Shown: positions 1-41,272 of the stretch, piece by piece
How positions within the stretch are numbered: the first letter of the stretch is position 1
Layout: each line of letters opens with the position of its first letter
IMG/VR virus record: IMGVR_UViG_3300006802_000191
Coordinates: 1 to 41,272 of that record
Source: a virus
DNA: 41,272 nt
Direction: 5' to 3' (one strand)
Notes under the pieces: generated by a model
The model's input: only the letters and a program-made list of their open reading frames with translations
The model's database searches: none
Told to the model about the DNA's origin: nothing
Program-made: the position numbers and the translations under genes

Positions 1-2503
1 CAAAGTTTTTTAGTCTTAAGTTTTCGCCCGACAAGCTATCCCTGCTTCTCCTCAAATCAGACTCTGCCACAGTATCTGGTTGTTGAATTATAGAGAAGAA
101 GAGAAGAGAGGTATCATCAGGAAGAATATAATCGCTACCCAAATCAGATCTAGCAGGAATATTGAAAGAAAACTCTACCTCTTCTGACTCAGATAAAGAG
201 GAGGTTATAGTCGCAAAATTCTTGGTAAATCTATCATCAAGGTCCTGAGCCTCTGATACAGTGAATGTTGAGAGACGTTGTGGGTAAGATTGCAATCCGT
301 CAGAGCTTTCTATCTCCGTTGCGAAAGTATTCGTCTGAAAATCTAAAAATCTTTTCTTTTTGGAGTTTACGTTATACAGACCTAAGTTTATTCTATAGAC
401 TCCAGATGTTGTAAGACCTTTAATTCTTTCGGAATCTAACTTTACTGTGACTTTTGTATTGGGTCTTACTGGAACAAAGGACGGCTCTGTTAAAGTATAA
501 CCGCTAATGTCTAGACCCATTAAAGAGTATGCATCTTTATCTCCAAACCCATTCTGGCTTTCAGAGTCTAGTCTAAATCTATTATTGTATCTGCCAAATT
601 CTGGGTATCTGGAAAGGATGACATCTGTATTGGCTCTAATCGGAGAGCCGTAGTTTTTATCTACAACAGTTCCTACTTGATTTAGAAGGTTAACATCTCC
701 TTGAGACAAGATATCACAGTAGTCCAGATGCGAGAGCTTTACTCCTATTTGGTGCTGTCCTGTATAAGTTGCATCCGAAGAACTTGTTGACTCAGAGTCT
801 ATTACCAACAAATACTTTTTCTTTGGCTCCATTCCAGTAAAAGGTATGGTAACGTAAGTTGTTATATCCGTGCTGGTATAAGGAGCCTCTCCTAACGCGA
901 CTGGGGCTTTTAGAGTTTTGGTAGGATCGTATAGGACGATTCCAGACGCACCTAGAAGCTCATCTCCAGTCTTTAGTGTGTTCTCTATGGACTCTGCTTT
1001 TGAGAATCTAAATGTATCGGATGCAAAAGGAACATCCGTCAAGTATCCGATTCTTATGTTCTTGATATCCGTGTCGGCAAATCCAGAGTCTGATCCTCCT
1101 ATGAACGTGACTTTATAAACATCGTTTACTTTTGACCCGAGGATATTTGCGAACAAACTAATGTTGTTACTTATTAGTGGCTCTGCATTTCCTTTGGAGT
1201 AGGATATTTGATGTCTTGTAGAAGCTGATCCCCATCCAGCGGAACCATTGTCTTTGTCAGAAAAACTGTAGTACGTTCCGTCAGTGAGATTCTGCAACTC
1301 TACGAACAAACCTTCAGCACTGGAAGTGGAGAGTCTGCAATCAAAAGAAATCTCAACATACCTATTGAAAGGTCCAGAGTTTGAATTGTTGGTCCCTCCA
1401 GCAGGACTAGGCTGAGTAAGCAAGCTGTCTGTAGGAGAGGGAATTGTAAACTTAGTTTCTAGGGCTGCTGCTCCATTGTTGAAGTTTACTAAGTCCGTTG
1501 ATGATGCATGAAGCCTTACATAGTTATCGCCTATCCAATCTTTGAAAAGAGATACTCGTCCCAAACCACTGACTTCATCTTCCGGGTTTGTAGACTTAGA
1601 TAGAGGATTATATTGATCCCATCCCGGAATCGTGGCTAGACCGTACTCCTCCGGGTTTATGGTTTCAGTTCCTGATAAAGTCTCATAAACTGAAAAATCT
1701 CCGTTATAAACAATATTGGATATTTTAGAGCGACCTACGGGAGGAAAGATAGTGAGAGAAACATTTGAAGCTTTTACGCCGTCGATAACCACCTTACCCT
1801 TTTCATACAGGTTATCTGTAGGTAGTTCTAGCTGCAAGGTGTATTCGTATCTTTCTATACTTACTTTAGAAGCTTGACTGTTTAAAGTTTGAAGGTCTAA
1901 AGGAAACTGTACGACTCCGTTTTCAAAGGGAAAGGATTTTTTCGTGGGAAGGTCTTGAAACCTTTTAGTAGAAAAGTTGTAGTAATCCTTGTCTGTCCCT
2001 TTTGTTCTTATGACTCTGGCGTTTATCCGTGCCTCAGACTCTCCAAAGATTTGAACATTGTTAATATTAAAATCTTCTAGAGGATAATCTACGACTGCGT
2101 AATCCTGACCTACTAGAGCCTCTACTGTTAAAGGATTGAAAGTTACTCTAGGGTTTCCTTCGACATACAGAAGACTAGGTTCAATAAAGTTATCTTCCCC
2201 GTCAGAATACTTTGGCTGTGGAACACCGTCTAAATCGAGGTCAAAATTTCTAGGATAAGGAAGCTGGTAAATGTACCCAGATACATTTACTAGGGACGAT
2301 GGATCAAGAATTCTGTGAGATGAAAATTTGCTGAACGCCTCAAAGGGAGGGGAAAAAGCGACTGCTGCTATCTGGTAGTTCTGAACAGCGTCTATGGTGC
2401 TTGCATCCGTGAATCCGCTAGGAGCGGGATCATAAGCAAACACCTCTGCGATGGTTTTTCTAGCACCATCTACGACAACCGTATTAGTAGAACTTGCAAC
2501 CAT
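1..2503 (-). CDS. Partial large tail adhesin / fibre-like structural protein
   Basis: The frame is open from the ATG at 2503 to the left edge, so the C-terminus lies outside the window and at least 834 residues are present. Its ATG overlaps the stop of the upstream wedge gene in a TAATG arrangement, making it so far the last gene of the tail operon. From about residue 262 the protein reads YNGDF, followed some 30 residues later by IPGWD, the usual opening of a galactose-binding/CBM-like beta-sandwich. The rest is rich in Ser, Thr, Asp and aromatic residues and looks like repeated beta-sandwich domains. No signal peptide or membrane segment is seen. Position after the baseplate genes and the CBM-like pattern suggest a baseplate-attached receptor-binding or fibre protein. 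The specific family is not recognised and the ligand is unknown. Confidence 0.85.
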   Translation of the reverse strand, partial: MVASSTNTVVVDGARKTIAEVFAYDPAPSGFTDASTIDAVQNYQIAAVAFSPPFEAFSKFSSHRILDPSSLVNVSGYIYQLPYPRNFDLDLDGVPQPKYSDGEDNFIEPSLLYVEGNPRVTFNPLTVEALVGQDYAVVDYPLEDFNINNVQIFGESEARINARVIRTKGTDKDYYNFSTKRFQDLPTKKSFPFENGVVQFPLDLQTLNSQASKVSIERYEYTLQLELPTDNLYEKGKVVIDGVKASNVSLTIFPPVGRSKISNIVYNGDFSVYETLSGTETINPEEYGLATIPGWDQYNPLSKSTNPEDEVSGLGRVSLFKDWIGDNYVRLHASSTDLVNFNNGAAALETKFTIPSPTDSLLTQPSPAGGTNNSNSGPFNRYVEISFDCRLSTSSAEGLFVELQNLTDGTYYSFSDKDNGSAGWGSASTRHQISYSKGNAEPLISNNISLFANILGSKVNDVYKVTFIGGSDSGFADTDIKNIRIGYLTDVPFASDTFRFSKAESIENTLKTGDELLGASGIVLYDPTKTLKAPVALGEAPYTSTDITTYVTIPFTGMEPKKKYLLVIDSESTSSSDATYTGQHQIGVKLSHLDYCDILSQGDVNLLNQVGTVVDKNYGSPIRANTDVILSRYPEFGRYNNRFRLDSESQNGFGDKDAYSLMGLDISGYTLTEPSFVPVRPNTKVTVKLDSERIKGLTTSGVYRINLGLYNVNSKKKRFLDFQTNTFATEIESSDGLQSYPQRLSTFTVSEAQDLDDRFTKNFATITSSLSESEEVEFSFNIPARSDLGSDYILPDDTSLLFFSIIQQPDTVAESDLRRSRDSLSGENLRLKNF

Positions 2504-5500
2504 TATATCTGAAATATTGTGAACCCTTCGAAGTTAGGACCTTGGTTAGATCCTCCGTAATAATCTATATAGTCAAGTCTAGAACCGCCAGAAACCCCAA
2601 GACCTAATGTTTCAGCGGTATCTGGGTCTCTAGTCAATGATGAATCTTTGAGACCGTTGAAGAACTCAAACAGTTCTTTGGTCTCGTTGCGGGTGTAATT
2701 TTCTCTGGCTTTCTCATATTTTTCGTTTATGAATGAGAAATCAAAGATTTTTATAAAAGGTTTCTCTGCATCTGATTCTAAAGTTCTTTTTTGAAGAATC
2801 GGAATAAACTCTACATAGTATTCAGTTTTATCGCTGTGTACGTTCCTGTACTTTGATCCGCCATTAACATATAGGGGCTGTCGTATGGACCTATCAAGCG
2901 GACCTCTTTCATTGAGGGTCTGGAACCTAAACTGTATGTCGTTTTCTTCTCCATCAGGAGTTACGGGATGCACGAATACATGATCCTCTCTGTACGCTTC
3001 TCCTGGCAGGATCTTTTCCCATCTCCCATTCTTAGAGTATGCGAAAAGATCTCCATCTTCTAGTTTAGAGTAAGCCAATATCCGTATTGCCACAGAGTTG
3101 CTAAGACTCTTGGGATCTTCGCATGAGGCTTTAACATTTATTCTGTAGTACTCATCCTTAAAGAGTCTGTTTTGACCGTCCTCTCTCAAGAAGATGTCTT
3201 TTAGGTACTCGACTGAGCTTGCGACATTGGTAAATCCAACTTGATAAGCATCATTGACTCCAAACTGTTTCACCTCTGTCTCCCCTTGAGCGGAAACAGG
3301 AATACTAAACTGCTTAGTAACTTGGTAAAAATCAGTAATGTTATCGGGAGCCGAGCTTAGGTAAGCAAACGAAGATGTCCATGACCCATCAGAGGAAAGA
3401 TATAGGTCTTGTGATTGGTTTCGTACAAAGACTTCCAAACCTCCAGAGGCTACTTGCGAGGAAACATCATAAGTTAGTGTATAGTCACTTCCTGGGATGA
3501 GACGCTTCATCTCCTGAGTTCTTGCCACGGAAGTGTTAATGTTTCCAGCATTCGTTAGAGATCCTCCCCACCCGGAAGCACCTTGAATCCTAATAGAAGA
3601 TACGGGAGTCTCAGTTGTAGAGCTTAGATACTCTACGGAAATATTTCCGTGTCCAGTCAGACCAGTCCCAGAGAAATAGGTGGACCTGTTTTGATCCAGC
3701 AATTCCCAGTTGTATATCGAAGAAGTAGAGGGGTCTACAAACGAGTCTGGCAGACGAACCAGATCGCCATTTACAACATGGTTTCTGTTGTTCGTCAGAG
3801 GATATCTAACTCTCAATAAAGAAGCCAGATCTCCTGCGTTCTCTCTTCCTCCGAATACTGTTACGGATGTCTGTGCAGTTCCTGAAGTATATTTATCGCA
3901 AGCTTCTCTAAGCTCGTCTATGGACCTTACGGCTATCTCCGTATTTCTTTCCGGGGCTACTATTTGAACGCCTGAGAAGAACGTCTCGTTGCAATATGCT
4001 TCGTCTTGCAAGTAACTTTCTATCTCATGTCTATAGGTTCCGTAACCTGCTTGCTGTATCAATCCTTCATAAATCATGGGGATGAGTTCCCCGTAGTTTG
4101 TTCTGAAAGCCTGACCTTTGTAATCTCTTGCCCCTATCGTTCTTTGAAGCTGACCCTCAGATATTGCGATATCCTCAGAGTTTAAGTCTGAGTAAGCTCT
4201 GAATGAGCTTGCTGCGGAATCAGCAATAACTCCTGGAGTTTGGATTCTATTGTTATAGAATCCCGGTCCATATGCGTGGTTAAGGATTGACAAAGAGCTT
4301 GAATCTAGAGAGAGATTGAATTTTCTTCGGTAATCAGCCCACATCTGGTGGAACTCTGGGCTGAACTGAATTGAAATATAGTCCTTCTCCGAGAAGATTA
4401 GTTTAGTAGAATCTTCTAATCCTTGTCTTAGCGTTATGTCGTAGAAGGTTTGCGCTGATCCTACCGACTTAATTCTATACTCAGGAGAAATAGAGCAGGT
4501 GTCTAATTCTTTGTATGCCCTTACTGGGAACATTGCGGAGTAATCCACTCCGAGGGCTGACCCTTCAGGGGCTTGCTGAGTTATAACGTTATCTTTTATG
4601 ATAGGCGAGTTAGAAGTATCATAAATGGAGCTAAGTCCTCCATCCACATCGACAAAACTTTGAGAGTTAAAATCGAAACCTTTGGGAGCAAAATAATCTA
4701 CCGTTTTAGGTGCTATTATGGCGGAGGTAGAATAAAATGCCATAGACATAGGCATTGATTTACCTTGTCTATCTGGAAGCAGCCTGTCAATAACGTATCT
4801 GAAGTTCTTTCTTCGACCAGTGGTTCTTTCTAAGGCAGGTGCGCTACTCCACGTCCAAGAGGAAGGATCTCCGCTTGTCCCAATCCAACCTGAGGTGTTG
4901 TAGTTTTGGTTCTGGTTTGTAGACTTGTCATCGAAGAATAGTCTACCTGTAAACTTTAAGCTGTCTCCTTGATCGTCGTAATCATCTGTAAAAACTTCTG
5001 GAACGTATAGCCTTGCTACAACGTGTAAAGGAGTATACTCATAAACTACGTTTGCGATGTCCCGTACATCGGAAATCTTAATCCTGTTTGGTCCAGTGAA
5101 CGTATTGTCTGGGAACTTGACAAAGATGTTTGAAGATCTAGTGTTCCAGTAATCTAGAACGGATAACTCATCGCTGGCTCCGTCTGAAATGACAGAGCTA
5201 TAGTTTGGAGGTACGTTTGCACTGAAGGTGTAGAATCTGAGGAAGTTATTGTTACCTAGGGTAAGAGACTCAGTTCCCTCTACACCGATAGTTGTTTTAT
5301 CTATGATATAGTTGATGAGTTCGTCTATGAACTCATCTCGGATATCGAATGCGAAAGAACTGTCTGTGTTACAGTTTCCTTCCAATATTTTTCTAAGTGC
5401 ATCAAGAACTTGTCTTGTGATCTTAGTTGTTTTATAGAACGTGTGCTTCTCCCAAGGAGGAACGACAACATTAGTGCCTCTATGCTCAAATCCTTTTCCT

Positions 5501-6900
5501 TGGTTGAGAGCGTAAATGTCAGTCTGCCCATTAACGTCGATGAAGCCAACATCCTTATGGATCTTCTCCATAATCGCATCAACACAGAACCTGATGTTAG
5601 TGTCCTGGTCTGGGCTTACGTTTATCCTCAATCCGTCTTTATTTGTCGCCCGTTGTTCTACCAAAAACTCCCTGAGTCTAACAGGGTCTTTACATATTGC
5701 TGACTCTGTTTTTAGGGCGTAGTAAATTAGGAACGGCAAATAAGACTCAAATGTATAGTAAACATTTGAAGATGGATCAAACGATGAGACTGATTTAGGG
5801 AAGACGTAGGAGAGAGCGTCGGTGAGTGCTTTTCTTGTTCCTTTCGCCTTATAAGTATAGATCGCTTGTCTTAGCTGACCTCTCCAAAGAGTAATGTCCT
5901 CGCCTAAGAATCTCCACCCGACTGTACGGGCGAGATAATCAAGGAACTCAATAGGACACTCCTCTACATCGAACAAGTCCTGAAGATCGTCTATTAGTTT
6001 GTCTACGTCGTAGAACGCATATCCGATGGCTCGTAAAAACTTGCCCAAAGATCCCGCTTCTGTGAATACGGAAGAAAGGGTTCCGTCATCGTTATACAGA
6101 GTGAGGGATTTGCCTACTATGTTGGCATCTTCTTCTCCCGGCTCTAGCCATACTCCAGCGTAAGTCTTTATTCTGTCTAAATCCTGTATGCCTGAGGAAT
6201 AGGACAGTGCGCTGATATCTGAATCGTCCCGACTCAGCTTCGGAGGAAGGTATCTTTTTAGTGTTGATACGTCCTCTCTGTTTCTCCAGCAGTACTCCAG
6301 AAGGACTGAAATACCTTGCTCCTCTGCGAACTCCTCACCGAAGTAAAGGGAGTTAGTGAGAGAGCTAAGAAGCACCGAGGAAAGCTCTGTAGACGCTCCT
6401 GCGGCACTAGAAGTGTTGAGTATGTAAGCTAGACCTAGATTGTCTAGAAGTTGCTCATGGGCTTCAGAAGCTGAACTGGCGGGATAGCTAGGGTCTGCTG
6501 AAGCTGCTGCTACGAATGAGGTAGAAGGATTGTTTAGGACAATCTGAGGAAATACTGAGTCACGAAGGAACTCAAACGCTGCTCCTGAAGTCTTAAAATC
6601 AGAGAAGTTCTTATCGAATCTGCTCAGGACGTATCTCTTGTAATCGTTAGCGGATACTCTAGTCTTTGCGTTAATCGGAACGAAGAACGCCTCTGTTGCT
6701 GACGAATCTCTAGCACTTACGTTGAAGAAAACTTCGTGTTCTACGGCAGCCAGAATAATCTTGCCTAAAACCTCGTATGCGATATCACTTTCCGTTCCTG
6801 AAACAGAGCGGTCTTCATCCAAATACAAATCAGGTACGAGACGTTTTATTGTCTCGACATAGTTGTACTTAAGAATCTTATCGTCACCTCGGTATGGCAT
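2503..6900 (-). CDS. Giant baseplate wedge protein, tail protein I (gpI/gp7-like) with C-terminal carbohydrate-binding-like domains
   Basis: A 1465-residue protein encoded directly after the gp6/J homologue, the position of gpI in P2-like phages and gp7 in T4. Around residues 280-380 it carries a segment typical of Tail_P2_I proteins: an acidic stretch, then FLDYLARTVGWRF, an Arg-rich helix and YKAKGTRKALTDAL. These proteins link the baseplate wedge to fibres. The family core is usually a few hundred residues, so most of this protein is extra. Around residues 1037-1200 there is an NGD...W pattern followed by beta-rich sequence, as in CBM/galactose-binding modules. The ATG overlaps the gp6 stop (TAATG) and no Shine-Dalgarno is seen, so translation is probably coupled. 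The wedge assignment rests on one domain plus gene order; the C-terminal role in binding is inferred. Confidence 0.75.
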   Translation of the reverse strand: MPYRGDDKILKYNYVETIKRLVPDLYLDEDRSVSGTESDIAYEVLGKIILAAVEHEVFFNVSARDSSATEAFFVPINAKTRVSANDYKRYVLSRFDKNFSDFKTSGAAFEFLRDSVFPQIVLNNPSTSFVAAASADPSYPASSASEAHEQLLDNLGLAYILNTSSAAGASTELSSVLLSSLTNSLYFGEEFAEEQGISVLLEYCWRNREDVSTLKRYLPPKLSRDDSDISALSYSSGIQDLDRIKTYAGVWLEPGEEDANIVGKSLTLYNDDGTLSSVFTEAGSLGKFLRAIGYAFYDVDKLIDDLQDLFDVEECPIEFLDYLARTVGWRFLGEDITLWRGQLRQAIYTYKAKGTRKALTDALSYVFPKSVSSFDPSSNVYYTFESYLPFLIYYALKTESAICKDPVRLREFLVEQRATNKDGLRINVSPDQDTNIRFCVDAIMEKIHKDVGFIDVNGQTDIYALNQGKGFEHRGTNVVVPPWEKHTFYKTTKITRQVLDALRKILEGNCNTDSSFAFDIRDEFIDELINYIIDKTTIGVEGTESLTLGNNNFLRFYTFSANVPPNYSSVISDGASDELSVLDYWNTRSSNIFVKFPDNTFTGPNRIKISDVRDIANVVYEYTPLHVVARLYVPEVFTDDYDDQGDSLKFTGRLFFDDKSTNQNQNYNTSGWIGTSGDPSSWTWSSAPALERTTGRRKNFRYVIDRLLPDRQGKSMPMSMAFYSTSAIIAPKTVDYFAPKGFDFNSQSFVDVDGGLSSIYDTSNSPIIKDNVITQQAPEGSALGVDYSAMFPVRAYKELDTCSISPEYRIKSVGSAQTFYDITLRQGLEDSTKLIFSEKDYISIQFSPEFHQMWADYRRKFNLSLDSSSLSILNHAYGPGFYNNRIQTPGVIADSAASSFRAYSDLNSEDIAISEGQLQRTIGARDYKGQAFRTNYGELIPMIYEGLIQQAGYGTYRHEIESYLQDEAYCNETFFSGVQIVAPERNTEIAVRSIDELREACDKYTSGTAQTSVTVFGGRENAGDLASLLRVRYPLTNNRNHVVNGDLVRLPDSFVDPSTSSIYNWELLDQNRSTYFSGTGLTGHGNISVEYLSSTTETPVSSIRIQGASGWGGSLTNAGNINTSVARTQEMKRLIPGSDYTLTYDVSSQVASGGLEVFVRNQSQDLYLSSDGSWTSSFAYLSSAPDNITDFYQVTKQFSIPVSAQGETEVKQFGVNDAYQVGFTNVASSVEYLKDIFLREDGQNRLFKDEYYRINVKASCEDPKSLSNSVAIRILAYSKLEDGDLFAYSKNGRWEKILPGEAYREDHVFVHPVTPDGEENDIQFRFQTLNERGPLDRSIRQPLYVNGGSKYRNVHSDKTEYYVEFIPILQKRTLESDAEKPFIKIFDFSFINEKYEKARENYTRNETKELFEFFNGLKDSSLTRDPDTAETLGLGVSGGSRLDYIDYYGGSNQGPNFEGFTIFQI

Positions 6901-8540
6901 TATACGAACTCAACGTTTAGTGTTAGGTTATTAAGTTGAATGATCTCGTTGTGACTTACAAAGATATCATCCTTATAGTTGTCGATGCGGAAGAATCGGA
7001 TATTGTTGCTCTGTAGAACGTAGTTTGCTAACTCGTCAATTCTGAGAGTTTGTCCAAAGTCCATGTTATCTATTGACATGAAATCTGTAACTCTTCCGGC
7101 AACCTCAGACTTGATGGTATCTTGCAGCGATCTCTTGGATTTGTCCACAAAGACGGTTGCCTTCATGTCAAGGGTTCTTACCAAACCGTCTACAATAGTG
7201 ATTTCGTCTGTCATCATCTTGAAATCATTCATATAGCCCAACATCTTAGATTTGAAATCAAGGTTTGCGCGTTCAAACTGATTCTCAGAAGACTTCAGCA
7301 AAGTATAAATGTCTATCATGTTACCCGCTGCACCATTCTGTCTGTTAACAGCGATAGCCTTGCCTACAGACCCAACAGAGGTGATGTAACTGTTTGCGAT
7401 GGTAGTGTAATCCTCTCCTGTTACTGCTCTGTACTGAGTTTTGAAGAAGTACGGAGCATATTTCTTGGCGTGTTCTACAGTCTCAACATTTTGTCCGCCT
7501 GTTGCCTTAGAAGTACTCTGTATGGTGACTGACACAGAAGATCCCGTAAGATCTGCTGATATGGCTTGAGATATTGTACCGTCTATGATATCTCCCCTGT
7601 CTCCACCGCCTGTTCTATAAAATATTGAGTATGCCGTGGAAGCGGTTGGATTCTTTCCTCTTACCCCATCACCAAAAAGAATGTTGACAGAAAAGTCTGA
7701 GTTGTATCTCTTCTCAAAGACCAGATCGTTTCCGTCTTTGGCTAGAGCCATACTTTGGATCTCACTGAAAACGCCATCCTCTGCTGAAACGACAATGCTT
7801 CCTTCGATGACAGAAGGATCGTTAATTAGCACTGTCTTAGGGTCTTGGGTGGCGGGGAATCTACCAGAGATGGATTTATATTCTCCTTCGACTAGAACTA
7901 GTCCACTGAACTGATTTGTCGAATCGCTGTAGTATGTTGAAGCGTCAAGAATAAGGTCTCCAGTGATAGTGTCAAGTAGCTGTGAGATTCCTCCATTGGT
8001 TGGCTCTGTCTTAAATAAAGTAAAGGATACGTTGGTGGAATCTCTACCTGAGGTTACTGCAACCTTTCTATTAGCATTAGTAATTGTTAGCTGATCGCTG
8101 CTTGAGACAGCAACCCCAGCATCGTTCTTAACAACGGCTGTACACTTGCTTGCGACTGGACCCCGTATCTTTACCCCTAAGATACCCAAAATCTTTGTTA
8201 GGTTTTCTCTGGTTTGTACTGTATCGATATAGCTCTCGTTTGCTAGGAAGTCTGCCTTGAGTGAGAGGGTGGCGGCGAGATACGAGAAAAGTTCGGTCAT
8301 GAAAATACCGAAATCAGACTGGTAGAAGTTATTGTAATCGTCTGGGTAGACAGCCTTCACATAATTCAGCAACGCCTCTTTGTATTCTCCGAAGTCTGCG
8401 ACAGAGTAGTCAATTAACCCTTTCTTTTCGGACTCCTGAACAGTTCCAAGCTTTTGAAGGTCCGTTTGAACGGTTCCATCAAAAGCAGACGCATTATACC
8501 TTACGTTTGCGGCGTTAAAGGGGTTGGTGAAATCTACCAT
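6900..8540 (-). CDS. 6: Baseplate wedge protein, gp6/baseplate J family
   Basis: A 546-residue protein of the baseplate J/gp6 family, which forms the ring of wedge dimers around the hub. The N-terminal third has the typical pattern of a helical region, including YNNFYQSDFGIFMTELFSYL, leading into a segment about early-placed residues and NLTKILGILGVKIRGP. The C-terminal half contains VTGEDYTTIANSYI followed by the SVGKAIAVNRQ strand, a hallmark of J proteins. It is shorter than T4 gp6 (about 660 aa) but in the family's range. It sits between gp25 and the gpI-like protein, the conserved order W/25-J-I of contractile tails. Both ends overlap neighbouring genes by one base (TAATG), so stoichiometric, coupled translation is likely. 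Confidence 0.9.
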   Translation of the reverse strand: MVDFTNPFNAANVRYNASAFDGTVQTDLQKLGTVQESEKKGLIDYSVADFGEYKEALLNYVKAVYPDDYNNFYQSDFGIFMTELFSYLAATLSLKADFLANESYIDTVQTRENLTKILGILGVKIRGPVASKCTAVVKNDAGVAVSSSDQLTITNANRKVAVTSGRDSTNVSFTLFKTEPTNGGISQLLDTITGDLILDASTYYSDSTNQFSGLVLVEGEYKSISGRFPATQDPKTVLINDPSVIEGSIVVSAEDGVFSEIQSMALAKDGNDLVFEKRYNSDFSVNILFGDGVRGKNPTASTAYSIFYRTGGGDRGDIIDGTISQAISADLTGSSVSVTIQSTSKATGGQNVETVEHAKKYAPYFFKTQYRAVTGEDYTTIANSYITSVGSVGKAIAVNRQNGAAGNMIDIYTLLKSSENQFERANLDFKSKMLGYMNDFKMMTDEITIVDGLVRTLDMKATVFVDKSKRSLQDTIKSEVAGRVTDFMSIDNMDFGQTLRIDELANYVLQSNNIRFFRIDNYKDDIFVSHNEIIQLNNLTLNVEFV

Positions 8541-8977
8541 TACGTTGTTAGTACTACTTCAATTTGCTCTTGAGAAGCCGCGTCATCCACAAAAGATAAG
8601 TTGATCAGTATGTAAATACCGTTGAACTCCTCGTTCCCTCCAGGGGCGTTTGTTATACTGACATCTCTAATAACCACTCTTGGCTCGTAAAGCCTAGCTG
8701 CCTCTCTTATTTCAGCATCCATGCTGTCCTTGAGGGATTGGGTGACGGGTTCAAATAAGTATCTTCTGAGGTTCGTTCCGAAGTTAGGGAACATGACTCG
8801 CTCGCCTTTTTGGGTTAGCAAAAGCTGTTTAAACCCAGCATAGATCAAGTCACGGTCAAACTGCTTTGACCAGTCGCCACCTTCAGTTCGGGACAAAGGG
8901 AATCGTACACCTACAGTCCGTTGTCTTCTGGATGTAGTTACGAAGTCTAGCTCTGGTGCAAACAGTGAATTAGCCAT
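8540..8977 (-). CDS. 25: Baseplate wedge protein gp25 (GPW/gp25 family)
   Basis: A 145-residue protein matching the gp25/gpW family, a small wedge component found in all contractile injection systems. It shows the characteristic order: DWSKQFDRDLIYAGFKQLLLT, then GERVMFPNFGTNLRRYLFEP (the EPR-like motif region is the next helix), then an acidic helix and YEPRVVIRDVSI. Size agrees with T4 gp25 (132 aa). It lies upstream of gp6 and downstream of a lectin-domain protein in the tail operon, with TAATG overlaps at the gp6 side and at its own start. There is no visible ribosome-binding site. Function is well supported by both sequence pattern and synteny. Confidence 0.93.
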   Translation of the reverse strand: MANSLFAPELDFVTTSRRQRTVGVRFPLSRTEGGDWSKQFDRDLIYAGFKQLLLTQKGERVMFPNFGTNLRRYLFEPVTQSLKDSMDAEIREAARLYEPRVVIRDVSITNAPGGNEEFNGIYILINLSFVDDAASQEQIEVVLTT

Positions 8978-11964
8978 TATACTTGAATATTCTCAAAGAA
9001 GCTTTGGTGGGCTTCGTAGTTTTGAGTAATCTCTGTAGTAGTTAGAGGTCTTGAGTACAACTTGAAGTTTCCAATAAAGCCGTCTAGACCACTTCTAGGG
9101 ATAACTCTGTTCACTCCTGAGTACTGACTTCCGCCTAGTCCAGGAGAGTGCTGCCCTTGGAAACCTCCCGTGGTTCCATCGACAGTAGTTGTGTAGTAAG
9201 TGTCGTTTGTGTTTGATCCCAGGAAACCCAGAGGAGTAGTATTGAACCCAGCATCAGACTCCATCTTTCTTGATCTTGGGACTATATCGGTAAACCCTCC
9301 TCCGATAACCCAAGGAGTTAGAAGAGAAAATGCCGGAGCTTCATATGCTCCCTCATGTAGGCTCTCAGTATTTCTTAGGTTATTGTTTACTCCCATACTT
9401 CTGGAGTATCTCTCAGAATCCACGGAGGCGGGGCTAGGAACATTTAGAGGCTGACCTGGATTTAGCTTGAAGCAGGTTGATACAGCAGAGGTTGCCAGTT
9501 GCTCACCGTTTATATAAGCGGTTATTTTGTCCTTTTTGTAATCAACAGACAAAGCAAGGTGATGGAACCCAGAACTCACATCTCCGATTGTTTTTCCTTT
9601 CGATGTTGTGGCATCCATCCCAATGATGAAGCCAAGCTCTGTGTGTGAGGACTTGGGATCGTATGGATTGGAGGGGATCTCGGCTAGTGCAACAGAGTCT
9701 CCGAAAGTTCCGTCTTCCTTGTTTTGGGATACGGTAGGCAAAACACAAAGCTGGAGAGTGTCATCATCGCTCTTGTCCCTGTAACCGAAAATCAATCCGT
9801 GGACTTTAGAGAAGTCTCTTTCGGTGGTAACGTTTCCGTTGCCGTCAAACTTGTTGGGGCAAGCGGTGATTGGAGCATCCGAATCCTTTGCTCTGCCAGC
9901 CCCCGTGTTCTCACATCCCATGAACAACCTGTATCTGTGTGAGGTTGTCATATCTGATAAGACATTCGGAACGTAAGTGAAGAAGTCTACCGTAAAGCCG
10001 TCTGGGTTATAAGTAAGGTTGTCGATGGCTTGTGTTCTAGGATCTAGCTCACCGTCAGTCACATTGTTCTTGAGTCTGGCGTACCCTCCGTTCGTGAGGG
10101 CATCGTACCAAGGCTCAGGTGAGTATAGCTCGGAAGCCTTCACCAGAGTTCCTCCTAGCTTCGCAATGCTCACACCGCTTGGGAATATGTCCGTGGCACT
10201 TGCTGCCACTAGCTTCGCGTCTAAGAAGCTGTAAGAGGTTGATCTATTATCCAGCTTGTACGAAGTGGAAGAAGCGTCTTCTACGTCTGCTTTCAGGAAA
10301 TTTAGACAGGCTACCAAACCATCTGTTATAACCGTATCGTCAAGGTTCTTAATGCTGGCAGTTGTAGAGGAGGCATTTGAGTCGGAGGACTTTACAAACT
10401 CTGTTCCAGGCTCGTCAACGACTGAGAACTGATCGACATAGACAGTCCCTCCTTCTAGGGAAGTGATGATCTTGGGAGGCAAAGGCTTGATTATACCTTC
10501 GACGTCGGCAGCGTGAACTAAGTTATCAGTTTGGTAGTCCAGGTTTGGCACAAGACCAGATCCTCTCAAGAAGCTGAAGTCGTTTACTGGAACATACTCA
10601 AGGATATCGTATAGCTTTGCTTCAGCACCGTTACTGAATGTAGCAGTGTTATCAGTGAGGATTGTCCAACCAACAGGGACTCCTTCCGCATCAATCACCT
10701 CACCTCTATTGATGATGTACCCTTGACCTAAAGGAAAAGATGTATCGGTCAAAGTATACCCGCCGAACAATCCGGCTAGTTGTAGCTGCTTCTTTCTCTT
10801 CTTTATTTTCTTGTCGTAGGTGGCAGCTATTGCGTTTGCGTTCTGTCTGTAGTTTAAGACTAAGGCACTAGAAGCATCGTAACCTTGATCTAAAAGATCG
10901 GTGACATTTGCAGACACATCGCTTATCTGCTTCTCCTTATCCCCGATGAATGATTGGACGATCTTGTCATTATCATAAAGGTACTCTACAACATCGTTAG
11001 TCTCAGTGTAGTTATCAGAGAACACCGTGTTTGAAAACTCATTGATATCCTTTGTTACAACGATACCTTTACCGCCTTTATTGGGGTCGTACTCAAGTTT
11101 CCAATTAGAAGCCAATGCTTCCTGAACTGCTACATCTGGGATGCCTCCATTTATGGAATCATAATACAGACCATCTTTGGAGAGGATGAACTTTCCGTCT
11201 GTAGAGATGGGAGGACCGAAGACGAGATCGAATAGTTTCTCATCCTTTGGATCTACTTGAAGTCTTAGCTGCGCTCTTCTAGCGTCTTGTGCAGCCTGAC
11301 CAGCGAAGAACGGCTCTACGATCTGAGTTTCTACAAACTGCTTATAATCCTCAATCTCTCTTGAGGTGTCTGGGTCTAATTCTGCTATTCCGTCGAGGGC
11401 TTCCTTAACATCTTCCCGCGTGTAATCTATCGTTGGTTCCGGGGCGGTTCCGTTGGCTCTATCCGCGAGTGCTTTGTTAATGTTTCTTTGGTCTCTGGTA
11501 AGTCTTGCTACGACAGCGAGGATTCTATTTTTTGCCGCACTAAGCACGATTATGGTCGCAGCCGCCCTTACTGCTTTGGCTACTGCATCTAGATCCAGAT
11601 TAAAGTTAGGAATGTTTAATACGATATCAAGCAGATTCGGGATTGTACCCAAACAGGGGATATCGATAGTCCCTGCTTCGAAGGGATTGCCTATACCAGC
11701 ATTTTGTAGCGACTGTAAGGCGTCTATATTTCCGGCGAGGAAATCGTTTGTTTTATCGAAGAACGAGTTTCTTTCAGCTTCAAGAAGATCTATTTGAGCA
11801 TCTAAAGAGATAAGCTCCCCTTCCAAAGGATCTATAGCCTTAGCTAATAAATTATTAACTACGGTTAGAGAAGCGGAAGACAAAAGCTTGATAAAGCATA
11901 TAGATAGTTGTGCTTGTTGCTCTTCTCCAAAGCTAAGGTCTACAATTTCATCGAAGTCTGCCAT
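8977..11964 (-). CDS. Baseplate-associated structural protein with C-terminal LamG/concanavalin-A-like lectin domain
   Basis: A 995-residue protein inserted between the spike and gp25. Residues about 1-200 are helical and contain a hydrophobic Ala/Ile/Leu-rich stretch; the N-terminus has no recognised family. From about residue 540 to the end the sequence has the features of a LamG/concanavalin-A-like jelly roll: a start such as DGLVACLNF, a central region where a helper phrase of the type FHHLALSVDYKKDKITAYINGEQL occurs, and an ending GLDGFIGNFKLYSRPLTTTEI, which is typical of LamG sandwich domains. Such domains bind glycans. Ten bases separate its ATG from the stop of the spike gene. Its place in the operon suggests a virion protein attached to the baseplate that recognises or holds surface carbohydrate. 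The lectin fold is fairly clear, the exact virion position is inferred. Confidence 0.75.
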   Translation of the reverse strand: MADFDEIVDLSFGEEQQAQLSICFIKLLSSASLTVVNNLLAKAIDPLEGELISLDAQIDLLEAERNSFFDKTNDFLAGNIDALQSLQNAGIGNPFEAGTIDIPCLGTIPNLLDIVLNIPNFNLDLDAVAKAVRAAATIIVLSAAKNRILAVVARLTRDQRNINKALADRANGTAPEPTIDYTREDVKEALDGIAELDPDTSREIEDYKQFVETQIVEPFFAGQAAQDARRAQLRLQVDPKDEKLFDLVFGPPISTDGKFILSKDGLYYDSINGGIPDVAVQEALASNWKLEYDPNKGGKGIVVTKDINEFSNTVFSDNYTETNDVVEYLYDNDKIVQSFIGDKEKQISDVSANVTDLLDQGYDASSALVLNYRQNANAIAATYDKKIKKRKKQLQLAGLFGGYTLTDTSFPLGQGYIINRGEVIDAEGVPVGWTILTDNTATFSNGAEAKLYDILEYVPVNDFSFLRGSGLVPNLDYQTDNLVHAADVEGIIKPLPPKIITSLEGGTVYVDQFSVVDEPGTEFVKSSDSNASSTTASIKNLDDTVITDGLVACLNFLKADVEDASSTSYKLDNRSTSYSFLDAKLVAASATDIFPSGVSIAKLGGTLVKASELYSPEPWYDALTNGGYARLKNNVTDGELDPRTQAIDNLTYNPDGFTVDFFTYVPNVLSDMTTSHRYRLFMGCENTGAGRAKDSDAPITACPNKFDGNGNVTTERDFSKVHGLIFGYRDKSDDDTLQLCVLPTVSQNKEDGTFGDSVALAEIPSNPYDPKSSHTELGFIIGMDATTSKGKTIGDVSSGFHHLALSVDYKKDKITAYINGEQLATSAVSTCFKLNPGQPLNVPSPASVDSERYSRSMGVNNNLRNTESLHEGAYEAPAFSLLTPWVIGGGFTDIVPRSRKMESDAGFNTTPLGFLGSNTNDTYYTTTVDGTTGGFQGQHSPGLGGSQYSGVNRVIPRSGLDGFIGNFKLYSRPLTTTEITQNYEAHQSFFENIQV

Positions 11965-11974
11965 TTTTAATTAT

Positions 11975-13291
11975 TTATAGTACAATTACGGGTCTGCCAT
12001 TTACGGTTAGTCCATTCGCTACTTGAACAGTCGCTACACCCGTACCAGTTATTGGATTGACTTGGACAGGTATTGTATTGGGAGTGACAGCACCTGGAGA
12101 AATGATGTCTAAAGGAACAGTGCTAGTTATGGGAACCGTCGTAGTGATGCCAGCGCAAGCTATAGCCCCAGTAAAGGTTGCTAAGGGGGTAGTGAAAGTC
12201 ATGAGAGGAGATAGGAAATCTATCCCCGTAAGAGAAAAGCTTTGATATGATGTGGATGGGAAAAGAGGGATGTCGAAATCTGTCGGGTTAGGTAGACCTA
12301 TCCCCAAGCTCAAACTTGGGTTTAAGTCGGGAATAACTGGCAAAAGTTTAAACGGTCTGAATCCTGTGGAAGCGACCATTCCCGGCATTGGAGAGTTTCC
12401 AGGAGTTATAGCAGACCCAAAAGTTGCTTTGGTCTTCCCCAGTATTTGGGTGTCTCCTCCCAAAGCATACAATTTTGTGTTACCCGTAGAATGGTTTCCT
12501 ACTTCTACTTCCCCTAACGCTCTTGGGTTTTCTGCCTTAAGTGAGACAAGACCTCCTTCTGAGTGAACTTGCACGCCGTTCTTGGCGAAAAGTTCCGCTG
12601 CCCTCTTGGAAGAATCTATCACCAACCTATTTCCGAGAGAGTCTACGATAATGATTTTGTTTCCGGCATACTCGATGTTCGGACCAGCGTTAGGGTTTCT
12701 AGGGTTTGTGAATGAGAACGGTTGTGCTGGGCTCTGAGTATTCGATAACCCGTCATCTAGAATAATCTTCTTACCAGTAGAAGACTCCAGCTTTGCATAG
12801 TTATGACTTGTCTTTTCAGTGATCTTCTCCGCAAACTCCAGAAGGTGTCCCTTTGGGCTTTTGAACAGATACCTCTCTGGGTAATCATTCTCCTGATAGG
12901 TTGCCTCTGGATCTGGATTACCGTGATTTACCTTGGTGGTTGTTTCGCTAACGGTTCCGTAAGTTTCTCCTGGGACTGGCTTCCTGGGCTTATCTGAGTT
13001 GTTGTTTCTGTGAGGAGTTGTGATGGTTGTTCTTTCCGTTACCGTTCCGGGCATATATGGAGCGGCGAACCAGAAATACTTTTTACTTCCGTCGTGAACA
13101 TCAGCTTGCATGACAAGGACGTTCGTTCCTTTTCCGGGGATTGCGAAGAAGCCATAGTCAGATCCACCGAAAGGGGATGCGTAACCAACAGTCATGGGTT
13201 GATTACCGTTCAGATCGGGATGCTGAACTGATATACTTCCAGACTTCATAGAGTCTGATGTTTCCACTACTTTACAGCAATACAGATGCAT
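11975..13291 (-). CDS. Central spike protein, gp5/gpV/VgrG-like, without lysozyme domain
   Basis: A 438-residue spike protein. The N-terminal ~90 residues form an OB-fold as in gp5 and VgrG: HPDLNGNQPMTVGYASPFGG followed by DYGFFAIPGKGTNVLVM. The middle has SPKGHLLEFAEK and GKKIILDDG, the strand-turn repeats that start the gp5 C-terminal beta-helix, then IIIVDSLGNRLVID and GGLVSLKAEN. T4 gp5 has a lysozyme domain between these parts; here there is none. The last ~140 residues are rich in Pro, Thr and Val and differ from the helix; a PAAR-type tip is not evident. It follows the hub gene with a TAATG overlap, which fits assembly on the hub. The spike pierces the outer membrane or cell surface during contraction. 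Confidence 0.85.
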   Translation of the reverse strand: MHLYCCKVVETSDSMKSGSISVQHPDLNGNQPMTVGYASPFGGSDYGFFAIPGKGTNVLVMQADVHDGSKKYFWFAAPYMPGTVTERTTITTPHRNNNSDKPRKPVPGETYGTVSETTTKVNHGNPDPEATYQENDYPERYLFKSPKGHLLEFAEKITEKTSHNYAKLESSTGKKIILDDGLSNTQSPAQPFSFTNPRNPNAGPNIEYAGNKIIIVDSLGNRLVIDSSKRAAELFAKNGVQVHSEGGLVSLKAENPRALGEVEVGNHSTGNTKLYALGGDTQILGKTKATFGSAITPGNSPMPGMVASTGFRPFKLLPVIPDLNPSLSLGIGLPNPTDFDIPLFPSTSYQSFSLTGIDFLSPLMTFTTPLATFTGAIACAGITTTVPITSTVPLDIISPGAVTPNTIPVQVNPITGTGVATVQVANGLTVNGRPVIVL

Positions 13292-15951
13292 TATTTAAAC
13301 GCGGTAAATTCTACCGATGCTAGAACGTCCCTTTGAAGCTCAAAAGAGGTCGTGTATCCATCTGTTGAGTTTGCTTGGTGAGTATATCCTAAGATCCTGT
13401 AAACCCCGGAAGACCAGTGATACTTTCTTTCTACTCCGTCATCATCAATGCTTCCTCTCGGATTTGATACAAAAAGAAGAACTCTTCTGAATCTTACGTC
13501 CTTAAAAGAAGATGAGATCTCAGGTATTCCTAAAGTTTTTATAGAAACATTTAAAATATAGTTTAAATATACTTCGTCCAAGAGTGACCTCTTTTTCAAG
13601 AAGTAGCCAATGCCTCCCTTTTCCTGGTTAAAAATTGAAGGCTTAAAGGCTATGCTTGTCCTTGGAATCTTCTTAGATTTTATAATTCCGCTGTCAAACT
13701 CAAACGCCAAATGTGAGGAATCTTCTTCTGGGATAGAAGAGAATAACATATTTCTCACTGATTCGCTCTCTACTGCTGTGAGCATGCGTTCTACATTCTC
13801 GGCAATTGTTTTGGCTCCTCCGGGAATAACGCCAGAGTCCGATACTTTCTTATTGCTTGCGATAAATAGTTTTGCTGTTTCTAAAAACTCTTTTAAAGAT
13901 AGTTGATTCTCATTATATCTTTGAGCCGCAAAAACCAAATCAAAACGCTCAGGCGTGCCACCCAATACGAGCGCGGATACCAAGAAATCATCTTTTACCA
14001 AACCAGAATCAGTAAACACGTTACGGATATCTTGCAAAGATTGGATCATGGACCCAGCCATAACTATAGGAATCTTGATGTCAGAGTTTATGGACATATC
14101 AGAGACAATAGAGTCATCAAAACCTACAGTCAGTTTTAGGACTCCATTAGTACCTAACTCAACTCCTTGAATCTCTGGAACTCCATCGTATAACTGTGGA
14201 AAGGAGTTTATCTCTCCTAACTCGACGGTGTTTTCATCCCCTGATGATTCTCTAAAGAGATCATCTAGTTCTTTGTCAGAACCTATAATGAACAGATGTT
14301 TATCATCTTGAATAGACTCTTTTTGTAACTGTAATAGTACTTTATTTTTTTCTTCTTCTGAAAGTTCACTTACGGGAATAGACTCTACCGTAAGAAGCTC
14401 GTCTTTTTCTTGTGCGGCGGCTAGTATGACCTCGTTGATCTTACTTATTAGACCGTCTAGAACTAATCTGTAATCCAAGGTTGAGGTTTTAGATAGTTGT
14501 ATGTACGCTTGTTTTCTTACCTCTTCTTGTCCTGCTTCTTGATTGCTATCATCGTTAGACGGAGTATTTGAAGGTATCCCTTGTAAAGCTCTTTCGATTA
14601 TTGCTCCAATGAGCAAATAGTCTCTATCATAGTCTTTCAGTACAATAGTCGGATTGTCCAAACCGGAACCTTTTGTATTGAAGAATCTGTCAGTAGTCTC
14701 TAAACCTATTCCGCTTGGAGGTGCTGTGTTTTTACTGGTTACTAAATTAGGAACGGTACATTTTGATTTCAATCCTTCCGGCAAGAACACATATCTCCTT
14801 CCTACGAGTAATTCAACATTCTCTCTGGTCTGCGAAAATAAATCTCCTACCGTAAAGCCAGTGTCCGTCTCAACTCCAAAACCCGTTTTTATAGGTATTG
14901 AAAAAATATCAGATACTTCTCTATTTTGGGATATTGCCTCATAAACATCAGACAGCAGACATACATGATCGCTCCCATCTAATGCGCTGTAAACTCTAGA
15001 CCCTTCATTTAAAATGAAGTCATCGTTAGAAGTAAAAGTTTCATACAGGTTAATCCTTGGATCTAGTTCACCTAGCGTATTCCCATCGTCATTAATCTTT
15101 ACGTCCGTATTTTTGTTTCCCGTGCTTATAGTTTTGGTGTTTATCGTGACAGGCATTCCGAGAGATCTACCTAAGATCTCCCAAGCCTGTTGTTTATATG
15201 GGGTGACAGAGACACCTCCTTCTAAGCCAACTAAAATATCGTTATCTTGTAGTTCTTGAGCTTTCAGACGAATTACCAAATCATCGTATATTCTATCAAG
15301 CTTCTCCATAACAGAAGCAGCTTTGATGTAAGGGAAAACATCGCCTCTGTACTGAGCCAGGAAGTCTTTCAGAAGAACTGGTATAACCTCTGAAGGTCTG
15401 AGAATATCTACGCTGGCACTTTCGGGGAAGTCTAACGGAGTGTCAGGAAGAGTGCCTGTTCCAGCCTCCTTGTACAAACCTTTCTTGACCACAATCTGAA
15501 CTGGTCCGGGTCTTTTATCATCCTGTATTTCATTAAAAGATATTGAATCCAGAAGCGTGAAAGATATCACTCTTTCGTTGCTTGCCGTAAGCGAGTAATT
15601 AACGCTTCCTAAAATTCCTGCTCTCGGAGTTGACATGGACTCCGTAGTGTACCCCCAACTAAAATAAAACTTTATATTGCCTATGGAAGGATTACTAATA
15701 GTGATATTAGGATTGTCCTTAGCGTAAATTAGGTTATACAGGGATAGAAGTTGTTTCTCTGCTTGCTCGCTAGGATTAATGAGAGTAAATGTAGCTTGAT
15801 ACTTACCATTGCCAAAAGAATACTCAAAATCTATAAGAGTATTCTCAAGGTCAAAGGGGTCTGTGTAGCGAGGGTCTCCAAAAGTTTTGATTTCGTCAAG
15901 AGAAGAAGACAGCAACACAAACGCAGGTTTATTATCTACATAAGCCTCCAT
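13291..15951 (-). CDS. Putative baseplate hub protein (gp27/gpD-like), enlarged
   Basis: An 886-residue protein placed between gp53 and the spike, where the hub (T4 gp27, P2 gpD) is expected. The N-terminal part reads FDLENTLIDFEYSFGNGKYQATFTLINPSE, consistent with a tube-like beta domain. The C-terminus has VYRILGYTHQANSTDGYTTSFELQRD, the 'H...GY.T.L.L.R' ending that many hub proteins share. It is more than twice the length of T4 gp27 (391 aa); the extra material, roughly residues 300-650, is acidic and helical in places and has no family that I recognise. TAATG overlaps connect it with gp53 upstream and the spike downstream. Assignment rests mainly on gene order plus the terminal motif, so it is moderate. 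Confidence 0.6.
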   Translation of the reverse strand: MEAYVDNKPAFVLLSSSLDEIKTFGDPRYTDPFDLENTLIDFEYSFGNGKYQATFTLINPSEQAEKQLLSLYNLIYAKDNPNITISNPSIGNIKFYFSWGYTTESMSTPRAGILGSVNYSLTASNERVISFTLLDSISFNEIQDDKRPGPVQIVVKKGLYKEAGTGTLPDTPLDFPESASVDILRPSEVIPVLLKDFLAQYRGDVFPYIKAASVMEKLDRIYDDLVIRLKAQELQDNDILVGLEGGVSVTPYKQQAWEILGRSLGMPVTINTKTISTGNKNTDVKINDDGNTLGELDPRINLYETFTSNDDFILNEGSRVYSALDGSDHVCLLSDVYEAISQNREVSDIFSIPIKTGFGVETDTGFTVGDLFSQTRENVELLVGRRYVFLPEGLKSKCTVPNLVTSKNTAPPSGIGLETTDRFFNTKGSGLDNPTIVLKDYDRDYLLIGAIIERALQGIPSNTPSNDDSNQEAGQEEVRKQAYIQLSKTSTLDYRLVLDGLISKINEVILAAAQEKDELLTVESIPVSELSEEEKNKVLLQLQKESIQDDKHLFIIGSDKELDDLFRESSGDENTVELGEINSFPQLYDGVPEIQGVELGTNGVLKLTVGFDDSIVSDMSINSDIKIPIVMAGSMIQSLQDIRNVFTDSGLVKDDFLVSALVLGGTPERFDLVFAAQRYNENQLSLKEFLETAKLFIASNKKVSDSGVIPGGAKTIAENVERMLTAVESESVRNMLFSSIPEEDSSHLAFEFDSGIIKSKKIPRTSIAFKPSIFNQEKGGIGYFLKKRSLLDEVYLNYILNVSIKTLGIPEISSSFKDVRFRRVLLFVSNPRGSIDDDGVERKYHWSSGVYRILGYTHQANSTDGYTTSFELQRDVLASVEFTAFK

Positions 15952-16256
15952 TACGATATACTAGGGATTTTTATTATCTTTCCTACAGTCAAATCTTCTT
16001 CAGGATCTGAAATATTATTTGCTAACATAATTAACCACCAATAAGCCGCCGTCCCGTAAGCCGCGTAAGAGATAAGATCTGGTCTAGCTTCAAATTGCAG
16101 AGACACCTGAGCTAACCTGCCTTGGACATTAGGTAGATTTTGAACGAATACGTTGTAACGATCAGAAGATGTTACATCTTTGATCTCTTTTCCTTTGTGG
16201 ATCACTCTATTCGATCCTTGTAGGTTGTATCGTGACTTATCTGAATAGGCAGCCAT
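15951..16256 (-). CDS. 53: Baseplate wedge protein gp53-like
   Basis: A 101-residue protein matching gp53 and related LysM-like baseplate proteins. The diagnostic part is ARPDLISYAAYGTAAYWWLIMLAN followed by a short acidic stretch and LTVGKIIKIPS, where the tryptophan pair and the final G-x-x-I-x-I-P strand are typical. T4 gp53 is 196 residues, so this is a shorter form, as is common outside T4 itself. gp53 closes the junction between wedges during baseplate assembly. The gene starts directly at the stop of the tube-cap gene (TAATG); a weak AAAGG lies upstream of the ATG on the minus strand. Confidence 0.82.
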   Translation of the reverse strand: MAAYSDKSRYNLQGSNRVIHKGKEIKDVTSSDRYNVFVQNLPNVQGRLAQVSLQFEARPDLISYAAYGTAAYWWLIMLANNISDPEEDLTVGKIIKIPSIS

Positions 16257-17395
16257 TATCTAATACCTTTAAAGAGTGTGTCCCACCCTTGGAGTGGTGT
16301 GTCGTTGTCAGGTCCGTGTAGAAGACCCTTGTCTTGTCTGAACTCCTCAAGAGTCAGGTCGATGGTAATCACCCTACTGAATAGTGATGCATGATCCATT
16401 CCATTAGCGTAGTCAAAATTGATTCTATAATCTTTAACGATCACAGGCATATCGTTATAAACGATACCCATGTTTAGGCGACCTACGGGAGGACCAAATT
16501 TTTCCAATGATTGAACAGTGCCTATAACGGAACTTCTGGCAACGTTCAACATATACTCAATAATGTGAGTAAGCTCTACATGATATTCGTTGAAAAGGAC
16601 TTGAGCATTGAAGTAGAACTGATTATCAGCCCCCTTTAACTGAACGTTTCTATGGGAAGGCATTCTAGGACCATCGCCGGGATTATTATCTCCATCGGTC
16701 CTGATTATAGTTTCAGATAATCCTACAAGTTTACCGCTCCTAGATACGACCGTTCCATTACCTGCGTACTTAGGGTTTGGTGCAGGACCTATTCCTCCAC
16801 CCCCCATGCCTGACTGCTTTTTTAGAAGCTCGGAGACTTGTCGTTTTATAGCTTGCAAATCTAGGCTTTCTTCAGGGGTTAAGATAGCCGGATTATTCAA
16901 GTAGTTTCCTAAAAACTGGGCTATATGCGGAAGGGTGTAAGTTAGCTTAAGATTTATCCTTCTTGGACCCGACCCCGTATAAAGCCTAACTGGTTCATTT
17001 CTCAAGAAGACGTTTGTGTTGGCGTAGTTTGCCGTGCGTCTCTCAGTTATTTGAGGATTCTCAAAGAATGGAAGTTTTCTGGTTATGGAATTGTTTTCAG
17101 GAAGTTTCAGTTCGATAGGCGGACCTCCGAAGAACTGAGACAGAGTAGAAATAGGGGCTGCAACAACCCCTGTGACTTTTCCTATGTTTTCGTTATGCTC
17201 TTTCATGTATTCGGGGTAAGTGAATCGAATAAATCCTCTTTCCTCTAGAGCGTGTTCAAACTTAGGAGCCCCAAAACTATTCTGCAAACCAGCATCATCC
17301 AGCACAACATCGCTGCCGTCTGGTAGAAAAGGATTCAAGACGTTATAAAGTAACGAACCCCCTGAATCTCCTACTAATTCTTTAAAAAATGCCAT
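16256..17395 (-). CDS. Putative tail-tube initiator / baseplate tube-cap protein (gp48/gp54-like)
   Basis: A 379-residue protein encoded between the tape measure and gp53, the site of gp48 in T4. The middle contains RNEPVRLYTGSGPRRINLKLTYTLPHI, and the C-terminal third has PVGRLNMGIVYNDMPVIVKDYRINFD ending in ITIDLTLEEFRQ. This is the pattern of a tube-fold protein: paired strands, a loop, and a final long strand. Such proteins cap the baseplate and start tube polymerisation. There is a short Gly/Pro-rich linker around residues 195-210. The gene begins 27 bases after the tape-measure stop, and its ATG is preceded by an A/T-rich run without a clear Shine-Dalgarno. The family link is by pattern and synteny, not by a detailed match. 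Confidence 0.6.
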   Translation of the reverse strand: MAFFKELVGDSGGSLLYNVLNPFLPDGSDVVLDDAGLQNSFGAPKFEHALEERGFIRFTYPEYMKEHNENIGKVTGVVAAPISTLSQFFGGPPIELKLPENNSITRKLPFFENPQITERRTANYANTNVFLRNEPVRLYTGSGPRRINLKLTYTLPHIAQFLGNYLNNPAILTPEESLDLQAIKRQVSELLKKQSGMGGGGIGPAPNPKYAGNGTVVSRSGKLVGLSETIIRTDGDNNPGDGPRMPSHRNVQLKGADNQFYFNAQVLFNEYHVELTHIIEYMLNVARSSVIGTVQSLEKFGPPVGRLNMGIVYNDMPVIVKDYRINFDYANGMDHASLFSRVITIDLTLEEFRQDKGLLHGPDNDTPLQGWDTLFKGIR

Positions 17396-17422
17396 TTTTT
17401 AATCTGATACGCACAGGCATCA

Positions 17423-19057
17423 CTATTCTCCGACTCCCACTATACGTACATAGTCTGGGTCTAGCCTTATTTGGGCAGCCCTTAGTTGATTCTGAGTGTA
17501 TATTCCAGCTTTCACTGCTTGACTCGCAGCAGCCATACCCTGTTTTTCGATCAAAACAACAAGCTGCTGTAATAACTTCTCACTTTCTTCCCGAGATCGT
17601 TGGGCTTCTAGTTCTCGTAGTCTTTTGTCTATTAGTTCTTGTTCTCTTGTCATAAGTTCTTGAATTAGTCCTTCGAGGTATATCTTGTTAATCTGTTTTT
17701 GCTCCTCTTCTTCTTTTTCCCATTCTGCTTGAGATTTGTGAATAGGTCCCAGTGCAATACCTAAAGCAGTATCAATAGACCGTGAGTAACCGCCCATGTC
17801 TTGGACAAAATCGTCTACAGACACTGCAAAATCTTTAATGGACGTCACAGTCTCCTTCACAAACGTTTTCGTGATATCTGCAATACCTTTAAAGGTCGCC
17901 ACAGTCTGATCCACAATCGTTTCCGTGACATCAATAATATTTGCCGTTAGTTTTCCGAATCCGTCTCCTTCGATAAACGTTCTAATGTTTTGTCCTAAGG
18001 CTCTGAAGTTTTCTTCCGTAGCTCCTATGGCATTTAGGAATTGATCTCCAAAGCCAGATAGTTTCTCAGCGAACGCTTCACTTCCTCCAGTAAGACCTTC
18101 AAAGAAAGTGAACAATCTATCCTGCAAATTAAACACGAGTCTGTTGAACGCCTCTGTAAGATCTCTACTTCTTTGAGATCTTCTCCCTTCTTCGGCAGCC
18201 TGTTCGTTCAAAGCCTCAAATCCCATATTGCTGGATTCAAGAATCTTCTCCGAGATCAACAGGTCTTGAGCGGTGAACCCAGTAAGTTTCGTAAACTCAC
18301 CAAGCAATCTTGGGTCTGCATTTGGACCTCCGACTCCAAACTGTTCTGCGAGAGTTACAGCAGCTTGAGCAACATCTGTGATGGCGGCTAGAGTGGCTTG
18401 AGTATCACCTCCAGCGGCAACTCTACCAACAGCACCAGGATCTACACCAAGGAGGGCTAGTCTTGCAAAACTATCTTGTGTGGTTCCTGTTACCTTTGAA
18501 AGTATTGTCTGAATACCTCCAATAGCGGTAGGACCAATGCTACCAGCCAATGTAGTCGCAGCGTCTGAGAATGATTTAAATGCGTCTCCTCGGAACTGGA
18601 CAGATACGTTTGCAAGAGTCTGCTGAAGACCCTTTACCAGTTCTGCGAACTTATCTCCAGCAATGTTAAACTGCCTTCCCGCACCGACAACTGCCTCAGT
18701 AAACGCAATACTTGCCTCGGCATTAAGACCGAAGACTTGTTGAGTAGTTGCTAGGATCTCTGAGAAAGCACCGACATTCAGACCCAACCTACTGATATCC
18801 GTTATCAGTTCTAGGTTGGCGGAATTACCAGCTACCCCAACATTAAGGGATTGCTTGAAAATCCCCGTCGCTTCTTTAAAGCTTGCACCAGTATCTTTAA
18901 ACTGGTCAATGAAAGCACCTCTGGAGATGAGATCGTCTCTGCCAGTTTGAGCAGCAACCCGATTTATGTCCTCAAAACTTTTTCTAAACTCTCCGAGAGC
19001 ATTGACAGTTTTGCCAAGCTCATTTACAAGCTCTGTTATGTTGCCGAGAATAGCCAT
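17423..19057 (-). CDS. Tail tape-measure protein
   Basis: A 544-residue protein, close in length to T4 gp29 (590 aa). It is mostly helical with Ala/Gly/Ile-rich amphipathic stretches and many short repeats of the form 'AAxTLAGxIG' and 'FxxLxGxTAQDLL', as expected of proteins that run through the tube lumen and set tail length. Residues about 440-520 form a Glu/Lys/Arg/Gln-rich coiled coil. No protease or lysozyme domain is seen. It is encoded upstream of the tube-cap gene in the tail operon, three bases after the stop codon of the preceding 176-aa gene's coding region. Function is inferred from composition, length and place. Confidence 0.72.
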   Translation of the reverse strand: MAILGNITELVNELGKTVNALGEFRKSFEDINRVAAQTGRDDLISRGAFIDQFKDTGASFKEATGIFKQSLNVGVAGNSANLELITDISRLGLNVGAFSEILATTQQVFGLNAEASIAFTEAVVGAGRQFNIAGDKFAELVKGLQQTLANVSVQFRGDAFKSFSDAATTLAGSIGPTAIGGIQTILSKVTGTTQDSFARLALLGVDPGAVGRVAAGGDTQATLAAITDVAQAAVTLAEQFGVGGPNADPRLLGEFTKLTGFTAQDLLISEKILESSNMGFEALNEQAAEEGRRSQRSRDLTEAFNRLVFNLQDRLFTFFEGLTGGSEAFAEKLSGFGDQFLNAIGATEENFRALGQNIRTFIEGDGFGKLTANIIDVTETIVDQTVATFKGIADITKTFVKETVTSIKDFAVSVDDFVQDMGGYSRSIDTALGIALGPIHKSQAEWEKEEEEQKQINKIYLEGLIQELMTREQELIDKRLRELEAQRSREESEKLLQQLVVLIEKQGMAAASQAVKAGIYTQNQLRAAQIRLDPDYVRIVGVGE

Positions 19058-19060
19058 AAA

Positions 19061-19591
19061 TTATCTGAAGGTTCTAAAGTCTTTATCGTCTACTACACCG
19101 TCTAGGTTGAAGTCTAGGTTCAGGATGAAATCCTCTGGGTCAATGACTGAAAATCTTCTAATCTTTCTGGTGTCATATACCCTGTAGTTTTGCTTGGTTA
19201 GCTGAGTTATTCTTAGTGCTGCTTCTAAAGGGATTATCGGTACATTCTTAAACCTCTCAACCAGTGTAGTAGCCAAGGAAGGAGACAAAGTATCTAGTAG
19301 TAATCCAGCTATATAGGTTTCTCCTTTAGCTTTGCTGGGGATTGGCTTCTTGAAACCTAGAGAATGTTGCTGAAATTTAGGGTATTTAAACCTTAGGCTG
19401 GGGGAACCTCTCCTTTCAACCAGCAAGATTATGGGAAATTGATCTTCAGATTTAGCCCCTCGGTAGTAGAAAGTGTATACCGGGGATATACCCTCAGTAG
19501 GGTCTACTTTTCTGATTTTTCTAAGGACTTTGCTTTTTTGAAGGATGTTAGCTTTTATCTCCTTAGCGATGCCTACAAGTTTTCTTATCAT
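19061..19591 (-). CDS. Tail-operon leader protein with C-terminal EF-hand (dockerin-like) loop, function unknown
   Basis: A 176-residue basic protein, the first gene of the tail operon. I do not recognise the family. The middle contains YTFYYRGAKSEDQFPIILLVERRG and a Lys/Phe-rich segment. The last 17 residues hold a complete calcium-binding loop, D160-F-N162-L-D164-G165-V-V-D168-D-K-D171, which follows the canonical EF-hand spacing D1-N3-D5-G6-V8-D9-D12 and resembles a single dockerin repeat. A very similar loop is present in the scaffold-like protein at 25220-26920. Position next to the tape measure suggests a tail assembly or tail-end protein. The ATG at 19591 is preceded on the minus strand by a TATAAGAG element. 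Confidence 0.7.
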   Translation of the reverse strand: MIRKLVGIAKEIKANILQKSKVLRKIRKVDPTEGISPVYTFYYRGAKSEDQFPIILLVERRGSPSLRFKYPKFQQHSLGFKKPIPSKAKGETYIAGLLLDTLSPSLATTLVERFKNVPIIPLEAALRITQLTKQNYRVYDTRKIRRFSVIDPEDFILNLDFNLDGVVDDKDFRTFR

Positions 19592-19652
19592 AAATCTCTT
19601 ATATTATGTATATAGTCAGACTGTAATCAGGGCGGGTGGGGGGATATAAATA
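19592..19652. promoter_or_regulatory. Divergent promoter region of tail operon and 90-aa gene
   Basis: A 61-base A/T-rich gap between divergent starts. On the plus strand it contains TATAAATA (19645-19652), an exact match to the T4 late promoter core, directly before the TTG start. On the minus strand TATAAG lies a few bases before the tail-operon ATG. A run of seven G's at about 19637-19643 may serve as ribosome-binding site for the plus gene. Confidence 0.5.
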
Positions 19653-19925
19653 TTGGAATACAATACTGAAGTTTACGAGTTTTTAGATCAGGTATCTTAT
19701 GCTTTAAGCCTAAAATTTAAAGATAAGCATAAGCACGTTTTCTCTAGTCATTTTATTGAGTTATTTCAGGAAAAGCTACTTAATGCTTTTGAGTACCAAA
19801 AACCTATACAAAAAAAGGTCTTAGTGAAGTTTCTCACCAAGACCCATAAGTATTCTGACGCTGTAGTTCAGAGGTTTTTTGAGGTAATAGATATTACTCT
19901 TTATTATCCTTTGATTTATGATTAG
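19653..19925 (+). CDS. Small protein of unknown function (90 aa)
   Basis: A 90-residue protein with no family that I recognise. It is rich in Lys, Phe and Tyr, probably helical, with no membrane segment. The only start available is TTG at 19653: a stop codon (TAA) lies two codons upstream and no in-frame ATG occurs in the first 35 codons. A G-run lies about 10 bases upstream, and TATAAATA touches the start. Its last 32 bases overlap the 3' end of the nuclease gene on the other strand. Part of its coding sequence doubles as a likely transcription terminator for that opposing gene (19810-19844). Coding status is plausible because the frame is free of stops and starts at a promoter-like element, but it is not proven. 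Confidence 0.55.
   Translation: MEYNTEVYEFLDQVSYALSLKFKDKHKHVFSSHFIELFQEKLLNAFEYQKPIQKKVLVKFLTKTHKYSDAVVQRFFEVIDITLYYPLIYD
19810..19844 (-). terminator. Intrinsic terminator (minus strand) inside opposing ORF
   Basis: On the plus strand, seven A's (19810-19816) are followed by GGTCTTAGTGA (19817-19827), a six-base loop and TCACCAAGACC (19834-19844). Read on the minus strand this is an 11-bp stem followed by a T-run. The single non-Watson-Crick position is a G-U wobble in minus-strand RNA but an A-C mismatch in plus-strand RNA, so it should act on the minus strand, just after the nuclease gene ending at 19894. Confidence 0.75.
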
Positions 19926-20679
19926 CGATAGCTTCCTCTAGGAGGCTCTTCTTGCCTGTGAAGGCTGGACAGATATCTCTATATCCGCACCAATCGCAGA
20001 ACTTGTTTTTCTCCGCTGGGAACTGGTGCTTCTTCCTCTTCCTGATGTCCCAGATCTTCCTATCCAGGCTGTTGTTCAGATACCCGTTGACCACGGAAGC
20101 CGGATAGACGATACTAACGAACTTGTCTAGGTGCGGATAATAATGCCCTAGAGTGATATTTGACGGGCTGACATCGTACAGCTTGCTGATTGCTGCTGCG
20201 TACATGATAAGCTGATCGTCTGTGTATAGCTGACGTTTTGTTAGAGGTCTTTTGCTGGTTTTGTAGTCGATGACCAGATATTTTCCCTCAGGACTTCTCA
20301 GCACACGGTCTATAATACCATTGAGTTCGTAGGACTTGTGTTCAACTCCGAACACTAGCTCCTTTCCGACTGTCTCAGCGGTCAGAGCCTTGTTCCAGTT
20401 AAAGAAGTTTTCGACACTTTCGTCAATCAACTTTTCTTTTTCTTTTCCGAACTTGTACTTGTCTCTGAGGTCTTTGGCTAGATCCTTTAGCTCTTCTAGA
20501 GTTTCTAGCTCAGAACCATGCTCAAAGATTTCGTGAATGTAAGTTCCGAATTGAAGAGCGTCGGTGTTAGTTGAGTCATTGTAATCGTCTGGCAGACGGT
20601 CGATATATTTTAGTTTATACTTTAACTTGCAATCTTTGTAGACTTTAATTTTTGACGGGGATACCCTATTTATGAACAT
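19894..20679 (-). CDS. PD-(D/E)XK nuclease with Fe-S cluster cysteines (Cas4/RecB/AddB-like)
   Basis: A 261-residue exonuclease-like protein. It shows FGTYIHEIFEHG (motif with His), NGIIDRVLR (G-x-x-D) and LVIDYKTSK (D-x-K), the active-site series of RecB/Cas4-type nucleases. A first Cys (about residue 17, in YKDCKLKYKLKY) and three Cys near the C-terminus (CDWCGYRDIC, about residues 228-237) match the four-cysteine iron-sulphur cluster of Cas4 and AddB. The start at 20679 is preferred over one eight codons upstream because AGGAGG lies at the right distance before it on the minus strand. Its start overlaps by eight bases the divergent primase start. No cas genes or CRISPR array are present, so a role in phage recombination or DNA processing alongside the primase and UvsW is more likely than CRISPR adaptation. 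Confidence 0.85.
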   Translation of the reverse strand: MFINRVSPSKIKVYKDCKLKYKLKYIDRLPDDYNDSTNTDALQFGTYIHEIFEHGSELETLEELKDLAKDLRDKYKFGKEKEKLIDESVENFFNWNKALTAETVGKELVFGVEHKSYELNGIIDRVLRSPEGKYLVIDYKTSKRPLTKRQLYTDDQLIMYAAAISKLYDVSPSNITLGHYYPHLDKFVSIVYPASVVNGYLNNSLDRKIWDIRKRKKHQFPAEKNKFCDWCGYRDICPAFTGKKSLLEEAIANHKSKDNKE

Positions 20680-21745
20680 TTCGATGCCTCCTGAGTATAT
20701 CAAAGACTACCTGTACGGTAGATTTGAGGATTATAAGGAAACTGAATATGAGTTCATGGTCAACTCCCCCTTCTTTGATGACTACAAATTCAAGCTCTCC
20801 ATCAACAAGGAGACTGGTCTCTGGCAGGACTTTGTGAGCGGCAGAAAGGGGAACTTTGTATCCTTCGTAGCAGCGTTTGAGGGCATCGGATACAAAGAAG
20901 CCCAGAAGATGATCTTCGGAGAGATCAGAGGTCACATCCTCAGTGACATGGAGAGGCTTTGCCAGAAAGGGATCTATAGCGACTATGCAAGAAGTGCTAA
21001 GGTCAAGCCTCAGGTCAGTCTGCACAAGAAGATTGTAGAGGGCTACGGTCTCAAGGAAATAGACGTGTCCAGTATTGTGACTGATCCTTTGGCGTATAAG
21101 AGTTGCATGGAGCTACGTTCCAGAGGAATCCCATACGAGGGGATGATGTACGCTACATCTGGTAGGTTTTACGGTAGATTGATTATACCTACACAAGATG
21201 TAGGATCTGAGTTCACAAACTTCTCTGCCAAGGACATGACTGGTAAGTTTGGCATGAAGTATTTGAACTTCTCCGAGAAGTATGCTCTAGAGGATCTCGG
21301 CACGGATGTCTCCGGCTCTCTGGACAAGGTGACAAGAATAAACCCCGGAGAAAAGATTGCTGTCTTGACTGAATCAAGTCTGGACGCTCTCTCTTGTTTC
21401 TACTCCTTGGGTCCCTTCTCCTTCTACGCTCTAAACGGGGCTTCCATGAGTTCTGACCTGAAGGAGGAACTAAGCAAGTATGCCAAGGTGTATGTATTCC
21501 CAGACCTCGATGCTCCCGGAATCCGAGCAGCAGAATCCATAGCGAAACAGCTATCAAATGTTTACGTTCTTGACCGAGAAGGAATACAGAGAATCTCTAA
21601 GACAGGCGGAAAAGATCTCGGAGACTTGTTGAAGACCCTGGACGATCCAAAGAAAAGGGCTGTTATCCGATACTTTTTTGACAAGCGGTTTGAACCTTAT
21701 TCCAGATCTTGGTCTGCTATGGCTAAACTGTCTACCTTACAATAA
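20672..21745 (+). CDS. DNA primase, TOPRIM (DnaG-like) with degenerate zinc-finger region
   Basis: A 357-residue primase that makes RNA primers for replication. Residues about 30-80 align by pattern with the N-terminal CHC2 zinc-binding domain (FKLSINKETGLWQDFVSGRKGN then FVSFVAAFEGIGYKEAQ), but the usual Cys/His ligands are absent. The TOPRIM fold is clear: acidic residue E234 in AVLTESSLDAL and the D278-L-D280 pair in VFPDLDAPG. There is no helicase domain. The ATG at 20672 has only a weak GGGGA upstream; an in-frame ATG at 20684 is less favoured. Its start overlaps the start of the opposing nuclease gene, and its last 14 bases overlap the convergent 326-aa gene. No partner replicative helicase is in the window. 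Confidence 0.85.
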   Translation: MNISMPPEYIKDYLYGRFEDYKETEYEFMVNSPFFDDYKFKLSINKETGLWQDFVSGRKGNFVSFVAAFEGIGYKEAQKMIFGEIRGHILSDMERLCQKGIYSDYARSAKVKPQVSLHKKIVEGYGLKEIDVSSIVTDPLAYKSCMELRSRGIPYEGMMYATSGRFYGRLIIPTQDVGSEFTNFSAKDMTGKFGMKYLNFSEKYALEDLGTDVSGSLDKVTRINPGEKIAVLTESSLDALSCFYSLGPFSFYALNGASMSSDLKEELSKYAKVYVFPDLDAPGIRAAESIAKQLSNVYVLDREGIQRISKTGGKDLGDLLKTLDDPKKRAVIRYFFDKRFEPYSRSWSAMAKLSTLQ

Positions 21746-22712
21746 CCTTGAATCTAGGACTGTAGATGGTTTCGTTCAAGACGGTCATCTTGAGTTGCAC
21801 TTCGTACACTCCAGTTGGCGGACCAAAGTTCACATCAGAAGACGCAGTTGTCTTGAGCGCAGCAGTATCCCAGTTGTAGAGAACTGTGTCTGCTGAATCT
21901 GTGGTCAGGACAGAGCTTGTTGAGCTAAACTCTTGTACAACATAACGAGAAGACAAGTGAGGCTCATCGTTCAGTTTCGTTATCTTGAGGGCTGCATCGG
22001 ATATAATCGACTCCCTAAAGTTATTCTTGAATGAGAAATCTTGGTTTCGATTATTAATGGTAAACATATTTTGGAAGGTTAGGTTTACCTTAGAGTCCAA
22101 CTCGATGTAGCTGTTGACTAGCTTCGTGGTAGCGGTTATCCCTAGAGGCTCTGTAGAAACGTAGATCTTATCCTGATAAAGGGAAAATCTGTTGATATAG
22201 GTTGTATATGAAGCCCCGTTTGAGTTCTTTACAGTCCAGATATCGAAGTAGTTACCAGCAGCACTTGCTCCGTTAGCGATGACTCCACCATTAGAGTCTG
22301 TAGAACTAGCGTCTGGACCAAGAACACAAGCGTAGTGTCCAGTTCCTACCTTATAGATCCCGCTAAGGGATGATATAGAACCGTCAAAACCCGTTACGTT
22401 AAACGAAGAGTCAGTGGTCTCTGGTGCATCGTTTTTAAATACGAATAGTGCTTGATTTTCGTAAGCAGACGCAACTAGACCGTATCGGGTTGAGGTTGCG
22501 CTTCCGTCTATTAATAGCTCTGGATTTCCGTTGGTGACATAGGTGAGTTCTTCACTTGTGGCTGTAGTGTCGCTAAAGACGTATACTGCGGAAATCTGGT
22601 AAGGATCGGTATATGATCCATTGTTAATGTAAAATAGCTCCAACATCGCCTTGTTTTCTACGGTTGGGCGATTGAAGCGTGGAACTACATCTACGTTATT
22701 AAGTTGAGCCAT
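21732..22712 (-). CDS. Probable virion structural protein (326 aa), unknown family
   Basis: A 326-residue protein rich in Ser, Thr, Asn, Val and aromatic residues with the alternating pattern of beta-sandwich structural proteins. The C-terminus reads GPPTGVYEVQLKMTVLNETIYSPRFKVIVR, like the closing strands of an Ig- or decoration-type domain. I do not recognise the family. It follows gp26 and a 57-aa gene on the same strand, so it is likely expressed late with them. No signal peptide, membrane helix or catalytic motif is visible. It could be a fibre, whisker or baseplate accessory protein. Confidence 0.65.
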   Translation of the reverse strand: MAQLNNVDVVPRFNRPTVENKAMLELFYINNGSYTDPYQISAVYVFSDTTATSEELTYVTNGNPELLIDGSATSTRYGLVASAYENQALFVFKNDAPETTDSSFNVTGFDGSISSLSGIYKVGTGHYACVLGPDASSTDSNGGVIANGASAAGNYFDIWTVKNSNGASYTTYINRFSLYQDKIYVSTEPLGITATTKLVNSYIELDSKVNLTFQNMFTINNRNQDFSFKNNFRESIISDAALKITKLNDEPHLSSRYVVQEFSSTSSVLTTDSADTVLYNWDTAALKTTASSDVNFGPPTGVYEVQLKMTVLNETIYSPRFKVIVR

Positions 22713-22718
22713 GTCATA

Positions 22719-22892
22719 TTATTTACTAGTGATCTTTTCCATGGCTTTCTTTTCTCTTTCCTTTTCCGCTTTGAACATATCTAAATATGCGTATCTCTCG
22801 ATTCTGGACATCTGCCCGACCGACTGCATATCAAAACCTACATGGTGGACCAGAGCGTAGCTTTCGCTAAGAAGACCCTCTGAAACGGTCAT
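22719..22892 (-). CDS. Small protein (57 aa) downstream of gp26
   Basis: A short gene between gp26 and the 326-aa structural gene. ATG at 22892 lies two bases after the gp26 stop and the stop TAA is at 22719-22721, six bases before the next ATG. The product begins MTVSEGLLSESYALVHHVGF and ends in a highly charged helix (about residues 37-57, Glu/Lys-rich). Tight packing between two same-strand genes supports coding. In T4 small hub-assembly proteins are encoded around gp26, which makes an assembly or chaperone role possible, but there is no sequence evidence for that. Confidence 0.7.
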   Translation of the reverse strand: MTVSEGLLSESYALVHHVGFDMQSVGQMSRIERYAYLDMFKAEKEREKKAMEKITSK

Positions 22893-22894
22893 TC

Positions 22895-23611
22895 TTAGCT
22901 CGCGGAGAAAAAATGCTCGTTGATGGCTAGAACAGTTCTGTTCTCTTTGTCACACGCCTTGCAGCGGTATACAATAACCTTCTCAAATCCTAGCTCAGAG
23001 TTATAGACCTCTTTCCGCAGAACGTCAACATCTCTAACGGTGGTCTTTCTCAGGAATGCGTGGATTACTGATTGATCGGTTTCTCCATCAATGTCTACGA
23101 CGAATCTGGAAAGGTTATCCATTCTCTTTTCTAGACTGCCGATGAAGATCTCTTCGCTGACGGTAGGCATTCTAAAGGTTGCTCGTACTTTTGAGTCTGG
23201 AAGTGTTACCGTATGATTTTGATCTTCTGGGGCGTAGTTGACGGGCAAGGATGATAGCTGTAGCCTTAGAGTGTTTGAGGCTTTGCAGTTCTCGCATTTA
23301 CCTTCCAGAGGATAAGTGCTTCCGTATGAGATCTCTCTGATCTTGTAGAGCATATAGTCCTTGTCTACGATAGCCATAGAATCAATATCTATTCCATCAA
23401 CACATCCGTTCAAGGTGTACTTGATTACTTGCTCGCTTTCGTCCTGAGACAAGGTGAAAGCGGTCTTGATGTTCTTCTCGTCATTGAAGGTTAGAGGTCT
23501 GATTTTAACATCTGCTCCAGTAGGAAGCTTGATCTCTACCCACTCCATCTGTGGTACGTTTTTTAGCAGACGCTCTAGCTTGGCTTCAATTTCGTTAGGT
23601 GCATTATCCAT
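22895..23611 (-). CDS. 26: Baseplate hub subunit gp26-like with zinc-ribbon cysteines
   Basis: A 238-residue protein of the T4 baseplate protein family (gp26). Typical features are the opening IKLPTGADVKIRPLTFNDEKNI, the central YMLYKIREISYGSTYPL and a following cysteine pair C-E-N-C; a second pair C-K-A-C lies near the C-terminus. The two pairs together can hold a zinc ion. T4 gp26 is 208 residues. In T4 it takes part in hub assembly. The gene is the first of a three-gene minus-strand unit and starts next to a CATAAATT element three bases before the ATG, with a divergent UvsW gene on the other side. Confidence 0.75.
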   Translation of the reverse strand: MDNAPNEIEAKLERLLKNVPQMEWVEIKLPTGADVKIRPLTFNDEKNIKTAFTLSQDESEQVIKYTLNGCVDGIDIDSMAIVDKDYMLYKIREISYGSTYPLEGKCENCKASNTLRLQLSSLPVNYAPEDQNHTVTLPDSKVRATFRMPTVSEEIFIGSLEKRMDNLSRFVVDIDGETDQSVIHAFLRKTTVRDVDVLRKEVYNSELGFEKVIVYRCKACDKENRTVLAINEHFFSAS

Positions 23612-23614
23612 AAT

Positions 23615-23622
23615 AATTTATG
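23615..23622 (-). promoter_or_regulatory. T4-late-promoter-like element upstream of gp26
   Basis: Minus strand CATAAATT, three bases before the ATG at 23611. It differs from the T4 late core TATAAATA at the two end positions. Confidence 0.4.
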
Positions 23623-23632
23623 ATATCTCGAC

Positions 23633-23638
23633 TATAAT
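23633..23638 (+). promoter_or_regulatory. -10-like TATAAT directly before the helicase start
   Basis: TATAAT lies five bases before the GTG start at 23644, so transcription would begin at or near the start codon. No good -35 box is seen; T4 middle promoters also lack one. Confidence 0.4.
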
Positions 23639-23643
23639 AGTTC

Positions 23644-25023
23644 GTGATTAAAATAATTCTAGGGAATATTTTCTCTAAAATTGAGACTAGTGATACTAAG
23701 CTGATATCCGCGTTGGTCAAGAAATACACGCGAAGACCACCTGGATACCAGTACACTCCTCAGTATAAATATAGAGGAGATGCGGGAGATAAGTCTTTTG
23801 TAGACAAACAGGGTAACTTTGGTACTGGTCTAAGGCACAGTATTTACAAGGACTTAAACCATCTTGGACTAGAGTTTGAGGTGGACGATAATAGAGACAA
23901 GCCCGTCCTGGAAACAGAGGACTTAGAAGGTATTGAGTTGAGAGAGTACCAGCAAGCCTTGGTTGAGCTTGCCTTGGAGAAAAGAGGCTGTATAGTGAAG
24001 GCTCCTACGGGAGCAGGAAAAACATTCATAATGGCATCTATTCTTTCCTCTTTAAAGGACAAGACTGGAGTAATCTTCTTTACCCGCAAACAGCTTCTCA
24101 TCCAGACCTACGAGACTCTAAAAGGTTTGGGGTTTGATGTGGGAGTTTGTTTTGGCGATGGAGTGGATATCAAACCAATCACTTTATGCACTGCCCAAAG
24201 TGTGGACAAGATTCTTGACACCCACGTCAAAGAGAGTGACTTTATTTTGTTTGACGAAGTTCATGAGTTCTCTAAGGGCAAAGTCACCTCTGCAATCACA
24301 AGGTCCTTTCCAAAAGCATCGGTTAGGATAGGGTTTACTGCTACTCCTCCAACCAACGAATACCAGCTTCTCAATCTAGTATCGTTTCTAGGACCCGTTG
24401 TTTCTGAAGTAGACGTATCTACACTTGTGGACAAAGGGTTCTTATCGCAAGCAGAGATCACAATGTTTGATCTGGGCGATGATCCAGATAACGATGATTA
24501 CTATAAGTCCTATCAAGAGATTTATTCGGAGTACATTACAAACGGAGAGAAAAGAAACGAAGTAATTAGAAAGATAGCTCAGAAGTCCTGCGACTCTGGT
24601 GGAAAGGTTCTGATTCTAGTTCAAAGCCTGTCCCATGCCGACGAACTTTCTAAGATCCTTCCAGACTCCTTAGTTCTGCAAGGCAAGGACGATATCTCCA
24701 AAAGAAAGAAAACAATAAAAGAGTTTACTAAGAAAGGAGGATCGATACTAATCGGCACTGTTATCATGCAGACTGGTATTGATATCCCAGAGATCACTCA
24801 CTTTATAAATGCCAGAGGACTGAAATCAGACATAGCCACCATACAAGCTATGGGAAGGAGTCTTAGAATCCATGATAGCAAGAGCAAGGTGTTCATTTAT
24901 GATTTCTACGACAACAAGCCAATACTTAGAACTCACGCAAAAAAGAGATTAAGGTCTTACAAGAAACTAGGATTTAAGGTAAATAAAGTATGCTATCAGA
25001 CGACGAAATCAAAACAAAAATAA
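23644..25023 (+). CDS. uvsW: UvsW-like superfamily 2 DNA helicase
   Basis: A 459-residue SF2 helicase. Motif I is APTGAGKT (residues 120-127), motif II is DEVH (204-207), motif III is TATPPT and motif VI is QAMGRSLR with the arginine finger. Before motif I there is a region containing LREYQQALVELAL, the Q-motif-like entry of UvsW/RecQ-like helicases. T4 UvsW is 503 residues and resolves recombination intermediates, remodels stalled forks and ends origin-dependent replication. The start is GTG at 23644, with TATAAT five bases upstream. Its 3' end overlaps the next small gene by 34 bases, which suggests that the two are translated from one mRNA. Confidence 0.9.
   Translation: MIKIILGNIFSKIETSDTKLISALVKKYTRRPPGYQYTPQYKYRGDAGDKSFVDKQGNFGTGLRHSIYKDLNHLGLEFEVDDNRDKPVLETEDLEGIELREYQQALVELALEKRGCIVKAPTGAGKTFIMASILSSLKDKTGVIFFTRKQLLIQTYETLKGLGFDVGVCFGDGVDIKPITLCTAQSVDKILDTHVKESDFILFDEVHEFSKGKVTSAITRSFPKASVRIGFTATPPTNEYQLLNLVSFLGPVVSEVDVSTLVDKGFLSQAEITMFDLGDDPDNDDYYKSYQEIYSEYITNGEKRNEVIRKIAQKSCDSGGKVLILVQSLSHADELSKILPDSLVLQGKDDISKRKKTIKEFTKKGGSILIGTVIMQTGIDIPEITHFINARGLKSDIATIQAMGRSLRIHDSKSKVFIYDFYDNKPILRTHAKKRLRSYKKLGFKVNKVCYQTTKSKQK
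24978..24985 (+). promoter_or_regulatory. T4-late-promoter-like element before the 77-aa gene
   Basis: GGTAAATA followed by AAGT and ATG, inside the end of uvsW. The 12 bases AAATAAAGTATG are identical to those before the xylanase gene at 37010, which argues for a shared signal. Confidence 0.4.
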
Positions 25024-25223
25024 CTCTTCTTACGCAAGCGCAGAAGGACGAGTTTGATTTCCTCTCTTCAGAGATAAAAAGTCTCGGAGAGGAAAGTGAG
25101 GTTAATTGGAAGGCAATAAAAAAGCTGGTCGATGTTATCGACCAGCTAGGCATGATTCAAAGAGATTTGACTGAAACTTATATTAGCCTACTTAAACAGG
25201 GCTATCAAGATATAGACGGTTAG
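24990..25223 (+). CDS. Small protein downstream of uvsW (UvsW.1-like position)
   Basis: A 77-residue acidic, mostly helical protein. It overlaps the end of uvsW by 34 bases in another frame. T4 also has a small gene of about the same size, uvsW.1, right after uvsW, but I cannot confirm homology from the sequence. The product has no Cys, no membrane segment and no catalytic motif. An 11-bp inverted repeat within the coding sequence (25123-25147) is best explained as a terminator for the opposing head operon. Its last four bases overlap the stop of the scaffold-like gene on the other strand. Confidence 0.65.
   Translation: MLSDDEIKTKITLLTQAQKDEFDFLSSEIKSLGEESEVNWKAIKKLVDVIDQLGMIQRDLTETYISLLKQGYQDIDG
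25117..25147 (-). terminator. Intrinsic terminator of the head operon inside an opposing ORF
   Basis: AGCTGGTCGAT (25123-25133), loop GTT, then ATCGACCAGCT (25137-25147): a perfect 11-bp stem. On the minus strand it is followed by a T-run (plus-strand A's 25118-25123). It sits about 70 bases after the end of the scaffold-like gene, inside the coding sequence of the convergent 77-aa gene. Confidence 0.85.
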
Positions 25224-26920
25224 CGTTCTTCTTCAGAAGCTTCGTCATCCTCTTCTTCAGTAACAGCGTCTTTCATTTTATCGAGATCTAGACCTTCAAG
25301 AGCATCTACGAACTCAGATACCATGGACTTGAGCTTTTCGTCATCTACAGGCTCTTCCATTGGAGCATCTTCTTCGCTGTCTTGAACATCCTCCTCTTCG
25401 GCAGCCTCTTCTTCTTGCTGCTCTACCTCTTCCTCTTCAGCGGCTTCATTCATGGCTTTTCCAATAGCCTTTCTGCGCTTCTTGAGGTACTTGTCTGAGG
25501 AATCAACGTCTCCGTCGTTATCGACATCTTCGTCTTCTTCTCCGACAGGATCTAGGTCCTCGTCTTCTTTTTTGTCTTCTTTCTTTTTCTTATCCTCTTC
25601 CTTCTTTTTCTTATCCTCTTCCTTCTTTTTCTTCTTTTCCTCCTCAACGATTTCTTCGCTAAGGTTTTGAAGTGAGAAAGCTTCGGTTAGAAAATCTTCT
25701 TCTCCACCTACGCCGATACCAGCTTCGGAGAGACACTCTAGGATAAAGTCATTTACTTCAAGAACTTCGACACCCTTCTTGCCCTTAATGAAGTTTGAGA
25801 ACTCCTTAAAGGTTTCTGCAAGGACTGGTGAATCAGTTAGCTCTGAAAGAGATTCAAAGAGATCTGAGTGCTGATCTGCTAGCGAACCGAAAGAAGGAAC
25901 GAACTTTAGGCTGTTAATGTTGATGCCGTACTTTCTGTTGAGACCTTCTACAATTCTTGTCTTAACAGGCTTCTTAATTTCAAAGATAGTAGAGACGAAC
26001 TCCTTGATGTTCTTCTTTGAAATGTTCTCAGTGCCGTTGATCTCGTAGATTGAAGTTAGAGCGTCAGAGATGTTACCCTTGCTCGCCAAGGCAAGATAAG
26101 GGATCTCCTGAATAGCTTCCATGACCATCTTGTGAATGGTGTCCTCGTCTGAGAAAATGCATGAAGCTAGATCTGACATTGCAGTGTGAGAAGCCCAGAT
26201 ATCAGAGAAGTTCTTCTTTGATTCCATGATCTCTCTGCTGATTAACTCTTGACGGCAAACCATTTCGTAAAGATCAGTAGAGTCGTTTGAAGTGGCAGTG
26301 AATGACTTGCCTACGATACTCTCATAATCTTCCTTTGGAGCGTTTGTAGTCTTTTGGATAGCATTGCCAATTCTTACCGCTGTAACAACATCGGTGCTTT
26401 CGTGAAGATCTTGGAAAGATGAGTCCATAAACTCAACGATCTTTTCCTTTAGCTCATGTAGTTTGGCAAACTCGGTGGTATCTCTGACAACAGTATCCTC
26501 AGTAAATCTTGATAGCTTGTTGTTAAGTTCGTAACGAGTTTCGTTGATTCTGTTTCTCATGCGGAAAGCATCGAGAACTGAGTCGAAGCTCTTGTCTGCC
26601 TCGTCAAACTCGGTGTTTGAAAGGTTTTTAACAAACTCAGAAACACCCTCAGAAACAAGGGCATCAATTTTTGAGTCATCAAAGATGTCAGATGCTTCAC
26701 CAACGGCGACTACATCAATAATAACTTTACCGTTTTCGTTAAGAGAGTAGTCACAGCTTACCAACTTTTGGCTTTCGCTCAGGTAAGTTACGGAGTTATC
26801 TGATGAGTCAACATCAAAAATGACTAGATTCTCTCTTAAAACGCGACCAAGATAGTCCCCAGCCTCCGTTAGCTTGATAAAGGATCTATCACGATTCAAG
26901 AAAATATCTTTTGTATCCAT
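25220..26920 (-). CDS. Putative head scaffold / prohead core protein with acidic-lysine tail and EF-hand loop
   Basis: A 566-residue acidic protein encoded directly after the portal gene, where T4 keeps its prohead core and scaffold genes. Most of it is helical. Residues about 428-462 form a low-complexity run of E/D and K with repeats of the type EEDKKKK, encoded by a 21-base DNA repeat. At residues 465-476 is a perfect EF-hand loop, DVDNDGDVDSSD, followed by a basic helix. The C-terminal ~80 residues are very acidic. A tetrapeptide FLTE (410-413) matches the (L/I)-x-E sites cut by T4-type prohead proteases. No protease motif is visible. Composition and place support a scaffold or core role, which is inferred. 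Confidence 0.6.
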   Translation of the reverse strand: MDTKDIFLNRDRSFIKLTEAGDYLGRVLRENLVIFDVDSSDNSVTYLSESQKLVSCDYSLNENGKVIIDVVAVGEASDIFDDSKIDALVSEGVSEFVKNLSNTEFDEADKSFDSVLDAFRMRNRINETRYELNNKLSRFTEDTVVRDTTEFAKLHELKEKIVEFMDSSFQDLHESTDVVTAVRIGNAIQKTTNAPKEDYESIVGKSFTATSNDSTDLYEMVCRQELISREIMESKKNFSDIWASHTAMSDLASCIFSDEDTIHKMVMEAIQEIPYLALASKGNISDALTSIYEINGTENISKKNIKEFVSTIFEIKKPVKTRIVEGLNRKYGININSLKFVPSFGSLADQHSDLFESLSELTDSPVLAETFKEFSNFIKGKKGVEVLEVNDFILECLSEAGIGVGGEEDFLTEAFSLQNLSEEIVEEEKKKKKEEDKKKKEEDKKKKEDKKEDEDLDPVGEEDEDVDNDGDVDSSDKYLKKRRKAIGKAMNEAAEEEEVEQQEEEAAEEEDVQDSEEDAPMEEPVDDEKLKSMVSEFVDALEGLDLDKMKDAVTEEEDDEASEEER

Positions 26921-26928
26921 AGTAATTT

Positions 26929-28629
26929 TTACGCAGGTTGTTGTTGTTCAGGTTCTCCTCCTGGAGCTTGCTCTTCTGGAGCTTGACCTTGTAGCTCTTG
27001 ACCCTCGGGTGCTGCCCCAGGAGCCATTCCCCCTCCCATTCCTGCATCCATTGGAGGTTGGGATGCTTGCATGATTTCGGAATCTCGTTGGGCTTGATCT
27101 TTCATTCTGTTTCGCATATCGCCAACTTCTGCCTTTGTTAGTCCGAAATAGTTTTCGTATAGGAACTGGTCATCGAACATTTGTAGACCTTTCATTCCTT
27201 GTACAATTCTCAGCTTAAACTCATCCAACTCCAGCTTACGCTTTTCATGCATATCTGAAGGTGAGCAAAGAGATACCTTTACTTTTGAGATGCTAATTTC
27301 ATCGTAGCCTCTAAGTAGCAGGTGTCTGGTTATAATAGTATTGATACCCTTCTCTATGTCCTTCTGAAGTCTATGGACGGCTCTTGAGAACTTAACGTCT
27401 AGCTGAGAAAGGTTTGCCTTTCTTTCTGGAGACTTATCCTTTTCTACGATGTAGTCCTTTGGTATTTTAAGAGCGGCTAGAACCTTATCACGGAAGTAAC
27501 GAACATCGTCAACTTCACCTAGGTTCTCAGCACCACGAAGAGTATCGATTCTGGTTCCTTGTCCGCCCTTGATAGGGACAAAGAAGTCCTCATTTACTGC
27601 TAGAGGATTGTGACGCTCGTTGATTGTTCCTGTGTTTGCGTCATAGGTTTGTTGCTTCTTGAATCTTGCCTTTACCTTTTCTAAGAAGTTATCAACCTTT
27701 GTGGTAGGCAAGTTGCCAACATCAATGTAAAATACTCTTCTTTCTGGGGCTCTCTCTAAACGATAAATGAGCATGGCATCTTCCATATATCGGAGGTTTT
27801 CCCATGCTCTAATTGCGGGTGCTGCAATACTTTTGCCGTAAGGATAAAAGTTTACGTCTGAAGTTCTGCGTCTAAAGTGTACTATCTGGTCCTTGGCAAG
27901 TTCTACAACTCTTTCCTTTTGGAGAGAAGGAATTGACTCTGCTTGCTGACCTCCCTTTGTAGGAATCTCTTGAAGGAACTTTTGCAGGTATCCAAAGTTA
28001 TTTTCTACTCGATAAATGTAGTTTGGGTTTAGAACCTTTAGTCTCCTGATTCCTAGATCTTTGTTATTTAGATCTACGATATTCTCTATGAAGCAATCAC
28101 CGTACTTAACGACGTTTCTGACAATATCCCAAATTAGGGTATCAAGGTCAGTAACCTCGATTAGATTTTCTATGTCACGTTTTACTAGCTCTGATTCAGT
28201 TTTGATTTCAAACGACTCACCTTTGAGGGTTTCTTGGGTGGCATCGTCGGCATAAATATCAAAGGCAGTACTGATTTCAGGAAACATATCCATCTTCTCA
28301 AACTGCCTGTATCTTCTCTTTCTAGTTTGCTCTAGTTCTGGCAAACGGTATGAAGATCGAGACACAGAAAGACCGTAGCCGCCTACAGCGTCATTTACAG
28401 CGTTAAAAACGTCTCCACCCGCTACTGACTGGGTATCTCCTTCCGGGTCTTCAGGGAGCTTTGGAGGTCTGCCAGGACCTTTCTTCTTTTGCCCTATTTT
28501 TGGAAACTTCTTGAAGAATGCAGCAAAAGCACCTACAAAACCAGATCGATTGTTGTAGTTTTGATCGCCTGGGAACTCTGTATAGTTCTCTTCAAGCAGT
28601 TCGTCTTTGTCGTTTAGCTCAGAACCCAT
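26929..28629 (-). CDS. 20: Portal vertex protein gp20-like
   Basis: A 566-residue portal protein matching T4 gp20 (524 aa). It forms the dodecameric ring through which DNA enters and to which the neck binds. Characteristic stretches are FDIYADDATQETLKG, IWDIVRNVVKYGDCFIENI, FYPYGKSIAAPAIRAWENL, MEDAMLIYRLERAPERRVFYIDVGNLP and KVLAALKIPKDYI. The last ~55 residues are rich in Gly, Pro, Gln and Met, a common ending of this family. Its 5' end overlaps the terminase stop by 16 bases, and the scaffold-like gene follows after eight bases, so the three head genes form one transcription unit. Confidence 0.95.
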   Translation of the reverse strand: MGSELNDKDELLEENYTEFPGDQNYNNRSGFVGAFAAFFKKFPKIGQKKKGPGRPPKLPEDPEGDTQSVAGGDVFNAVNDAVGGYGLSVSRSSYRLPELEQTRKRRYRQFEKMDMFPEISTAFDIYADDATQETLKGESFEIKTESELVKRDIENLIEVTDLDTLIWDIVRNVVKYGDCFIENIVDLNNKDLGIRRLKVLNPNYIYRVENNFGYLQKFLQEIPTKGGQQAESIPSLQKERVVELAKDQIVHFRRRTSDVNFYPYGKSIAAPAIRAWENLRYMEDAMLIYRLERAPERRVFYIDVGNLPTTKVDNFLEKVKARFKKQQTYDANTGTINERHNPLAVNEDFFVPIKGGQGTRIDTLRGAENLGEVDDVRYFRDKVLAALKIPKDYIVEKDKSPERKANLSQLDVKFSRAVHRLQKDIEKGINTIITRHLLLRGYDEISISKVKVSLCSPSDMHEKRKLELDEFKLRIVQGMKGLQMFDDQFLYENYFGLTKAEVGDMRNRMKDQAQRDSEIMQASQPPMDAGMGGGMAPGAAPEGQELQGQAPEEQAPGGEPEQQQPA

Positions 28630-30086
28630 TTACGATATTCCTTCATTCGGTCGGTTTTGTCCTGGTACTCCGACCTAAATATCTTTTCAGCCAGACTTTC
28701 CTGCTCGGCTTCTTTCTTATCTAGAGTGACCGGAGAGTTTTCTAAAATATCTTTTATAGCATAACATCCGAGTGCCAAGCTCATCACCAAGTCATCATTA
28801 TAGCCTTTTTCAGCTTCAATCTTATTTTCTTTTACGACAAAGGTTCCTAATTCGTCTACTAATCTGTTTGAGTTTACTTTGATTAGGGATCTGCGTAGAG
28901 AATCCTCCATGTGAGCAAGGGCTTTTTCCTTTTCAATTTTAGTAGTTTGGATTCCGAACTGCCCTTTGTCATCCATATAGATGTTTTCGTAGGCAAGTTC
29001 GTGGAATAGCTCCTCAAACAAGACAATGCCTAAAGCATTCCTCTCGATGATAACGTAGGCTAGGTTATATCTATTTCCTTCTTCGTATATTACCTTTGCT
29101 AACTTCTTTACTGAAATAGTGTTAGAGCAAAACTCGGCTACCTGCTCACCAGAATACAAATCGATGATATGAAAAGCCGTGTTATCTCTTCCTCTACCGT
29201 ATGCCGGATCTACGGACAATGCGTACTGGTGATAGGGCTCTGGATCTTTCCACACTCTGTAAGCTCTGGTGAACTTCTCTGAGAATTCTTCGGAGATGTT
29301 GTGGGATAGTTTTCTTAGGGTGTTTCCGTCTACGAAAGTGTCACCTGTTCCCAAGAACTCACACTCATACTCTTGCAGCCATGACCTCTCAGGCATAGAG
29401 CTTTTCATAGACTTAGCCCACTCTTCAGTATAGTCAGGATGCTCTTGCCATCGAATATCAATTGCATTGAACTCGTTTTTACCTTGTATGGCATTCTGGT
29501 AAAGCTGATAGTACAGGTTAGCTGTGCCGTTTACGGTAGAGATGAGGAAGGCTTTACCGCCCGTTGATACCGTTGGGAACACTGCTTGCCAAAACTCCTC
29601 AAAGTCTTTTACGAATGCCGCCTCGTCTACAACGATGATAGAGGCTGATTCTGATCTACCAGCACCCGCTGGTTGAGATTTGATCTTAGAGCCTGTCGAT
29701 AGTTCTAGTGTGCTTTTGTTCCTTTCTGTAACCTTTGGTTTTAGCCACACGGGTAGTTCATCATACATCTTCACGACACGATTCAAGAATGCTTTGGCTT
29801 CTCTATCACCGATTGATACACAAAGGATGTTTCGGTGTCTTTCAAAGATAATCATGTGCAAACTGTACGCTGCCATGATCGTTGTAACCCCAGCCTGACG
29901 AAACTTTCTTACGATGTTGAATCTGTGGTTGTGAACCTCGTTTACAATTCTCTGCTGAAATCTAAAAAGTTTAAAAGGTATTCTGCCTTTAACAGGGTGA
30001 TCTATTTTTACATACCTAGTAATGAAATAGATTGGATCTTCTCTGCACTTTTTTAGCTCTTCAAGAATCTTATCTTTACTTGTCAT
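28614..30086 (-). CDS. 17: Terminase large subunit gp17-like
   Basis: A 490-residue packaging motor. The N-terminal ATPase has a deviant Walker A, RKFRQAGVTT at about residues 58-68, where the lysine sits at the start of the loop rather than before the last Thr pair; this variant is known in several large terminases. Walker B and the catalytic Glu are IIVVDEAA. The C-terminal RNase-H-like nuclease has SVDPAYGRGRDNTA (first Asp), VIIERNALG (Glu) and YNDDLVMSLALG (Asp). T4 gp17 is 610 aa, so this form lacks some N-terminal sequence. No intein is present. Its ATG is only three bases from the divergent ATG of the glycosyltransferase gene. Confidence 0.95.
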   Translation of the reverse strand: MTSKDKILEELKKCREDPIYFITRYVKIDHPVKGRIPFKLFRFQQRIVNEVHNHRFNIVRKFRQAGVTTIMAAYSLHMIIFERHRNILCVSIGDREAKAFLNRVVKMYDELPVWLKPKVTERNKSTLELSTGSKIKSQPAGAGRSESASIIVVDEAAFVKDFEEFWQAVFPTVSTGGKAFLISTVNGTANLYYQLYQNAIQGKNEFNAIDIRWQEHPDYTEEWAKSMKSSMPERSWLQEYECEFLGTGDTFVDGNTLRKLSHNISEEFSEKFTRAYRVWKDPEPYHQYALSVDPAYGRGRDNTAFHIIDLYSGEQVAEFCSNTISVKKLAKVIYEEGNRYNLAYVIIERNALGIVLFEELFHELAYENIYMDDKGQFGIQTTKIEKEKALAHMEDSLRRSLIKVNSNRLVDELGTFVVKENKIEAEKGYNDDLVMSLALGCYAIKDILENSPVTLDKKEAEQESLAEKIFRSEYQDKTDRMKEYRKWVLS

Positions 30087-30089
30087 CTC

Positions 30090-30779
30090 ATGCGTATATA
30101 TGCTTCAATTCCCTCAAAGACCTCCGAAAACACCGAAATAATAAGACAACTTAGCGATCTAAAGGTTTCAGTTGACCAAGTTGTAGGAGAAAAGGACATC
30201 TTCTCTGCACACAAAAGAGGGTTGAAAAACTGTGTAGAATCAGGGGCTAAGGATGACGATGTTCTCATACTTTGCCACGATGACGTGGAGATTATATCGG
30301 GCAAAAAGTACTTCATGAAGTGTATGAAGAAGGCATACGAATCTGAGGAGCTACACGGAGTTGCAGGGACAAAGAGGCTGAGAGAAGACGCTATATGGTG
30401 GAACTCTATGAAGTTTCCACAAGAAACAGCCGGATGTGTTTTTCATGGTAAAGATTGGGAAGATTGCTTCTGTACTTTTTATGGTAAACCCTCTTATGTG
30501 GCTGCAATAGATGGTCTATTCATGTACGCAAAGGTGAGCGTTTGGAAGAGAATCTTTGAATCCATTACAGAGGGAGAAATAAACGGATGGAACTTCTACG
30601 ATCTCCGCTACTGTATGTCTGCAATAAAAAACGGCATTCCTGTTTATGTATCCGCTTTGCGGTTACTTCACTACTCTATGGGAGAAGTAGGAAATAGGGA
30701 AGATTGGCATATAGAAAGAAATAAATTCTTAAAAGATTATAGCCATATGCTTCCTTTAGCCGTTAGAACCAAGCATTAG
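30090..30779 (+). CDS. Putative glycosyltransferase (GT-A, family 2-like)
   Basis: A 229-residue soluble protein with the features of a GT-A enzyme: a start MRIYASIPSKTSENTE, then the acidic metal-binding motif in VLILCHDDVEI, the acceptor-side phrase AAIDGLFMYAKVSVW, then GWNFYDLRYC with a conserved Asp and HYSMGE near the end. These proteins transfer a sugar to phage DNA, a virion protein or host surface. There is no membrane segment. It lies alone on the plus strand between the terminase and the neck-lyase genes, starts three bases from the terminase ATG and overlaps the end of the convergent neck gene by 24 bases. The donor and acceptor are unknown. Confidence 0.7.
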   Translation: MRIYASIPSKTSENTEIIRQLSDLKVSVDQVVGEKDIFSAHKRGLKNCVESGAKDDDVLILCHDDVEIISGKKYFMKCMKKAYESEELHGVAGTKRLREDAIWWNSMKFPQETAGCVFHGKDWEDCFCTFYGKPSYVAAIDGLFMYAKVSVWKRIFESITEGEINGWNFYDLRYCMSAIKNGIPVYVSALRLLHYSMGEVGNREDWHIERNKFLKDYSHMLPLAVRTKH

Positions 30780-33764
30780 ACCACCGTTCGGACCTCTGAA
30801 GAGACCCCCATTAGGACCTTGTAAGGCTCCCTCCTCAACAGCAGGTAAATCAACAGTGTCAGGACCAAGCATTAGACCACCGTTCGGACCTCTGAAGAGA
30901 CCCCCATTAGGACCTTGTAAGGCTCCCTCCTCAACAGCAGGTAACTCAGGTAAATCAACAGTGTAATATACGTCAGGGCTTGAGAAAACTATTTCTCTAA
31001 TTTCCGGGTCGTTCTTAGAAGCTATCTTAACAGCATAAGACGTTCCATCAGAAGTAGTTACTGTAAACTGTACATAACTATCCGTTTGTGTCATATCTGA
31101 TACCGTGCTGGTTTTGTCATACGGTACAGCGATATAAACCATTTGGTTCATACCCGTTAAGAAATCAAACTGATAGTTAGCGTACCAGCTATAGGAGCCC
31201 AGCGAGTCCCATCCCCCAGCCTTGTCAATGCTCTTTGGGGCTGTTCCCGGAACTTTTGTTATATCTGAAACGCTTCTTCCGATTTGTAAGGCACTCGCTG
31301 TTGTTGGTCCTGCATAAAACAACGTGTGGTCATATCCATCATCATGGTGGAATATCGCACTAAATCCTCCCCCAGCAGAAATTTCGTAACTATCTGATGG
31401 AGTGCTATTAAGTCTGAAATAGGATCTTGGTGCTAATTGTTTTGTACCCAAGTCTATATGGTCAACGATGCATAAAACATCATTCGGAAGTTTTAAGTTA
31501 GTTCTATAAACTGACTGTAGATCGTTTCGATATCTGCCCCCAGCCTCCAAAGGAATTGAAGACGCATACCATCGAGTATGTTCTCCTGCAACGAATACGT
31601 TGCCACTTGAATCTTTTGTCATGGGAATCAAATTCCCTTTTACATTACCTTCTATTAGTTCGTTTCTGTCAACACCTACTTCTTCTTCAGACAGAAAGTT
31701 ATTCCAACACCCAGCCTGTTGCTGCTCTTCGATACCTTCAAACGCAGACAAGGCTGATAAATCCCAAACACCAGATATCTGTGCATCGGTGTATTTAAAT
31801 TTCAAAGGAGCAGGAGGAAGGAATGTTATTGCATTGTTGGCGGAGGTTCTCTTAGGTCTTTCATATAGTCCTCCGTCAATAAATCTAATTCCGCTAGGCA
31901 GGTATACAAAATTTCCTTGGTCCGCCTTTTCGTGAGAAATGACAGGTCTATCCAAAAGATAGTTTCCGCTTTTCCACAAGCTCCAAGCATATTGCCCTGC
32001 TGGATCACTGGATTTGAATGCTGTCTGCGTAGCTCCCGAAGTCCAATTTTCCTTATAAACTCCCACTCCCATGTCCGTGAAGTTTTCTATATCGGGGAGT
32101 GAAATGCTAGATGTAGGTATATCTGGATCTTTCCATAAAAAGTCTAAGCACAATATACCAGTGTTGGGGTTTCCTTGTTGGCTAACGTTAGGGTTTGCCC
32201 ACAAAGAATCTCGGATGGTTCCTATAGCCCCGTCTCCAGTTAGCTGCTGTAAGTAAGACAGTATATGTTGTGGTCCTCTTCCGACTACTCCGTCCTGATC
32301 ACTAAACCCGACTATGTTGTAAAAATTGGGAGTATACAAATACATATACATCTTGTATATGTTTTGTAGCCAGTAACCAGAGGTAAAATCTTCATACCCG
32401 TTTTGTTGCAAAGCCTTAACACTTTGCAATAAAGCGTGAAGAGAATAAGACATATAGAAAAGGTTTTCTGGATCTGATCCAGACCCCTTTCCATTTCTAA
32501 GTTCAAAACACCTAGAAGTATTCGCTCTAGCCATTTCTACAAACTCTAATGCACTAGCACTATTGTTTATTTTGTGTAGAACTAAACCAGCACAAAGAAC
32601 GGAATTCCAAAATACTTGGTTAATATTACTTGTTATGCCCTTGATCCATTCTCTAGATCCGGGAAGGTCTTCTGTACCACTTACTATAGTATCGTTAAAT
32701 ACAGAAAGCTGTCTTTCCATTGCGGAAACCATATTGCTTCGCAAAGGCTCTGATATTTGATCATAGAACAAATCTAAGTAGACAGCAAATCCTGTGAGGA
32801 TATGAGAAGCAGCTAAACCCTGATTATGGAATGTGTACACTCCTTGCCCAGCCAAGCTTGGGTCTTGTATCTCTGTTGGACCCCACGCTGAGTAATCAAC
32901 CAATCGAGAAACTACAGTATTGCAATAACCGCTGAATGCTGCCGCACTCGTTTCATTGTCGGTAAACTTCGCTGCAAAAGCTGCGTTGAAAAGTCTGTCC
33001 CCGTAGTTTCTCCATGTTCCTCCAGCCGTTGGAGCATCTTCCTCATTAGCCTCAGGATACCTGTTGTTAACAAAATCTGCTTCTGCTCCAGCAGCACTTC
33101 TACCAAACTCTGTAGAAAGACTTCCTGCTGCTAAAGCTCTTAATGTATCCACATCTGTGCTATCAAAGAACAGAGTGGGAAGCTGAACTGTACTAACTGG
33201 CTTTGGAACTTCTGGACCACCTCCTATAGATCCCTCGATTTCCCTGAGTAAGGATTGAGATTCTCTTAGGAGTTTGGCTGACGCTACAATATGATAAACT
33301 CCGTAGTTATCAAATCTGTCTTCTTGTACTTCGTAAACTTCGTATAAGAAGTTTTGAAATACGGGGTGGATAATGTCCCCAGGTTGAAGAGGTCTGCCAA
33401 GTACGGTTTCGATGTAATCTTTGTTGAATGTAAAGAACTGATCGTTTTCTAACTGAATACCAAACTCAGTTAGGTTCTCTTGGATCATTGTTGGGTCGTA
33501 GTGACCTATGACATACTTCTTTGAGTAAATCTTTTTCTTACGATCTTCACCGTATAGATCGTTGCTTGCCGTCTCTTCTCTTTCGTACTTATAGACGGTC
33601 ATTTTAGAACCGCCTAGAGCAATGATCTCTTGATCAATAGCGTTAAATAGACCTATGTCAGGATTGTTCTCATCGAACATCCTGAGAGGACTGTCACCCA
33701 TATCGTTACCGTCATCGGTTTGTCTAAAGGGGTTCCAGTTCTTTCTGCGGTCTATCTCGCTCAT
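30756..33764 (-). CDS. Neck protein gp14-like fused to a polysaccharide-lyase-like domain (heparinase/alginate-lyase type)
   Basis: A 1002-residue protein. Residues 1 to about 175 match the T4 neck protein gp14: NAIDQEIIALGG, LYGEDRKKKIYSKKYVIGHYDP, LTEFGIQLENDQFFTFN, LGRPLQPGDIIHP, then YGVYHIVASAKLLRE. A Gly/Pro linker follows. Residues about 220-560 are an alpha-helical toroid-like part with WIKG and SYSLHALLQSVKAL. Residues about 590-870 are beta-rich and contain ISHEKADQGNFVYLPSG and RFIDGGLYERPKRTSANNAITF, close to the heparinase II/III-type motif with H611 and a D-x-G-x-Y region. Together this is the fold of PL8/PL21-like lyases, which cleave uronic-acid polysaccharides by beta-elimination. 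The tail ends with two copies of a Gly-rich 32-residue repeat. T4 gp14 is about 256 residues, so the fusion is unusual. Catalytic activity is inferred only. Confidence 0.8.
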   Translation of the reverse strand: MSEIDRRKNWNPFRQTDDGNDMGDSPLRMFDENNPDIGLFNAIDQEIIALGGSKMTVYKYEREETASNDLYGEDRKKKIYSKKYVIGHYDPTMIQENLTEFGIQLENDQFFTFNKDYIETVLGRPLQPGDIIHPVFQNFLYEVYEVQEDRFDNYGVYHIVASAKLLRESQSLLREIEGSIGGGPEVPKPVSTVQLPTLFFDSTDVDTLRALAAGSLSTEFGRSAAGAEADFVNNRYPEANEEDAPTAGGTWRNYGDRLFNAAFAAKFTDNETSAAAFSGYCNTVVSRLVDYSAWGPTEIQDPSLAGQGVYTFHNQGLAASHILTGFAVYLDLFYDQISEPLRSNMVSAMERQLSVFNDTIVSGTEDLPGSREWIKGITSNINQVFWNSVLCAGLVLHKINNSASALEFVEMARANTSRCFELRNGKGSGSDPENLFYMSYSLHALLQSVKALQQNGYEDFTSGYWLQNIYKMYMYLYTPNFYNIVGFSDQDGVVGRGPQHILSYLQQLTGDGAIGTIRDSLWANPNVSQQGNPNTGILCLDFLWKDPDIPTSSISLPDIENFTDMGVGVYKENWTSGATQTAFKSSDPAGQYAWSLWKSGNYLLDRPVISHEKADQGNFVYLPSGIRFIDGGLYERPKRTSANNAITFLPPAPLKFKYTDAQISGVWDLSALSAFEGIEEQQQAGCWNNFLSEEEVGVDRNELIEGNVKGNLIPMTKDSSGNVFVAGEHTRWYASSIPLEAGGRYRNDLQSVYRTNLKLPNDVLCIVDHIDLGTKQLAPRSYFRLNSTPSDSYEISAGGGFSAIFHHDDGYDHTLFYAGPTTASALQIGRSVSDITKVPGTAPKSIDKAGGWDSLGSYSWYANYQFDFLTGMNQMVYIAVPYDKTSTVSDMTQTDSYVQFTVTTSDGTSYAVKIASKNDPEIREIVFSSPDVYYTVDLPELPAVEEGALQGPNGGLFRGPNGGLMLGPDTVDLPAVEEGALQGPNGGLFRGPNGGLMLGSNG
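30768..30944. repeat. Tandem direct repeat, 96-bp period, 81 bp identical
   Basis: Copy 1 starts at 30768 and copy 2 at 30864. The first 81 bases are identical, and copy 2 carries a nine-base insertion after that. The repeat encodes the C-terminal AVEEGALQGPNGGLF... segment of the neck-lyase protein on the minus strand. On the plus strand its first bases also encode the last three residues and stop of the glycosyltransferase. Confidence 0.95.
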
Positions 33765-33767
33765 TTA

Positions 33768-34415
33768 TTAATAAGTTCCCATCTGATCAGCATACTCTTC
33801 TGCGGTTTGAGGTTTTCGTTGCTGTTCTTTTGGCTTTGTCTTTGGCTTTAGCTTATTGTTTGGCTTTGGCTTTAGTTCATTTTCCTTATTAAACTCTTCT
33901 GCGGTTTGAGCCCCTTGTGGCGGTTTTTTTGGCTCTGGCTTATTGGTTTGTGGTTTATTGGTTTGTGACCCGGACTGGGTTTGTGCTTTTCCAAGTTTAT
34001 CCGCGACACTTTGTGCGATGGCTTCGACTTCTTCCCCTCTTCTTTTGTTATCTCTTCTACGTCCACGATCTAATTTATTTCCTAGTTTTCTGATATCTCT
34101 TCCGATTCCTCTTGAGATTCCTCTTACGGTTCCTCCTCTACGTCTAAAACCTACTTTAGTTCCTAGTTTTCTGACATCTCCCGAAGCTCCAGCCTCGACA
34201 CCCTTTCTAACAGCCTTTGCTGCAATAGCCGGTGCTGCTGTCAAAGCGTTAGCTCCTAGTTTAAGAGCCCCGACTCCAGCTTTCAGCCCTCCTTTCACCC
34301 CTTTGTATCCTAGTTTAAGAGCCCCAACAGCTAGAGGAAGCAACTCGTCAAGCTGCTCCTCTCCTTCTTCTTTGGAGGGAGTGTTTAAAAGTATTCTTAT
34401 ATCTTTGTTACTCAT
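33768..34415 (-). CDS. Low-complexity basic protein (215 aa), possible internal virion protein
   Basis: A 215-residue strongly basic protein. Residues 22-75 are amphipathic and Gly/Ala/Leu/Val-rich with internal similarity, LAVGALKLGYKGVKGGLKAGVGALKLG, a pattern also found in membrane-active peptides. Residues about 85-130 are Arg-rich, and the C-terminal half is Lys/Pro/Gln/Asn-rich with repeats of the type KPxTNKPxP. I do not recognise a family. LDE at residues 22-24 fits the loose (L/I)-x-E site of T4-type prohead proteases. It is followed by the gp14-lyase gene after three bases, and its start overlaps the holin-like gene stop (TAATG). A DNA-binding or ejected internal protein is one possibility. 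Confidence 0.6.
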   Translation of the reverse strand: MSNKDIRILLNTPSKEEGEEQLDELLPLAVGALKLGYKGVKGGLKAGVGALKLGANALTAAPAIAAKAVRKGVEAGASGDVRKLGTKVGFRRRGGTVRGISRGIGRDIRKLGNKLDRGRRRDNKRRGEEVEAIAQSVADKLGKAQTQSGSQTNKPQTNKPEPKKPPQGAQTAEEFNKENELKPKPNNKLKPKTKPKEQQRKPQTAEEYADQMGTY

Positions 34416-34690
34416 TACTTCATAAATTGGAAAACTGATACTAACGATGCCAAAATTCCAGCTAATGCTCCTATAAGACCAGCCTTTGCCTGTATAGAAA
34501 CAACTTTCTTGTCGATTCTATTTATACAGTCTTGAAGCTGATCCATCTTTGCAGAAAGCTTTTCTTCTGACTCTCTGACTGCTTGATCAAGTCTTTCTAG
34601 ATCGTGCAAAACTAGTTTTCGGTATTCGTTCCAAGAATTTTCGTCAGACATAGGGAGAAAGGTGTCTTTGTTTGTTTTCGGTAATGCCAT
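34415..34690 (-). CDS. Holin-like / XhlA-like coiled-coil membrane protein
   Basis: A 91-residue protein. Residues about 20-65 are a heptad-patterned, charged coiled coil (LERLDQAVRESEEKLSAKMD...), followed by a single hydrophobic segment of about 19 residues, LIGALAGILASLVSVFQF, and a short basic end. This is the layout of XhlA/haemolysin-type and some phage holin or spanin-associated proteins, which insert in the inner membrane with the coiled coil in the cytoplasm. It may act in lysis, but no endolysin of certain function is adjacent, so this remains tentative. It is in the same minus-strand unit as the repeat protein upstream and the basic protein downstream. Confidence 0.55.
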   Translation of the reverse strand: MALPKTNKDTFLPMSDENSWNEYRKLVLHDLERLDQAVRESEEKLSAKMDQLQDCINRIDKKVVSIQAKAGLIGALAGILASLVSVFQFMK

Positions 34691-34720
34691 ACTACGAACT
34701 GTAATATAAGGTTACTTACC

Positions 34721-34984
34721 TCAACCGCGTTTCTTTAATTTGGTTTGGGAAAGTCGCTTAAATCTCTTCTTCATTCCAGCCATGCGGTTTCCTAGAGATT
34801 CTTCAGCCAATTCAGGGTCACCGAAAGCCATGAGCTGTCCTACTTGTTCTGGGGGAACGCCTCTTGCTGCTGCTCGTATTTTAGCCTTCCTTTTTGGGGC
34901 AACGCCTTTTGCTGCTGCTCGTATTTTAGCCTTCCTTTTTGGGGCAACGCCTTTTGCTGTGATTTTGAATTTAACTTTAGGCAT
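34721..34984 (-). CDS. Basic repeat protein (87 aa)
   Basis: An 87-residue protein. The N-terminal half holds 2.3 copies of a 15-residue repeat, KGVAPKRKAKIRAAA, encoded by a 45-base direct DNA repeat at 34856-34959. The C-terminal part (RGVPPEQVGQLMAFGDPEL... and a Lys/Arg cluster) is different. It is extremely basic and lacks Cys, so it likely binds nucleic acid or sits inside the head. No known family is recognised. Its divergent neighbour on the plus strand starts 65 bases away, and a 12-base palindrome lies between them. Confidence 0.6.
   Translation of the reverse strand: MPKVKFKITAKGVAPKRKAKIRAAAKGVAPKRKAKIRAAARGVPPEQVGQLMAFGDPELAEESLGNRMAGMKKRFKRLSQTKLKKRG
34856..34959. repeat. 45-bp tandem direct repeat inside the 87-aa gene
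   Basis: Copies at 34856-34900 and 34901-34945, nearly identical, followed by a partial copy of about 14 bases. Each codes for 15 residues in the minus-strand gene. Confidence 0.95.
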
Positions 34985-34989
34985 ACAAA

Positions 34990-35001
34990 GTATCTAGATA
35001 C
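34990..35001. promoter_or_regulatory. 12-base palindrome in divergent intergenic region
   Basis: GTATCTAGATAC, a perfect palindrome, six bases from the start of the minus-strand 87-aa gene and about 50 from the plus-strand zinc-ribbon gene. It could be an operator. Palindromes this short also arise by chance. Confidence 0.35.
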
Positions 35002-35049
35002 CTCGCCAAAATTAGACCAAGAATCTATTGAGAACGGCTGTTATAATAT

Positions 35050-35238
35050 ATGGATCTTAGAGTAAGTGATGAGGACTTTTTTACCGACGAGGACACCTGT
35101 GATGACCCAAATCACAACCACGCTGAGTGTGACTATCCTTGTCCAACTTGCGGGTATGCTCCTCACATAAGTGTTGAAAGCAAAGAGCGTAACGGTTACG
35201 AATGCGTCTACTGCTCTAAGGATATGAACAATGGATGA
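35050..35238 (+). CDS. Small zinc-ribbon protein (62 aa)
   Basis: A 62-residue acidic protein with a CPTCGYAPH pair and a second pair CVYCSKDM, 20-25 residues apart, the geometry of a zinc ribbon. The N-terminal part is Asp/Glu-rich and also contains an extra Cys and several His. A TATAAT-like element lies two bases before the ATG, which is the tightest promoter-start spacing in this region. It overlaps the next gene by eight bases and thus is likely co-translated with it. Function unknown; small zinc-ribbon proteins in phages often act on transcription or nucleic acids. Confidence 0.65.
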   Translation: MDLRVSDEDFFTDEDTCDDPNHNHAECDYPCPTCGYAPHISVESKERNGYECVYCSKDMNNG

Positions 35239-35533
35239 TGTACCCCCAACTATTGCTGGACCGATCTATTTCCACGGAAAAAGATACGAGACTTATGAGG
35301 AGTACAAAGTAGCCAGAGATAGGCTAAAAAGTAGCGCGGTAGAACACCCATCGCACTACAATGAACATCCGTCTGGAGTTGAGTGCTTGGACATCATTCG
35401 TCACATGAACTTCAACCTAGGAAATGTCATCAAGTATGTCTGGAGAGCAGATCTAAAAGAAGATGCCATCCAAGATCTAGAGAAAGCAGTTTTTTACCTA
35501 CAAGACGAGATAAAAAGACGTAAAAATAAGTAA
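35231..35533 (+). CDS. DUF3310-family small protein
   Basis: A 100-residue protein whose central part, HYNEHPSGVECLDIIRHMNFN followed by LGNVIKYVWRADLK and EDLxKAVFYL-type sequence, matches DUF3310 (phage SaV-like family), a widespread small phage protein of unknown role sometimes found fused to nucleotide kinases. The length is normal for the family. It overlaps the zinc-ribbon gene by eight bases and precedes a DUF5872-like gene by 17 bases that contain a late-promoter-like motif. Confidence 0.85.
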   Translation: MDDVPPTIAGPIYFHGKRYETYEEYKVARDRLKSSAVEHPSHYNEHPSGVECLDIIRHMNFNLGNVIKYVWRADLKEDAIQDLEKAVFYLQDEIKRRKNK

Positions 35534-35538
35534 CAAGC

Positions 35539-35546
35539 CATAAATA
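35539..35546 (+). promoter_or_regulatory. T4-late-promoter-like CATAAATA four bases before an ATG
   Basis: CATAAATA then AGGT and the ATG at 35551. It matches the T4 late core TATAAATA at seven of eight positions. Confidence 0.5.
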
Positions 35547-35550
35547 AGGT

Positions 35551-35838
35551 ATGGCTCGTAATATAATCAAAGTACACCTTTCTGAAGACCTCAGAAAGTG
35601 GGTATCTGAGAAATGGGTTGATATAGGAGCCCCTGATGGAAAAGGGGGCTTCAAGCCATGTGGTAGATCCAAGGGAGAAAAGCGTAAAGGCTATCCCAAG
35701 TGTGTCCCATCGGCAAAGGCTAGATCCATGTCCAAAGGACAAAGAAGATCAGCCGTAAAAAGAAAGAGAGCCGCAGGTAATCCAGGCGGCAAACCTACCA
35801 TGGTAGCCACCTTCTCAAAGAGAGGTAAAAAGAAATGA
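35551..35838 (+). CDS. DUF5872-like basic protein (95 aa)
   Basis: A 95-residue very basic protein. The phrase WVDIGAPDGKGGFKPCGRSK followed by GYPKCVPSAKARSMSKGQR and KRKRAAGNPGGKPTMV is typical of DUF5872, found in many phages and in large viruses of eukaryotes. Two Cys, in PCGR and PKCV, could bind metal. Function is unknown; the composition suggests nucleic-acid contact or packaging in the virion. It overlaps the next gene by four bases (ATGA-type), so both are probably translated together. Confidence 0.8.
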   Translation: MARNIIKVHLSEDLRKWVSEKWVDIGAPDGKGGFKPCGRSKGEKRKGYPKCVPSAKARSMSKGQRRSAVKRKRAAGNPGGKPTMVATFSKRGKKK

Positions 35839-36347
35839 GACTAATCGAAAAGAAACTTTGTCCTAAGGGTAAGGCTGCTGCTAAAAGAAAGTTTTCAGTA
35901 TACCCTTCTGCCTATGCGAATATGTATGCCTCCGCTGTTTGCAGTGGAAAGGTAAAGCCAGGAGGAAAGAAGAAGGAGAAGGTAAACGAAAGCGCAAAAG
36001 AGGATTACAAGAAAGCCGACTCAAACAGAAGAGCACAGGCTACCTTTAATCGGGTTATGCCGAATGAAATGGGAAGCGAACTAGACACAGCAGTCAACAA
36101 GCATAGCTTTGCGAGAGGTTACGGACAGAGTTCCAGGCAACCCAAAAAGGTCAGGGGAGCAAAGAAGAAACCTTCCAATCTTACTAGGGTTCCTCAGAAT
36201 GCTACTCCTGCAAAGAATAGGGCTCAAAAAGAGACTCAAAAAGAGAAAGAGAAAAAGCTTATGAACCTCGCTTTAAACGACGAAGAAAAATACCGTAAGA
36301 GAACTGGTAAACCACAAATGCCAGCAGCCCTCAGAAGGAGAAGATGA
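35835..36347 (+). CDS. Basic protein with CPKGKAAAKRKF...YPSAYAN motif (170 aa)
   Basis: A 170-residue basic protein. The N-terminal domain, CPKGKAAAKRKFSVYPSAYANMY followed by a second Cys in AVCSGK, is a motif seen in many phage proteins of unknown function. The rest is Lys/Arg/Gln/Asn-rich and probably disordered. It overlaps its neighbours on both sides by four bases. The GAGG stretch before the ATG lies in the upstream gene. A virion-internal or DNA-binding function is possible. In the same cluster are three other small basic proteins. Confidence 0.7.
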   Translation: MRLIEKKLCPKGKAAAKRKFSVYPSAYANMYASAVCSGKVKPGGKKKEKVNESAKEDYKKADSNRRAQATFNRVMPNEMGSELDTAVNKHSFARGYGQSSRQPKKVRGAKKKPSNLTRVPQNATPAKNRAQKETQKEKEKKLMNLALNDEEKYRKRTGKPQMPAALRRRR

Positions 36348-36637
36348 GATTTTTATTAATACCCGTATTGCTGCTTGCTTCATGCTCACTGATCCCGTTT
36401 AGTTCTGGAGGAAGTGACGTGGGAAAGCAGGAGACCACCACCACTCAGACGCTAGTAGAAGCTTTGCCGGAAGCGGTGAACGCTCTGTCTGGTCTGGTGG
36501 AGACTCTGATTATTACGGGGATCATAGCCTCTCTGATGTTCAGGTCAGTGAGGATGGCGGTAGCAGCGATGTTGGTAGCGTTCTACAACAGGATCGAGAG
36601 TTGGTTCCGGGGTTCATCGCAGCCTCCTTCCTCCTAA
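36344..36637 (+). CDS. Lipoprotein with one transmembrane segment (possible lysis protein)
   Basis: A 97-residue protein. It starts with a short signal peptide MRFLLIPVLLLASC, whose LLASC forms a lipobox with Cys14, followed by a polar region of about 35 residues and a hydrophobic segment, LVETLIITGIIASLMF, then a second weakly hydrophobic stretch. Outer-membrane spanin subunits are small lipoproteins, but they do not usually have an additional helix, so the function remains open. AAGGAG precedes the ATG. The composition is more GC-rich than the neighbours. An overlapping frame encodes another small hydrophobic peptide (see 36601). Confidence 0.65.
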   Translation: MRFLLIPVLLLASCSLIPFSSGGSDVGKQETTTTQTLVEALPEAVNALSGLVETLIITGIIASLMFRSVRMAVAAMLVAFYNRIESWFRGSSQPPSS

Positions 36638-36690
36638 TCGGCTTACTCATTATTTTATACAACGACAAAAAGAGAAACTTTTATGGATAA
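36601..36690 (+). CDS. Possible 29-aa membrane peptide overlapping the lipoprotein gene
   Basis: In the -1 frame relative to the lipoprotein gene, TTG at 36601 opens a 29-codon frame ending at 36690, encoding a helix FIAASFLLIGLLIILY followed by NDKKRNFYG. AGGA lies seven bases before the TTG. It overlaps the ends of two genes, so it might be a genuine small membrane peptide or be reached by a -1 frameshift that adds a second membrane segment to the lipoprotein. There is no canonical slippery site. Low confidence. Confidence 0.3.
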   Translation: MVPGFIAASFLLIGLLIILYNDKKRNFYG

Positions 36691-36997
36691 TCTCTACACA
36701 CTTATTACCGAACGTAAAGGCGTAATGCCCAAGATGAAAATGGGCGTTCACAAGTCCCGTGAAGGTGGACTTACCAAGAAAGGTGTAGATGCTTATAGAC
36801 GAGCGAACCCTGGCTCCAAGCTCAAGACCGCCGTTACTACAAAGCCTTCCAAGTTGAAGAAAGGTTCAAAGGCAGCTAAAAGAAGAAAGTCCTTCTGCTC
36901 TAGAATGAAGGGTATGAAGAAGAGATTAACTAGCGCGAAAACGGCGCGTGACCCCGATTCAAGGATCAATAAGAGTCTGCGTAAATGGAACTGCTAG
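36683..36997 (+). CDS. DUF6321-like basic protein with capsid-targeting-like N-terminus
   Basis: A 104-residue very basic protein. Residues 1-10, MDNLYTLITE, resemble the ten-residue capsid-targeting sequence of T4 internal proteins (MKTYQEFIAE), ending in I-T-E, a consensus prohead-protease site. From about residue 20 it shows MGVHKSREGGLTKKGVDAYRRAN, AAKRRKSFCSRMKGMKKRLTSAKTA and ends RINKSLRKWNC, typical of DUF6321 proteins known from phages and bacteria. Removal of the first ten residues would leave a small basic protein suited to packaging with DNA. The same leader occurs in the unrelated gene at 38731-38994. A role as internal head protein is inferred. Confidence 0.75.
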   Translation: MDNLYTLITERKGVMPKMKMGVHKSREGGLTKKGVDAYRRANPGSKLKTAVTTKPSKLKKGSKAAKRRKSFCSRMKGMKKRLTSAKTARDPDSRINKSLRKWNC

Positions 36998-37005
36998 TCT
37001 AAATA
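36998..37005 (+). promoter_or_regulatory. T4-late-promoter-like element before the xylanase gene
   Basis: TCTAAATA, then AAGT, then the ATG at 37010. It shares AAATAAAGTATG with the signal at 24978. Confidence 0.5.
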
Positions 37006-37009
37006 AAGT

Positions 37010-38083
37010 ATGTCACTTATCAGAGCGTTAAACCCTCTTACATACTTTGATCTTCTAATGCGCTTATGGAAAAAGCGTGAGTCCACTCCAAAGAAAGAGA
37101 AACAGGTTTTTCTTGGGGCAATGCTCCATGTAGAATCCCTTCAGAATAGTGAAGCTCGTAGGTCACTACTGAAGACTAAGTTCGACGGTTACCTAGACGG
37201 TAACGCAATGAAGTGGATGAACCTTTTGGATAAAACCAAAAGTGGCTACGAAGACTACGACTTTTCCAAAGCAGAGCAAATGCTGAAGTTTGCTGAGGCC
37301 AATGGAAAACGGACTATGCTTCACACGCTGTTGTGGGCTAAACCGTCATTCTTCCCTGTCAAACGTGGCTATCCGATTACTGATCGGACTGCTCGTATCA
37401 AAGCAAACACAAAGCACATCTCTAAAGTAGTCGGTCACTTCCGTGGTAGGTTTGACTACATTCAAGTCTGGAATGAGCCTCTAGAACCCAAAGGCAAGGC
37501 TCTAAAGACTTTCCCAGGTGTTGAAGACATCACTTGGGAAGAGATCGGAATCAACCTTCGTCAAGCAAAGACGATGGACCCACAAGCTAAGGTTGGTATC
37601 AACGACTACAACATCGAGGATTACCAACGCTACCAAGTAAAAGTTAATAACTACGTAGAAGCTATCAAGTGGCTTAAAGAAAACGGCTATCCGATTGATT
37701 TTATTGGATGCCAAGCTCACATCCGTGCTGAAGAAGACGTAAAAGAAAGCGCGCTCCGCGATGCATTTAAAGCTCTGAAAAGTACAGGAGTAGAAGTTCT
37801 AATTACAGAACTAGATATTTCCATTGCAGGTTTGACAGGTATGACTCAGGCAGAAAAACTCCAAAAACAAGCAGAACTAGCTGGGAGAATTTACCGAGCA
37901 GCAAAAGCAGAAGGAGTTAAAGAAATCTGGACCTGGGGTTTGGATGACGCTGAATCCTGGCTTTACGCTAAGAATGAAACGGAATTTCCAGAAGAAGCAC
38001 CGCTAATGTTCGGACCTAACCAAGAACGCAAGCCTTGGTGTAAAAAGGTCAAAGAACTTGGACACGGCTACGAAGCTTGGTAA
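37010..38083 (+). CDS. Glycoside hydrolase family 10 (endo-beta-1,4-xylanase-like)
   Basis: A 357-residue enzyme with the full set of GH10 motifs: LHTLLWAKPSF near residue 105, IQVWNEP with the acid/base Glu156, VGINDYNIED, FIGCQAHI, then VLITELDIS with the nucleophile Glu267, and IWTWGLDDAESW. GH10 enzymes cut internal beta-1,4 bonds in xylan or related glycans. The N-terminal ~30 residues (MSLIRALNPLTYFDLLMRLW...) are hydrophobic and basic but do not form a clear signal peptide. It sits in a cluster of small phage genes, with a late-promoter-like motif before it. Codon use seems similar to the neighbours, so if it was acquired this is not recent. It might be virion-bound or act after lysis. 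Confidence 0.9.
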   Translation: MSLIRALNPLTYFDLLMRLWKKRESTPKKEKQVFLGAMLHVESLQNSEARRSLLKTKFDGYLDGNAMKWMNLLDKTKSGYEDYDFSKAEQMLKFAEANGKRTMLHTLLWAKPSFFPVKRGYPITDRTARIKANTKHISKVVGHFRGRFDYIQVWNEPLEPKGKALKTFPGVEDITWEEIGINLRQAKTMDPQAKVGINDYNIEDYQRYQVKVNNYVEAIKWLKENGYPIDFIGCQAHIRAEEDVKESALRDAFKALKSTGVEVLITELDISIAGLTGMTQAEKLQKQAELAGRIYRAAKAEGVKEIWTWGLDDAESWLYAKNETEFPEEAPLMFGPNQERKPWCKKVKELGHGYEAW

Positions 38084-38084
38084 C

Positions 38085-38092
38085 CTATATAA
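38085..38092 (+). promoter_or_regulatory. Promoter-like CTATATAA three bases before an ATG
   Basis: CTATATAA followed by GAT and the ATG at 38096. A weaker member of the late-promoter-like series. Confidence 0.35.
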
Positions 38093-38095
38093 GAT

Positions 38096-38713
<618 letters not shown>

Positions 38714-38730
38714 CTGTTTAGGTATCTCAT

Positions 38731-38994
38731 TTATGTTCTGCTTGAAACTTTACTTAAACTAGCTTTGATTGCGCTTTTTACTCCTTTTTTGCCTTTATGC
38801 CTTCTCACACTTTTTAGAAAATCTACATCGTTTTTTCTTCCAATCATACGCATTTCTTCAGCACCCCGTATTCTCTTTGCCCTCTGTTCTGGGCTAACAC
38901 TTGGGTGATGTAGTCCTTCGGGCTTTGTAGAACTTTTACGTTCTTCGTCGTATTTGTTCATCTTCTCCGTAAGCAGTGTGTATAAGTTTTTCAT
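38731..38994 (-). CDS. Small basic protein with capsid-targeting-like N-terminus (87 aa)
   Basis: An 87-residue basic protein whose first ten residues, MKNLYTLLTE, are nearly identical to those of the DUF6321-like protein (MDNLYTLITE) although the rest is unrelated. They match the length and pattern of the T4 capsid-targeting sequence MKTYQEFIAE, and LTE is a consensus prohead-protease site. The remaining part is rich in Lys, Arg, Ser and His with a final KKGVKSAIKASLSKVSSRT. I recognise no family for it. It is a single gene on the minus strand and its ATG follows TATAAATT with three bases between. Packaging in the head and injection with DNA is the proposed role. Confidence 0.75.
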   Translation of the reverse strand: MKNLYTLLTEKMNKYDEERKSSTKPEGLHHPSVSPEQRAKRIRGAEEMRMIGRKNDVDFLKSVRRHKGKKGVKSAIKASLSKVSSRT

Positions 38995-38997
38995 GCT

Positions 38998-39005
38998 AAT
39001 TTATA
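38998..39005 (-). promoter_or_regulatory. T4-late-promoter-like element of the minus-strand basic protein
   Basis: Minus strand TATAAATT then AGC and ATG (38994). Seven of eight positions match the T4 late core. Confidence 0.5.
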
Positions 39006-39151
39006 TACCGGAAGAGTAAAAATTTTTTGGAATTTTTTTTGAAAACGGGGGTTGGAGCCGGGTTTGAACTTGAGTGGAAATTTGGTTTGAAATTTTTTTT
39101 GAATTTAGTTTAGGCTGATTTTAAGATAGGAGTGTAAGTTGCGCCCCTTAC

Positions 39152-39197
39152 AAGCCCCCCATGTTGTTCTTTTCGCGATATTTTCCGGGGGCTTTTT
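39152..39197 (+). terminator. Possible terminator with no clear upstream gene
   Basis: AAGCCCCC (39152-39159) and GGGGGCTT (39187-39194) can pair across a 27-base loop, followed by TTT. No plus-strand gene lies just upstream, so it may end an unrecognised small RNA or read-through from the bidirectional terminator. Confidence 0.45.
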
Positions 39198-39233
39198 AGT
39201 TCAGCCCGAAACACTCCCTGCCGATATAGTAGT

Positions 39234-39671
39234 ATGCTGACCATCGCTCAGATCCTCACCCTCTGCCTCCTGCAAGTGCCGGGACAGAATGCCATTCTCA
39301 AGAAGGACGGACAGGCTGCTGCTGCTGATTTCAGGGATGCCGTAGAGGTAAACATTCGCCCAGGATGCCGTCCCTTGCTGGCTCCTATCGTGGCTGCTAT
39401 TCGATACGCCGAGAACGGTAGAAAGGGGCGGGAGTTCGGGGTGCTGCATCCTCGCTGCCCGGACACTTATAGAGGTCAGGCGGGTTGGTGTGCCGCAACT
39501 GTTCAGAAGAACTATGACCGCTGGGTTGCAGCGGGTAAGAAGGGGGATTTCCTTTCCTTCCTCGCCTCCAAATATGCTCCCGTGGGTGTGGACAATGACC
39601 CCAATAACCTGAATGTTCATTGGTATAAAAATGTCCGCTTTTATGTTGGCAAGTTCGGTGGTAAGCTGTAG
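39234..39671 (+). CDS. Possible lysozyme-like/endolysin-related protein (145 aa)
   Basis: A 145-residue protein. It begins with a short hydrophobic segment, MLTIAQILTLCLLQVPG, that could be a signal peptide or anchor. The main part includes IVAAIRYAENGRKGREFGVLHP with a central Glu, then AATVQKNYDRW and DFLSFLASKYAPVGVDNDPNNLNVHWYKNV. This phrase series recurs in small phage and bacterial proteins that I believe have a lysozyme-like fold, with the Glu of AENG as possible catalytic residue. The evidence is only pattern-based. Codon use is GC-richer than in the late genes. The promoter of this gene is less clear than for the following genes. Confidence 0.5.
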   Translation: MLTIAQILTLCLLQVPGQNAILKKDGQAAAADFRDAVEVNIRPGCRPLLAPIVAAIRYAENGRKGREFGVLHPRCPDTYRGQAGWCAATVQKNYDRWVAAGKKGDFLSFLASKYAPVGVDNDPNNLNVHWYKNVRFYVGKFGGKL

Positions 39672-39674
39672 AAT
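39646..39674 (+). promoter_or_regulatory. Sigma70-like promoter directly before a start codon
   Basis: TTGGCA (39646-39651), 17-base spacer, TAGAAT (39669-39674), then six bases AGAAGC and the ATG at 39681. The first three bases of the -10 are the stop codon of the upstream gene. Confidence 0.6.
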
Positions 39675-39680
39675 AGAAGC

Positions 39681-39932
39681 ATGGAAAAAACAACCTGGAA
39701 AGACCTCATCGAATCCGCCGCTCAGGGCGAGCCTGTGGTCGCTTGCACTTTGTCGGAGGAGGAAATGAATAGGGAGTTTGACAGGGGTTACGGGCTCCCG
39801 CAAGGGACGCCATTTACGGCTTGGACCAAGACTAGGGTTCTCTTCCCTGTTTGCTACGACGGTGCAGAGTGGGTAGGTTCAGCCCCCAGAAATCCTAGCG
39901 ACGAAGTCACCGAGCATCAAGGTTCCTGGTAA
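39681..39932 (+). CDS. Small protein of unknown function (83 aa)
   Basis: An 83-residue acidic, soluble protein with FDRGYGLPQGTPFTAWTKTRV and a Gly/Trp-containing C-terminus. I recognise no family and see no membrane segment, repeat or catalytic motif. It has its own sigma70-like promoter with six bases between -10 box and ATG, so its mRNA would start at or near the ATG. No Shine-Dalgarno is visible. Likely an early-expressed accessory protein, as the promoter type differs from the late-type elements in the structural region. Confidence 0.6.
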   Translation: MEKTTWKDLIESAAQGEPVVACTLSEEEMNREFDRGYGLPQGTPFTAWTKTRVLFPVCYDGAEWVGSAPRNPSDEVTEHQGSW

Positions 39933-40053
39933 CTCCTAAGTCCTTTCCCCTTACGGGGTTAGGGCTAGGGAGCCCCCGCCCCTCGGCTGCCATTTTGGCA
40001 GGGTATAGGGGAAAAAGAACTTACGACTATTTGAAATATTCCCTAGAAAAGAC
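39933..40053. other. Structured G/C-rich intergenic region
   Basis: Contains several possible hairpins: CCCC-TTAC-GGGG, GGGCT-AGGG-AGCCC, and CTGCC-ATTTT-GGCAG (39987-40001). None has a T-run after it, so they are not classic terminators. No gene is seen. The third hairpin is repeated in inverted form at 41142-41165. Confidence 0.5.
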
Positions 40054-40081
40054 TTGCATTCTACGGAAAGTATGGTATAAT
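40054..40081 (+). promoter_or_regulatory. Sigma70-like promoter of the 71-aa gene
   Basis: TTGCAT (40054-40059), 16-base spacer, TATAAT (40076-40081), then GTTAGC and the ATG at 40088. Confidence 0.8.
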
Positions 40082-40087
40082 GTTAGC

Positions 40088-40303
40088 ATGAAAGAAAAGA
40101 AAGAAACGAAGACCATGACCGATAAGCATGGCGTCACTTGGACTATCGAACACAACCCTACCAAGTTCTTCGAAGATAGCCATATCGGCTACTCCGATAC
40201 CCCTAACGCTGGTGTGTCCATGCCGCACTATACCGTGCTTTTCACTCGCTCAGGTGCTTTGCGTTGGCAAAAGCGTATGGTGAAAGAAGCAAATAATCGC
40301 TAG
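40088..40303 (+). CDS. Small protein of unknown function (71 aa)
   Basis: A 71-residue protein starting MKEKKETKTMTDKHGVTW and ending LRWQKRMVKEANNR. The start at 40088 is chosen because the promoter -10 box ends six bases before it; the longer frame upstream would start before this promoter and cross the hairpin region. It is basic, soluble and has no recognised domain. It belongs to a set of short genes, each with its own promoter, that look like early host-takeover genes, though this is inferred from size and promoter type only. Confidence 0.65.
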   Translation: MKEKKETKTMTDKHGVTWTIEHNPTKFFEDSHIGYSDTPNAGVSMPHYTVLFTRSGALRWQKRMVKEANNR

Positions 40304-40310
40304 AAAGTAC

Positions 40311-40338
40311 TTGCAATATGCCGAGAAGAGTGTATAAT
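40311..40338 (+). promoter_or_regulatory. Sigma70-like promoter of the 52-aa gene
   Basis: TTGCAA (40311-40316), 16-base spacer, TATAAT (40333-40338), AGAAGC, ATG at 40345. The -35 begins eight bases after the previous stop codon. Confidence 0.85.
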
Positions 40339-40344
40339 AGAAGC

Positions 40345-40503
40345 ATGAAAGAAAACAAAGCATTCACCGTCTACTGCATGATCGATATCGATGCTCCCGA
40401 AGCACTGTTTACTGGCACTTGGGATGAATGCGAAGCCTTTATCGAAAAGGACCGTACTTCCTTCGGTCGTAACATCCTGCGAAAGTTCTACGCTATTCGC
40501 TAA
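40345..40503 (+). CDS. Small acidic protein (52 aa)
   Basis: A 52-residue protein beginning MKENKAFTVYCMIDIDAPEALF and ending FGRNILRKFYAIR. It has one Cys in VYCMID and another in WDECEAF. No family is recognised. Start and frame are fixed by the promoter directly upstream, whose -10 box ends six bases before the ATG. The stop is followed after seven bases by the next promoter's -35. Too short to infer function; coding is likely because it fills the whole interval between two promoters. Confidence 0.6.
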   Translation: MKENKAFTVYCMIDIDAPEALFTGTWDECEAFIEKDRTSFGRNILRKFYAIR

Positions 40504-40510
40504 AAAAGAC

Positions 40511-40538
40511 TTGCAATCCCTCAAAGATACGGTACAAT
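40511..40538 (+). promoter_or_regulatory. Sigma70-like promoter of the small membrane protein gene
   Basis: TTGCAA (40511-40516), 16-base spacer, TACAAT (40533-40538), AGTAGC, ATG at 40545. Confidence 0.8.
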
Positions 40539-40544
40539 AGTAGC

Positions 40545-40703
40545 ATGAACAAGAACCTCAAGAAGCACCTCTCCTGGAAAAATGGCTTCATCGCTCTTAG
40601 CCTCCTGGTGTTCTCGGAAGCCTTGTCCTGCGTGTGTCTCGCCGTAGCTAGGGTGTTCTTGGTGGTCGCTGATGTCCTCGGAAATATCCCGGATATCGTG
40701 TAA
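40545..40703 (+). CDS. Small membrane protein (52 aa)
   Basis: A 52-residue protein: a basic start MNKNLKKHLSWK, then a long hydrophobic segment from about residue 14 to 45, GFIALSLLVFSEALSCVCLAV and continuing RVFLVVADVLG, enough for one or two membrane helices. Two Cys in CVC lie in the middle. The promoter is immediately upstream, with the -10 six bases from the ATG. A small membrane protein in an early cluster could act on host membrane functions, superinfection or defence. No family is recognised. Confidence 0.65.
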   Translation: MNKNLKKHLSWKNGFIALSLLVFSEALSCVCLAVARVFLVVADVLGNIPDIV

Positions 40704-40736
40704 AGCCTAGCCCATAGAATGCCGATAAAAAAGCAC

Positions 40737-40764
40737 TTGCAATCCTCCAAGAAAGCTGTATAAT
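40737..40764 (+). promoter_or_regulatory. Sigma70-like promoter of the 48-aa gene
   Basis: TTGCAA (40737-40742), 16-base spacer, TATAAT (40759-40764), AGAACCC, ATG at 40772 (seven bases in this case). Confidence 0.85.
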
Positions 40765-40771
40765 AGAACCC

Positions 40772-40918
40772 ATGAAGATCATCGCCTACGCCGCTTGGGA
40801 TAGCGAGTTCAACCTCGTCAAGTTCGACACCGAAGCAGAAGCCATCGAGTTCTGCGGTGATCCTGACCGTGTGATCCCTATCATCGAGACCGAGGAGATC
40901 GTCATTGAGAAGGAGTAA
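40772..40918 (+). CDS. Small acidic protein (48 aa)
   Basis: A 48-residue acidic protein, MKIIAYAAWDSEFNLVKFDT followed by EAEAIEFCGDPDRVIPII and ending in EEIVIEKE. It resembles in its alternation of strand and helix the small single-domain proteins of phage early regions; no family is recognised. It has its own promoter. Its last codons hold AAGGAG, which can act as Shine-Dalgarno for the next gene four bases downstream, so these two genes form a pair. Confidence 0.6.
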   Translation: MKIIAYAAWDSEFNLVKFDTEAEAIEFCGDPDRVIPIIETEEIVIEKE

Positions 40919-40922
40919 AGAA

Positions 40923-41135
40923 ATGGATAAGTCCAAGAAAGAACTGCTGGAGGAAATGTTCCCCGAAGTGGCTGCTGCTCTGAGGGCTATCTTCTACGCT
41001 GGTGCTCCTATCTCCTCCCGAGTTATGAGCTTCGATGTGATGATTTGGGAGTGTGCCTATTGCGGCGAAGAGAACGGTCATGATGATGACTGCGCGTATA
41101 AGATGGCAGAAAACGCTTACGAAGATTTGGACTAA
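40923..41135 (+). CDS. Small protein with CxxC motif (70 aa)
   Basis: A 70-residue acidic protein starting MDKSKKELLEEMFPEVAAAL and containing WECAYCGEENGHDDDCAYK, a C-x-x-C pair, a His and a further Cys suited to zinc binding. It starts four bases after the previous stop and uses the AAGGAG in that gene; unlike its neighbours it has no promoter directly before the ATG. An alternative in-frame ATG lies 18 bases further up inside the previous gene but lacks a Shine-Dalgarno. Function unknown. Confidence 0.65.
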   Translation: MDKSKKELLEEMFPEVAAALRAIFYAGAPISSRVMSFDVMIWECAYCGEENGHDDDCAYKMAENAYEDLD

Positions 41136-41141
41136 GCCTCT

Positions 41142-41192
41142 AGCCCCTGCCAAAATGGCAGGGCTCCGGCGGCGGGTTACAACCCTCCTGCC
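41142..41192 (+). other. Two mutually exclusive hairpins after the CxxC gene
   Basis: GGCAGG (41157-41162) can pair either with CCTGCC upstream (41146-41151, loop AAAAT) or with CCTGCC downstream (41187-41192), the latter enclosing GGGTT-AC-AACCC. No T-run follows. It could be a structured 3' end or a switch-like element. Confidence 0.4.
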
Positions 41193-41227
41193 TTGTAAAG
41201 ATGTACCTCGGTTTTTGGATTTTATTA

Positions 41228-41255
41228 TTGCAGGGGACGAAAGTGGGCGTATAAT
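41228..41255 (+). promoter_or_regulatory. Sigma70-like promoter at the right edge
   Basis: TTGCAG (41228-41233), 16-base spacer, TATAAT (41250-41255), GTAGGC, ATG at 41262. Confidence 0.8.
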
Positions 41256-41261
41256 GTAGGC

Positions 41262-41272
41262 ATGAGAAACGA
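41262..41272 (+). CDS. Start of a further small gene, truncated by window end
   Basis: Only the start codon and two more codons (M-R-N) are inside the window. It is called because the promoter directly upstream has the same architecture as those of the preceding small genes. Confidence 0.4.

Follow-up and report, generated by a model that had tools for sequence, protein, structure and literature searches.

A tandem array of promoter and start-codon modules predicted to yield leaderless mRNAs in a lineage of distant T4-type phages

The array at the end of the record

The window analysed here, 41,272 bp long, is the whole of IMGVR_UViG_3300006802_000191, a linear record in IMG/VR. At its right-hand end, where the genome is incomplete, the plus strand carries six modules of the form TTGNNN, 16-17 nt, TANAAT, 6-7 nt and ATG, with the ATGs at 39681, 40088, 40345, 40545, 40772 and 41262. 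All six modules named in the original prediction are present, the one at 39646 with a 17-base spacer and the other five with 16 bases, and these five can be written as TTGCA(T/A/A/A/G)-N16-TA(T/C)AAT-N6 or N7-ATG.

The first module and its gene (39646-39932, plus strand) consist of the -35 element TTGGCA at 39646-39651, a spacer of 17 nt, the -10 element TAGAAT at 39669-39674, and 6 nt leading to the ATG at 39681 of an 83-aa protein assigned to phrog_21631. This -35 is weak; at its place, a sister assembly of this phage has TTGACA. The element is located inside the preceding gene, whose stop codon TAG is overlapped by the -10. The second module and gene (40054-40303, plus strand) combine TTGCAT at 40054-40059, 16 nt, TATAAT at 40076-40081 and the hexamer GTTAGC ahead of the ATG at 40088, which opens a 71-aa gene. 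The third and the fourth (40311-40503 and 40511-40703, both plus strand) each precede a gene of 52 aa, with TTGCAA at 40311-40316 and 40511-40516, spacers of 16 nt, TATAAT at 40333-40338 and TACAAT at 40533-40538, and the hexamers AGAAGC and AGTAGC before the ATGs at 40345 and 40545, respectively. In the fifth (40737-40918, plus strand), TTGCAA at 40737-40742, 16 nt and TATAAT at 40759-40764 are followed by seven bases, AGAACCC, and by the ATG at 40772 of a 48-aa gene. The sixth (41228-41272, plus strand) is formed by TTGCAG at 41228-41233, 16 nt, TATAAT at 41250-41255 and GTAGGC; the ORF starting at 41262 is truncated, with only 11 nt before the contig end, and the sole other contig that covers this end breaks off at the identical position.

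The lone array gene without a module (40910-41135, plus strand; 70 aa) carries the Shine-Dalgarno sequence AAGGAG at 40910-40915, at a normal distance from its ATG at 40923, and is probably cotranscribed with the module-5 gene. The proposal that the genes are independently transcribed is supported by the presence of one promoter per gene, with this exception. The placement of each -35 only a few bases after the previous stop applies to two modules (8 nt), whereas the remaining gaps measure 34, 93 and 122 nt and the -35 at 39646 follows no gap at all. Two palindromes, with no strand assigned, are found in the region: GCTGCCATTTTGGCAGG at 39986-40002, upstream of module 2, with terminator or operator as candidate roles, and CCTGCCAAAATGGCAGG at 41146-41162, upstream of module 6. 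A scan for intrinsic terminators gave nothing beyond shuffled sequences. The array also holds near-repeated units of 39-70 nt.

The array is not a product of chance. The strict pattern has 5 matches against 0.01 expected in shuffled sequence, and none of 20,000 sequences simulated for the 1.67-kb stretch with an order-1 Markov model contained more than 2 modules, against the 6 observed. A relaxed pattern (TTGNNN, 15-18 nt, TANAAT, 5-8 nt, ATG or GTG), applied to both strands of the 41,272 bp, found no match beyond the six modules.

Judged by the T4-type TerL, portal and baseplate homologues of its lineage, the record is a distant T4-type myovirus. The large terminase (T4 gp17-like; 28614-30086), used as the anchor for finding relatives, the portal (26929-28629) and the gp25 baseplate wedge (8540-8977) are all encoded on the minus strand, and the helicase and primase genes on the plus strand. 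Scans of the 41,272-bp record for tRNAs and Rfam families were negative, and a near-match DNA search among isolate phages gave no match. The host scan of genomes returned only two weak matches, to MAGs from unlike phyla. The nearest isolates are Rhodothermus and Aeromonas phages for terL, Flavobacterium phages for the portal, and actinobacteriophages for the array genes. The homologues of the 39681 gene, found in mycobacteriophages and in Curtobacterium phage Transit, give a hint of actinobacterial hosts, whereas terL and portal point elsewhere. Among mycobacteriophages, Che8 has no such module before its homologue of this gene. In Actinobacteria, leaderless genes are common (PMC3160421).

Module arrays in related phages

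Two converse searches connect the module with this phage lineage. A DNA-only search of viral contigs with CTTGCA-N17-TAYAAT-RNNRGC-ATG retrieved 71 stretches, about two dozen of which turned out, by tblastn run afterwards, to encode relatives of the record's proteins, with identities of 43-48% for terL and 43-56% for the portal; the proteins encoded at 39234 and 30090 were also matched. Matches to the relaxed pattern number about a dozen in L015 and in L080, 9 in L023, 7 in L065 and 6 in L036. The other route was an alignment search with terL, which made no use of the module and gave 80 loci. Whole records selected in this way hold 7 modules (G003, 57.8 kb), 8 (G005, 66 kb), 8 (G004, 83 kb) and 6 (G006, 102 kb), against two matches in total for a reversed-pattern control over 20 records. 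Since the motif search retrieves terL and portal relatives, and contigs selected by terL carry the array, the module is, on these comparisons, a trait of this phage lineage. The orientation is equally constant: 18 stretches combine terL with two or more strict modules, and in all of them the modules lie, without exception, on the strand opposite terL. Modules were found in only 23 of 107 terL-bearing stretches, most of which are too short to reach the array, and some lineages may be without it.

The carriers of the array form a group of uncultured aquatic phages. Apart from them, many contigs with a single match, often of high GC, show no visible relation to the record and may represent chance matches or other phages.

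Most module genes have no known function. A homologue of the 71-aa product of the 40088 gene, 51% identical and also preceded by a module, is encoded in L065; a search with the 71-aa protein matched the sister contig only. Among the relatives, module genes for sigma-70-like proteins stand over the Pfam cut-off in L020/L048 and L057, with weaker candidates in L041 and L054. No sigma gene was found in the record itself, and the sigma-like protein had no match among isolates. Other module-driven products in relatives include proteins with a Phage_L5_gp82 domain, DUF932, DUF2958, and a pyrimidine-dimer glycosylase-like protein.

Promoter geometry and translation starts

The distance between promoter and start codon was assessed by a position-free scan, which collected every TTGAC- or TTGCA-type -35 with TAYAAT in related and array-bearing contigs and ignored start codons. 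After setting aside as seeds 27 sites that match the search pattern, 70 sites were left. The first ATG after the -10 occurs at 6 nt in 43 of these 70 and at 7 nt in another 12, and 4 further sites have an ATG at 6-7 nt behind an earlier one, giving 59 of 70 in total. Of the 29 sites in the DNA selected by terL (0.92 Mb), 17 are followed at 6-7 nt by an ATG opening an ORF of at least 25 codons and one more by an ATG with a short ORF, most of the others corresponding to the background in reversed sequence (8 sites). No GTG or TTG start was found at 6-7 nt after the -10 in relatives.

The elements themselves are of the sigma70 type, which is characterised by a TTGACA-like -35, a spacer of 16-18 nt and a TATAAT-like -10. 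The -35 comes in two forms: TTGCA is paired with a 16-nt spacer at 42 sites, and TTGAC with a 17-nt spacer at 38. The -10 is mostly TATAAT and usually has GG before it, often TGG. As the regular expression fixes TTG and TANAAT, their conservation is in part a consequence of the search; the base at -1, the distance and the start register outside the seeds were left free.

The A of the ATG falls 7-8 nt downstream of the -10, a spacing that would make the transcription start coincide with the start codon, as expected for leaderless genes. The base before the ATG is C in all 43 non-seed sites with 6 nt and in 11 of 12 with 7 nt, whereas all four bases occur at position -2 (G 20, A 16, C 5, T 2). 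Bacterial RNA polymerase favours C(-1)A(+1) as an initiator, and a transcription start at the A of the ATG would predict this pair. A start 1-5 nt further upstream, for example at a purine at -2 or -4, would leave real promoters with a very short leader, whose 5'-end-proximal AUG would be recognised much as in a leaderless mRNA. Start sites can vary by 1-3 nt and many discriminators are purine-rich (AGGGGC, AGAAGC), yet such a start is unlikely, given that -1 is almost always C while -2 varies and that a start at -4 would lie only 3 nt below the -10.

The module ORFs are, as far as the comparisons tell, real genes. Homologues of module proteins in other contigs share 27-88% identity, and among 36 pairs less than 90% identical, 21 are in exact register, the alignment beginning in nearly all of these with residue 1, at the module ATG; most of the other pairs are offset by a few residues. 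Codons 2-6 contain 49% A, against 22% further in, and codon 2 is usually AAA, AAC or AAG. Leaderless mRNAs are known to require an AUG at the 5' terminus, to which 70S ribosomes bind, AUG being the preferred codon (PMC9031893).

A Shine-Dalgarno sequence is missing before all six module ATGs of the record, as had been noted originally, and a Shine-Dalgarno-like match of any kind was found in only 6 of 120 cases, the starts being AUG. This absence is unspecific in these phages: most genes of the contig, the structural ones included, have none either, and in a rough gene call on 12 lineage sequences such sites appeared at a minority of genes. The home-made caller behind it overlooked many small genes, and its output served solely to obtain Shine-Dalgarno rates and upstream motifs. 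Due to this general scarcity, the lack of a Shine-Dalgarno is weak evidence. More telling are the array gene at 40923, a natural control that has a Shine-Dalgarno where no -10 adjoins it, and set-back promoters of the module type, which do not adjoin an ATG and are followed by Shine-Dalgarno-like sequences (L023, L048, L065 and L073). The set-back promoters bear on the possibility that the main translation proceeds from a longer, polycistronic read-through mRNA at A-rich or unstructured starts, the adjacent promoters merely boosting supply. The genes of the array are co-directional and closely spaced, and the many other genes without a Shine-Dalgarno imply that the host tolerates such starts. 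Read-through of this kind is nonetheless quite unlikely, as it leaves the fixed 6-7 nt spacing, the C at -1 and the Shine-Dalgarno sequences at set-back promoters unexplained.

The two -35 forms interchange before homologous genes (for instance, L028/L043 and L077/L080), and in 20 homologous pairs the spacers are 48% identical, with the -1 base conserved in all 20. The notion that the modules are a compact repeat, such as a recombination or binding site, that only resembles promoters would suit the near-repeated units of the array, but was rejected as highly improbable because spacers drift and TTGACA/17 and TTGCAA/16 replace each other, which follows the logic of a promoter and not that of a sequence repeat.

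Proposed mechanism and its meaning

The reading preferred here, with a probability of roughly 0.8, is that the modules act as independent host sigma70-type promoters that give leaderless mRNAs for small early genes. It is from their architecture, conservation, start register and orientation that we infer the transcription start, the leaderless translation, the early timing and the use of the host polymerase. The leaderless design originally proposed gains strong support from the relatives in five respects: the 6-7 nt between -10 and ATG, the C at -1, the exclusive use of ATG, the register of the proteins, and the Shine-Dalgarno sequences at set-back promoters. In the proposed mechanism, the host RNA polymerase would bind a -35 of either form, TTGACA with its 17-nt spacer or TTGCAA with its 16-nt spacer, and the -10, for which GGTATAAT is frequent, and would begin transcription at the A of the ATG, a purine after a near-invariant C, 7-8 nt below the -10. 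Host 70S ribosomes would then initiate on the 5'-terminal AUG with no need of a Shine-Dalgarno. The array genes are probably early, considering their host-type promoters, their location on the strand opposite the structural genes, their small ORFs and the sigma-like genes of some arrays. Every gene would form its own cassette, and the array would probably fire on DNA entry, before the structural genes of the other strand. In some relatives, the sigma-like product of a module gene could shift the polymerase to a later promoter class.

A second upstream signal exists in the lineage. At other genes, TATAATA is enriched near the start codon (35 genes against 5 expected, with a peak at -11), and upstream of terL, at about -17 to -13, CTATATAATAG frequently occurs unaccompanied by a -35. 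This CTATATAATAG element resembles T4 late promoters. Together with the sigma-like genes in some arrays, this signal suggests a possible two-stage programme. A tentative and rather doubtful extension is that the programme is largely leaderless: the sigma70 leaderless cassettes would encode early takeover proteins, including a sigma-like factor, which would turn the polymerase to a class devoid of -35 (TATATAATAG or CTATAATAG, near the start codons of late genes, terL among them), producing near-leaderless late mRNAs poor in Shine-Dalgarno sequences.

Several known systems share parts of this design. The lineage resembles the T4-like myoviruses in its homologues of TerL, portal, UvsX-like recombinase, helicase, NrdA and gp25. 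However, its TerL is at most 35% identical to those of isolates, and single-gene leaderless cassettes are predicted here, whereas T4 genes are leadered and have a Shine-Dalgarno. Curtobacterium phage Transit (PQ868977.1) has, upstream of its gene 1, an unannotated ORF 39% identical to the 39681 product and preceded by TTGACT-N17-TATGAT-N6-ATG, but it is a small phage with a terminal protein and its own DNA polymerase, and shows a single clear module instead of an array. Thermus phage phiYS40 produces leaderless middle and late mRNAs (PMC3594737). It too is tailed, and host ribosomes translate its many leaderless transcripts, although its leaderless class is middle and late, in contrast to the tandem sigma70-type promoter array of small, probably early genes described here.

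Among cellular organisms, in Deinococcus-Thermus and Actinobacteria a -10 located about 12 nt upstream of the start codon makes transcription begin at that codon (PMC12340547, PMC3160421), and ORFs adjacent to a -10 are common in Deinococcus-Thermus (PMC12340547). The genes concerned are dispersed in high-GC cellular genomes and carry a TANNNT signal; in the present lineage, the -35 is near consensus, the spacers are fixed at 16-17 nt and the modules are clustered in a phage array. The transcript of lambda cI, from a host sigma70 promoter, also begins at the AUG (PMC3160421, PMC9031893), but cI is a single regulated gene and not an array of probably early ones. Leaderless phage mRNAs are thus already known. 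No report of a tandem array of leaderless cassettes conserved across a phage lineage was found in the open-access literature, subscription papers being mostly outside this coverage, and on that basis the lineage-conserved tandem early array appears to be new within a known leaderless kind.

For a virus, the array would be an unusually uniform means of activating many small genes. If the proposed reading is true, the region for host takeover would be built of interchangeable cassettes of promoter and start codon, in which a small gene could be swapped together with its complete expression signal. The module would also offer a handle, readable from sequence, on early small phage genes that may be misplaced or missed by gene callers reliant on the Shine-Dalgarno, and the extent of leaderless translation among phages would become a directly testable question.

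Palindrome and contig end in the module array

The palindrome CCTGCCAAAATGGCAGG occurs twice in the array of module genes (window 39986-40002 and 41146-41162), each copy preceding the -35 box of a module at a distance of about 50-65 bp. It is also found in four of the compared DNA stretches (L020, L048, L111 and L028). In L020 and L048, relatives with a module gene for a sigma-70-like protein, there are five copies, spaced 700-1000 bp. The palindrome may be a terminator or an operator. Two assemblies of the window phage share their end base within the array, at window 41272.

The Curtobacterium phage Transit homologue

The 39681 gene, the first module gene of the array, has a homologue in an unannotated ORF of Curtobacterium phage Transit (PQ868977.1, 130-372, minus strand), preceded by a predicted leaderless-type promoter, TTGACT-N17-TATGAT-N6-ATG.

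Genes outside the array

In relatives, terL and other non-module genes can be preceded by a CTATATAATAG / TATAATA element that lies near the start codon without a -35 box and resembles T4 late promoters; its position peaks at -11 across genes overall and at -17 for terL. The structural genes of the window (2503-19591, minus strand) lack Shine-Dalgarno sites, and many carry an A/T-rich TATA, CGTA or AAAA immediately 5' of the ATG. The phage also encodes a glycosyl hydrolase family 10 (xylanase-like) protein (window 37010-38083; Pfam E 5.5e-54).
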